64,000 nt of DNA from Panopea generosa (taxonomy: Eukaryota; Mollusca; Bivalvia; Adapedonta; Hiatellidae), in assembly GCA_029582155.1 (NCBI GenBank), contig CM055895.1, positions 9,929,544-9,993,543 of the forward strand, given 5' to 3'. The stretch's first letter is position 1. Each line of letters starts with the position of its first letter. Below, piece by piece: positions 1-64,000 of the stretch. The position numbers and the translations under genes are program-made. The notes under the pieces were generated by a model. The model did no database searches. It was not told the origin of the DNA and saw only the letters and a list, made by a program, of their open reading frames with translations.

Positions 1-283
1 ACTACACAAAGAAATGTACCTGGTATTATGTTGTGAAGTGCTACTACACTAATATGCACTATGATCTGGCTGTTCTCTGTGTGTATCGGTAGAACTCCGG
101 TTACATGTATTCTTGGCCTTTTTCACTGAACACACCTTCTTACTCTTATCTTCAAACTGAAATGCATATAGAAAAAATAGAATTATTGCATAATGAACAT
201 AAGCTTTTTGTTAACAAATGTAAAATAAAATTGTTAGGGACTAGCCAATACATTTTCGTATAAGACTCACCCATAAACCAGGT

Positions 284-775
284 TCACGTATTCCTGACTT
301 TTGCCTTTCCTTGGGCACGCCAACTCAGGTAAGAGGACCATATAGTAAAAAGCCTTAAGTTTTGGAAACCATAACTTCCAACTACTAACGTTCCTACATT
401 ATGGTTTCTGTGTAACTGATATGGATTTACATTTCGAACAACAAAATCTATCCATGTTAAATCGCATATTTGTAGAAGTTCTTCACATTGCATGTAGTAG
501 TTGTGGTTTTTTTTTAAACTTAATTTTCTGCTACATTTCTGCAATTCTAGACAGAGGTTTTTGATTTTCTCTGCCGCATCATTTAATCCTATTGGCTTGT
601 TGTGCAGCACATTTTTCACTTCAACTAACCCCGACTTCTGGCCATTTTCAAACACTATACCTTCTGGACTTCCATCAAGAAACTTAAATTGTTCACTAAT
701 AACAAGCCCACTTTTCTTAACTATTAAATTTACACCTTCTTCAGCTTTTCTCATGGTATACTCATGAATTGTCAC
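284..775 (-). pseudogene. YqaJ-type exonuclease domain of the transposon gene
   Basis: This is the in-frame continuation of the transposase piece after its TAA stop. The visible motifs fit the PD-(D/E)XK fold of YqaJ/lambda exonuclease relatives: FLDGSPEGIVFENG, where the family usually has SPDG; GLVEVKN, the E-x-K catalytic pair; NHNYYMQCEELLQ, the Y-x-Q helix; and a tryptophan-aspartate ending WIDFVV. The glutamate in place of the usual aspartate may weaken metal binding. The frame ends at 284-286 (TGA). In such elements the nuclease is presumed to act with the transposase on DNA ends, but its role is not established, so that is inference. Confidence 0.78.
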
Positions 776-784
776 CCTCTCTTG

Positions 785-2326
785 TTAGATTTCATTTCTC
801 GTATACTGATTGCCATTGAACTTTTTGTATAGCATCTGCAAAACAAGATTTTGGACAGGAATAATTGGTTTTCGTTTTATTACAGGTCTAAACATTGACG
901 CTGTTAATTTTTTGCGTCTTTCATCATGCCACACTTTGGATTCTAACTGCAAACTTGTCATATTATGAATAGCATTAATTTTTGTTGAACTGAGCTCTAT
1001 ATGTTGCTCCAAAAATACAGTTTTTTTCAAATCCAGTTCAACACTTGATACGTAAGGCTCATGTTCAACTGCCTCACTGCCATAAGACATTCTAGCGGGT
1101 TTTGATTTAACCTCTTTGTTTAAAGAAATTTTCCTTTTCCATCTTTGAACGCTTGCCATTGTTTTTTTGCTGTCGTTGGAGTATTTTAGTTCTTTTTCTC
1201 TATCTATATACAACTTTACAAAGTTATGGCATAGTGTTGTCCCTGTTGTGTCTTTATATACCGACGGGGACCATTGAGGACCAATATTCATTCTAAGGTA
1301 CCTACCATAACACCTTGTGTACCAAGATCCTCTATTACATATGTTGTAGATTTTCCCACCATCAAACTTAGTTCGCATGTGCATCCAGCACTCAGCCAAA
1401 TTAGTAGTGCTGTTATGGATGAGGCGGTCACTTTTATTTGCAACACTGTCCAACAAAACTGTTGCATCTTGCAACATGTTAGAATGTATATCACTGTACA
1501 GCAATGATGTACCATATCTGGACTGCTCTTGTGCATCTACTGAAGAGCCTTCCGTCCAGAATGAAACTGCCTGGGAACAGACATCAGATGGTTCGTCTAA
1601 AATATCTAGACATTTTTTATCCTCATTAATGGTACTGTTATTGCACGGTGTCCCTTTCGCTTTGCAGAAATCAGAGCAGTTATCATGGTTACAAAAAATG
1701 TGATGGACACTATTGCGAATGTCTTTTGACAATTGTTTTGAAGCTCTCTGTCTGTCCGCTTCTTCAGATCGCATTCTAATAGCACATCTGACTGCACTTA
1801 CTATTCTTACTCTTGTGCATTTTGTTACATTATTCTTTCCTTTGTATTCCGAATTATTTTCAACTAATTTCTCCAAATTAGACCTCAAACACTTTGTCAT
1901 GTGATTTGCACATTCAATTTTTTGGACATGACATCCCCAGACTGGAACTTCCTCCTTAATATTTGCAAAAACAGAAGAGTCCCCATCACCAATTAACCAC
2001 ATATATCTAAGTCCATGCATACTCTCTGCCTTTTTGAACCCTTCCACTATTATATCTGACTCCATTGCTTGGGACTTTGAATTCCAGTTTTTGAAGCAAA
2101 CATGCTGTTTTGCCTATTGATGTTGATTTTCAGCATGAGAACATATGTAACAATGTTTATTTCGAATTCCTATATGAAGGATCTTGACCGTTTCTTTCCC
2201 AATTATAATCCCAACTCCTCCAAGTCCATTATAGGAATGTTTATGTGTACTCTTGCTCCAGCCTCCATTAGCGATAACAGTAATTGAAGGAACACCTTCA
2301 TGATAGCTACCTTTGTTCAATGACAA
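785..2326 (-). pseudogene. Mutator-like transposase, central and C-terminal part
   Basis: The frame begins near GVPSITVIANGGWSK and SGxGVGIIIGKETVKILHIGIRNKHCYIC, which match the catalytic-core start of the family. That motif normally reads DGGW; here asparagine replaces the aspartate, which would remove a likely catalytic acid. After an in-frame TAG (2114-2116) the same frame continues HVCFKNWNSKSQAMESDIIVEGF, then GDGDSSVFANI, CANHMTKCLRSNLEKL, a cysteine-rich stretch (FCNHDNCSDFCKAKGTPC) and NLAECWMHMRTKFDGGK. The end, VWHDERRKKLTASMFRPVIKRKP, is the entry motif of YqaJ nucleases. A TAA at 785-787 interrupts the frame only three codons before it continues into the nuclease piece. Long uninterrupted reading suggests a fairly young relic. 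Confidence 0.8.
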
Positions 2327-2927
2327 TTATTCTTTATTCTGCACCTATACACAAAATATATTTTTAAACGAGAAATGTCACTGGTAAGTGTCCCATGCCC
2401 CCAAAAAGGGTCTTTCAATATTATATATTTCTTACTATAGACATGCAATTTCATTTTTTTTTACATTAAACTTGACCTTGACGTCTGATTTAAAGGATCT
2501 GGGTATTTTTATAGGTAAATGTAGATGACAGCTCATCATGACATTTTCATGACTTTTATCAAGATATTTTAAAATCCCTCCATGTAAGACAAAAGTGACG
2601 TGAAATATCAAACGAAATGAAAGTGTGATATTGACATATTCATTTATGCAGGACAAAATTACAGACCGGACACAAAATATTGAACAATAGAAAATACGGA
2701 CAGACGGACACTGCCATTACTATGCGACACCATTTTTTTATTTGATGGTGGGCGTCTGTCTGATATTTAAAACATTGCTTTATTTGGATTTAATGTTTAC
2801 CAAAATTTCATGGTTTTTAGGGGTAAGAGACAATAGTTTCTGTTTTCATGGAACGCTAACAAGTATTGAGCCAAACCCGTCTCAATAAAATACTGATATT
2901 TTTCCAGCTGAAACAACCAATGACAGC

Positions 2928-3010
2928 ATGTGGTCCAGTGGTACACCATCGAACCCTAGACCAAGGGTTGCAGATTCAATAATACCCCAACGCTATGAGT
3001 GGTGTCTGAC
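2928..3010 (+). mobile_element. tRNA-derived SINE head, degraded
   Basis: The sequence contains GTGGTCCAGTGGTA, resembling a polymerase III A box, and about 35 bases on GGGTTGCAGATTCAATA, resembling the B box (GGTTCGANNCC) with two changes. The spacing suits a tRNA-like head. There is no paired acceptor stem, so it is not a functional tRNA gene. The body after 3010 is not recognisable. Confidence 0.45.
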
Positions 3011-3569
3011 CAAGACAATATTATCCTCTATACATGATTGTAATAAGGCCGTAATAAATTAATTGCTAGATTATCATTTACCCACCCGCTCCATAATTTT
3101 TATGCCGCCCCGACCCTTTTTATTTTCATAACAAAAAGTAAAATCCTTCCGGCCTCCCTGTTTTTAAGACAAATTTCGCTGATAATCAAACAATTAATAT
3201 ATTATGGCCTAAGCGAAGTGAATTGTTTATCTCGATACAATTTTGCAAATGAGTTTGGGGTGGGGGGAAGGAGGAAGAAGGGTAAAAGTTGGGATTTGCA
3301 AAAAAAATCGATATTACCGGAATATCGATTCAAGCGATACCGAGATAACGAATTTCGATTGTACATATATCTGTTAAACTCCTACAGTAATCACTTTTTA
3401 ACACCAGTGATATCTTATTGCAGTATATGCCATGCTAGCATTTGTTCTACTCATCTGTAGCAAGTAGTCACAACCTCTATGAACCATTTTGAAAATATTT
3501 CAAGCCAAACTACATAGGACCTTTTTTAAACGTAACAATCTTGTTACCGGGATAAAGGGGGTGGGGCTG

Positions 3570-3617
3570 GGTGTGTGTGTATGTGTGTGTGTGGGGGGGG
3601 GGGGGGCGGGGGGGGGG
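3570..3617 (+). repeat. GT microsatellite running into a G tract
   Basis: A short GT run passes directly into about 24 guanines broken by a single C near 3607. It lies within the presumed transposon intron. On the minus strand, the transcribed strand of the transposon gene, it reads as a C-rich tract. Confidence 0.9.
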
Positions 3618-3871
3618 TATATAGAATTCTAATTTATAGTTGAATCGCATGTTGATCATGTGTTGCTGTGAAACAAGTTTGATTTCCTAAAGCGACAATA
3701 TTTGTAACGCATTTCCGTCTATATATCCTGGGCAGCGCTATCTATTGGGACCACAGTGTTATTGTAATAATGAAAGAAATGTATAAGCATAGTAAAAGTT
3801 ACATTTATAGTACTGTTATGGGAAAATAAATAGAATAACAATATGGTAATGGGAAAGGGGGAGGGGATCAA

Positions 3872-4571
3872 CCTGCAGCCAACATTTCTTCTTGAGATAC
3901 ATTTTCCCACCAATTTCCAATATCTTGCTTAATGTTGCTAAAAGCAGATTTGGATAAACTTGGAGCATCCATGGTTGCCATGAATTCTTTTAAGTGAGAT
4001 GCACCATTTCCTGTTACAATTGAACCCCACACAGCACGAACATTTAGATCATATTTTGTTGATTTGTCCGTTTTCAATTTTGGACTGGTCTTAAATGCCA
4101 ATTGTTTCCTACAGCCCACACATATAACAACTAGCTCATCCCTGTGTTCTTGATTCAGACACATTCTTAACAGCTAAATTATCTGATAACACTAGGTCTT
4201 TCGCCTTATTGCAGCAAATAACATGTTTTGTAACTTCATTCATGTGTGCCTGCAAACTATCAAGGTTGATTACTCTATATCCTTTTAAATAAGTAGTTTT
4301 CAATTGTGTAACTGTACACTTCAGACTACCAGCAATCAAATTACATCTGTACAAATCATTCATACCACTTCTTTTTGAACAAATGAAACGCCGTGCTGTA
4401 CCTTTCTTCGCTTTAACAGTAGATTTCCTGCACTTTGATATTCTCATCTTCAAACCTGTTGTTTTTGTACATTTTATTACTCTGGATGCATATAAATTTC
4501 TCCGGCCTGCAGCATTTATGCCTCCAGACATGCCAAACCGTCTCTTTGGTTTCCAATGTTTTTTTTACCAT
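3872..4571 (-). pseudogene. N-terminal exon of the Mutator-like transposase
   Basis: The frame from 4531 encodes MSGGINAAGRR and a basic region, then KGYRVINLDSLQAHMNEVTKHVICC, which resembles the first conserved block of this family (glycine, arginine-isoleucine, then a C-x-x-C pair). An in-frame extension upstream reads KKHWKPKRRFG. A plausible ATG at 4569-4571 lies one base out of frame across an A8 run, so the original start was probably there. A frameshift near 4150 moves the reading to EHRDELVVICVGCRKQ (second cysteine pair), then NVRAVWGSIVTGNGASHLKEF and IGNWW, which match the next conserved block. The frame closes at 3868, but just before it, at about 3871, stands GCAG followed by GTTGAT, a good splice donor, so this piece is probably exon 1. 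Confidence 0.72.
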
Positions 4572-6629
4572 TTTCAATGGTTAAAGTATAAAATCAAACA
4601 AACATAAGTATATATATCAGAAACAAGATAGAAATTTTAATATTTTAAGGTATGGCTTTTTACTACAAGGCTTATTTCTCTTCAGAATTCTACTGTTTAT
4701 TCACAAGGGAGTGACGTCTATGTATGGCTGGATTTTATCAACAATTGGCTTCCATAAAATAACATGAAAAGCATACATAAAATATAATAATGTTCACTGC
4801 ATATTTTTATTTTTAAAAAATTCTTCAGTGTACCATTGAACAATACAACACATATTGATTGTGTAACTGAAATAAAAAAAAGTTAAGAAAATACAAAAAA
4901 ATATTTATAAACAAATCGGACCCCCTGGACTTCTGGACGAAAGCAAAAGTCATATTAACAGCGATCATGATGTTATTTCTTTAAGATCGGTGCAAAGAAC
5001 GATCCAAAATTATATCATTAGTATTGGGGTTAATTACACACTACTTATACATCTTTCCAAAATAAGTTTCCTATGAAAATTTGCTATTTGTAACTGCGTC
5101 TTTTCCCTCTTTGAAGACAAAAGCACGGAGTCATTTGCCGGAAGTATATTCGCAGATATATTCCGATATATATATTTCAAATAGTATTAAATATTTACGA
5201 TCGAAACACGATTTAAAATAGATAATCATATTAAATAAACGTCGAAAAATTACTTACTTAATTTAAAAAATCAATATATTACAAAATAGAGAAAATACGA
5301 ATCGGCAGATTAATTGTAATAGTTGTATTGTCTTCAAAATGAATTGTGAACCAGGAAATAGAAATTAATTAATTGAATAGACACGTTCTCACATTAAAGG
5401 TCAGGGTGAATTCCTCAGAGATGTTGTACTATAATTATTCTTTTAATATGTCGTTCAAGTCTGTTGATTACATCGTGTGATTGCGTTTAATAACGGTTTG
5501 AATATCGTCACCAGCAAAACAAACAACATGGCCGACAATGTCAACAATGTGTCCTGTATTTGACAGTGAAGAGCGCCTATTCTATCGGATTTTCATAACA
5601 TTTCTTCCCCGTACTACTTCGTTTAATATAACAATGGCCATTGTTTAGTGCATATTTTGTTAAATTACCTTTGCCAAAAAGTTCTGTGTTTTCATGTCAA
5701 GTAAGAGTTTCTGGGAAAATATTGTTTAAAATCTAAAATCTTCACTTTGTCCTGCATTTTATTGGTGCTTTTAAAGTGCCCAGGAGAGGTATACAGTCAC
5801 TTATTAAGTATGCTGAATTTCATTGGCAGGGATGTCTTATTTATCTTTAAATTTGACTTTGTTTACATTCTTCAATTTCACAGTTTCAAACACTTAACCG
5901 GAACCTGAAATCCATCAAATAATTTACATGAGTTTGTTGAACATATGTCTAATGTAAAAAAAACAACAACGGATATAACTAATAATACTCGAACATTGAT
6001 AGATCAAATAGAACTTCCAAACGACTAACACATCTTGATTCTGGTATTCAAGAGACATTATTCTGTTACCATAAGTGATCATTTTGGTACATACATATAT
6101 GTGCTTATAGCATTAAAGTGATCTATATGTTAATATAATATAACAAAGAACAGTTTGTAACTATGGGCGCTGATTATAAAGGTTAAATAGCTTAATTACC
6201 ACTACAGTGTGTATATTTGTACTTAATGTATCTCTAGATCTCTACTATATTTTTATTACAAAATTTATTGATTTGATGAAATTATGTATTCCAACAAATC
6301 TTGTAACAATTCGTCCAAGAGACAAGCCGTGATACAACTTCAAATTAAGACAAATATCTTGTAAGTGCGATAGACAAAACATTTAGCTCTCCGCCCATGA
6401 AGAATATTAGATTGACATGTTTTTGAACATCTGAGAATAAGGTCACTAACAAACACAAAATAATATTCATGAAAGAATAATGTTTTAATTAACTAAAATA
6501 CAATATAAGTGTGTTATATAAATTCAAAAAATCCTCGCATTTTTTTTTGAAAACAAACATTTTAACAGTTTAATTAAAGAAAATTATAAAATTTGTGATA
6601 CCTTAGCACCTCGCATGTTTATGTCGATT
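4572..6629. other. AT-rich spacer, no gene seen
   Basis: I see no long frame with recognisable protein character and no clear repeat unit. The first part may include the promoter side and left-over terminus of the transposon to its left, but no inverted terminal repeat was identified. A short ATG frame near 5528 in good start context closes after eleven codons and was not called. Confidence 0.5.
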
Positions 6630-7440
6630 TTATCAACTGACGATTCTAATGCCAATCTTCCAGCGTTTTAAACGATAACTTACAACATTTAAAGTGACGA
6701 CCAAATCACTGAAACGGAAATTACATAGATGCTTTTTATAATTTGATTGCAAACAAACCCAGTGAACCTGATGAAATAAAGCACCGTTTATTAAAAGAAA
6801 CACCTAAAACTGTTTGTCATCCACTTAATATATGTTTCAATCGATTCCTGCAGGAAAGTAAATATTCACAAATCTTGGGAATAAGCAAATATTATGCTAT
6901 TATTAAAAGAAAGGGAGCAAAAGATTCACACCAATACTGCAGGTCAATTTCACCTAATATAAATTTTGAAGTAAAAGTTACAGAACGTGTAATATTTAAA
7001 TACATTTACAATTATTTACATGCAAAAAATTCTTATATAGAAAACATTGCGTTTTTACCTGGATATTACATAGTTTACCATCTAATCGATAAAAACAATT
7101 ACATTTACAAAGCTTTCGATAAAAAATATGCATACAATTATGTATATGATATTTTGTTATATTTTGAAGACATTCGATAGTTTATGGTAAAAAGAAATAT
7201 CTGGCAATCTTTTCAATTGGATATCTGAATAGTTGACAAATTGTAATCAGAGGTGCGTGTTTGTCTTTTTTTCTGAAATAAATATTTAATTGCTGGTGTG
7301 CCCAAAGGTTCGGTTCTAGGCCTTCATTTGTTTTTAATTTATTCTCTTGTCGTCGAATCTGCAGCTGGCACACTATATACAGAAAATATTATTTATGAAG
7401 ACATACATAACTATATTTTAGGCTAAGCAGTGGCTAGTCT
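6630..7440 (+). mobile_element. LINE relic, reverse transcriptase N-terminal half
   Basis: The frame at 6743-7180 reads NKPSEPDEIKHRLLKE, PLNICFNRFLQESKY, IIKRKGAKDSHQYCRSISPN and ERVIFKYIYNYL. This aligns by eye with the start of LINE reverse transcriptases (NKPSGPDGI, PI-KKG, NYRPISL, ER-I). Further right in shifted frames are remnants of FNWISEWL and, near 7301, GVPKGSVLGLHLFLIY, which is the GVPQGSVLGPLLF palm motif. Upstream from about 6640 weaker linker remnants (DANLPAF-like) can be read. The catalytic FxDD part and the 3' end are missing. It is an old 5'- and 3'-truncated copy with several frame breaks; the clade is undecided. Confidence 0.8.
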
Positions 7441-9779
7441 ATTTTAATTCATTACAACTTTAATAAGCTGCTCATTCGGAACAGGAATATTTAATGCCAC
7501 TCCATCCTTCTTTACGTAATCTTCCCATCATCTAATAAAAGACTAAAAAAATAATATCAATAACATCTATAACCTTAATAATAAATCATTTGTATACAGT
7601 TAACAACGGTAAATGTTTAAAAATAACTATACAAAATGATTAAAAACGAAACGAACAAATCGATACCATTTACTCCATAGCAAACCATACATTAGAAGAA
7701 AATGCAAAGAAGACCATTTTGCTATGTAACAAATCGCTACAACACAAGTTCAGTATCAGTCAATATAAACTCACCGAATTGGAAAACTTGACAGCAGAAT
7801 TATTACAAAACTCATTCTATTTTAAACAAATTGTTTATCACTTCCTTTATCCTAAAACAAACGACTTCAAGACAAAAGCATAGTCCAATATTTAATCCAA
7901 TTGATACATCGTAAATTAAAACTTTTGGAGAAACAACATCCAAACACCCAATGCCCCACTCTAAATGTTTAATAAAAATACAAGTAGCTATAAAAAAATA
8001 GCAAAGTTTTCATTTAGGAACATTACAAATAGTATTATTGTCCTATTACCATATTGTCGTGGAATACCCTACTAGCTGCCACTGTTATAGGAAAAAAACA
8101 ATATACTGCAGTATGTGGCATTTAAAAACACATTTTGATATTTTTATGCATAACTATGTAGATATAACTATTCCTAGTCACTCTAAAAGTACATACATAC
8201 AAAACATACTGGATCAAATTACACCGATTTCTGAAATATAAAAAATAATAAGAAGAAGAAGCGTCAACTAAAATGTTGCGTCAACTAAAATGATGTCTTC
8301 ATTAATATATCAAACTAGGCGACCTATAAATGTCAATACTATAACTTATAGCCAGGTGTTTTTGATATAATGTAGTAACCCTTTTCCAGACTACTTTGCG
8401 ATCTTATTTTCATCATCTCCAATCGTCTCAGTTAGGTTAAAATGAAATTACCGCACTCGTTATTGAATTACGTTGACCAAACACATCACCTTACCCTTTT
8501 TCTCGCCATTTGATTGCGTTTAATCATCAAATCTAACGTTTTTTTCTCATCAAAATAATCTAAACCGAATACAGTCGGGAAATGATTTAAAACGGTTGAA
8601 ATCTATATCACATAGTTAAATGTTTAAATGTAATTGAATCCAATCAAAGATGATGAATTTAATATACGCACACAAAAGCACGTGTGCTCATGAAGTAGTT
8701 ACTACGTACCAAGCACTTACTACTCTAGGGCGCAAAACCTGATAAACTAAATATTTCGACAATTCAATTTGTGATGAGTTAGATTTCCGTCGATAAACGA
8801 AAGAAATCATTTCCTATTGTTTTTGTTTTACGAAGACATGATTAAAAAGTCCTCGGTATGTGTACATATACACAAATCGGTTCATCTACAGAGGAGACAT
8901 AGGCTGCACTGCATGTGAAGCAAATCAATTGTTACTTGCACTGGTGTTCACGATCAATTTTAGAAAGATTGGCGATAAATTGAACTGCCAGTAAAGTCTG
9001 CGTTGTGGTTGTTGATTTAAAGTTGTAGGGTGTCAAACGGAAGTGCAAGAAATTGATGTTATAATTAACATATCAGATAAATAGAAAGTATCATGGCATA
9101 AACCAAACATTACGTTTGTGTTAACGGCAGTGCATGAGGTTATTTGTACCCGTCTGGTGATGACAGCTCCAGAGTATGAAATTAAAACTACATTTTGGGG
9201 ACACGAAGTCAGAATGGGAGCAAATCCTTGTTTCCACAACAATGGCATTTGTAGTCGACGATGATTAACGACAATAGGTGTGTATCTTATCACTGCAATA
9301 TTGTTTGTTCAAATAGAGTCAGAAATTGTATATTATGTCAAGATGTTTATGATATATTGAACAAGTTGCAGCATATTTAAAATTTCAATCTCACGCATGG
9401 TATTAAACAGCAGCATGTGAGAGACAGTAAGAAATGTTGCATTAATATAATATTGTTGCATGTATGCTACTTATGCTGTACGTAGGTAAGTACCGATATG
9501 ACGCTCTATTGTGCTTTTATTTAACACTGCATACGGATACAGGTTTAATGGCCTTATTTAATGTGATGTATTAGTTATAACCTAAAATTTAAATAAAAAG
9601 ACACCAATATGCTTATATGATTCGAGCAGGAACAAGCTTAGTACAAAACATATGGACAATTTCGCCGATTATTTTAATAACCGAAGGATGACGGAGTGGG
9701 TCATGAATGTTCGATTGTAATACAGAGGTGGATAAGTAATGGCCGATACAAAGAAGGGTAACGAACGTTATAAAATGAT
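7441..9779. other. AT-rich stretch, unassigned
   Basis: No gene is supported. A stretch at about 7660-7870 can be read for roughly 60 residues (HHTLEENAKKTILLCNKS and onward), but I recognise no family and it lies in degenerate surroundings. At 8262-8294 a 15-base motif (GCGTCAACTAAAATG) occurs twice in direct order. The remainder shows nothing beyond low-complexity AT runs. Confidence 0.4.
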
Positions 9780-9960
9780 CATGTCAAATTAGTTTGTAGT
9801 ACGGACCAAGCTCTCTCAATTTGACCGTTAAACAGTAATGTTGGGATAGCCACAATTGAGCAAGTTGATTGGTCAGTTTGAATGACGTTACAGTTTTGTT
9901 AGCGTTCAATTGCTATGAATAGTAGGACAAGAATAGAATTCCCTGCTTTTTCATTGGGGT
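9780..9960 (+). repeat. Dispersed module, copy 1 of 4
   Basis: This segment (GTAGTACGGACCAAGCTC, then GCCACAATTGAGCAAG, TTGATTGGTCAG, GTTCAATTGCTATGAA) recurs in diverged form at 33420-33600, 45525-45605 and 51340-51520, always on the same strand. At 33420 it sits just before a composite repeat unit, and at 45525 just after one. It therefore looks like a component of the same family. No coding character is visible. Confidence 0.75.
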
Positions 9961-12239
9961 AAATATACCTTATTTGGGAGATATCAGGTTCCGTGATAAA
10001 CTAATATCAACTTAATCAAGTAAACTAAAGGATGCTCAAAGTGTAATAGGTTTTTTTTAATTCTTAAATTCGCACAAATTATCTTCTGTTTTTGTTGAGT
10101 GGAAGATAAAAACGTCCATGGATTGTCTTGTGAAATATCCAGAACATAGCCTCCGATAAATTTCAGCAGGTATGCTAGAATTCAAATAGACATGGAACAG
10201 TCGAGAAACTTCAACAGATGTGCAATAATTCAAATAGACAAGGAAACGTCGAGGACATCTGGAATATATGGTTAAAAGTAAAATATCTTGAAACTGTTTT
10301 GAATTAGAGTTTGTTTGCTGTGTACTTGCCTCGAACGCAATGCGGAATGCCTATTGCGTATACATGCATACCTTCTTGCAGACAAATACATGTGCATTCT
10401 TGTAGAAATAAACTTTTATTACTTGCACACTTATATAAGTTAACGTCCGTGTCTGGATATATTGACATGATATATCTACATGTACAGTTAAATATTTCCT
10501 TTCGTTTAGACAGATACATTCTTACTGTCACACAGTGACACGTCTTGAATGGTATAGGTAGACTTGTGGAATTTAACGGAATAGTATCGAAGCAATTGAA
10601 ATTTGGACTTGAAAAAGAAAGAAGAACAGTTAGGCACAAAATCAATACATGATTGTTACTGTTCTTATAATTTTAATAACGGTACTCAATATTTTGACGA
10701 AGATATTGGAAATAAAAAAGTGACGAGTTTGATATTCCGTTCAGTATTATATCAAGAGACAGAAATATTACACTGCTATATTAAAGTCAATGTTATAGTG
10801 GCTGGAATATTTGTGTACGTATCTCACGTATTAAGACATTTGAAAAAACAATGTTGTTATATTACATGAAATATAACAGATGCATACATAAACGATCATG
10901 TAAATAATGTCGTTTAAAACACTGTGTGCAGTATTCAAGCATTAAAAAAGTATGTATAAAGCATTATTTGATGCGGGATTTAAGACACTTCCAACACATA
11001 TACAGTCTATACAGTATATGGAATGAAGCATACTGACAGTGAAAGACTTCAGAATGTATATGAGAATGCACGGTGAGAAGTCAATAATCTAATGACAAAG
11101 TAAGTGACTACACGGTAACGGAGTTATATAAAACATACCTGTATTTAATACAGTTTTCATTTTATAACACAAATACCTCAAGTGTACAGAATATTGTTAC
11201 CGAGTTCACATATATTCTTCAAAAATCATGCTTTGCATTTTAGCGCGATATTTGTTTTAAAATAAACGAATGAAACAGTATCAAATGCAACTGTTTCGAA
11301 AGTTCGATTCAAACATTTAACTTAAAGGTAAACTAGTATAAGAACCATCTTATTCATCTTAAAATAAAATTATCTATTGCTAATATATATATATATATAT
11401 TTAGCAGGGTAAGTAGCATTCATGTCTACATTTCATAGTTATTCGTTATATATATCTGGAAATGGTTGACTTCGATGACTGATTTGATACCAGTATTGGT
11501 ATTGAACAGTTTTTCGCCATCTAGAGCAAAAAACAACAACAACATTAAAAGCAGTTCTTGTCAGTTAGTGTTCGTGTTTGAATTAAAACCAGACGTAAAA
11601 TTAGTATAACATTAATATATTTAAACAGAAAACAACATCTATCTTAACGCACATAAAACAAGGATTATCAATTTTTTTTTCTATTTGTTTTTTTTTATAT
11701 ATTTTGAGATAGTCATTGTGATATAGTATTTTTCAAATGCATTACAACAACATATACAATTACATGTTATCTTCTTTCAAAATGCCGCCCCATGCTTACA
11801 TGTAGGGGCTTTTGTTTTGTCCGAATAATATAAATTATGACTATCTGCGTTCTCTGTAAATATATCGATAAAATAATAATGTAAAGGTAAAACAAACTGC
11901 GGAACGAATCTACCTAATGTGTTAAAAAAATCATACGCCTATAGTATTGTTTCTTATTGATTTCCTAACAGTAAATGTGAATAATATTTTTAAAGAATTA
12001 TAGAAAAAATATTTTTTAAAAAAAAGTTCTTCAAATGTAGCGATTCTTCTAGCAATTTTTGACTTTTTATAGGATTAAAATCATTTTCTGTGTTTTTTAT
12101 GCACGTGTAAAGAATGTCGAATCTTGCACAAATCAAATAAAGTCCGAAGGACACCTATGGCAGATCTGTGCGTTAACAAGCCGTTTCGTCAACGAATCAA
12201 TTATGCCATATACATGTATGAACAACATATGAACTGTGT
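9961..12239. other. AT-rich stretch with a small direct duplication
   Basis: No gene is supported. At 10159-10208 and 10209-10258 a roughly 50-base unit occurs twice in tandem (shared core ATTCAAATAGACA, then GTCGAG). The segment 10670-10770 weakly resembles 47270-47350 (shared ATATTGGAAATA, AAAAGTG, TTCAGTAT). A pure AT run lies at about 11383-11401. Confidence 0.45.
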
Positions 12240-12620
12240 ATCTCTAAATTACAATAACATTCAGTGAGTTTAGGAACTTTCAGTGATTGTTTCGTTAGTT
12301 GTTCCGTTTGCATTTGGACTAGTCATCTGTATAAACAAACACTACGCTTCTGCATCCTTAGGAACACATCTGGTTTAATGTAATTTTGATTTCAAAATTT
12401 CCTGAAAAGTAGACAGAACAAGTTTTATGATACCGTAACCTAACTATCTTTTATGGACTATTTCGTTTCTTACTCAGGTTGTCGTTACAATTGCCGTTAT
12501 GAGTTCTTTATTTTGTCAACAGTTTATATTAAGCATACATGCGTAACTCTTATACAATAATACATTGAATGCTGTAATGATAACAGTGACTTGTTAAAAG
12601 ATACTGTACGTTCAGTAAAA
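12240..12620 (+). repeat. Dispersed module shared with 39940-40220
   Basis: Matching stretches include AGTGATTGTTTCG, GTTCCGTTT, AACAAACACTAC, CTGCATCCTTAGGAA and TTCCTGAAAAGTAGA, in the same order at 39940-40220. The last part (ATTGAATGCTGTAATGATAACAGTGACTTG) matches the opening of the composite unit at 24895. The module therefore normally precedes that unit. Here it is cut off by LINE-related DNA after about 12620. Confidence 0.75.
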
Positions 12621-12639
12621 TAATAGAGTTTTATTTTAA

Positions 12640-14316
12640 TATAATCATATGTTAAAGAATACCATGGTATACTAAATCAAATACATTACATTAATCCCAA
12701 AACACACTCTGTACAAGTTGCCTTGAATCAATTTCCCTCATCCATTTGTCAGCTACAATTGTTAGGGTAGTTTGGCAAGAATGATTTTACAAAATCCAGA
12801 TTGAGATGTATGCGAAACGTCAGTTTGTACAAAATATAATGTAATTGGTAAGATTATGTCTATCAAATATATTTGATAATGATGACAATATAGAAATAAG
12901 GCTATAAATACTAGGATCGTCTTTAGGGCCATCTTTATAAATTGGTAAGACACATGCCTCTTTCAGCTTATCGGGAAATATACCATGATTGATGCTACTG
13001 TAAATTAAGTTTGAGATTGTTTTATAACCGTGTCTGGCCATATTTTTAAAACACGTGGACCGATACCATCTGGACCAGTAGATTTTCTAATGTTCAATGA
13101 ATCCATAATTTTTCTTGACCTCAGATGGGGTGATTTAATTAATGAAATAATCACTCCCTTTGAGTTGGTTATCTAAAGATTGTTCAGTTGTTTTAATGTG
13201 TGTTTCTGTAAAGATAATTTCGTAATTACGTCTACCATATTTATGAAATGTCAATCTTATTTTTATAATTTTAAAATTTCCTGTATATCTGTCATGACAT
13301 GATTACCTTTGTCTATTATCACTGGTACTGTATTTATTGTTGTCTGCAGATGATGTTCTTCTCATGTGTTTCAGTAACACTGGAATCAGTATTACTGATA
13401 ATGGCATTATTGTAAAAGTTTACTTTTCCATAATGTATCAAACTTGTAACCTTGTTACGCCAATTTTATATTTTAACCAGTCTTTGCAAGCATGATACTT
13501 TTTTCTCAATTTTCGAGCCTCCTTTGTCCCATCAGTATACCATTCTGGTTATCTCGCGTTTTTGACGCGCTTAAAGAGGCGCATATTTGGTACACTTTTT
13601 AGCACACATTCACGATCAAAGCCAACAGTCGGATTATGGGATTCATTTATTATATCTATATCCGAGTGAATCAACTCAAATCTAAAAGCTTTTTCATTAA
13701 GATTGTTAAAATACATGTACCTTAAATGTTTGTTTGTAGCAAGCAGAGTATTGTTGCTTTGTTTCGTGCTTCAAGATAGTGATCACTTAAACTGTTACAT
13801 GGTACACAAACCTCAGTTATACTTTCCGGAAAGATCGTAAATATATTGTCAATGGTGGTGCTTCTCAAGTTGGTAACTCTTGTAGGAGCATTAACAATTT
13901 GAAAAATACCTAGAGTTTCAAATAAACTAGTCCATTTAGAATCAGTGTAACCAATACCAGTCTTATAGTCAAAATTGAAATCACCTCGTATTTAAGTCTC
14001 TTGAACAATAACAATGGCAGAGTTAATCTGACATTAAAAAATATCAAATAGATATTGTGAAGCATTCGGTGGTCAGTATAATTATAAAAAATAACATAAC
14101 ATATTTACAGTTTGGGAGGGTTGCTTCAATTAACAGCGACTCTAATATAAATATATAATTTCCAAGGTCAAACCTCCGACAAAATGAAGTATCATTGTTT
14201 ATACAGACCACAATCCCACCTCAAATTTACCCTTTAATCAAACACGTTTGATAGGGTTTCGTGTACATCTACTTTGATTTCATCGAGTTTTATCAGCACA
14301 TATTGGATATTTAATC
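12640..14316 (-). mobile_element. LINE relic with APE endonuclease and reverse transcriptase
   Basis: Read leftward, the first recognisable piece (near 14290) has a KLDEIKVD-like motif, then VNLRWDCG, RRFDLGNYIFILESL, GDFNFDYKTGIGYTDSKW, PTRVTNLRSTTIDNIF and SDHY. These are the hallmark blocks of the apurinic endonuclease domain of non-LTR retrotransposons. Near 13540 follows PEWYTDGTKEARKLRKKYHACKDWLKY, the linker. Near 13040-12770 come GIFPDKLKEACVLPIYKDGPKDDPSIYSLISILSSLSNIF and HTSQSGFCK, the fingers and palm start of reverse transcriptase. The remaining palm and 3' end are absent. Many frame breaks indicate an old copy. Its 5' end abuts an inverted copy of the composite repeat at about 14317. 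A CR1- or Jockey-like clade is possible but not decided. Confidence 0.85.
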
Positions 14317-15870
14317 TTAAACATGTCCCTTAGTAACATATGCTTCTATTGTTTAATAATATTATATTATATTCATCAACATATTAAAAAAACAAAAACA
14401 AAAACAAATTCCATGCCTCACATTTACATTTCACAAATCATTTCTGTCAGATTAAATGAAGTGGAAGTCATTTTATGTTGCATGCGTTTCATCACCTACT
14501 GTATCAAAAGTGATGAAATACATACAATACATTTACTGGCAGAGCAAATTGTCTATGCCGAGGGGTAAACGGTTCATTTATTGTAATCCGGAAGCTAAGA
14601 CATAGTCTGTATTTACATTATAGTCGTCTGCAATCTATTAAAATCTTACATCTTGATAATGAGCCAAATAACGACCCTCGTGATTTTTTTTATCTCATCC
14701 ATATACGATAAATCAGACTAAGACAGCCTTTAGGGATGCTTTTTATTACAACTGTTGACATCACAATGTATGTATAACGCTATAGTTATGAATAGTAGTA
14801 ATTAAGTAGATTAATAAGTAAGGAAGTAAATACGTGTGTAAGTATAACATAAAAAAATAAGCATGTATATATGTAAGTAAATAAGTAAGTACGTAAGTGA
14901 GTGCGTGAGTGAGTGAGGATGAAAAGAAGGAAGGAAGGAAGGAAGGAAGGAAGGAAGGAAAGAAGGAAGGAAGGAAGGAAGGAAGGAAGGAAGGAAGGAA
15001 GGAAGGAAGGAAGGAAAGAAGGAAGTTAATGAGTGAATCAACGAGTAAGTATACCATAGGTAAGTAAGTACGTAAGTTGGTATATCCGTAAGTCAGTTAG
15101 TAAATAGTGTATTAAAGTGACAGTTTAACTGACAACACATAGCCAACTTGTAAACAATGAATGAAAATTAAGAACACGATTCGATGGCCGTATAAGTCTC
15201 TATCGAAAATACAAAGTATTATATTGAAAACAAGATATATATAAATAATAAAAATGACTATGTTATGAATAAATTTGTCTTACATAATTTACAGTAATTA
15301 TTGTTATCATTTTGCGAGTATGTTGTGTTGGCAACATTGCAGAACTTGTCCCGTAATCGAATTTGTTTTCTAATAGTAGAGAGTTCACACTAGTAACAAC
15401 AATTCAATATATGTCCATTTGTTAGAGTAAGATAAAATATTTAACATTTGTTGAAGTTATCGTTTTATCATTATACGTCAAACAAAGATCGAAATTACAA
15501 AATTTGAAGTCACTGGATAAGAATTTACCGAACATTTTGCAACAAGTGCGACGTGAGGTCGCCGAATCACATACTAAATAGGCAACTAAATCATCTAGCA
15601 AGCGTCTCGAAAGACTAATTCAATTAATCTTATCGTACTGAACTGTACTTATACAATATATGTCGAAACATCATATATTTCTTCTTCATTTCTTTACTGA
15701 CCTGATTGTGGTTATCTATTGTTTGAACTAGTGCTTGTTGTGATTGGTGTGTTCTTTCAGTGTTACATGTACCTCACTTACTTCAGAAAGTGGTTCTATC
15801 ATTTAATGCGTCAACAAAAGTAAAACTATTATATATGTTAAATAAATCACTGGTATCCTTTGATGGTCTT
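14317..15870 (-). repeat. Inverted partial copy (C0) of the composite repeat unit
   Basis: Read on the minus strand this matches 43120-45090 in order: a part with GCATTAAATGATAGAACC, ATTCGGCGACNTCACGTCGC and GGGACAAGTTCTGCAATGT; the empty-site region CAATATAATACTTTGTATT; a tetranucleotide tract; and ACAGACGACTA, GGCANAGACAATT and AAACGCATGCAACATA. The match stops at AGGGACATGTTTAAG (about 14317), where the LINE begins. The first part (15300-15870) is shared only with the third direct copy, so C0 and C3 are structurally closest. Confidence 0.85.
14928..15026 (-). repeat. GGAA/TTCC tetranucleotide microsatellite
   Basis: About 24 GGAA units with a few GAAA variants, flanked by degenerate AAGT-type units from about 14860 to 15070. 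On the minus strand this is the tetranucleotide tract of the composite repeat, with TTCC instead of the ACTT or ACTC seen in the other copies. Long frames of alternating serine-phenylalanine-leucine-proline over it are artefacts of the repeat. Confidence 0.95.
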
Positions 15871-16019
15871 TTAAAAGTACCCTTTAAGGGGTAATAAATA
15901 AAATAAACAATAATTGATATGTTCAAAAACCAATGTCCTGTATGCTAGTATATCACTATATTTAGATTGCGCCTTTTCACCGTATGATTTGCCAAACATT
16001 ACAAAGTTTTATTTAATAA

Positions 16020-16865
16020 ATAAATAATAATAAGAAAATATAGCTTCTACGGCGGGAGGGGCAGAATTCAAAGGACACAAAGACAATACGCAAACCCCTA
16101 CAACAGTTCATTCTGGATCAAAATATTTAACAATCATAATATCAAAATACAATAAAAGCAAACGGAGGAATTGACATCAGACACCATTCAGTTTACATTT
16201 AAAACAAATACCTACTAGATAAGATCGAGCGTTAGCCGGAGAACATCCCTTAAGAGACAAATGAGCTACAAAATCGGTCACCTGCTGAATACTTGGAGGC
16301 AACAATAATTCCATTTTGTAATTGCTTCTAAATAATTAAAATGCATTTATTCCTGTATTAACCGTTAATGATATTTCTAGCAACAAATCAGCTAGGACAT
16401 AATATCATCTTTTCGAAACACAGTTGTACTGGAGATGGGTACTGTTCTTCCCTGGGCGTCAGATGCTTACGTAAAAGAGCGTCTGCGATGTTATTAAATC
16501 TACTTAAGTATGAACACCTTTACACTGTATATTGTAAAACATGAATTGCAACACAAGGGGACGTACCATCTACATAGTTCCTCTTCGTGATTTTGAAGTA
16601 TTTTTGTTCAAGATAGAAACGTGTGCGAGGTTAGCTGTATTCAGTATAATCTTTATTTATTTGAAAGAAGCTATCCCATGTTTGAAAAGCCAGTACAATT
16701 GGCACTAATTCTAAAAAGGTCATGTTTTTCAAGATATAAGTGTGTTATAAAGCACCTTGTTGATAACCGATGCCATGCCTAAATTAGAAGCAGTGTCAAT
16801 ATTATTTGGCACTATCTAACCTGTGTTGCAACGCCATTAGGGGTGAGCGCCCGAACAGTGCATGC
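16020..16865 (-). mobile_element. DIRS-family retrotransposon fossil, internally shortened
   Basis: The first 75 bases or so on the minus strand (from 16865) match the zinc-knuckle region of the larger copy at about 57230-57325. The sequence then passes directly to an RNase H-like part (FLELVPIVLAFQTWDSFF, VLQFMFYNIQCKG, PREEQYPSP) and to a likely tyrosine recombinase N-terminus (LLLPPSIQQVTDFVAHLSLKG). The reverse transcriptase present in the larger copy is missing. It is clearly broken in several places. Either an internal deletion or a shortened derivative would explain the arrangement. It preserves 3' parts that the 56-kb copy lacks. Confidence 0.72.
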
Positions 16866-17516
16866 AAATAAAAGTACAAATAGACTTATTACATCAACTA
16901 TTATTAAAATCACAATACTTTCTTACATGTACATTTTTTTAACAGTAAACTCAACACAGTGAATTTCTTTAAAAACTCCTTTTTTCAAAAACGTTTTTTT
17001 ATCTTGAAGTTTGAAAAGTACGACTGTGCAATCACAAAAAGATAATCAAAAACATTATAAATTGCCGAATTTTGTTACAATTATAATCTAAAGATCCAAA
17101 AAATGCATGTTTTCCCACTGGAGAGTCGTTTCGTTCAAGCTGGAAAGTTAAATTTCCAGTTGGATATTCTAATTTCCAACCTGTAATTGCCAAATTGGAA
17201 TCGGAAATCTATTTTAAGAATAGGCCAATTTGAACCGAAGATTTCAAATTGGAGGGTTCAAATTGATATCGGTGTTATTTAATTAGAAAATGTTTGTGTC
17301 ACGTTAGATTCACACGCACTACGGAAAGTCCATCTTTATTGGTGTACAATAATTCTTATTTATCTGATGTTACTTTAAGTTATGTATTGATATTTAAATG
17401 ATTTGTTTTATAATACCTAAACTTTTAATTGGTAAATGTTAGAAGAAATATTTCGTTCAATAAAATGTTTAAAATCACATTCAAAATCGATCAATATTGA
17501 CACAATTTGCGGTTTT
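16866..17516. other. AT-rich stretch with inverted-repeat-rich segment
   Basis: No gene is seen. At 17225-17252 CCAATTTGAA and TTCAAATTGG form a perfect 10-base hairpin with an 8-base loop. Several related TTTCCA and CCAAATTGG motifs lie between 17140 and 17270. This may be the tip of a foldback element, but no terminal repeats were defined. Confidence 0.5.
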
Positions 17517-17860
17517 ATCCTCAATGCGTTTTTTTTTAAACCTTAATTCTCGAAAGATACTCAAGAAAGAAATAAGAAAATCTGACAAAACTCATTTGAT
17601 ATAATACATTTTCAATCGGTCATATTGTTAAAGTTACCAATATAAGTTTTATTAGAAAATAATCATCCAAAATGTACTCATTTTCGAGCAATGTATATTT
17701 TTCTTATCAAAATCTTAATTCACGAGAGATATAAAAAAATACCAATATGAATTCGTCACAGTTACCATTTGGTATACTATATTTTCAATCGGCAATACTT
17801 TTTAAGTTATCTTAATAAGCCGAAATTAATAAATGTTCCTCCAAAATGTATCTTTTTCAG
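17517..17860 (+). repeat. Two-copy tandem duplication, about 172 bp
   Basis: Matching landmarks at a spacing of about 172 bases are CTTAATTC-CGA-AGATA (17542 and 17714), ATTTTCAATCGG (17609 and 17780) and CCAAAATGTA (17667 and 17842). The copies are diverged but collinear. No coding character is seen. Confidence 0.7.
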
Positions 17861-18359
17861 AAAATCAACATTTTGCCACCATTGTTTCTAAGCGTGTATC
17901 GTTCAGACAGATCTGGAACCTAAATAAACAAGGTTAGTTATATATATTAGTTAGTTATATTTTCATTTTCAGTTAGTTTTATTTCATTACCTTTAAGAAT
18001 TGCAAGTTTAATATATCATTCAACAATAAACATATAAATATATATTTTTCATTGTGTTTGAGAGAATATAAGAGATTAAATCCAGGAATTCGTTTGACAA
18101 TAGTTTGTCTCGCTTTCGAAAAAGTCGTTAATTTGACAACATACAAATCCTTATTTTTTTTATAGTTACTTTAATTTTCTATAAAGAATGAACGATAGGG
18201 AAGTTTAAAATATTTTTAAAAGAAAGGTTAACATGCTGAAGGAATTTACGAGTGCTTTTGATGAGTAATTTATGTTTAATTTGACATCTTCAAGGCTTGA
18301 CGTCATATTTACATATATTGATGGTGGACCCACTTTTCAGAATATTTTTTAATTTTAAG

Positions 18360-20035
18360 TTTTGAAATTATGTGTGATGAAAGATAATCACATGTCGACT
18401 AATATATTGATTATATAAAGATTAGGAAATCTAGTGCCCAGTAAGAAGAATCTAGTGACGAGTAAAGATGTTGTGTATCGAGTGAGGATGTTGAGTATAT
18501 ATAGATTAGAAAATCTGGTGTCTGGTATGAAATATATTTAGCCGAGTAAGGATGTTGTGTATCAAGTGAGAGAACGTAGTGTCGCATATGAAAATATAGT
18601 GTCAAATAAGGAAATCAAATGTCATGTAAGGATGTTGATCATACATAGATTAGAAAAGCTAGTGCCCAGTCAGAAAAAGCTATAGTCGACTAAAGAGGGT
18701 GTGTTTCGAGTGAGAAAATCCAGTGTCTCGTATGAAATTATAGTGTAAAATAAGGACATTGAATGTTGTGTAAGGATGTTGAGTATATAAAGATTAGAGA
18801 ATCAAGTACCCATTAAGAAATATCTATAGTCGAGTAAGGGTGTTTTGTGGCGAGTGAGAAAGTCTAGTGTTGCGTATGAAAATATAGTGTCAAATAAGGA
18901 AATTAAAAGTCGTGTAAGAATGTTGAGTACAATTATATATAGTAGAAAATCTAATCCCTAGTAAGAAAATATCTATAGTCGAGTAAGGATATTGAGTATT
19001 GAGTGAGATCATTTAGTTTCGGGTATTAAAATATAGTGTCAAATAAGGAATTTGAATGTCGTGTAAGGATGTTGAGTACATATAGATTAAAAATTCTAAT
19101 GCCCAATAAGAAAAATCTATAGTCGAAGAAGGATTATATATATTGAGTGAGAAAATCTAGTGTTGCCTATGAAAATATAGTTTCAAATAAGAAATTTGAA
19201 TGTTGTGTAAGGATGTTGAATATATATAGATTAGAAAATCTAGTGCTCAGTAGGAAAACTATATAATCGAGTAAGGATGATGTGTATCGAGTGTGAAAAT
19301 TTAATGTGGCGTAAAGAAATATAGTTTCAAATAAGGAATGTAAATGTCGTAAGGAAGTTGAGTACATATAGATTTGAAATTCTAGTGCCCAATAAGAACA
19401 ATATATAGTCAAGTAAAAATGTTGTATATCAAGTGAGAAAATCTAGCGTTGCATATGGAAATATAGTGTCAAATAAAGAATTTGAATATTGTGTAAGGAC
19501 GTTGAGTATATAGAGCTTAAAAAATATAGTGCCCAGTTAGAAAAATCTATAGTCGAGTTAGGATTTTGTGTATTAAGTGAGAAAATCAAGAGACGCGTAT
19601 GTAAATATAGTGTTAAATAAGACATTTGAATGTTGTGTAAGAATGTTGAGTGTATATAGAATAGAAAATCTAGTTCCCAGTAAGAAAAATCTATAGTTTA
19701 GTAAGAATGATGTGTATCAAGTGAGACAATCAAGTTTTGCATATGAAAAAACAGTGTCAAATAAAGAAATTGAATGTCGTGTAAGGTTATTGAGTAAAAT
19801 ATAGAATAAAAATTCTAGTGCCTATTAAGAAAAATCTATAATTGAGTAAGAATGAGGTGAATCAAGTGAGAAAATCTAGTGTTGCATATGAAAATATGGT
19901 GTCAAATAAAGGAATTGAATGTCATGTAAGGTTATTGAGTATAAATAGAATAGAAAATCTAATGCCTACTAAGAAAAATCTATAGTCGAGTAAAGATGTT
20001 GTGTATCGAGTGAGAAAAGATACAGAACTTGTGTT
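18360..20035 (+). repeat. 144-bp satellite array, about 11 units
   Basis: The landmark AGATTAG or a close variant after GTTGAGTATATAT recurs at 18503, 18647, 18791, 18940, 19083, 19228, 19370, 19513, 19658, 19801 and 19947, giving a mean spacing near 144 bases. Each unit carries AAATCTAGTGCCCAGTAAG, AATCTATAGTCGAGTAAGG, TGTGTATCGAGTGAGAAAA and AATATAGTGTCAAATAAGG. Units differ by substitutions and small indels. Because 144 is divisible by three, short open frames recur on the minus strand at the same phase, but they are interrupted and unconvincing. Confidence 0.95.
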
Positions 20036-20039
20036 TATC

Positions 20040-20650
20040 ATGCAGATGATGATTTCCTTGTATAATCTAAGTTCCAAACACGTGTTATGTGCATATCATG
20101 CAGGTAGCACCTGTTTGTATAATTTTGGTACAAGCAGGTGTTTATCATGCCGTTTGTGCTTGTCTTGTGTAATTTAGATACCAAACGTGTGGTTCTCATG
20201 GCGTTAGTGCCTGTCTGTTGTATATTAGGCATCAAACATGTGGGATTCCTGCAGTTAGTGCTTGTCTTGTGTAATTTAAGTAACAAACACGTGCTTATCA
20301 TGCAGGTAGCGTTTGTCTTTTGTAATTTAGGTACCGATCTTGTGGTTCTTATGTTGTTCGTGTCTAAATTGTGTAATTTAGGTACCAATCGTGTGCATAT
20401 TATGAAGTTGTCGCTTGTTTTGTGTAATTTAGGTACCAAGCTTTTGCATATCATGCCGTTGGTGCATGTCTTGGGTGTTTTAGGTATTAAACGTGTGGTT
20501 CACTTATGCGGTTGTTGCCTGTCTTGTGTAATTTATGTACCATACACGTGCTTATCATGTATGTAAGGTTTTTCATGTGTAGTAAAGGTATCAAACGTGT
20601 GGTTCTCATGCCGTTGGGGTTTTAATTGTGTAATTTAGGCACAGTCACAG
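20040..20650 (+). repeat. 51-bp minisatellite array, about 12 units
   Basis: AATTTAGGTACC or close variants mark units at 20064, 20121, 20171, 20222, 20273, 20324, 20375, 20426, 20477, 20530, 20580 and 20632. Six successive spacings are exactly 51 bases. The unit includes TGTAATTTAGGTACCAA, CGTG and TATCATGC. Since 51 bases are 17 codons, frames stay open on both strands: 20138-20566 (plus) repeats LVLCNLGTKRVVLMxLV and 20038-20454 (minus) repeats TRLVPKLHKTSTNxMIN. Simultaneous openness on both strands argues that it is a by-product of the repeat rather than a gene. Confidence 0.95.
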
Positions 20651-20804
20651 TCTCTCTGATGATTTATATACATCATTACGATTAATTGTCATTTGCCGGT
20701 CAATACTGAGTGAAGTGGCACATTGTCAGAATAATTTTACACAATGAGCCGTTTCTCAAAGTCATATATCAGAGCCGCTACGAAGACGGTTAACGTTCCA
20801 CCAC

Positions 20805-21255
20805 CTACACAACAACGACCACCACCACTACTGCTGATACTACTACTTCTACTACCACTACTACTACTACTCCTACTTATATTACTACTACTACTACTAC
20901 TTCTACTACTACTTGTACTACTACTACTACATCTACTACAAATATTACTACTGCTACTATTACTACTTCTACTACTACTATAACACATACTACTATTACT
21001 ACTACTTCTACTACAAATACTACTACTGCTACTATTACTACTACTACTACGTCAACTACTACTACTACTACTACTACTACTATTACTACTACTACTACTA
21101 CTATTACAAATACTACTACTGCTACTATTAGTTCCACTAATGCTACTATTGCTACTTCTACTACTACTACTACTTCTACTACTACTAAAAATACTGCTAC
21201 TACTACTTCTAATATTACTGCTGCTGCTGCTACAGCTACTGCTACAAATACTATT
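20805..21255 (+). repeat. Imperfect ACT trinucleotide microsatellite
   Basis: About 450 bases made of ACT units interrupted by ACC, ATT, GCT and ACA variants. The long leucine-, tyrosine-, serine- or valine-rich frames over it on both strands are translations of the repeat. Confidence 0.97.
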
Positions 21256-22009
21256 CTTTACTTCAGAAATGGATTAAAATGAGAGCATTATCCCCCTAAA
21301 ATAGCAAAAATTACCACAATTTATGTTTATTGGTATAGGAAGAGCTCGTTCTAATATTTGAAAAACGCCAAATGTGACGTTCGAAATCTAAATAAGCACC
21401 TGAAGTCACTCTTATCTCTAGTTATGTCTATGCTACTTCTACGATTAATTCTATATATTTATCTTCCTTAAAGTCAAATTTCTTCTGGGCATCAAAATTA
21501 ACACGTGATTGAACAGAATAAACTTATAAAAGACGAGATACACAAAGATGCATACGGAAACCGTCAATAAGCTATGAATGATGAGACAAATACCCACAAC
21601 TCTTTGCGCGGATTTTCTGCTTAAAAATCTATATTTTGTCTGCTACAGTTAATCGCTATCTGAAATGTCGTGATTATAACGAGCGATACTCGCCGAGACT
21701 TTCATATCATATCGACAGTTTCCGGTATTTTGTTTCGCTTTATTGTTTTACTTTATGAAATTTAAAATAAATAAAACAGTAAATAGAACGTGTTTCTTAA
21801 TTTCAGCGAAAATGTATACAGCTTTTTATTTTTAATGAATGGCAACTTAAGTGTAATCAGCGAAAGTAAATTATGAAAATATAAAGAAATAGATAAATAT
21901 TTATTAATAGGCAATATATGAAAAACAAAACAAATAATAGAACACTTATATAGTATTGCTTTATTTATTTATCAATAGAATCTGAAATCTGAAATTCACT
22001 CAATAGATA
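21256..22009. other. AT-rich spacer, nothing recognised
   Basis: No long frame, repeat unit or SINE head was recognised here. Confidence 0.5.
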
Positions 22010-22140
22010 TACTTATGGAATGATGGTAGTTCTACTCGGATTCATTCTGATGTATTCCTACACCAGCAAAACTGGATATGCCATACTTACTTAAATATAT
22101 TAAAACAGATGTTAAACCCCAATAATAAAAAGAAATATTT
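22010..22140 (+). mobile_element. Bivalve-type SINE, body and tail
   Basis: GATGGTAGTTCTACTCGGATTC is followed by ACCAGCAAAACTGGATATG and by GATGTTAAACCCCAATAATAAA. This fits the pattern I recall for a common bivalve SINE body and tail: GTCGGTGGTTCTACCCAGG, then CTGGAAAGTCGCCATATG, then GACGTTAAACCC. The tRNA-like head is not preserved. The same body is seen on the minus strand near 27300 and 35070. Confidence 0.65.
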
Positions 22141-22634
22141 CAACTATCGTACAATATCCTAAGTTGTAGTTTACAAAAAATCAATTCATAAACAAGAATA
22201 TTTGTCTTCCCGTATCTAGTTAGTATTAGTTTTGATAAAAATGTTCACTTCATTACTTTACATATATCTACATAACGCACATAGGACATTAAAATGTATC
22301 GGTATGCAGGCCGCTAAACTGAATGTTTAATATTATTTTTAAACCGCTGTCATTGACTCCCTAAATAACTTCTGCTTCACGAACGTTTTACGTTAATACT
22401 TAAAAACGTAACTAAGTTTTGACTGGTTTCTCTATTATATAATTGATATGAATGCAACAATTTGTAGTTTTACTTGAGCCAGTCAAAATCATGATTACCT
22501 GTCTGCGTTTTGGAGATTTAAGTTGTGAAGTATTTGAGTATATGTTGGTGAAACAAGAACCAGATGGTATGTTTAATGGCGTTTATCGCCGTTTTTAAGA
22601 CGTGACAGGTTGTATAATGCATATCAAGTTGTAT

Positions 22635-22710
22635 TGGCCCCAAAATGAATCTAATCAGAACCAAAGACTTTTACGAGTAACTGATACACTTTCTCTTGTC
22701 CATTGCTACT
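22635..22710 (-). mobile_element. SINE body fragment
   Basis: AAAATGAATCTAATCAGAACCAAAGAC and GAGTAACTGAT correspond to CAGAATGAATCTGAGCAGAACCACCGTC and AAGTAACTGG at 35051-35110. This is a short, diverged copy on the minus strand. Confidence 0.5.
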
Positions 22711-22807
22711 ACTGATCGATAACGGGTCATATAAGTTAGATTGATCGTTCAATAATCGCTAAAGCCTAGTCTTTAAAAGGACCTATTTGACGATTGAGTA
22801 GTTCAAA

Positions 22808-22980
22808 GATTATTATTATTATTATTATTATTATCATAATTGGTAGTTGTAGTAGTAGTGTAGTAGTAGTAGTAGTTGTAGTAGAAGAAGGAGTAATTGT
22901 AGTAGAAGTAGTAGTAGTAGTAGTAGTAATCGTAGTAGTAGTTGTAGTAGTAGTAGTAGTGGTAGCTGTAGTAGTAGATA
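22808..22980 (+). repeat. ATT then GTA trinucleotide microsatellite
   Basis: A pure ATT run (about 22809-22834) is followed by imperfect GTA units with GAA and GTT variants to 22980. Frames over it on both strands are artefacts. Confidence 0.95.
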
Positions 22981-24004
22981 AAGTATTTTCAAAACTCCCC
23001 GTGAAGCAACCCAACGATTTTTGACATTTTAATATCAGAAAAGGATTAATTGTAGTTTTTTTGGATGAACTTTTCTTTTACGATTTAAATAATGCATTTA
23101 CAGTTAATTTGTGATAATTTTGTTACTTTTATAATTATCCTAGAATTACTAATTTGTTTAACAATGTATGTGTGACAGGTTAAGCATTTTTACTCATTTT
23201 AATTAATTAACAGTTCCAGTGAAAGTAGTTGTTTAATATAAACATGAACATACCATTTGTAATTAAGCCAATTATATAAACTGTCATATATTCTATTAAC
23301 CAAAGTCCCCCCTGCTGCGAGAGCGTTAACAATAAAATATTGTCCCAAGATATGTTCATAGCATGTGGCATGTCATTTTAATCCCAGTATCACCAGATGA
23401 CACACACTTAGACATATGACAGTTTTATGACCTGTTGTATGCTATATTTTTTTGTAATTCTATAAATACTTAATTGACTAAACTACATATATATTGGAAC
23501 GATAAAGGCTGTTGTATAGGGTTCAGCAATTACTATTACAACTACTATTACACACTATTCCTTATCTGTACTTATAAATGTAACAATGAATTTTTATTAA
23601 CCTTTCTATTGATTTTAATTCTTTTTTGAAAAGATTATATCTGTCTTGTTCTTTTTACACTTTTTTTAAAAGCACTTCTTTATATGCATTACCAATTCTA
23701 TTGATGCTTCGGCAAACAACGGCACTTTACGGCAATGATCGTGTCCCATAAATCAAAACTGATGTTCTTTGTCGTTTTTATGACCCCACCCGCAGAGATT
23801 ACGGGGTCATTGATAATATTATTATTTACGAAGTTATAAATCATTTAAAAAAAACTGCAAAAAACTGATAAAAAATCGTTTTAATAATTATCATTGGATC
23901 TATATTTGTCATGTATTTAATGAATTTATATATATCAGGAATTTAAAAAGTGTTTATTGTGTTGTTGTTGTTGTTGTTGTTACGATACCTTATGCAGAAA
24001 TACG
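22981..24004. other. AT-rich stretch with one small palindrome
   Basis: No gene is seen. ATGACCCC (23780-23787) and GGGGTCAT (23803-23810) form an inverted pair around a short centre, resembling ends I recall from some mollusc interspersed repeats. A GTT run lies at about 23961-23981. Confidence 0.45.
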
Positions 24005-24470
24005 TTATAATAAAATAATTAAACAAAATCTCCATTTAATTTTTAGCCGCATTGCGGCAATTACTTGACTGCCAAGATCGTCATTGTGGCTTAATATACT
24101 ATTACCCTGTTCGTCCTCAGTGGTTCCAGGATTCGATACAGTTAGTACATCCGCTAGCACGTCGGTTACTCTTTGGATCCTAAGCGACCGGATTATTTGT
24201 AATGTCACTAGCCGAATGACCTCCCTGACGATCTCTGGTGACACTATCGGCTGCTCAACCGTCGTAGGAATGTGGGCTTGAGGTTCCGGCACTGGTTTTG
24301 GGATTGGTCTTGAAGGCCTCCCACGGGCATACTGACTTTTCGATGGTCTCTTTGGCAATGTTCTGGATTATAAACCTACCGCATATAAAATATAATTCGT
24401 ACTTATATCCAGTATTTATATGTTAATATATATTCTAGTAAAATAAACATTATCTTATAACTTCATCAAT
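24005..24470 (-). mobile_element. DIRS-family fossil, 5' fragment
   Basis: The frame starting MPKRPSKSQYARGRPSRP and continuing EQPIVSPEIVREVIR, GTTEDEQGNSILSHNDDLGSQV closely parallels the first open frame of the copy at 56440. Homology extends upstream into the untranslated leader (TATATGCGGTAGGTTTATAATCCAGAAC here against a close match at 56411). Only the beginning of the gag-like frame survives and it is broken. It belongs to the same family as the 56-kb fossil. Confidence 0.85.
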
Positions 24471-24569
24471 TGTCATAACCGTATTTGTGTTTACAGGCTA
24501 ATATATTTTTCAAGTAGTACTTCATGTAGCACTATGTGTGACGAATGTCAGATTCTAAAAGACAACTTA

Positions 24570-24870
24570 TCAGTCAAATAGACAAGATTTGTTTCGCTAA
24601 CAAAAATAAAACTTGACTGTTTTTCGAAGATAGCAGACGTTAACTAGACGTTGAAACAATGACGTCAATGCATGATTCCATGCCATCTGTTAACCAAAAC
24701 AAGACAAGTTGATACCATAGGATTGTCTGATATATTATGTCGAAAATCTTATATTACATTGAATTTGTACTTGAATTACAAAATTCAAAACCCGTAACTT
24801 TTAGTTCCTACTAATTCATTTAGCTCCATTGTGATGAAGGATCAGAGCTTATATCAACCGGTCTCGAGTT
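24570..24870 (+). repeat. Left arm of a long inverted repeat
   Basis: This arm is the diverged reverse complement of 25680-26005. Matching landmarks read outward to inward are GTCAAATAGACAAGATTT, CCAAAACAAGACAAGT, GTCTGATAT, ATTCATTTA-GCTCCATTG and CAGAGCTTAT. Its inner end (24860-24895) contains a SINE-like core on the minus strand (CCAGGAAACAAACTCGAGA). Confidence 0.8.
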
Positions 24871-25679
24871 TGTTTCCTGGTTAACTCTTATTCAATAACA
24901 CATTGAACGATGTAATGATAACAGTGACTTGTTGAAAGACACACCATTCTCTGGAATTATATAACTTACCAGAAATGTTAAAAAAATTGCTATATGTACA
25001 TTTCTTTCGTAATAAACACCTTCCGTAAGCCATTAAAATAGAACGCGGTGCATACAGTCTTTGTTGTCAGTGAATATTACATTATACATTGTATGATAAC
25101 AATGGTGAATCAGAAAGTAGGAAGTAGGGTTATTTGCGGATTACACACCATAATGAACAGTCAGGTTAGTTACCAAACAAGTGTCAATAAAGTAGCCACA
25201 TGAAAAAATTGCCCGTGTACTTTTAAACAAATGGATGCAAATTCGATATTTATATCTAGCACTTCAGTATGGTGATGAAAATAACGCAATCAAAACAAGA
25301 AACAAGTCAATAATAAAACATGTATCAAGGTTAACAAAACAGATGTGTTATTGCATTAAAATGCTGTAAACAACCTACTAATTTGAATAATGTTGAAGAA
25401 CTCCGAATGTTTAGTGTCAAGTAGCCATATGGGAATAATATCATCGTCATATAAACTAGGTTAGGATTGGAAGAATTGTATTAAAGGACGTTAATTGTTC
25501 ATAAAAAATGTATGTTAGTTATATATGTTTATGGCACATTGTGCCTCACAACAAACTAATGACTTAGTTGTCTTATAGGTTTACATTCATGTGCATTGAA
25601 CTCCAAAAGAAACCTTACAGTTTTGTTTCCTACGATGCCTCTCAAAAAACAACAATTATTACTGGTTTGACCCAGGAAG

Positions 25680-26005
25680 CAAACTCGATAGTGTTTAATA
25701 TTTATAAGCTCTGACGTTTCTTCGCAATGGAGCTTAAATGAATTAATATCAACCAAAAGTCATTGTTTGTGAATTCGTTAATTCAATTACAACTTTAATG
25801 TAGTTTGAGATTTCCGACATGAAATATCAGACATATATACTTATTGCATCGACTTGTCTTGTTTTGGCAAACAGATATCATGGAATTTTACACTAACGTT
25901 ATTGTTCTAACCTCTAGTTTAGTTTACTGCTTTCTTTGAAAAAATTATATTCTCGTAGTCGAACTAAATCTTGTCTATTTGACAGATGATTTGTCTATTT
26001 AAGAC
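25680..26005 (-). repeat. Right arm of the long inverted repeat
   Basis: Diverged reverse complement of 24570-24870, separated from it by about 810 bases. Its inner border (25655-25700) has ACTGGTTTGACCCAGGAAGC and AAACTCGATAGTGTTT, resembling the conserved core of bivalve SINEs, so the arms may include two opposite copies of a SINE-bearing repeat. Confidence 0.8.
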
Positions 26006-26029
26006 GATTTCTATAGTTTTTAATGTGCA

Positions 26030-26460
26030 CTTATTCCGGGCACAAAGAGAAGCGATTTTGTCGAGATCTGCCAGTCACTGTATGCTGCTACACTACAACT
26101 GATCCTAGTTCGGATTGCACAATCATTTACGGATACACCTCATATTGGTCTCCTTAAATTTGTTCAATTTATGAAATATGCATACTGTATGAAGGAATGT
26201 TGACAGCAATTTTACCTGAATATAAACCATAATAGAAATCTTAATATTTTTACAAAAATTCGTATTTAGTATTAAAACGTTAATTTTGCAATTGCAGTTT
26301 ATCTAACAATGGCATACTTTCGGAGCTATTGTTTTTCTCAAATTACGTGGTAAAAAGTATGTTGTATTTAGATTGTCATTATAACAGGTATCACAGAATA
26401 TTTTGTGAAGCAAAATTTATCCATACACTGATTAAATATTATCATACAAACGCTATATTT
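26030..26460 (+). repeat. Dispersed module shared with 50560-50970
   Basis: Landmarks in common are GGCACAAAGAGAAGC, TTTTGTCGAGA-CTGCCAG, ATCATTTACGGATAC, AATAATAGAAATCTTAAT, AAACGTTAATTTTG, CTCAAATTACG-GGTAA and AAATTTATCCATACACT, in identical order. The module is absent from C2 and C3. Confidence 0.8.
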
Positions 26461-27224
26461 ATCTTACAAAATTGAAAATCCATCGACACTCTGCCGAAAT
26501 GATTTTGTTTTAATAAACGCTAATAAAAGCTTATAAGTATCATTTCCTTGAAAATTAATATTATATGCATGCATATAACTATGTAATAGCTATAATCAAA
26601 TACTAGATATAAACAATTTTAAATACGTTTTTGTATAGCTTGTTAAATCTACATCCATACTTTGAAGGACGGATATGTTATGAAAAGGCAATTATCAAAA
26701 AATATGTACGGTAACATGTATTATTTTAACTTAAATCCTGGGAATTTTCATGAAATTCTACCCAGGAAAAAAGTGCAAAAAACAATAGAAAACGTCTTTA
26801 TGCAACGCAACTCCGTTACAGATTCGTTTTCGCTTTAAGGAAATGAGAAAGTATGGTTACAATGGTAACATTTCAATAATATAATTATCCCGAAATAGAA
26901 TTAGAAACTGACATTTGTTACACGCAGTACTACTTAAAGCCTGGAAAATATATTATCCTGTAAACACACATAAGATCATGTCAAGTTACGAAGTTGCTAG
27001 TTTATGTTTATTATAATAGATACAAAATAAGAAATGATTTATATTAACAACATATCTCGTAACAATAAATGAATAAAGGAACTCGCCATCCAAACAGTAG
27101 AAATACAAGCAAATCATGAAACAGATGTATTAAGTAGGTTACAAACGTATGAATTAAGTTATAGTTGCAGATAGTAGCAGATAGTAGCAGGGAACTTTAA
27201 CTTTAACATTCTTTTCGAAAGCAA

Positions 27225-27450
27225 AATATATTCATTAACGAATTAAAAAAATATTAATATTTTTTTAATGGGGTTTAAGTTTTATTGGTAAAAGACTACC
27301 TCAGAATGAATCTGAGTAGAACCACCGTCCTTCAGTAAGAAACCTTTAAATTTTCTTACATAATGGCTTTGTGTCGCGAGGGACTCGAATCTATGGTCTT
27401 ATTGGTGAGAAGTAAGTGATTAAAAAACGACGCCTTGGGCTAAGAATAGG
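27225..27450 (-). mobile_element. tRNA-derived SINE, fairly complete
   Basis: On the minus strand a B-box-like ATTCGAGTCCC (about 27380) is followed by the body GAAGGACGGTGGTTCTACTCAG (27309-27345) and the tail TTAAACCCCATTAAAAAAATATT (to 27240). Head, body and tail are in the order expected for a bivalve SINE. A second copy occupies the equivalent place in C2 (35045-35190), so this insertion predates the duplication. Confidence 0.65.
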
Positions 27451-28671
27451 ACAAACGCCAACCTATGCAATTCAATATTAACTGAATCACAATCTCTGGC
27501 ATGTGTGCACCATTTTTCAAAAATGTATTTGAGACAACGATGGTTATTTAATCCACCTATGTAATCATCGCGCGACTTCGTACGTGCAGCACTTGGCGTA
27601 CTAGTGTATATTCTAGTAGTTTTTACTTCACATTTTATTATCAGTAACAACACAGTATGTTCTTATGTATAATGTTAGATGTTTTGGTAAGTAATATTTG
27701 TATTTTATCATCAAACGTTTCTGCTGATAGTGGCATCGTTATCTATTGAACGTTTTTTCTTATTTTAATGATATTTTATTGCAACCTTTTGTAATGTGAC
27801 TCTAGTTGAATTGCACTTAATTCTGTGAGCAGTTTGTATTTGTACATACAAATGTTAGCGCTGTTCAATAGAATAAATTTAAAATAATGTTCTTGTTTCA
27901 TAGGCTTGTAACACATTGTTATATTGTTCAGCATATTTTTATGTGGACTGGTATTATAGACAAACATCAAAACTTATGGTTGTTTCAAGTAAAATATAGT
28001 TGTTTAACTGCGTAAATTCTGTGTAGGTGGTTTAATATAAATGTCATTACATCACTAGAACATGAGCTAGCTTATCAACACAATAAGCGAATCAAATATA
28101 TCACAACGGAAAATCCAGAATAATGAAAACAACTTAAGCGAAAATGGCAGAGGACAAAAGATTTATAAAATGAATTTTAAACTGATATCATCACTATACA
28201 GTAACGGAATTTGGTTAATGAGTATAAGAGGGAGGCTGCTCGTATATCTGTAAAAAGTGTTTATTTCAGTTAAGATCGTCATTAAAGATCACTGGTATCG
28301 AGGAAAACAGCTGCCAAAGTAATGACGTGACTTAATTGTGAAGCATTTCAATACAAACGAAGGTAAATTGGTATTTGCATGAAACAAATGCAAAGATGTG
28401 TTTCAAGAAAATGTTCGTTATGTGTTGAATTCACGTAAAGAGTATTGAAATATCAAACAGAAATAGCATCATTTCAGATTTAAGCTCCACATTAGAAGTT
28501 TACAAATAAAGAAGAAACAAAATTTAGGATATTGCATAACCATATTCATTTATTTAGTATTATTTGTTGACTCGCAAAATAATAACAATAATTAATGTAA
28601 TTATGTAAGACAAACTTACAGCATAGCCATTCTGTTTATTTATATGGGCCATGTTTTCAATATAATATTTT

Positions 28672-30719
28672 AACAGTAGGAAAAACATCTGGCCCAGATT
28701 CATGTAATAATTATATACTCAAAGAACTCACATGAATTATCTTTTCCGCTTTGTAAACTTTACAACCGATCTCTCAAATATGTACTGTTCCAAAATTATG
28801 GAAAACTGCATATGTGTGCGATTTATAAAAAAAACGACCCTACGGATGTATCAAATTACCGCCCTATTTCACTTCTGTGTTGTATTGAAAAGGTTTTGGA
28901 AAAATATATTCATAAACATATATTTAATTTTTCAATAGACATAACATTATTACAGCACTCCAGTCTGGTTTTGTCCCTAACGATTCAACTGTTAACCAAT
29001 TAGCTAATTTATATAATACTTTTTATAAAGCATTGGATGAACGTAAAGAGATTCGTACTGTCTTTTGTGATATTTATGAAGCTTTTGACAGAGTTTGGCA
29101 TAAGGGACTCCTTTTTAACTAAATGCTATTGGTATAACAGGACCTCTTCTAATGTGGTTAACTAATTACCTAGAAAACCGTAAACAAAGTGTTGTTGTAT
29201 TCGGTTGTAAATCTGATATGTCTAGTTTGAAAGCCGGAGTACCTTAAGGATCTATCCTAGGGCCTCTCCTGTTTCTTGTCTATATAAATGTCATTGTAGA
29301 AAATATAAGCTCATTTATAAAACTATTTGAATATGATACAAGTATTTTTATTATAGTTGAAACACCAGACCTTGCCGCTACTTTGTTAAACTCTGATGTC
29401 AGAAGAATTCATATGTGGGCTTATAAATGGCTTGTCAAATTCAATCCAAACAAAACAGAATCCATGTGTATTACCCATAAAATCAATAAACCGATACACC
29501 AAAACCTCATAATGAATAATGATATTATACAAGAAGTTACTACGCATAAACATTTAGGTCTTACTTTTTCTATCAATGGGTCATGGCATGAACACATACA
29601 ATTCATAAAAGATAAGGCATGGAAAAGAATAAATATTATGCGGCTATTAAAATTCCAATAAGACAGAAAATCAGTTTAGATTATATATATAACATTCATA
29701 AATCCAATACTAGAATATGCAAACATTGAATGGGACAATTGCACTACATATGAAGCTAATAAAATCGAAAAATTCTCCTTCGTACCTATGTTCTCTTATC
29801 CCTGAAAATGTTGGGAATCTTAATAACTATAACTTTCGAAATGCACATGATCTTAGGATCTTCTCATGTAATACACAATTATACTCTAATTCATTCATAC
29901 CCTCTTCTGTACGTGACTGGAACAGTCTTCCACAAAATATAAGAGAGTAAACCTCTCTTAATATATTCAAAACAAATATTAATGCTTATACACAAAATGT
30001 TCCCAGACACTATTATGTAGGTAACCGAACTGCCAAAATATACCATTCACGACTCTGTATAGCTACAATAGTCTGAATCAACATTTATCTTATAAATACA
30101 TAGTAGCAAATTCAAATTGCCTTTGTGGTGAAATCGAGAATACATATCATAATTTATTTAGTTGCAGACTATTTCGCCATTATAGACAAAGTATGATGAC
30201 CGAAATAAAATTAACTAACCCACATGAACCCTCCTCAAAGGGCCTTTTGTATGGAAAGGAAACTTTTTCACCTACTGACAACAACTTAATTTTCATGGCA
30301 GTGCAAAATTGCATTACAAAAACCAAACGTTTCGAATATCGTACACATTTGAATAGACCTCGATTTTGTCTCATTCGATGTTATGTTTATATACACAAAA
30401 ATATGAAGTCGTCGCGTCTCTATAAGTTTTCATTCTCTTCCATAAATAGTTTTTATAATTTAAATTATTCTAAATAAACTATTGTTTTTTTTTATATTTT
30501 ATGAATATTTTGCCAAACAGAAATTAGTACGGAACAATATGATAAAGTCTATAACGGAAAGTAAAATAACTGCCACGGTAGCAGATTCACACAAGCTTCA
30601 AAAGCTTTTATCTGTACCCTTTCCACATGATGTGTTAGATGTATGAATTATTGCTTCATTGTTAAATTTATCTAAATATATGTACTTATGTGAATAAAAT
30701 ATTGTTTAAACTAAACTAT
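28672..30719 (+). mobile_element. 5'-truncated LINE with 11-bp target-site duplication
   Basis: Bounded by TATAATATTTT at 28661-28671 and 30720-30730, this LINE interrupts C1. Reverse transcriptase blocks can be read across frames: KTSGPDS-like start, AIYKKNDPTDVSNYRPISLLCCIEKVLEKYIHKHIFNF, LQSGFVPNDSTVNQLANLYN, FCDIYEAFDRVWHKGLL, then GVP-GSILGPLLFLVYIN with a stop where glutamine belongs, LFEYDTSIFI where the catalytic ADD reads EYD, and WLVKFNPNKTESMCIT. A C-terminal part follows (SYLCSLIPENVG, NSFIPSSVRDWNSLPQNIRE) after an apparent internal deletion near 29770, then a zinc-binding end (NCLCGEIENTYHNLFSC). The roughly 240-base 3' untranslated end finishes at GTTTAAACTAAAC. The element is dead through several stops and frameshifts. 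Confidence 0.92.
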
Positions 30720-30884
30720 TATAATATTTTGTACTTTCGATAGTGACTTATACGCCCATCTGATCGTGCACTCCATTTTCATTTATTGTTTATAAGTTGG
30801 CTCTGTGTTTGTCACAGGAACTGTCACTTTAATACAATATATATTTAATGAATGACTGACGGATTAACTGATACATTTACTTCC

Positions 30885-31490
30885 TTTGATACTTACTTAC
30901 TTACTTACTTTCTTACTTACTTAATAACTTACTTACTTGCTTACTTACTTACTTACTCACTCACTCACTCACTCACTCACTCACTCACTCACTCACTCAC
31001 TCACTCACTCACTCACTCACTCACTCACTCACTCACTCACTCACTCACTTACTTACTTATTTAAATACCTACTCACTTACTTGCTTATTTATATAATTAC
31101 TTTCTTATTTACATACTTACTTACTTACTCACTATTACTTACTTCCTACTTTACTTACTTATGTCATACTTATTCATATATGCAATACTTACTCACTAAA
31201 TTACGTACTCAATTGCTTACTCACTGACTTACTTACTAACTTAAGTAATTATGACTTACCTATGTAATAATTATTCACTTAATCCTACATACTCACTTAC
31301 TTACTGATTTACTTATTTACTTATGTAATACTTTCTTACGTATGTCATACTTACTAACTCGCTCGCAAACTCACTCACTCACTCACTTCCTTAATCAATT
31401 TATTACTTGCTTACTTACTTACCTATGTTCTTACTTACTTGTTTACTTACGTACTAACTTACATAGTAACTTACTTATTTACTTACTATC
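30885..31490 (+). repeat. ACTT/ACTC tetranucleotide tract in C1
   Basis: Degenerate ACTT units surround a nearly pure ACTC run of about 23 units (30956-31048). It occupies the same place in C1 as the tracts in C2 (37060-37390), C3 (44100-44575) and, inverted, C0 (14860-15070). Frames rich in serine-leucine-threonine-histidine here are artefacts. Confidence 0.95.
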
Positions 31491-32212
31491 ATTCGAAATT
31501 CTAATATAACACATACATTGAGATTTCAACAGTTGTAATCGTTTGCATCCTCAACTGCTTTCTTAGTCTTATTTATGACATATGGATGAAATAAAGTTTT
31601 CACGGTGCTTCAACATTGTCTACATGCGCGGGTCTTTATGTGGCTCATAATATTAGATATAAGCTTTTAATAGATTACAGACGACTAAAATGCAAATGCA
31701 GACCATGTGTTAGCTACCGGATTACAATAAATGAACTGTTTGCCCCTCGGCAGAGACAATTCGCTCTACTAGTAAATTTATCGTATGTATTTTATCGCTT
31801 TGGATAAAGTATAGGATGAAACGTATGCAATATAAAATGGCGTCAACATTATTTATTCTGACAGAATGATTTGTGTTTTATATGTAAAATGTGAGTTATG
31901 GCTTTTGTTGGTTTTATTGAATATTTAAATCAATATATAACATAATATAATGTTAAACTTAAAAACCAATAGAAGTATTTTTATATGAAAAAAAAATACA
32001 GAAAAGCGCAAAGATAATTGGCAAGTGAGATGTAAGATCGTCTATTTTAATTGCATTTAATTCATAGATATTCATATTTTTTGTCAAACTTTCTCATGAA
32101 ATATGTTTAAATGGCCGGATTTGAACTATTATTCTTCACAGTTTTATTGATACCAAAACATCACCGTCGGTAGTTTAAGACCAAGTAGTTATCCATTTAG
32201 AACAAGTGTAAA

Positions 32213-32545
32213 ATGACATTTGATTACTTTCACCGACTATTGTCACACTGGTCAAACAGAGTTGCCAGCCAGGAGCTTTGGAGGAGAACCAAACAAAAAC
32301 CAGTCTTCATCAGAACCATCCAAGAACGTAGGATCACCAAACAAAATCTGGACTTGGTTGACAAGGCCGTAGAAGAGGAGGTCAACCAACCATGACCCAT
32401 CAAAAGGACTCTCGAAGCCGAGTTGCGGTCTATTTTGATATTTTGGGAGAAGAAAAGCGGACAGTACGAGACAGATCCAGTTGGAGGACAGTAGTGATGG
32501 CCCATAACCCGCAAATGGGCAAAGATGATTGAATAAGTAACGTAA
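32213..32545 (+). mobile_element. LINE 3' coding tail inside C1
   Basis: The frame reads HWSNRVASQELWRRTKQKPVFIRTIQERRITKQNLD and, after shifts, an equivalent of the basic RRRGDRP block. This matches the C-terminal end of LINE proteins that I recall as ELWRRTGQEP, IKRRKW, ITRQALDWNPQGKRKRGRP. C2 and C3 hold the same tail at 38090 and 45340, so this LINE inserted before the units multiplied. The reverse transcriptase itself is not present nearby. Confidence 0.65.
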
Positions 32546-32689
32546 GTAACGTTAAACATTGAAAGAAATGGATACATTTTTAAGCGTTTAATGTGTAATC
32601 TTTAGTGTCGTTTAATACGCATTTCCTGTATAACATGATGGCAAATTATAACATCAGCAAATGACAACATTTGAATAGAATATGTAGCC

Positions 32690-32790
32690 GGGCCTGTTTA
32701 GCCCAGTTGGTAACGCGTGTCGTCAGCTATCATCTACTTGCGGAGATGGGTGTGGTCGTGTTCTAGGTAATTTTCAAGAATACCAGTAAG
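32690..32790 (+). mobile_element. tRNA-like SINE in C1
   Basis: GGCCTGTTTAGCCCAGTTGGTAACGC is a good A-box region, but the anticodon arm is deleted relative to the C2 copy (38530). The following CATCTACTTGCGGAGATGGGTG and GAATACCAG are shared with C2. Confidence 0.6.
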
Positions 32791-33419
32791 TAATCATCTT
32801 TTGTAAATAACATGACGATAAATATTCAAACAAAATACAACAAATAAAAGGTGACGTATCAATGACCAATACTGAATTATCCGAACGATTCGGTTTCTCT
32901 AAAGATACACTTAGTCATATCATTAATGTTCTACAGTATAATCAAGCATATAATAATTGTTTTAAAGATGTGTGTTATGAATTTTAGAATTTCATGTAAA
33001 ATTTATTTCTTAAATAAAAGTTGCAAACATTGTTAAAACCCGTTATCCATTTTGCTGTCATATGGATACGTTGAATGGTCCATTGTATCATTTTGTATAA
33101 TGTTGCTCATTTAACCTCAGTGTCATATGTACACCAGATTCAAACCTAATAATAAATAGATTCCAAAGATGAAATACTACAATAACAAGCACGGCAACAT
33201 ATCTTTTTCATGATCTATTTTACCTCAGATAATAATAATTAAGTTTTTAACAGAATTGAAAAAGCTAATAACTTTTATTTTGACGAGCCAATATTCTGAA
33301 CACATTGTTGTTGTATGCACTCGGTGTAGTACTTAAACTGGACTAAAAATAATAGAATTACCATGTAGCTTAAGAGAGAGAACTTATACGGCAAGGTAAT
33401 TGGAATGACCTTCTGTGCA

Positions 33420-33600
33420 TTCGCATAATCTGTAGTACGACCCAGCCCTCCCAATTGGGTCGGTTCAATAGAAATGTTAGAAAAGCCACAAATAGGTATG
33501 TTGATTGGTCAGTTGCTCCAACTGAACGCTTGAATGACTCTGCAGTTTAGTAGGCGTTCAATTGCTATGAAGTGTGGGACAGGCATATACTTCCCTGGTT
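33420..33600 (+). repeat. Dispersed module, copy 2 of 4
   Basis: Matches 9780-9960, 45525-45605 and 51340-51520 (GTAGTACGACCCAGC, AAAGCCACAA, TTGATTGGTCAGTTGCT, GCGTTCAATTGCTATGAAG). It lies between the end of C1 and the start of C2. Confidence 0.8.
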
Positions 33601-35044
33601 TTTCATTTGGTGTTAATAGACGTGATTCAGGATGTCTTATATGGTCTAATATTTAACTGTATATAATTTCCTTTTCATTGTACGAATACACGCATACTGT
33701 TATTTGAATAACCTATTGAGTGTCTTAACACGGTACACGTTAGGCATGCATGCATCTGTTTTATAAAATAATCGATTCATATGTACGCTAAACTTATAAA
33801 AGTGACTTGTACAAAGACACACCGTTCTCTGGAATTGTATAACTAATATATAGCGAATATTACATTATACATAATATGAATACAGTGGTGAATCAGAAAA
33901 TATGGTGTTATGTTACTAGCGGTAAAACTGCGAATATCGGTACGAAAGTGTTTGATCATAATTGCCCGTGCACTTTTTAAACAATTGGATGTTAATTAAA
34001 TATTTCACTCGATGTCTTAGTATAATAATAAAAATTACAAAGTAGGAACAAGAAACAAGTAAGTAACAAAACAGGTATCAAGCCTATAAAACGGATGTGT
34101 TATTGCATTGAAATGTTACAATGTTTAAGTACTTCGAATTTTAGTGTCATGTAATTATATGGAATTGTATCATCTTCATATAAAATAGGTCATGATTGGA
34201 TGAATTGACGTTAATTGCAATCGTGCAATATTCATAAAATGTCTTGGTTATATGTATTCATGGAACATTGTGCCCTACAACAAAACTCATGTCCTAGTTG
34301 TTTGATAGGCTTACATACATGTGAACTCAAATCCTAAAGAAACCTTCCAGTTTCATTTCCTAAATATTTGCTACATTGCATTTCCAAGTTCATTAAACAT
34401 TATATTGATGCTAAATTATCAACTTGGTATCCATTGTCATCATTTAATCTGGATCGTTTTTAAATTATTCGGCCGATCTCAGCCTATAGTGAATTGCACG
34501 TGAAAAAAAAGGTTACACTCATTGTTACATCACTTGTTAAGTAATAAGAAAATGTCACACGACAAGTCCTGTGGGCGAAACAAATTGCGTCTATTTGACT
34601 TATTAGTTGTCTTTTAATCAACGCAACGCCGTTATAGGTTAGTTTTCTTTACAGAAATGACAAGTATGGTAACACTGTAACATTTTAATAATGTGGTTGA
34701 CATTATTATCTCGAAATAGAATTAGAATCTGACATTCTTTACACATAGTACTTCATAAAGACTGAAACATATATCATCCTGTAAACATATATAAGATTAT
34801 ATCAATGTATGAAGTCACTAGGTTATCTTTATTTTAACATATACACAATAAAAAATAAAGTATGCTACAAACTTACAAAAAGTTACAGCTGAGGGTTGTA
34901 TGTTAACAGACTATTTACCAGGGACCTTTTATTGGATGCGACACCATTGACATTCTATTTGAAATCAAACTTCATTAACAAATTAAAACATATATTTGAT
35001 TTGTTTTGTTTTTTGTCATTTTCAACACATTGCATATCCAGTTT

Positions 35045-35190
35045 TATTGATGCATGCCGACCTCAGAATGAATCTGAGCAGAACCACCGTCCTTCCGCAA
35101 GTAACTGGCAAACTTTCTCACATAAAGTTTCTGTGGTCGTAGAAAGAGGTAAGTGCTCTTGAGACGGGACCTTGGGCTAAGGATAAGACA
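35045..35190 (-). mobile_element. SINE in C2, equivalent to 27225-27450
   Basis: GACCTCAGAATGAATCTGAGCAG, AACCACCGTCCTTCCGCAAG and ACCTTGGGCTAAGGAT match the C1 copy in order. The flanks also match, so it was inherited with the unit rather than inserted separately. Confidence 0.65.
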
Positions 35191-35548
35191 AACGCACACC
35201 TATGCAATCCAAATTAACTGAATCACAACCTCGGCATGCATGTATCTTTTTTGTCAAACTGCCTTTAATATGATGAAAACCATCCGTACCATATTCAGTT
35301 CCAAATATAAGAAACAACGGGACCAACTGGATCCATCATCCAATGTTGAACAAACTATAACATAATCAGCTTACAAAATATTAATAAGTATAATATAATA
35401 AGTTCAGCATATAAATACAAAAAACAAATGACACAATGTCAGCTTCTTTGAAAGATCCATATAGCAATGAACGTTCCATAGGAGCTTAAACTCGGTTAAC
35501 GATAGCACACAACCTCGCTCATTCCCCGTCTCAACAGCATAAGGCACA

Positions 35549-35636
35549 CAGTGTAAACGAAAGTATCCCGGTCAAACAGTGTAAATGTAAGTATCCCGGT
35601 CAAACAGTGTAAATGAAAGTATCCCGGTCAAACTGT
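35549..35636 (+). repeat. 28-bp minisatellite, about three units
   Basis: CAGTGTAAA recurs at 35549, 35577 and 35605, with AAGTATCCCGGTCAAA between. The units are nearly identical, implying recent amplification. The array is not seen in C1 or C3. Confidence 0.92.
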
Positions 35637-37059
35637 TATCTAACACACACAGCATTAATTTGGTGTAAAAACAGAAATGGGAATTTCGTTTGTGCTGATA
35701 TTGTGATCGTTGTGTTTATTGAACAGTATGTTACTGTTGAACTTATTTAATGAAACTGTATCGCAGTTGTTTCTGCACTGTAAATTTAGAAAAAAAATTA
35801 TGCTTGGAAATTGGGGGATTAATACATGATACCGGAAGTCTTCTTCTACTTTGTCAACAGTGTACACACAGAGCAGAAAAAAGCTCTTATATGACACATG
35901 ACCCCTACTTTTCTCATCTCATCATATTTTGGAAGTGCAGAGGTTGACAAACAATAAAATGTAAGTTTCACTTCTTTCGCTAAAGTCTCTTTACGAAGGA
36001 CAAGTCTTCAAATGTTTAACTATTCATTATAGAATAAAGAACAATCAATCAATGGTGGGGTTACACCTAGAAATGTTATTGTTGTTCCATAGGCTAACTT
36101 TATATTATCCTGTTTAAAAGTATCGTAACATATTGTTATATTGAAAAGCATGCGTTTTGATGTAGATTGATATTATAGACAAACAACAAAATATTATTGT
36201 TTCAAGCGGAATATAGTTGTTTTACTTCGTAGGATTTGTGTAATGGAAATGTCAATGCATCACTAGATCACGAGCTAGCTTGTTGTGTCACAATAAGAAA
36301 ATTTACCGAATCAAATATCTTTCAACGGGAAAATTTAGCAACAATGGCAGAGTGAAAAAGATACAAAATGAATCAAACGGATATCATCACTATAACGTAA
36401 TGAAATTTGGTTATTTTGTTTAATTGAAAGGCTACTAATATATATAAACTATCTTTAAAGTTTGTTTATTTTAATTAAGATCGTCATTAAATATCACTAG
36501 TAATGGTGAAAATAATAATGTAACTTAATTTTAAAAACTTTCCAATACTGTAACAAACGATGTTAAATTGGTATAGGCATGAAACAACAGGCACATATGT
36601 GTTCAAAGAAAATGTTCGTTCTGTGGAGAAATCACGTAAAGCATGTTGAAAGGATATCCAAGGTACCAAACAGAAATAACATCAAATCAGATTTAACCTC
36701 CCCATATGATTCTCGTGATCTTTTTAAGTCGGTATCCTATACTATCACTGACTCCGTTTGTTTGTATTTACAAAAAAAAAGGGAAAGGAGAAACACACCT
36801 TATGATAGTTAATAACTATATTTATTTATTTTGTATTATTTATTAATTTGAATAATAACATCAATGATTTATGTAAATTATGCAAGATAAATTTAAATAA
36901 AGCATAGCCATTCTGTTTATTTATATATGTCATGTTTTTAATATAATATTTTGTATTTCCGATAGTAATATATACGTCCATTTGATCGAACACTCATTTA
37001 TAATTCACATGTATATGTTGTCTATGTGTTTGTAAACTGAACTGTCACATTTATACAAT

Positions 37060-37179
37060 ATTTACTTACTAACTAACTGACGGACATACAGACTTATTCA
37101 CTTTCTTACTGACTGACTGACGGAACTATTGACTTATTAACTTACTTAGTTACTTACTTACTAACTGACTTACTAACTA

Positions 37180-37232
<53 letters not shown>

Positions 37233-37390
37233 TAAACTTATCAAATAAACCAACTTAGCTACTTACTTACTTATTTACATACAAACTTACATGTAAAATT
37301 TCCTTACCTATGTTATACTTACTATTTTACTTTCTTACCTTTTTTCGTACCTACTTGCTTACTGACTTACTTACTGAATAACATTCATAA
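37060..37390 (+). repeat. ACTT tetranucleotide tract in C2
   Basis: A pure TTAC run of about 14 units (37175-37231) lies within degenerate ACTT/ACTG units. It is at the same relative place as in the other copies of the unit. Confidence 0.93.
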
Positions 37391-38089
37391 TTCTAGCGTT
37401 ACACATACTTTGTAATGTCAACAGTTGTAATAGATTGCATCCCTTAAAGCTCTCTTAGTCTGATTTATAGTATATGGATAGCATAAACATTTCATGAGGC
37501 TTCAGGTCTGTCTACACACGTGATCGTTATTATAGATGTAAGCTTTTAATACATTACAGACGACTAAAATGTAAATGCAGACCATGCGTTAGCTTCCGGT
37601 TAACAATAGATAAATCGTTTGCCCCTCGGCAGAGGCAATTCGCTATACAAGCAAATTTATTGTATGTATTTTATTATTTTGGAAAAGTAGATGATAAAAC
37701 GCATGCAACATATAATACCGTCCACTTTATTTAATCTGAGAGAAATGATTTGTGCTTTTTATGTAAATATTAGGCATGAATTTTGTTGTTGTTTTTTTGT
37801 TGATGGAAAGTTTGATGAATATAATATAACATAATGAAGAACTTAAGATACATATACAGAACAGGCAAAGACAATTGGTAAGTGAGACAATACAATCATC
37901 TATTTAATGAACAGATAATTATATATATTGTCAAACAAACTTTCTCATCAAATATGTATAAATGGTAAGATTTAAACTATTTTTCTTCACAGTTTTATTG
38001 CTATAACAACCTCTTTGTCGGTGTTTTAAGACTGTGTACTCGTAGTTATCTATATTATAGATCATGGTTAACAGGTCGGTGCCACGGTC

Positions 38090-38400
38090 CGATATCTGAT
38101 TATTTTGACTGACTAACGTTACACTGATCAAACAGAGTTTCAAATCAGGAGCTTTGGAGGAAATTCAAGCAAAGAACAGTCCTAATCCCCACCATCAAAG
38201 AACGCAACATCACGAGACAAACTATGAACTGGAATTCACAATGCCGTAGAAGAGGAGATCGACCAGCCATGACCTGTCAAAAGGACTTTTGAAGCTGAGT
38301 TCGGTCCATTCGGTTTTTGTTGGGAGAAGCAAAGCATTCAGCACGAAACAGAGCCAGATTTAGAACGAAAGTGAAGGTCCCATGGACAAAGATGATTAAG
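38090..38400 (+). mobile_element. LINE 3' coding tail inside C2
   Basis: This copy preserves the diagnostic block best: ELWRKFKQ, then ITRQTMNWNSQCRRRGDRPAMTC, close to the ITRQALDWNPQGRRRRGRPRTTW ending of some LINE proteins. It has frame breaks and is equivalent to 32213 and 45340. Confidence 0.7.
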
Positions 38401-38529
38401 TAAATAACGTTACACAATAAATGAAATGGATGCACATTTATACAATTGGGGTGTAATCTTTAAATAAAGTGGTATTTAATGATTATCGGTTATATTATTA
38501 CATAGTAATTATACAACATTTGAATAGAA

Positions 38530-38670
38530 TATGTAGCCAGGCCTGGTTCGCTCAGTCGGTAACACATCTGCCTACCAATCCAGGGGTCGTGAGTTATCAT
38601 CTACTTGTGAAGATGGGTGCGGTCGAGTTCTGGTTAACCTTCGAGAATACCAGGAAAGGGTGATTATTTT
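38530..38670 (+). mobile_element. tRNA-like SINE in C2
   Basis: GCCTGGTTCGCTCAGTCGGTAACACATCTGCC is an excellent tRNA D-arm and anticodon-stem sequence, followed by TACCAATCCAGGGGTCGTGAGTTATC, a slightly altered anticodon and T arm. The body CATCTACTTGTGAAGATGGGTG and GAATACCAGGAAAG follows. No acceptor-stem pairing is present at the 3' side, so it is a SINE and not a tRNA gene. Confidence 0.72.
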
Positions 38671-39939
38671 CACCGAGTTAAGGTTTGTGCATAAAATCAC
38701 GCTAAATATTCAAACAAAAAACACAAATATAAGAAGTGTTATTACTGGTCAATACTGAATATTCCAAACGCTCTAGTTTCTCTAAAAAAAACACAAAAAC
38801 AATTAGGTAAATCAATAAAATTATACAGTGTAACCTATCATATTATATTGTCATTAAGATGGGTTTTTTTTAGAAAGTTTTCAGATATCCACGTAGGCGA
38901 ATCTTATATCTTAAGTAAAAGTTGCATATGTGGTAAGAAACCGTTATCCCTTTTGCTATCCTATGGATACGTTGAATGATCCATTGTATCCATTTGTATA
39001 ATGATGCTCATTTTAAGTTCAGTTTCATATGTATACAAGATTTATATCTTAGTAAAAAATAGATTTTGACATAGATACATAAAACATCTTAAAAATGAAA
39101 TGGCACAAAAACGAGCATAACAACATATTTCCTTTTTCATGATCACTTTCATTTTAGATAATAAACGATAATGTCTTAGCTGAAATAAAAAAATCTAATA
39201 ACTTTAATTTGACAAGCCAACTTATTTAACACATTGTTCTAGTAATCACTGATTGTAGTACTTACAACACTGGACGAATTACGACATTTCCAATTTGTTC
39301 TGAAAATAATAATGTTTGATTTGTTTTTAATAATATTCATGTATACAGTAATCTGTGCAACTGTCTTTCGTAGAAATGTGTCTTCAAGGTGTAGCAGTAT
39401 CCTTTATCGCAATATATTCTTCAATTGCAAAACTTTGCTATAACACACCATCTGGCACCATATTGCATAAAACTATCTAATTTCAATAACACTTGCTTTA
39501 TACAATTGACAATATTTGAGCTAGCTTTCATATAAAACAAATTTCCTCAAAATTGTCAACTAGTAAAAAATCCTTCTTTTAACAAGAATTATTGTTAACG
39601 ACTGAATCTTTCTATTCAGTTAATTGAGTTCTCATATCAACCCCAAATCCAAATTGGTATCAACTTCATATGTGATTGCAAATCGATCAAATCTTTCATT
39701 TCTGCTGGAGAAGCACACACAAATGCATAACTTTTCGAACAACCCTTGTTTAAAGAAATTGTAGCCCTGTTCACACATTATTCTGAACAGTATTAAATTC
39801 CAATTATTGATGTTCACTTGTAGTTTTATGAGTATAATAAATATTCCTTCTATACAGCAATCCGATTGGTCAGTTAATTTATTTTATCATAGATGAACGA
39901 AATATCAACAGCGGACTATTTCCTATTAAGATTATTATA

Positions 39940-40220
39940 ACATTTGGTAAGTTTTAAACTTTTAGTGGTTGTTTCGGTAGTAGTTCCGTTTATATTTGGA
40001 CAAGGCATTCCAGAAAAACAAACACTACACTTTTGCATCCTTAGGAAAACATTTTTTTAATAGAATTTTGATTTCATAACTTCCTGAAAAGTAGATTGAA
40101 CTCTTTTCATAATACATCTTGTGCTTCTTAAACTATCGATCATTTTTGGACTATTTCGATTTTACGCGGGTGTCGTTATAAGTACTTTTGTTTGTTAACA
40201 ATTTATTTCAGATATATTTT
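39940..40220 (+). repeat. Dispersed module preceding C3, shared with 12240-12620
   Basis: Collinear with the 12-kb copy through TAGTGGTTGTTTCGGTAGTAGTTCCG, AAACAAACACTACAC, GCATCCTTAGGAA and ACTTCCTGAAAAGTAGA. It lies a few hundred bases before C3. The equivalent piece was not found before C1 or C2. Confidence 0.78.
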
Positions 40221-43200
40221 TGTTTTGGAATTGCAAGATTTATGTTATATTCTAAGAGTTACATTATCACGCTTAATATCCATTGGACTAGTTATTGGTC
40301 CAAGATACAAGTTAAGAGGTCGTATTTACTAACAATTCTTGAGAATAGTCTTAGACTTAATCTTGAAAATCCATATTTTAACCTTAGATATCTAGTTTAC
40401 CATGACATATAGAATACTTTTGAGAGACTATTTGAATATACATACACTTGGTGTCCCTATATGCTAGCAAATTTTGGCCTAAATATGGTATTCAAGTGTG
40501 TTTTCCAAAATCAATTAGTGAGTCTAAGAATATTCATAGGAATGGTTGGTGAACACCAGCCCTGGTCAAATATCTAACTAAAGATAACGTCACTTTTTTT
40601 GAACAAAGTAACGCATACTAACATTTTGAATACTAACTTTTCAAAATATGGTATAAGTTAAGAATGCATGCATGCATAACTTATGCAATTAAACATTTTG
40701 CGCTGTAACTAAGACAATACCATGTCCAAAGAACACCATTCTGTAAAATTATATAACTTAACAAAAATATGAATAAAAAGTACATATACATATGTACATA
40801 CATTTCTAACGTTATAGACACCTTTTATAAAATAAAATACCAAAACAGAACGAGATGCATACAGTCTTTGTTGACAGTGAATATTACATTATACATAATA
40901 AAACAATGGTATATCAGAATATATGGTTATTTATGGAATCCAGACAATAGTAACATAATGTACAGTCATGTTGGTTACTACACATCGTTGCGAAAGTGTT
41001 TAATTATAATTACTCGTACACTTTTTAAACAATTGGATACAAATTGAATATTTCACTAGAGAGAATCAGTATGATGATAAAATAACAAAATCGGATATAA
41101 GCAATGAGTAGGTAATAAAACATGTATCAAGGTTAAAAAACAGATGCGTTATTGCATTAAAATGCTGTAAACAACCAACAGTTTTGAATAATGTTTAAGC
41201 ACTCCGAATGTTTAGTGTCAAACAGCCATATGGGAATATTATCAGCTTCATATAAAATAGGTTAGGATTGGAGGAATTCGACAGAAAGACGTTAATTGTA
41301 AAAGTACAATGTTCATAAAATGTGTGTCGGTTATATATATATATATTTATACGAAATTCATGACCTTGTTGTCTGGTAGATTAACATACATGTGCACTTA
41401 ACTACAAAAGAAACCTTACAGTTTTATTTCCTAAATATATGATTTATTGCACGTCCAATTTCATAAAAAAATGTATTGATGTTGAATTATCAACTGGGTA
41501 ACCATTGCCACCATTTAATAGAAATTGTGTGTCCGTGCACACACGCAACGCACAAGAATTGACAACTATATTATTCGCTTTCTCTCGGTCTTTCATGAAT
41601 TGCACTTGGAAAAAGGTTGCACTCATGGTTACAACATATGTTCAGTATAAAGAAAATAGTTAACCAGCAACAACTAACAGGTGGATATCAACGTTCCAAA
41701 ACAGTTGATATGTCTTTATGAATCTCTGACATTTAAGTGAAATAAAAATTGTAAGCATTCTTATGGAGTTGAGTGTAATTCACATACCGGACTGGGATAG
41801 TATAGACACGTTCAGGTGAGACCAGTCAAATAATAGTATATATCAGAAGATAAACGCTTAATGCTTCCATCACAATGATTAAGTAATTCACTTCGCAATA
41901 TAACGGCAACCCTCATGTACTACGTCGTAAAAAAAAAAAGTTGCCGTACTACGGTAGAGCAGGGCACCGGCAAGCGCTTCCGGGTAATAAATCGTCGGTG
42001 TCAACTACACAAGGACTTTGGCGTTATACAAAAACATGTCATCCACTAAAGATTGGCATTTTTCATTGAGCATACTCATTTCTGCGTGTTTTTAATATAG
42101 CATTCTGGACTGAATTGACCATGAATTGATTATGTTGTCAGCATCGAAACAAGTTACGTGTATATTTTAACTAGTGCAGTTAATCACCTTTAAATGATAT
42201 ATAAGACCAAAAAAAGGTCAGATTAATCTGTGAGCGGTTTGTATTTGTACATACAAATGTTATCGTTGTTTAATAGAATTACTTTAAATTCTTCTGTTTA
42301 ATAGGGTTGTAACACATTGTTATATTGCAAAGCATGTTTTTTTGTATGTACTGGTATTATAGACAAAACTATATTTGTTTTAAGCAAGATCTGATTCTTT
42401 TACTGCGTAAAATATGTGTAGGTGGTCTAACATTAATGTTAATACATCACTAGAACAGGAGCTAGCTTATTAACACAATAAGAACATTCATGGAATCAAA
42501 TATCTTGCAACGGGAAAATCCAGAATAATAAATATAACTGTAGCGCTAATGGCAGAGTGAAAAAGAGCTAAAAAATGAATTCTAAACGGATATAATCACT
42601 TTATGTAGTAAATCAGTTTACTGGAAAGGCTGCAAATGTACAATATTACATAAACTATCCTTAAAGTTTGTATATTTTAATTAAGATCGTAATGCATGTA
42701 AAAGATCACTGGTATAGATGAAAGTACATGCTAAACTAATAACCTGACTTAATTGTAAATCATTTCAATACAAACGAAATTAAAATGTTATTGATCTGAC
42801 GTAAACGGTATTGAAGAGTTATCCACAGTATCAAGAGAAATAACATCATATCAGCTTTAAGCTCCGCATTAGAAGTTGTACTCATGTCATTTCAAGTCGA
42901 TTTCCTATATTTTCATCACTTTCGTTTGTTTGCATTGTATTTTAATATTATGATTTTTTGTTGTTTCTATCCAAAATGAGTTGTAGTAGTTTTATTAAAT
43001 AAAACTTTGCAATTTTTGTAAATATTTACGATAAAAAGGCATTACAAAAAGCATTGGCTTTTGAACAATTATATGATTGTTTTCAAAATCATTAACACTT
43101 CAGAAACTATCAGGGATACATGTACCAGTGATTTATTAAACATATATATGGATGATAAAACAACTCAATATACATGTAAATGTTAAAACGTTACGATTCT

Positions 43201-44099
43201 AAGTTTCTTTTTTACTTTTGTTCACGCATTAAATGATAGAACCGCTTTCTAAAGTAAGTGTGGTACATGTAGGAATGAAAGAACACATTAATCACAACGA
43301 GTACTAGTTCAAACAATGGATTACCACAATCAATTCAGTAAAGAAATGAAGATGAAATATATGATGTGTCGATATAAAATGTAAGAGTACAGTTCGGTAC
43401 GATAAGATTATTTCAATTAGTCTGGCGAAAGACGCATGCTAGATGATTAGTTACCTATTTAGAGTGAGATTCGGCGACATCACGTCGCACTTGTTTGCAA
43501 AATGTTCGATAAATCCCTGAAACGCAAGTTGGAATTTTGTAATTTACAATATCTTTGTTTGACGTTTATTGTTAAAACGATAGCTTAAACAAATATTAAA
43601 TATTTCATTTTAAACTTACAAATGGATATATATGGACTTTGGGAACGCAGTTTTTTTTATATGATTAGAAAAAATTCAATAATGGGACAAGTTCTGCAAT
43701 GTAGCCAACACAATATACTGTGCTGTCAATATTCATTATGAAACATTTGTCATGAAATCAGTATTGCTGTAGGTAAAACAACTGTTACAATGTTTGTTTG
43801 TTTTCTATTTCTGCATTAGTTAACTAATACGACAGCCCTATCTTAATTTTTTAAGTATTATTAATAATGAAAATTATAATTACTGTAAATTATGTAAGAC
43901 AATTTTAAATATATATATAACATAGTCTTGTTCATTATTTATATATATCATGTTTATACAATTTATTTTGTATTTTTGATAGTGATTTATACGCCCATCT
44001 GACTGTGCGCTTCATTTCCATATATTGTTTATAAATTTGCGATGTGTTTGGCAATTGAACTGCAACTTTTATACACTATTTACTTACTGGCGGACTGTC

Positions 44100-44356
44100 G
44101 GACATACTTATTTCACTTACTTACTCACTATTTTCTTACTTACTTGCTTGCTTACGTACCTACTTACCTTGTAAAACTTACCCACTCACCCTATCGCTAA
44201 CTTACTCAATCACTTACTTGTTTTTTACTTACTTATCTACATACTTACTTATTTACGTACTTACTTACTTACGAACTTACCTTCTTAGTTATTTACTTAC
44301 AAACTTACTTACTTACTTTCATTTTTACATAGTTATTAACCTATGTAATACTTATC

Positions 44357-44417
<61 letters not shown>

Positions 44418-44575
44418 TCTTTCTTACCTTCTTAATTACGTACTTACTAACTTTCTTACTTTCATTTTACATAGTTACTTACCTATGCAATACTTACTTC
44501 TTACGTACCTCTTTATCTACTTACTAAATTACTTATCTTCTTATATACTTATCTACCTAATTACTTACTTATTAA
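44100..44575 (+). repeat. ACTT tetranucleotide tract in C3
   Basis: Degenerate ACTT units with a pure run of about 15 units at 44352-44416. A 153-residue frame over it, rich in threonine, tyrosine and leucine, is a translation of the repeat. Confidence 0.95.
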
Positions 44576-45339
44576 CAACCATTAATATTTTAACGCTACA
44601 CTTACAATTGGATGTAAACAGTTGTAATATATTGCATCCCTATAGACTTAGTCTGATTTATTGTATATGGATGACATAAAGTGTTTACGAGGCTACAAGT
44701 CTGTCTACACGCGTGGGTCGTTGTGTGGCTCATAAGTATAGATGTAAGATTTTAATAGATTGCAGACGACTAAAATGTAAATGCAGAAGATGTGTTAGCT
44801 TGCGAATTACAATAAATGAACCGTTTGCCCTCGGCAGAGACAATTGCCTCTACCAGTAAATTTAGTATATGTATTTTATCTCTTTGGATAGAGAAGTAGA
44901 TGAAACCCATGCAGCATAAAATGACGTCCGCTTTATTTAATCTGACAGCAATGATTTGTGTTTGTTTTATATGTAATATTTAGGCAAGGATTTTGTTGTT
45001 TGTTGTTGGATATTTTAATGAATATAATACAATATTACGATTTACTTAAGAACCAATGGAAGCATTAGTTACTAGGGGACACGTTTAAGCAAACTGTATT
45101 GTATATATATGGACAACAGATATAGAAAAGAGCAAAGATAAGTGGTGAGACATTACGATCATCCATTTTAATTGCATTTATTTCATATACATTCATATTT
45201 AAACAAACGTTTTCATGAAATATGTAGAAATATGTACGGTCGGATTTGAACTATTTTTCTTCACAGTTGTATTGATAAAATAACGTTACCGTCGGTAGTG
45301 TATGTTATCCATAACTTATAGATCAAGGTTTAAAGGTCA

Positions 45340-45520
45340 GATATATGATAAGTGTCACTGATGTCACACTGGCCAAACAATTTCCAAAAAGGGGCTTTTG
45401 AGGAAAACCAAGTAGAACCCAGTTTTCATCACCACCAGCAAACAACGCAGCATCACCAGACAAAATTTGGACTGGTTTTACAAGATTAGAAAAGAGGTCA
45501 TTTATGTGTAGGTTGATTCT
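45340..45520 (+). mobile_element. LINE 3' coding tail inside C3
   Basis: CATCACCAGACAAAATTTGGACTGG encodes ITRQNLDW in the same context as 38090-38400 and 32213-32545, but the copy is cut off shortly after. The 155-residue frame on the opposite strand (45323-45790) is a chance frame. Confidence 0.6.
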
Positions 45521-45524
45521 ACTG

Positions 45525-45605
45525 AAAGTTTGAATGAGGTAACAGTTTAGTAAGCGGTCAATTCCTATGAGTTGTGGGACATACATGCATAGATATTGTT
45601 TCTTG
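45525..45605 (+). repeat. Dispersed module, copy 3 of 4 (partial)
   Basis: CTGAAAGTTTGAATGAGGTAACAGTTTAGTAAGCGGTCAATTCCTATGA and GTGGGACATAC match the second half of the module at 33500-33600. It directly follows the truncated end of C3. Confidence 0.7.
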
Positions 45606-46124
45606 TGGATATCTGACACGTGTTTTTGATGGAATGCTGATTTATTTCTCCGTATAATCATAAGTATTGTAATGGTAGACCCTGGTGACGTTATTGCTCT
45701 ATGTGTTAGTAGCATATATATTTGTATATATATATATTTTGCCTTGGATGTGACAGCATGGTGTGATGTATAGAGATCATGAGAATTCAACGTGAGAACG
45801 GCAAAGTTTTCATATCATTTACTTTTTTCGGTCGTTGTCACAGGTGATATTCTTCTAAACAAAACAACGTAATTAAGTCATTTTTTCTGTAAGCAAAGCA
45901 AAGCATGATTATACAGTAAAATATTCGTTACAAGAAATATAAATGTTAACAGTAAAGCGGGATAATTTGTAGAAAGGCATACTTGTAGTTGGAAAAAATA
46001 CTAGACTTAGTGTGTTTGTATTAATGGCCTGTAATTTATCAATTTAGGTATGGAAACCAAATCATAAAAAGTGTACTATTCATGTTTATTCTTATTTGTT
46101 TTGTTGCGATTGCGAAATAAGTTC

Positions 46125-46310
46125 TTACAACTTTTACAAATCACGCTCGAAGTCAGCCTTGGTAGAACCAATACTCATCAAAATCGGAGAAAAATATCTT
46201 GCGCATCGACACCACACATTTCCGCGGAGATGGATCGAACCCACGATCCTCTAATCATGGGTTCGATGCTCATCTATTGGACCACGCGCTCTACAAACGG
46301 AGCTATGTAA
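46125..46310 (-). mobile_element. tRNA-derived SINE
   Basis: On the minus strand a tRNA-like head begins GCTCCGTTTGTAGAGCGCGTGG (about 46302), includes GAACCCATGATTAGAGGATCG and ends in a perfect B box in GTGGGTTCGATCC (about 46227-46239). The body that follows includes a TTGGTTCTACCAAGG-like motif near 46160, the usual central motif of these SINEs. No matching acceptor stem or CCA-side pairing is seen. Confidence 0.7.
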
Positions 46311-48509
46311 GTATGTGAAACAAAACATATATAACATGCATCAATTGCTATGAAAAACATTTTGCTTCAATATATCCAACATATCATCATATCGTGTCTA
46401 GTTAATTTGCATCCTGAAAGTAATCTAAGTTTATGTAAATCACGATAACAGTCTTTGAAATTCCGAAAGTGTCTCGTGTCTCCTTGTGGTCTCACTTAAG
46501 AATTACCTCCCTTACGTCACGGTTGCAAGATTAGAGCTGTGTTATCGGTTGGGCATTATTATTGTTGAAAATGCATAATAGTGTTATATTTCTTTGTACG
46601 ATTAAGAACATTGGAACACTTTCAAGAGTCTTGCTAAGTTTGGATAACATTAGGTTCTGTTTGTTGAAGCTTTAGCAGTTTAAAGATGCGTAGTGATACA
46701 CTGCAATAAATGGGCCTACTTGTGAAAATTTAACGGGTGTCATCAAACTATCGAAATTGCGAAAAATCAACCTGGTCAACCTTATATATTTTTTCTGCGT
46801 ATTTGAACCAGCAGAGGACTATCTATGAACAAAGCACTTTTTGAACCATTGGTAATGTGTTCAGTGTTCCAGAAGAGATGTTCTCTATATATAGAACAGT
46901 GCAAAATTAATTGTTGTGTGAGACGTTGTCTATTTCCAAATGTTTTGGAAAATACTTTCTCATATGCAGAGACTGGACAAATTATTTCGAGTTAAAGTAT
47001 GTTCGAGAAAAGTATTGTTCAACATCATACCATCAGCATACCATACATAATAGAATTTCGGCCAGACCTGATTAGTGATTCGAGCTAGATATTGTGCTCC
47101 AGCAATCATTGTTCTACTGTACCTGACATTTAACGTATTTTGTCAAAAAGTAACAAAGCAATTTCCTTGAACTTTGAACTTGAATCAGAAGGAACATTTA
47201 CACTATCGAAGGTCAATACATACTTGTAATTGTCTGTTAATGTCGCATACAACGTTAAATTTGATAATGCCAGTCAAAGTATGACAAATATATTGGAAAT
47301 ACAAAAGTGGCGGATAAGCTTTTCCATTCAGTATATTTTCTAACCAGAAGAGTAAAATGTGTTTACGTACATGTATATCAGAATTCAAAAGGAGTGTTTC
47401 TGAAGATTTATGAGCATTTAATTAATTTAACTCAAAACATAATCTTGTTCAAATTTAAAAAAATGTCGATGTTAACGAATATATGTGTTGAAAACACTAA
47501 ATCTATTTAATCTTTCAAGATCCTAAGGATAAACTCCACAGTTACCTCCTCGTTTTCCGACCCGTTGTGAGTATCAATACTACGGAGCCACAATACTCAT
47601 ATAATTTCATATACTAGTATGTATATATATACTCTGTTTCAATTATTATGTTTTATTTCTCATATTTTCAAGAACATATAGTTGTTTTACGTCATGCATA
47701 TTCATGACTTTGTGACAAAAAGTTTAAGTTAGTCCCCCAACTGACCTAGCGATGCAATGACAGAGTCAACAATGCTCAATTTGCAACATTCGAAAGGTTT
47801 CGACAGTCGATAAATGGTTTCAGTTAAAGAGAGAGCAAGGTTCTTCATTCGACATCATTTCAAATTATCAAAATCTTCATTGATATTTTTTCTTTATAAA
47901 ATCTGAAAACCATTTTAATGAGCGTCAGTAAAATCAGGTAAAAATGCGAATTTGAAGACTATGGTAACGTCAGGTTTATATAATACAATTGGCGCTTGAA
48001 CGACGAGAAGTGATGTTATAGAAAACTAACTAGCAATCAGATTATTCGGTTTGTAAAATGGACGAATATGCGTTTCATCATGCATATTAAGTCCTAATAC
48101 AGAGCTATAAATAAGATGACATTAACAAAAATCAAAATCAATCTAATTATATAGATGATTTAATGGATTTGAGATAGTTTGGTATAAATTGTTCAGGCAT
48201 CACATATTAGACAGAGTTTTCCATTTTTATATACTTAAAATATGTTCACCAGAAATGTATGTTCTGTTTTTAAATAGTATTGTTTTACGCCATTTATTTA
48301 ATTATCACACTCAACGTTGATAAAGAGTACATTATAGTTTATCTCTCATTGAAATCGCTTGTTGACATGTAGATTAAACATGATACATACGACTGCAATT
48401 TCAAAGTGAATTCCGTTTTTCAATAAAGCTTTCAAAACATTTTTAAATAAGTTATTTTCAACGAACTTGTCCAGACTGTCAATCAAAATATTGACCTGCG
48501 TATAGTCAG
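46311..48509. other. AT-rich stretch, no gene seen
   Basis: No frame with protein character was found. The segment at 47270-47350 weakly resembles 10690-10770, which suggests another old dispersed repeat. Nothing else was recognised. Confidence 0.45.
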
Positions 48510-49180
48510 AAGTGAGTAAGTGAAGACACGGTGCTGTGCTAATGGTGCGCTCAAAGTTTAAAAGTACATACTAATAGTTTCCCTATTCTAGATTCGATGT
48601 GTATTGTCAGTTATATGGAAGTGTCCATACAATTCTTTGCTAATGGCGCGCTCCACATTTTATCAGTAGACGTTAGAATCCAAAGTTGCTTATTTCTGGA
48701 TACGATGTGTCTAATCAGTTGTAAAGTAGTTTCATTGTAATACTTTCCTAATGGTGCACTCTCTTTTTTATCAGTAGACGTTTGAATCCATAGTTTCTTA
48801 TTTCTGGATTCGATGTGTATAGTCAGTTGTAAGGATGTGTACATACACTACTTTGCTAATGGGGTGCTCCACATTTTACCAGTAGACGTTTGAATCCATA
48901 GTTTTCCAATTCTGATTTCGATGTGTATAGTCAGTGTTAAGGAAGTGTCCATACAATATTTTGTTTATGGTGCACTCAACGTTTGACTCCATAATTTACT
49001 ATTTCATGATCCGATATGTATATTCAGATGTAAAGAAGTTTCCCTACGATACTTTGCTAATGTTGCACTTCACGTTTTACTAGTAGACGTTCGATTCAAA
49101 GTTTACTATTTCTGGATTCGATAAGTATAGTCAGTTATAAGGAAGGGTTTTACAATTCGTTGCTAATGCTATCAGTAGAC
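48510..49180 (+). repeat. 108-bp minisatellite array, about 6 units
   Basis: CGATGT or a variant (after GGATT) recurs at 48595, 48703, 48811, 48919, 49012 and 49119; the first three spacings are exactly 108 and one unit has lost about 15 bases. Each unit has GTCAGTTGTAAGGAAGTGTCC, TTTGCTAATGGTGCACTC, CAGTAGACGTTTGAATCC and TAGTTTCTTATTTCTGG. A 77-residue frame on the minus strand reflects the 36-codon period. Confidence 0.95.
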
Positions 49181-49319
49181 GGTTTTGCTAATTCTAAATC
49201 CTATATATTCAATCTTTAAACTACACACTTACCTGCCTTAACAAGATTGCCAACATCTGTTTAAATAAATATTACCTATCCTTTTAGGTCCATGTTTTAA
49301 GATATCAACACTTATTCCT

Positions 49320-50200
49320 CCTACAACATTAAGCAGAAATCAAACATATTGTTTAACCAGATGTGTTAAAAAGGCAGATGAGAAATAAGATTACATGGTC
49401 GGCAAGTAGCGGATTTTTTTCATTTTAAGCCCCGTTGTCAAGTTTAAAGCAAAACGTCATGAACATAGTCTTGAAAAGGAGGAATTTGTTCTAAATTTAG
49501 TTCAGTAATGAATGAAGTGGAGACCAGGGTTTATGTCTCTGTTTTCGTTATCTTTATAGTTATCAATTATCTCTTTTTTTCTATAAATAAGTGAATAAAT
49601 GTGCCATTTTGTTTAATGAATGTAAATGGTGTTGTTAGATATTCGTTTTAGTTTGAACTCTTCAAATATGTTCATGAACTTAAAGTCAAAATTTGTCCAA
49701 ATTAATAATACAAAAATGTAAATTGTCCTATATTCGGCTCCCCAGTATATATGTATTACTTATAATTTAAAAAATGCGTTGCTCTGTATTAACTTGTCAT
49801 TTTATTGAATAATAGTATATAAATGTATATATACATATTGTTATTATTACTATAATTATCATCATTATCATCATCATCATTATTACTACAAAGATTGTAT
49901 GAATCGCCACTATGTCACATTCTGACATTCCACTGCAATTAAAGTAATATGCCTGCATGATACTCTCTTAAAACTTAGATTTGTATTTGTCTGTTATTTG
50001 CACATGTCTCTAATATCCTGGAGGCATTATTTTAATCCACAGAGAAAGAATTAATTGTTTGCAAACAGTAGACTATTCAGACTCATTATTTCAGTAAACC
50101 AAGTAATAATCTACATTTACCAGACATCGTCCATATCATATTGCGTCGTGATGCAAATTACAAATTACAGTCATTAGCGTCTAAACTGTAATTGGCCTGA
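49320..50200 (+). repeat. Diverged dispersed duplication, copy a
   Basis: Collinear similarity with 52860-53650: ATAAGATTACATGGTCGGCAAGTAGCGGA against ATAAGATTACATGTCGAGCACATAGCGGA, AATTTGTTCTAAATTTAGTT against GATAAATTCTAAATGTGGTT, and CATGAACTTAAAGTC against CATGAAGTTAAAGCT. Similarity fades toward 50200, so the right limit is approximate. Confidence 0.6.
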
Positions 50201-50216
50201 ATCAGGCTGTCAATAG

Positions 50217-50360
50217 AAAACGAAAGCAGATTTACACAAGCTTTAAAGCTTTTTTTCTGTATCCTTTCCACAGCATATATTAAATGCATTACTTTATTGC
50301 TTCATTGTTAAATGTATCTAAATACATGCACTAATGTACATAATATATTGTTTACATTCA
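50217..50360 (+). mobile_element. 3' end of the 28.7-kb LINE family
   Basis: GCAGATTTACACAAGCTTTAAAGCTTTT, TGTATCCTTTCCACA, ATTGCTTCATTGTTAAATGTATCTAAATA and AATATATTGTTTA match the last 140 bases of the LINE at 30580-30715. Only the 3' untranslated end is present, a typical severely 5'-truncated insertion. Confidence 0.88.
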
Positions 50361-50559
50361 TCAAAAACGCCGATAATCCAATCAGCCATCGATAGTCGTT
50401 GCTACACCACTAATTTTCGTAGAAAAGCTAGCAATGCCTTGTAAACAGTATAATTTATATATTAAATTGTATGCGAAATGACGAATCGCTTTGAGATACA
50501 AGTATACAATTATATTTTATATTTGTTCTAAGGACGATTGATATATTTTTCGTGCGCAC

Positions 50560-50970
50560 CAACTCCGCGCACAAAGGGAAGCAAATTTTGTCGAGACCTG
50601 CCAGAGTCACTAAATAATCATTTACGGATACGACTTAATTTGATCTCTTATATTGTGTTCAATATATGAAATATGTATACTGATATAAAATAATTGCTTA
50701 TAGCAATTTAACCTGAATACGAATAATAATAGAAATCTTAATTTTGATACAAATATGTTCATATAGTATAAAAACGTTAATTTTGTAACTGCAATTTATT
50801 GAACAATAGCAAATTTTATAGAGCTATTATTTTCTCAAATTACGCGGTAAGGCGCATTTTTTACTTTTATTTCCAAATTAATAGGTATCAAAGAGTAGTT
50901 TCTGAGGTTTAAGCAAAATTTATCCATACACTATATCAAAATATTAAAAAAAACGCTATATTTTTATTTC
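50560..50970 (+). repeat. Dispersed module shared with 26030-26460
   Basis: Collinear with the C1-specific module (GCGCACAAAGGGAAGC, TTTTGTCGAGACCTGCCAG, ATCATTTACGGATACG, CTCAAATTACGCGGTAA, AAAATTTATCCATACACT). Here it stands alone, outside any composite unit. Confidence 0.8.
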
Positions 50971-51339
50971 AAAATTTCATAAAATTCTATCCATAGAAAA
51001 GTTGTGACAAAAAGCGTAGCAATTTTCGTTTCTAAAACACTAAAACAAGTTGTGGCTATAAATTGTACACAACTCTGGTGCGAAAATCAGATGAATATAA
51101 CTTTATGTCATCATTTGGCATATTTATCGAGTTTGCATTTACGTTGCTACATGTAAATTAAATAAATTCCTTATATCATAATATACACAATTTACCTTCA
51201 AGAGTATTATAACTTCAAACTAAGTTCCCGCACATTCTGCCCTTAATAGCCAATATATCAGATATTTTCATTCCGGTTACTTTTCAGGTTATTTCACAGC
51301 TACATATTGGAAATGCTGATTAATAATAGCTAGATAGTG

Positions 51340-51520
51340 TGTAGATCGGACCCAGCTCTCCCAACTGAATCCCTTCAAAAGCAATGTTTGGGAAAGCCAC
51401 ATTTGAGCAAGCTGATTGGTTAATTGCTTCAATTGATATCTGAATGACGCCACAGTCTAATAAGTGTTCAATTGCTATGAAGTTGGCACGCGAGCAGTTC
51501 ATATAAGTTCTGAGCTTTCA
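51340..51520 (+). repeat. Dispersed module, copy 4 of 4
   Basis: GTAGATCGGACCCAGCTCTCCCAACTGAAT, GAAAGCCACATTTGAGCAAGCTGATTGGTTAATTGCT and GTTCAATTGCTATGAAGTTG match 9780-9960 and 33420-33600. It stands alone here. Confidence 0.8.
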
Positions 51521-51799
51521 TCAAACTCGAGCTATGATGAATAAGTATACACTAATAAACTTAGCTAATTGCTATCAATTGTGGGAAAGGCCTAGATTTA
51601 ATTTTTCATTTGGGGTTACTATTGGCGAAATAAATTATTTGATTACAAGACTTCTCTCAGAATTACATTGTACATTTTAACACGTTAATTCAAACTACAT
51701 AGAGTTATGCGTCCACACATAACGTATGCTATTTAGAATAAAAAGGGTTCGTTTTACAAATTTTGTAATCCAATTTTATTAAAACAAGTTTTGAACTCT

Positions 51800-52160
51800 A
51801 TACACCAGGTATTACAACGAAATCTACACCAGCTTGCTGCCGTTTAGATTTGCTTAAGTATATCTAAATCATTCAATGAATTGCCTTACGAAGTTTTTGC
51901 AAAACTGTTTGAGACAATAGTTTGGTCACTAGTAGCATATGGCTAAGCAGTATGGGAACACTAAAACTTCCGTATATAAATACCATTCAGAACCCTATCA
52001 TGTGTTAACTATTGTGAGCCTTCTGATGCTCGGACTGATGGCAACCAGTATTCTCAAGACAAAAGTGTCCTACCCAAAACTACTGGTGTGGATAGACTAT
52101 GTAGTATGAAGAATAAATCGAAATGTGTTAATACCACTGATCAGTCCTGAATGATTAAAA
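51800..52160 (+). mobile_element. LINE C-terminal coding relic
   Basis: A frame reads ISKSFNELPYEVFAKLFETIVWSLVAYG then a stop and AVWEH, close to the region after the reverse transcriptase in many LINEs (P-x-V-x-KLFD-x-x-V-x-PI-x-YG-x-x-VWG). Shifted frames further on include VSYPKLLVWIDYVV and RINRN, compatible with the following part. It is short and broken, and no other part of the element is nearby. Confidence 0.5.
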
Positions 52161-52859
52161 ATGTAATTTACTAACGCTGCATTTGTTTTGTTTTGTTTAC
52201 ACATACATTAAAATGTTCATGTGTTACCAGTAGAGCACTTAACGCTGAATTTGGTCACTTGTTAAATATATCTTGAAAATAATATATATATATATATGCC
52301 AATGTTTCAGTTTTGAACACTTCATAAGGTAGTTCATATATGTCATAGAATGCCGTAGAATTTTCCATCTTGCTTTAACACATGTGCATTTGACACTATG
52401 TATACTTATATCACATAATGATTATGGCCACGTCTTGGTTCTAAAATGTTTTAGAATGTTAATCTGTTTGTTATTGTCCGAGTCAAACAATATTTAATTA
52501 GGTACATTAGCAGGGCAGAAACATACACAGGTTGGAGTATTCCTAAAGCCTAACATTTCTTCTTGATTCATAGTAACTTACCTCTAAGACAGAGAATGAA
52601 AACATTATGTTTGATATAATTGTTGCATTTCAAAGCAATTATCTTGCCTTCATGCGGCAATGGTCAGTGTTTACATTGTAAAGTATAGGAAAGAGACGGC
52701 AATATTTAGACATTTACTTATTGCCCCTTATCACATCGTAGTTATACAGAATCTAATCCATATAGAAACATTTGGTTGAAAATAATTTAAATACTGGCGG
52801 ATAGATAATCCGGAATCTATGGTAGCGGCATGTTAAAGAAATGTCAGATATCTTGTGTT

Positions 52860-53650
52860 CCGGGAATGTTGTCAGAAAAAGGCGATACATAAGATTACAT
52901 GTCGAGCACATAGCGGAAGTGGGAGTTTTAACTTGAGTTGATTATACAGACCCATTATAACTAAAGACAGGGTGCCATTGACAGAGTGTTGAAAATGAGG
53001 GATAAATTCTAAATGTGGTTAAGTAGTGAGACTTTTGTTGGAAGAAGTGGCAAGGCTTTGTGTCAGTATTTTCAAAAGCATTTTAGCTATTAACACAGAC
53101 TTGCTTTTTGATATTTCGTCACTTTATACACGAAACGGACGTCAGAAAACTAGTTTAACAATATAGTTTAATATTTATAATAAGCAATCTAATTTAAACT
53201 TGTCTAAAAGGCTCATGAAGTTAAAGCTCTTAATCGCTTAAAATCAATACTAAAACAAAAAATGATTTTATTTTGCTAAATTGTCGTTCATTAGCAAATG
53301 GACTAAATTCAATTTCTTTTACTTCTACCAATAAAATCACAAAAAAAAATCATTAAAGATTATGCTGTAAAACCTGAAACGCCATTATATTTAACTTAAG
53401 CACATTCTAATATCGTGTTACATATACTCAAAATATCACCATTGTCTTGTCTCATAACTTAGAATTTGTTACCTTAAAACTAATGTGTATCTATTTTTCT
53501 CTGAAGCATGCTTTAAATGCATGGACATATGTAAATTGTTATCACAAATAAGAACCGTCAGATTCATTGATTAAGAAATTCCATTAACAAGCACCATTTA
53601 CAAGACCGCGTGTTATAATATCTCACAGTGTTGCATATTACTTCAAACTT
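52860..53650 (+). repeat. Diverged dispersed duplication, copy b
   Basis: This is the partner of 49320-50200. The order of matching landmarks is the same, but indels are frequent and identity is low, so it is an old duplication or a dispersed repeat of unknown class. No coding character was seen. Confidence 0.58.
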
Positions 53651-56099
53651 GTGTCATTAAAATCTTACACATGGAATAAACTAAATAAAAAATCGGAAAT
53701 AATTACTTTTTGGTGTGAAGCTTTGTAAAATGTAATTTAAAACACATATGCTTGGCGTCTACATTGAATACATTGTGTCTCAGATATAGCTTGTTTTACT
53801 AAAAAATGACAACTTGTCTTCAAATTTGTGAACGTTAATCACTACCATAATATTACTGTAGCAAAGTAGTTTAGTCACCATCAGTTTCTTTACAAAAAGA
53901 TATGTAATGAATAATGAACGTGCTAGTAAATACGTTGATTTATTTTCTCTTTAGACAACAGTTACAGACTGAGTTAAACGTGATGGTTTTTAGTATGATG
54001 TGCTTCTGTTATTGATTAAGAAATGTCCACTTTATCTTAACGTCCTTTTAACAAATGTTTATATGTAATTGCAATAGAAATGACTAATCAATGATCAATA
54101 ACTGTAAAAGTTAAAATAAATTATGAATGAAATCTAAATAGATGGAACTTGTATGAAACATATTTATAAATCTGATAAATAAAGTAACATAAGTCAAACA
54201 TAAAAATCCCAAATCTGACTGAAATATGCTTTAAAATGCGTCAAAATTAAAAAATCTGATATACTAAATGATACATTTGAAACGTCTTTTTAACCGGTTA
54301 ATATAACAGGCAAGTCTTATGTTGTGCACATGGAGAAAATAAGAGAATAAATTGTACTTTTTTTAACGGTATGAAAGCGACTAGCCAGTTTGGTTCAAAC
54401 ACATAGGCGAACCAGAAATGTATCAAAACGAGTTTTGTCCATTCAATAAAACATGTATTAAGCATCTCCTTAATGACAATTTTTAATATACTATTTGAAA
54501 TTTGATATATCCAGATGAGTTTTTTGTTTGACCTCTACATAAAAATCGAGCATTTACGACGAAAACAATAACAGATGAAAATGTTATTAAACACGATGTG
54601 AAATATATCCACGTATTGCAAATAATAGATTCAAAGCGTGGACTGCACATTTTTCAGTATATTTTTAGACTTAAGCAGGTTTTAAATCATGGGCACTAAT
54701 AAGATTTTTTATTACATAGGATCATTATACATGTTCAATAGCAATCACCAAATCAGATTCTGTTCAAACGTTGTTATGAGCTTAGTAATATTTTTAAATG
54801 CAATATCGGAGTTAAGCAGGGTAAAAACTTATCTCAATTTCCATTTCAAATTCAATACTTTTGTATAAATGTGCACATGTTTATAATAGGTAATGTTAAA
54901 TGTGTATGTTTTTAGTGTACATGCTAGCAATAGAAGTGAGCTACAAAGTATATATTAAGACCAAATATTTTAGCAAAATATTGTAAAATATGTAAATTAG
55001 GTGTAAATACGATAACAAAAAGCTCGCGTTCGATTACCTGAAAATATATTATTTTATTATGATTTTTATGCAGCATGCTTTGATGAACTTTCTTTTAAAA
55101 TTATAATATAATTTATCGTTATTTCATCTATAATTTGAACAAGATTCTGAATTTCTATTAAGATTGACAACATGCCAATAGATTATAGCACAACTTCTCA
55201 CCGATGTCAAATTTCAGCTTTATATGTAGTTTGATATAGTCTTGATTAGCAATGTAAACACTTGTGAAATCAAAGTGATTAGTTATTCAGTATAAACAGT
55301 AACATATTTCAAACTTCACTTTTATGTTAATACCTTCAAAGACTAAGTGATTATAACAATGTGAGAGGGAATACATATTGCTGATTGTATATATTTTATT
55401 ACATATAGTGCATTTTAAAACCTAGCATATTTTGTTGGTTGTTTTCACTTATGTTTTCCTTTGATGATTAATTGTTTGTCCTAACATATCCTGTGCATTG
55501 TGTAAAGCTAGCACCTGTTTAGTTTTCAAGAGTGGATTGTTAATTATTCATGGATATAAATAATAGGATTTGTCGAGTAAAAGACTAAATCTGGTTATTG
55601 AAGGAGGAAACTCTAAGTACCTATATTCATGTATTTGCGTCATTATTATGTTGAAGTGATTATTACGGGACTCCGTTTTGTCAACTGCCTTTTTCAAGAA
55701 TTCCCGGTTTCATGAGGCGAACCGCAAAACTAATCGCAAAAAAAATATTGATAATCCATTGGGTTTTTATGTAATGCAAAAGTTAACTTGACATATTTGT
55801 ACTTTTAATTCTATTTGATGCTATTACATATATCATAACTGTTTTTTCACCTTGATGTTCCTGGATTTTGATGGATTTTGAACGAGTACGAAAACCAATG
55901 ACAAGACGCGACGTAGCGTACTCGGATTTCGTCATCGGCAAAAGAACGTTACCAACCGTTTTGGTTTTAAACGATGTTGGAAATAACGAAGCAGTTTATT
56001 ATTTAAATTTATGATAAATGGTTAAAGTATCATGTGGTAGCTTGTGTCCAGCTTGTAGTTGCTTGTGGGCAGGATTGGTCGACACGATGGATTTCATTG
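53651..56099. other. AT-rich stretch, no gene seen
   Basis: No frame or tandem repeat of note. CGAGTACG (55883-55890) and CGTACTCG (55917-55924) form a perfect 8-base inverted pair within a GC-richer patch (55880-55990) that also holds GACGCGACG. Nothing else was recognised. Confidence 0.45.
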
Positions 56100-56240
56100 T
56101 GAATACAATCAGACCTGTTTAAACGGTCACCTCTATTAAGTGGTCACCTATCTTAGGCAACCAAATCTTATATTGTCCACGTCAATGCTTTCAGAGTAAA
56201 ATAACCTGTACTGGGCAACAGTCATTAAAATAGGTCCTCT
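56100..56240 (+). repeat. Interspersed repeat with GGTCACCT motif
   Basis: AATCAGACCTGTTTAAACGGTCACCTCTATTAAGTGGTCACCTAT resembles a motif I recall from interspersed repeats in several marine invertebrates (AGACCTGTATTAAGCGGTCACC). Its class is unclear to me. It stands upstream of the DIRS fossil and may be unrelated to it. Confidence 0.35.
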
Positions 56241-56402
56241 TGCTAATTCCCTTGACTGGCTGCATTTATAACTTTATTGTGGCATCAACACATAATTAAA
56301 GCCATATTGGAGAATGTTTTGACTGATTATATTTTGTAAATGACGATAAGGTACTTTATATATATATATTTGTATTATATAAATACTGAATTTTAGCAAA
56401 TA

Positions 56403-58665
56403 TTGTATTTATATGCGGCAAGTCTATATTCCAGAACAATGCCAAAGAGGCCATCTAAAAGTCCTTACGCCCGTTGGAGGCCTTCGAAATCCATCCCAAA
56501 CCATGTGCCAGAGCCTCCAGCCCCCATACCTGCGGCGGTTGAGCAGCAGTTAGTGTCGCCAGATGTCGTCAGGGAGGTCGTGCGGCAAGTGACGCCACAA
56601 ATAATTCAGTCGCTTGGTACTCGAATGTCAGCAGACGTGCCAGTGGATGTAACAGCTGCTGGAACCACTGAGGATGTACAGGGTAATACTAATAGCATAT
56701 TAAGCTACAGTGACGATCTTGGCAGCCAAGTAAGTGTTGCATTGCGACAAAAAATCTTAAATGGGGATTTTGTGGATCTTGGGCTGCTGATAAACAATGC
56801 TGCTGCCAATGCGGACTCCAGTAATAGAGTATGTGTGGTTGAAGGTCAGTTGGTCTTGCAGTCTCGATCTTCTGCTTCTAAAATTACCGATATTAGGCAG
56901 TGGTCAGATGCTTTTTTGGTGTACATAAGTCTGTTCTAAGCTTGTCACCCAGAGGCCACTCAGGGCCTTTTGAAGTACATGAGCACCATTTGATTGGGTG
57001 CTCAACATTATGGGGGTCTTGGGTGGAAATTCTATGATGAGCAGTTTAGAATTAAGAAAGCCCGTGATCCAAATACCAGTTGGGGCATTGTTGACCAGGA
57101 GCTCTGGCTTCTTTATATGTTCCATACACCATCTACTGATGGTAAAAAGAGCACACTTGTAAGAAAGTGTTACGATTTTAACAATAACTGGTGTAATAAG
57201 TCGATGTGTACTTTTAGACATATTTGCTTGCGCTGTTCGGGCGCTCACCCCGCATGGCGTTGCAACACAGGTGGGATAGTGCAACATAATATGGCAATAC
57301 TTCTAATTTTAGGCCTGGCAACAGTTTCCAGCGAGGTACACGTTTTTCGCCACGTCCAAGCCGACCCAGCTTCAGAGCAATCGCACCTGTTCAAGGTTTA
57401 CCACGTGGTTTCCCCAGATATGGCGCCCCTCGGCAATACTCCAATTCGAATTGAGTCATTGAGTCGAGCTATGGAATATTATCCAGAGCATGCAGTCAAA
57501 AAGGAATTAATAGATGGGTTTAAATTTGGCTTCCCTCTGTACTACAGTGGTCCAAGGGTTCCAACATACTGTAAAAACCTAGTTTCCGTTAAAAGTAACG
57601 AAAAAGTTGCCTTTGATTTAGTGAATAAAGAAGTAGCTTTAGGTAGAATGGCAGGCCCTTTTGAGGATAAGCCATTACCCAATATTAGATTATCTCCCAT
57701 TGGTATTGTGCCTAAAAAGGACAAAACTTTTCGACTCATACAACATTTGTCACATCCTCCTGGTTCAAGCGTTAACTACTTTATCAGTGAAGAGCTGTGT
57801 AAAGTTCATTACACCTCATTTGATGAAGCAGTGTCTATGGTCAGTACCCTTGGACAGGGGGCCCTATAAGGTAAAATGGATATTAAATCGGTATTTAGGT
57901 TATTGCCAGTCAGTCCATCAGACTATGAGCTACTGGGTTTTAGTTAAGGAGGAAAGTACTTTTATGACATGTGTCTTCCTATGGGATGTTCTATTTCCTG
58001 CTCTCTTTTTGAAAATTTTTCAACCTTTTTGGAGTGGGCAATAAAACAAAGGGTAGAGCATGGTTGTGTTCTTCACTATTTGGATGATTTTTTGTTTGGT
58101 GGCAAGAAAGAGTCCAATGAATGCAGAACGTTAATGTGTTCATTTGACAATTTTATGTTTAGAGATTGGTGTCCCTGTTGCAAGTGATAAAACTTTTGGT
58201 CCTACACAGGTATTGTCATTTTTAGGTCTAGAAATTGACTCACTTGAAATAAAAGTCAGAATTCCCTCCGAAAAGCTAAACGAATTAGGACAATGCTTAA
58301 GTGATGTTTTAAATAAACAGAAAGTAACACTTAAAGTTTTGCAGGCACTAACACTTAAAGTTTTGCAGGCACTTACCGGCTTGTTAAATTTTTGTTTGCG
58401 GGCAATCCCAGCGGCTCGTGCTTTTTGCAGGCTTTTTTATGATGCTATGTCCGGGATCACTAGACAGCATCATTTTATTAGGGTTACAGCTTCTTTAAAA
58501 GAGGATATCAAAATGTTACTAATATTTCTTGACTGTTTTAATGGCATTTGCTATTTCTCTGAATCAGAATTGGTCAACAGTCGAGAATTGCAGCTTTTCA
58601 CTGTTGCGACGGGTAATGCTACTAGCGGCATGTAATGCAGTATTTCGCGGTCACAGCACCATTAA
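56403..58665 (+). mobile_element. DIRS-family retrotransposon fossil, largest copy
   Basis: A gag-like first frame starts near 56440 (MPKRPSKSPYARWRPSK) and runs to about 57290. It includes YDEQFRIKKARDP, ELWLLY and a zinc-knuckle-like C-x-x-C, H, C cluster near 57200-57265. From about 57400 a DIRS-type reverse transcriptase can be recognised: YYPEHAVKKELIDGFKFGFPLYY, GRMAGPFEDKPLPNIRLSPIGIVPKKDKTFRLIQHLSHPPGSSVNY, a catalytic HYLDDFLFGG block near 58075, FLGLEIDS and LLNFCLRAIPAARAF. Recognisable sequence stops near 58665 at the entry to RNase H. The recombinase and both termini were not found. The copy is broken in several places and 3' truncated. Close likeness to family blocks suggests moderate age. 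Confidence 0.88.
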
Positions 58666-60569
58666 ATGATCATTGTTTGTGGACATTTCGAAGGAAAGTT
58701 ATTCAAATCTTTGTGAACATCTGTACCCAGGTTTCACAGGATCAATTTTTTTCAGTGACAATTATAAACTGGTCTGTGATACTAACATACTATTTCTTAA
58801 TGACTTTCATGACTGCATATTTTGTATTCATATATTATAGAATCCATGGCCGGATAATATACCTGTCAGATCGGAATTACCGTCAGGACATTGTGAAAAC
58901 CAACTTTAATAACTTTTATTTCAAAGATAAAGTTGGATTCCAGCCATTTTTTTATAAACTGTGTTAACGTCTAAGTTTTATTCAATATATATTCTCTTTA
59001 AATGGACACCGCTGTTAAAGTGTGATTTTGAGTGGATTTATAATTATTGCTTTGGTGTTACTGTAACATTGTTACTTTAATTAATCAATATCATATATAT
59101 TGGAAACTTTTTTTGTTAATAAACTGAGTGACTTTAACACCAAATTAAAACTGATAGAAATTGACAAGTGTTGTCGTATTTGCTGTCTGTGTCTTTAACT
59201 TTTTCAATCTTCAACTTCATCATCATAACATTAATTCAAATTAGAAAATACTTGCTCACCGCATCTTCTTGTCTACTCACGAACAACCTCAGAATTATAA
59301 CGACAAAGAAAACACCATGGCTTAATATAATGCTCAGGAAATGATGTTAGAAATGATAAATAAGTATACCTGAGAATATTTTGACAGTTGGTGGTAATGT
59401 ATCGAAAGTATATATAACTCTTAATATAAAGAATATATACTAGTTATACCAGATTCTACAGTATTAATTTCGCTTCGCTGATATACGGGTTTAACATAAA
59501 TAAGACCCTGAATTATGTGAGTAATGTTTATGATTTTGATAAAGAAAATAGAAAGAAACAGTTAATTTACAAGTATGCAAGTGCTTGATTGGGGTAAAGA
59601 ATAGCGCGCAAAAAAACTTCAACATTTAAGATATTTCATAAAATGTCGGATAAATATATTACAGACCAAAGTAATAAATGCACTAAAAGTGTATTTGATG
59701 TTGAAAAAAAAACATTTCAAAACTAACCATAATACGAAATACGGGTGTATATTATTAAACGACAAACAAAAACAATCGATTTGATTTTAAAATCGGTCTG
59801 GCAGACTTCAAGACTTCATTAGAGCCCATTCATGTTTCAGCCATATCAACGTCATTCGGTATGTAAATAATAATAATACTTTATAAAAAGTATTTGTCAT
59901 TTGGAAGTATTTTTAAATTAAAAGTGGATTTTGTTCGAATCCAAAATGTATATTTATGCTGGTCCGGTTGCATCTAGCATCCAGACCAAATACATTGTAC
60001 ATGAGAACATTAATTTAAAACATTGTAACACAGTCTCGATGTTGATGTAAAGTAAGCATAAGTCATTTTCCATCTTCTTGTAGACGTTTTGATTTTCCGA
60101 TAAGATAAACTGGAAATGTATTAACGAACTCATATCTCATATCATGTATGATTTTTTTTACAAAATTGCAATAACTGTTTTATCCCATAATAGATGTCTA
60201 GATTAAACTCCAATCTGCATTATACTCATCAAGTTAAGTGCTTTATTTATTTTAATATATAATTATGGAATAAGAAGTTCATAGTTAATATTTGTTTTAC
60301 ATCGCTTGTGAAATTAGTTCATACAACTTAGACAACTTATTATTTCGAGCGTTATTTGTCTTAGTTGTAAGACATTGTTTCACAATCAATCGAAGTCAAA
60401 TAAATAAGCTTAAGCATATTATTTTGTGGCCAATTTTCTATTCACGTAATGCATATCTATTACTATTTCTAATGGGACACAGGCCTTCTGGAAGTAATAG
60501 AAATAAACATGTAAAAATCTTTAGTTTAAACTCATTTATTTTACTTCGATTGTGAAACAATACACTTTA
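58666..60569. other. AT-rich stretch, no gene seen
   Basis: This follows the point where the DIRS fossil ceases to be recognisable. No recombinase-like frame was seen. Small frames at 58635-58967 and 60292-60555 have no recognisable features. Confidence 0.45.
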
Positions 60570-60712
60570 AACAAATCAGAGTATTAATGGGTATAACAAG
60601 AATTGGGCTTTTGCAAGTGTCTTTCTCAAGGACATGACACATAGCATATTAAGCAATTAATGAAGATCAATATCACGACCCTCTGATCCGGGGTTTGATG
60701 TTCCTACCGCAA
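60570..60712 (-). mobile_element. Possible tRNA-derived SINE relic
   Basis: On the minus strand GCGGTAGGAACATCAAACCCCGGATCAGAGGGTCGTGAT resembles the D-loop to T-arm part of a tRNA-like head, with A-box-like start and a decayed B box. The body is not recognisable, so this is tentative. Confidence 0.35.
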
Positions 60713-61129
60713 CTTTTAATATTGTAATAAATATTTTAATAAAACAAAACACGAAATGTACGTTTTATGAAGTTCTTATTTGTCATTTATATATAATCTA
60801 ATACAATTTCTGATACTAGTATCGGCGCCCTCAATCATGCACCGGCTTCATCAGGACATGAAATGAGTATGTGCTGATAAAATGTAGGATAATCTTTATT
60901 ATTGTTTTCGGTTAACTTTTGAGACTATTTAAATTGTTCATTATGTTTAATCAAGCATTGTATCAATTTAGACTAATAAGCAGATTGGAACACAGTCATT
61001 AAGACGTACATTTAACAACATTCGAAGGACACGGAAACAACTGTAACATTAGTCGATGTGGATTTGTGGCAGAAATAGTCCTCAAGGCTGACAGAGTAGG
61101 ACCTATTCAACACGGACTATAATAATAAT

Positions 61130-61300
61130 AATACTGCTAATGAAGTAGATACATCGTTGATCTTTCACGCCAAAGGTTGCGGGTTCGATCCCTAACTCGA
61201 TCGGATACATCTTATAAACAACACTCGCTACTGGTTCTGCCAAAAAAGTGGACTCATTAACACAGGCGTAGAAACCGACGTCGGCGTCATTGCCAGTACA
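61130..61300 (+). mobile_element. tRNA-derived SINE
   Basis: A perfect B box in GGTTGCGGGTTCGATCCC (about 61176-61193) follows an A-box-like region with TACATCGTTGAT. The body ACTGGTTCTGCC (61230-61241) and AAAAGTGGACTCATTAACACAGG resembles the conserved central part of bivalve SINEs (CTGGTTCTACC, then GGAAACGGACTC). It is not a tRNA gene because no acceptor stem follows. Confidence 0.68.
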
Positions 61301-61978
61301 CACCTACCATATTCATAAACATGTCGAGTTAAAATACTTGCAATATAAGTCTCGTGTTTATAGAAGTTGAGAGTATGTATACAGTGTTACAGGCTGAGAA
61401 GCTTTAAATCACACCGAATAACAAGGTTTGTCAGTTATGAAAATAAACATCTCTGAAATAGACAAATACAAAACGTTAACTATCCGAAATACATTATGCT
61501 TATTACTTGCCATCAGTTACATCATAGACTATTTCAAATTTGCGATTAAAGGTTATTCTTAATATCAATTATATTAAGTCGTTATCGAACACATTTCTTC
61601 GTTGTTGAGATTTAATACTACTTAATTATGCATGATTGTTTCACCATCCATTTCTATCTTCAGCTCTACACATCTCCTGTTCATATTTATAATGCATAAT
61701 ACATTTTTCATGCAGATAATTGTTTCAACTGTCTAGCATATTTACATCGCAGTAATTAAAAATATTTACATTCTCTAATATGTATACTAAAATAAGAGAG
61801 AGAGATTATCATTAGTATGATATAATTATATAAACTCGAGAATGATTGCAAAATCAAGTCTTACAAATATCCACGTTTTTGTTGACCATTCACAATAGCA
61901 TATAGCGCTTATCTACACGTCCATACACTTGTCACACAAAATGTCTTTGCCATAGTTTCATTGTTTGTAAAATAAAAT
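61301..61978. other. Downstream flank of the coiled-coil gene
   Basis: No separate gene is seen. If the gene to the right has further exons, they would lie here or beyond the recognised part. A short AG run (61794-61804) is the only simple repeat. No clear AATAAA close behind the stop codon was found on the minus strand. Confidence 0.4.
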
Positions 61979-62851
61979 CTAGATTAAAATACCTGGAAGA
62001 TTTATTCCAGTTCTGTAATAAGCCTTTTCCACAGATTTTTCTTTCTTCCGTCTCATATAGAACCCCCAATAGGCTGGGCTTATTTGATCTAGCTTTGCGG
62101 GTGTGATGTGATACCTTTTCATGGTTTCGTTGACTTGCCAATTGGAATCGGCGGCAGTGTCATACCTTCCTTTCACCACAAGTTTCTTTTTTGAAATTTT
62201 AGGAAATGTTTTGTTTGATCTGAATGAGGCGGACCTCTCCTCGTGTACCCTCCGTATTTCGTCCGTGTTTGGATCAATGTGATGTTTCAACAACAAGACT
62301 CGCAGCCGTTTGTTCACTTTCATGAGCTCATTACATCTCGCTTCTCTTTGAAATTCCTTCATTTTTATATCATTCCAGGTTCGTTTTTCCTTTTTAAAAT
62401 CTTGTATACTTTGTTTTTTATCAGCGTACTTCCTTTTCGCTTCCACAAGCTCCTCGTGCAGTTTATCATGAAGAGCTCTCGTCTCTTCCATTTCAGTAAA
62501 TAGTTTAAGGTTTTGACTCTTTGTCGTTATTATGCCATGTTTAAGTTCTTCCATCATGTCCAAAGTCATTCCATATTCTGCTGTTTGTTTACGCTGAAAT
62601 CGGTCATTTTCTTTTCTTAGATAATGTATTTGTCCCAAAGTTTTCTTCACTTCGAGATCATTTATATATTGCTTTTTCTCAAGTTCGCTTTGAAACGTTG
62701 CAACTATATCTCTCTGGGAAGTGGTCTTGTCTTGACCTTTCGTCTTGGCATCTTTTAATTTAGCAGAAGAAGGTGCGATTGAGGGTTCGGGAATCTGAGC
62801 GACACTGCCCTTCCTTGATGTTTTAGTATTTTCCTTTGCTTTTAATGGCAT
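61979..62851 (-). CDS. Coiled-coil protein of unknown function (290 residues)
   Basis: This is the only convincing host-type open frame. It starts at an ATG at 62851 (MPLKAKENTKTSRKGS) and stays open for 290 codons in AT-rich DNA. Residues 1-48 are basic and polar, probably disordered. Residues 49-190 are charged and heptad-like (FQSELEKKQYINDLEVKKTLGQIHYLRKEN, MEETRALHDKLHEELVEAKRKYADKK), typical of a long coiled coil. Residues 191-290 are basic, with tryptophan-tyrosine motifs (SPAYWGFYMRRKKEK). No signal peptide or membrane segment is visible. I do not recognise the family; cytoskeletal or ciliary coiled-coil proteins look similar, but that is only an impression. The last codons lie over CCAG followed by GTATTT (donor at 61992), so the reading may really splice onward rather than stop at 61979. 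A 45-bp minisatellite lies directly upstream. An intact single-exon retrocopy is an alternative. Confidence 0.75.
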   Translation of the reverse strand: MPLKAKENTKTSRKGSVAQIPEPSIAPSSAKLKDAKTKGQDKTTSQRDIVATFQSELEKKQYINDLEVKKTLGQIHYLRKENDRFQRKQTAEYGMTLDMMEELKHGIITTKSQNLKLFTEMEETRALHDKLHEELVEAKRKYADKKQSIQDFKKEKRTWNDIKMKEFQREARCNELMKVNKRLRVLLLKHHIDPNTDEIRRVHEERSASFRSNKTFPKISKKKLVVKGRYDTAADSNWQVNETMKRYHITPAKLDQISPAYWGFYMRRKKEKSVEKAYYRTGINLPGILI

Positions 62852-62888
62852 ATTGAAAAGTGAAACAAAAGTGCGCTATTTGCTTTAT

Positions 62889-63082
62889 TGCAATGTTTCG
62901 AACATTTGCACAAAATATCTGACAAACTAATCCTTCATAATCTCGAACATTTGCACAACATATCTGACAAACTAGTCCTTCATATTTCGAATATTTGCAC
63001 AATATATCTGACAAACTAGTCCTTCATTATTTCGAATATTTGCACAATATATCTGACCAACTAGTCCTTCATTATTTAAACT
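62889..63082 (-). repeat. 45-bp minisatellite upstream of the coiled-coil gene
   Basis: ATTTGCACAA recurs at 62904, 62949, 62993 and 63038, with TATCTGACAAACTAGTCCTTCAT between, giving about four units of 44-45 bases. It ends within 40-50 bases of the start codon of the gene and so occupies its 5' leader or promoter. A minus-strand frame (63014-62823) translates units as YEGLVCQI-CANVR, but it is in a different phase from the coiled-coil frame. Confidence 0.93.
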
Positions 63083-64000
63083 ATTCTGATACCGGTTCAA
63101 CATATACCTAAATAGATTTTTAGAAATTGGATATATGTTTCGTCACATTCAAATAGGCTTGATAATAATTTGACAAAGAATACTGTTAAACTGTCTTTTT
63201 ATACTAACCATATCTGTGAAGCGTTGAATACACCTTTGCCCTTAAACCTTGTGGTGTAGTCAAAAGAATGAATCGATATTTAAAATATAAATGGAACTAT
63301 AATCATATTACTTACTTAATGTATTATTACTAAATTTTGAACACAGCTAAAGTATATTAGTACAATAAAACACACACACGCGCGCACATTCTCGCACGCA
63401 CACAGGTTCTCTCGAAGACGCATAACATAGATATGACTGATTCATTAAAATAAACAAAAAATCTGGAAGAAGTCCGTGCGTACGTACGTGCATGCGGGTA
63501 AATTTGCGTGCAGGTGTGCATGCATGCATACGTTTTTTAGACAAGAATAGACGTATGATATGACATCGTTCTTTCATAAGATACACAACACAGGTATAAA
63601 TTGAAATAATGAACAGACAGTGTCAACAGACTGTCATTTATAATAACTATAGAGCTATATCCCACATCTATGGTATCGTCTGAGGAGTTGCATTTGAAGA
63701 TCATGAACGCAGCAGATAAAGAATAAACGCAGACAAGCTTTCAATATAATCTAATTATATCTGTATATGGTAGACTCTCTTGGGGTTTAAACAAATACTT
63801 ATAAATTATTTAGAATGGGAGTGATCCGTAAATTCTGCTTATTAATCGAGCTATTGAAATATACCTACACGGGTAGGTGATTTTAGTATAAGGAAATCGA
63901 CATATGCCAGTTATTAGGGTATATAAGATTTAATTCATCTACGTTGGTTTATATACAGTCAATCACTATCCGAACACTTTTTGGGTCACCAATCATATTG
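63083..64000. other. Flank with alternating purine-pyrimidine stretch
   Basis: No gene is seen. At 63370-63406 lies ACACACACACGCGCGCACATTCTCGCACGCACACA, and at 63474-63532 GTGCGTACGTACGTGCATGCGGG then GTGCATGCATGCATACG. Both are alternating purine-pyrimidine sequences able in principle to adopt Z-DNA. The rest is ordinary AT-rich DNA. Confidence 0.6.

Follow-up and report, generated by a model that had tools for sequence, protein, structure and literature searches.

Segmental duplications are defined as sequences of at least 1 kb with at least 90% identity, and local clusters of them contain low-copy, kilobase-scale blocks that lie next to one another in direct and inverted orientation and carry transposons as passengers. 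Macrosatellites, or macro-tandem arrays, consist of many homogenized, head-to-tail, non-coding units of several kilobases. Families of transposable elements are recognized by dispersed copies with common ends, by terminal inverted or direct repeats, and by target-site duplications or Helitron-type ends. The non-autonomous Helentrons of the oyster (Cg_HINE) lack coding capacity and have a tetranucleotide microsatellite inside; they carry subTIRs of 11-12 bp, short consensus flanks on the left and right and a palindrome at the 3' end, and their copies are dispersed (PMC7492417).

Here we describe a cluster of related non-coding units in 64,000 nucleotides of Panopea generosa DNA (the window). 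The cluster resembles local segmental duplications in its low-copy blocks of more than 1 kb at several adjacent places, its direct and inverted copies and its transposon passengers. Gap-free identity between units is 75-79% rather than 90%, and the units are far older than usual, so the locus works like an old, decayed segmental duplication that falls outside the formal definition. It shares with macrosatellites the head-to-tail arrangement of non-coding units of several kilobases, but only three are direct, these are about 22% apart, and one neighbor is inverted. Both Cg_HINE and these units have an internal tetranucleotide repeat and lack coding capacity; Cg_HINE copies are dispersed, whereas the tested blocks turned up no dispersed copies, and a Helentron reading was set aside. 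Our preferred explanation, to which we assign a probability of about 0.9, is an old local duplication of non-coding intergenic DNA, direct and inverted, that has since decayed.

Results

The window has a G+C content of 32.0% (base counts). Its anatomy was established from profile searches with individual blocks and tile searches with unit sequence (Table 1). The blocks follow the order L, L2 or IR, B2, B3, B4, B5, tetranucleotide array, B6, B7, B8. Units C1, C2 and C3 have ordered blocks in common on one strand, with private inserts and losses in each. Self-comparison of the window returned 149 matches at E ≤1e-5, 84 of them at least 150 bp long. Plus-strand matches connect C1 with C2 at offsets of ~5.8-8.9 kb, C2 with C3 at 6.2-7.3 kb, and C1 with C3 at 12.8-15.8 kb. 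Offsets above 4 kb were found for 45 matches within 24880-45520, and first-order Markov shuffles with any such match numbered 0 of 50. Thus, three collinear same-strand copies with private insertions and deletions, as proposed in a preliminary description of this DNA, were recovered by self-comparison (the check that it had suggested), by chained alignment and against shuffled sequence.

Table 1. Positions of the units, their blocks and the passenger repeats, numbered along the window.
Feature	Position	Strand	Basis or remark
Unit C1	24882-33349	+	Self-comparison, chained alignments, profiles, tiles
C1 L; IR; B2; B3	24882-25639; 25661-25999; 26797-27529; 27819-28503		
C1 B5 (two parts); tetranucleotide array	28570-28671 and 30718-30861; 30885-31490		
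C1 B6; B7; B8	31492-31986; 31981-32378; 32374-33347		
C1-private insert	25998-26797	+	Tiles; first 490 bp recur at 50526-50999
Decayed LINE, private to C1	28672-30716	+	Target duplication, Pfam, genome search
75-bp stretch of B7	32245-32319	+	Present in C1, C2 and C3; one match elsewhere in genome
Old dispersed repeat inside B8	33165-33301 (C1); 38987-39230 (C2)	+ (C1)	Same place in both units
Dispersed repeat R (~205 bp), between C1 and C2	33427-33639	+	Profiles, genome search
Unit C2	33782-39281	+	Self-comparison, chained alignments, profiles, tiles
C2 L; L2; B2; B3	33782-34367; 34349-34559; 34613-35259; 36047-36768		
C2 B5; array; B6; B7; B8	36847-37057; 37057-37385; 37386-37852; 37845-38255; 38251-39280		
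High-copy dispersed repeat in C2-private stretch (35260-36046)	35766-36000	+	Genome search
Unit C3	39856-45500 (40676-45500 without left-upstream block)	+	Alignments, profiles, genome search
C3 left-upstream; L; L2; B3; B4	39856-40239; 40676-41438; 41421-41658; 42224-42939; 42986-43724		
C3 B5; array; B6; B7	43863-44099; 44100-44578; 44580-45076; 45105-45500		
Unit C0, inverted, incomplete	14329-24885	-	Tiles, profiles, genome search
C0 IR; partial B2; B4; B5; array; B6	24885-24557; 24558-24434; 16021-15313; 15319-15085; (array); 14792-14329		
Fifth unit, left-edge remnant	12175-12618	+	Profiles, tiles

Each unit is incomplete in its own way. B4 is missing from both C1 and C2, L2 also from C1, and most of IR from C2; profile and tile searches found no B2, B8 or IR in C3. 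C0 lacks L and B3, which counts against the local-duplication reading. B4 occurs in C3 and C0 only, and C1 and C2 share one junction without it; short matches elsewhere in the genome (e.g., to query 692-828) span this C1/C2 junction. C0 and C1 stand head to head, adjoining at 24882-24885, and C0 contains a large private sequence between its IR/B2 part and its B4-B5-array-B6 part. Tandem arrays (18.4-21.3 kb) and a DIRS-like fragment (24021-24442) lie in this private stretch, and the window as a whole carries LINE, DIRS-like and Mutator-like remains. A candidate C0 block at 22010-22087 was dropped as a small repeat found elsewhere, the piece recurring at 22577-22697 and on two other contigs. 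In the remnant of a fifth unit, the left-upstream block (12175-12543) runs directly into 76 bp from the start of L (12543-12618). Outside the cluster (1-14300 and 45621-64000), unit tiles detected a core block only in this remnant; the 18 rows of the flank search comprise the remnant, R, the LINE tail, the C1-insert piece and one border self-match, and the reversed control gave 0. A weak B7 profile match at 46885-46935 (E 0.0018) was absent from the tile search, and further profile matches had E values of 0.02 or worse.

The ends of C1, C2 and C3 are not sharply defined. Borders drawn in the preliminary description agree with block borders to within ~65 bp, except that the left-upstream block of C3 lay outside its range, and the inverted copy it noted is real but larger than described, since 24434-24885 also belongs to C0. 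A simple head-to-tail array holds for C1-C2-C3; it is too simple as a whole, because one unit is inverted. There is also no one clean shared period: raw L-to-L spacings are 8.9 and 6.9 kb, and the C1-C2 spacing becomes 6.0 kb once two C1 inserts are subtracted. This, too, counts against the local-duplication reading, as do the weak B7 profile match outside the cluster and an identity well under 90%.

Chained alignments gave gap-free identities of 78.2% for C1-C2 (4059 columns), 78.8% for C1-C3 (2994 columns) and 78.3% for C2-C3 (2486 columns), and of 78.2%, 75.3% and 75.2% for C0 with C1, C2 and C3 (825, 965 and 1087 columns). With reversed subjects, the best chains for the six unit pairs, C0 included, scored 0-92.5 versus 476-2108 for the real sequences. 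K2P distances between units are 0.25-0.30 over whole chains, 0.20-0.38 over single blocks and 0.264 for the inverted arm of C0 against C1. Differences private to one unit number 181 in C1, 220 in C2 and 190 in C3 (2058 columns). The copies have diverged about equally, with no strong tree among them. Quartet sites number 10, 7 and 5 over 592 columns, and the most numerous class, C0 and C3 versus C1 and C2, is the same split that B4 marks.

These data bear on how the duplication grew. One variant of it has the direct units arising by unequal crossing-over, with C0 as an early inversion of one unit. The direct orientation of C1-C2 and C2-C3 fits this, as does B4, common to C3 and C0 and missing at the same junction in C1 and C2. 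C0 is as diverged as the other units and is therefore not a recent copy, and we regard the variant as unlikely on balance; an inversion soon after duplication is possible.

Genome-wide searches covered 1.47 Gb in 39 contigs. Queries were separate blocks rather than C2 whole (those queried singly were L, IR, B3-B5a, B4, B6+B7, B8 and left-upstream), common words were skipped and up to 40 candidates were scored per query. All candidates were scored for four queries. B6+B7 (5 of 5) matched C1, C2, C3 and C0, plus 75 bp on another contig; B4 (2 of 2) matched C3 and C0 only; and the left-upstream block (2 of 2) matched only C3 and the 12.2-kb remnant. B3-B5a (12 of 12) gave 14 matches, 6 within the cluster and 8 elsewhere, the latter all within query 687-829, between B3 and the LINE insert. 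Restriction to the locus is firm only for these four queries. L (40 of 53 candidates scored) gave 41 matches, of which 4 are the three units and 37 cover its last 54 bases, a dispersed scrap. For B8 (40 of 111), 2 of 40 matches are C1 and C2 and 38 fall in a dispersed repeat at query 767-922, and for IR (40 of 349), 2 of 40 are C1 and C0 and 38 lie in the first 115 bases. Among the candidates scored, then, long matches to the main parts of L, B3, B8 and IR lie only in the cluster, and no dispersed copies with common ends were found for any tested block.

The preliminary description had left it to such a search to choose between a macro-tandem array and a giant element inserted serially. Because the tested blocks are restricted to the locus, a dispersed giant element is rejected and local duplication is supported. 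Three or four insertions at this locus of a very large non-autonomous transposon that lacks terminal repeats would account for the inverted and direct copies, for the near-star divergence and for the left edge of L common to C1, C3 and the 12.2-kb remnant. It is nonetheless very improbable. Among the candidates scored, the tested blocks have no long matches elsewhere in the 1.47 Gb, so nearly all other copies would have to be lost or decayed past detection. Moreover, the similarity of the remnant and C3 continues leftward past the supposed end, where C2 also has a weaker stretch in common with C3 (33636-33781 with 40557-40676, 65%). Comparisons of the left and right ends of C1, C2 and C3 yielded only matches of 10-15 bp (best E 0.038), which is chance level, and the absence of a shared terminal inverted repeat noted earlier stands. 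L of C1 sits between inverted arms of ~330 bp and might be taken for a foldback element, but the whole arm occurs in C1 and C0 only.

Unlike the tested shared blocks, small passengers inside and between the units are dispersed. R recurs in the window at 9791-9982, 45477-45616 and 51336-51487, and a genome search with it returned 2000 candidates, with 39 of the 40 scored outside the window. As R is dispersed, extension of the array to its copies at 9.8 and 51.3 kb was dropped. The search that covered the private stretch of C2 returned 4356 candidates, of which 40 were scored; 39 of the 42 matches fell in the high-copy repeat listed in Table 1, all outside the window. This search included B2 but was uninformative beyond that repeat, known C1 matches being absent. 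Stray modules had been taken as signs of a mobile origin, and they are of two kinds. Dispersal holds for R (9.8 and 51.3 kb) and for the LINE family whose tail also occurs at 50.2 kb. It fails for the module at 12.2 kb, which is one of only two genome matches, the other being the left flank of C3, and for B4 of the inverted C0, which is matched only by C3. The stray at 50.5 kb resembles 25998-26490 in the private insert of C1.

The LINE gives one fixed point in time. It is flanked on both sides by an exact 11-bp target duplication (13 bp with one mismatch), and its target site is uninterrupted in C2 and, in a more diverged form, in C3. A search with its tail found 1500 candidates; 39 of the 40 scored were outside the window, at 90-93% identity. 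The target duplication, the uninterrupted C2 site and tail identity of up to 93%, versus 78% between units, place its insertion into C1 after the duplication. Dispersed repeats at matching places in several units are, conversely, older than the copying. The repeat inside B8 is positioned alike in C1 and C2, both of which were matched by 7 of 8 fetched genomic loci, and the scrap at the end of L sits at corresponding positions in all three direct units. To the eye, the 75-bp stretch of B7 looks like the C terminus of an RTE-type LINE, and B7 may hold another scrap that predates the copying. A putative tRNA-like SINE head, noticed by eye at corresponding positions of C1 (32696) and C2 (38546), gained no support from the Rfam and ARAGORN searches described below.

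The shared blocks show little sign of coding. The window has 12 stop-to-stop frames of at least 150 aa, three of which touch units: one (30025-30477) is within the LINE of C1, one (44059-44679, plus strand) is mostly the tetranucleotide array of C3 read as protein, and one (45323-45814, minus strand) overlaps B7 of C3, extends beyond the unit and matched no Pfam family. Among 10 ORFs from 24-45.8 kb, Pfam gave a weak match in two, both in the LINE (RVT_1, E 0.0016 and 0.0051, below the Pfam cut-off), and Pfam searches with 20 open ORFs revealed no gene within the shared blocks. PDB searches with a LINE ORF (best E 0.083) and a DIRS-like ORF (0.018) found no credible relative. The earlier statement that no host gene lies inside agrees with these searches for the shared blocks; C1 does hold coding remains in its decayed LINE. 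Scans of viral contigs with two conserved patterns gave 0 matches each.

A duplicated gene or RNA locus, with conserved exons or structure in the units, would be consistent with some 150-column windows being more alike (maximum three-way identity 82.7% versus 68.3% overall, permutation p 0.002) and with a 50-codon frame at 31655-31804 that stays open in both C1 and C2. That frame shifts in C3, however, and in tblastx between units (best 40 or fewer rows per pair) many of the longer matches cross stops. Mismatch periodicity in 13 blocks of at least 400 columns, a test blurred by indels, showed no pattern recurring between pairs; the widest spread was 0.254/0.175/0.181 (C2-C3, left block), and several others were 0.05-0.06. 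No Rfam family reached its gathering score in the window, a search of 38400-38900 that allowed E values as high as 1 also gave none, and ARAGORN predicted no RNA gene in the window. Both the coding and the RNA-gene readings were set aside on these results, and we consider such a locus extremely improbable. Maxima at 60- and 100-column windows were not significant, and the unevenness of conservation is mild and insufficient to claim constraint. The units probably have no function.

Discussion

Under local duplication, the ancestral block would have been ordinary AT-rich intergenic DNA in which a tetranucleotide array and remnants of old transposons were already present. Over a short time it would have given rise to several local copies, probably through a replication-based accident or unequal exchange: three in head-to-tail order, one inverted and facing C1 head to head, and a fifth represented by at least a fragment. 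After that, the copies would have drifted apart at about the same rate while losing segments and acquiring later transposons, with no maintained function seen. Unequal crossing-over readily gives direct copies and not inverted ones, whereas template switching during replication can give both. That direct and inverted copies are about the same age thus favors template switching, or repeated local rearrangement, over unequal crossing-over alone. We infer both the copying mechanism and the shortness of the period, the joints being too decayed to read. That all four or five units arose in one template-switch burst of replication, making the locus a readable fossil of a single event, is a tentative and rather doubtful proposal.

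The locus is ordinary in kind, and its modest interest comes from its age and the legible order of its events. It also carries a caution: within one window, an ordered multi-kilobase repeat with stray modules mimics a giant transposon, and the genome search instead shows local duplication with mobile passengers. Because its branches are approximately equal in length and one later insertion can be dated, the cluster may offer a system for following the neutral decay of duplicated intergenic DNA.

Other mobile-element sequences, small repeats and an open frame

A Mutator-like transposase was identified by Pfam (E 1.1e-31); the YqaJ-like ORF that follows it is weak, under the Pfam cut-off. Within the LINE-related sequence at 6713-7342, the part 7052-7342 matches 28970-29283 in the decayed LINE private to the direct unit C1, and Pfam returned no family for the ORF at 6713-7342. 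The ORFs that we take to resemble a DIRS-type element also gave no Pfam family for the three searched. A 400-bp piece with 80% identity to the first of these ORFs lies inverted inside C0, the inverted incomplete unit.

Within the private stretch of C0, three tandem arrays lie near one another, and the 144-bp-unit array has strong GC skew. The small repeat recurs in block B2 of direct units C1 and C2, and a genome search found it on two other contigs. The palindrome in direct unit C3 has two 43-nt arms, 74% complementary, and is lacking from the remnant at 12175-12618. The 298-aa frame is perhaps a host gene; Pfam assigned it to no family over the cut-off, and PDB held nothing similar at E up to 0.001.

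Positions of the additional features
Feature	Position	Strand	Basis or location
Mutator-like transposase, then YqaJ-like ORF	284-2113	-	Pfam
ORF and DNA akin to reverse-transcriptase part of C1's LINE	6713-7342	+	DNA match
Tandem array, 144-bp unit	18478-20018		C0 private stretch
Tandem array, 51-bp unit	20087-20639		C0 private stretch
Tandem array, 3-bp unit	20827-21253		C0 private stretch
Small repeat, inverted pair	22010-22087; 22577-22697	-; +	
DIRS-like fragment	24021-24442	-	Match to first DIRS-like ORF
Imperfect palindrome	40304-40574		Between left-upstream block and L of C3
DIRS-like ORFs	56397-58964	+	Appearance of ORFs
Open frame, 298 aa	61979-62875	-	Coiled-coil look, by eye
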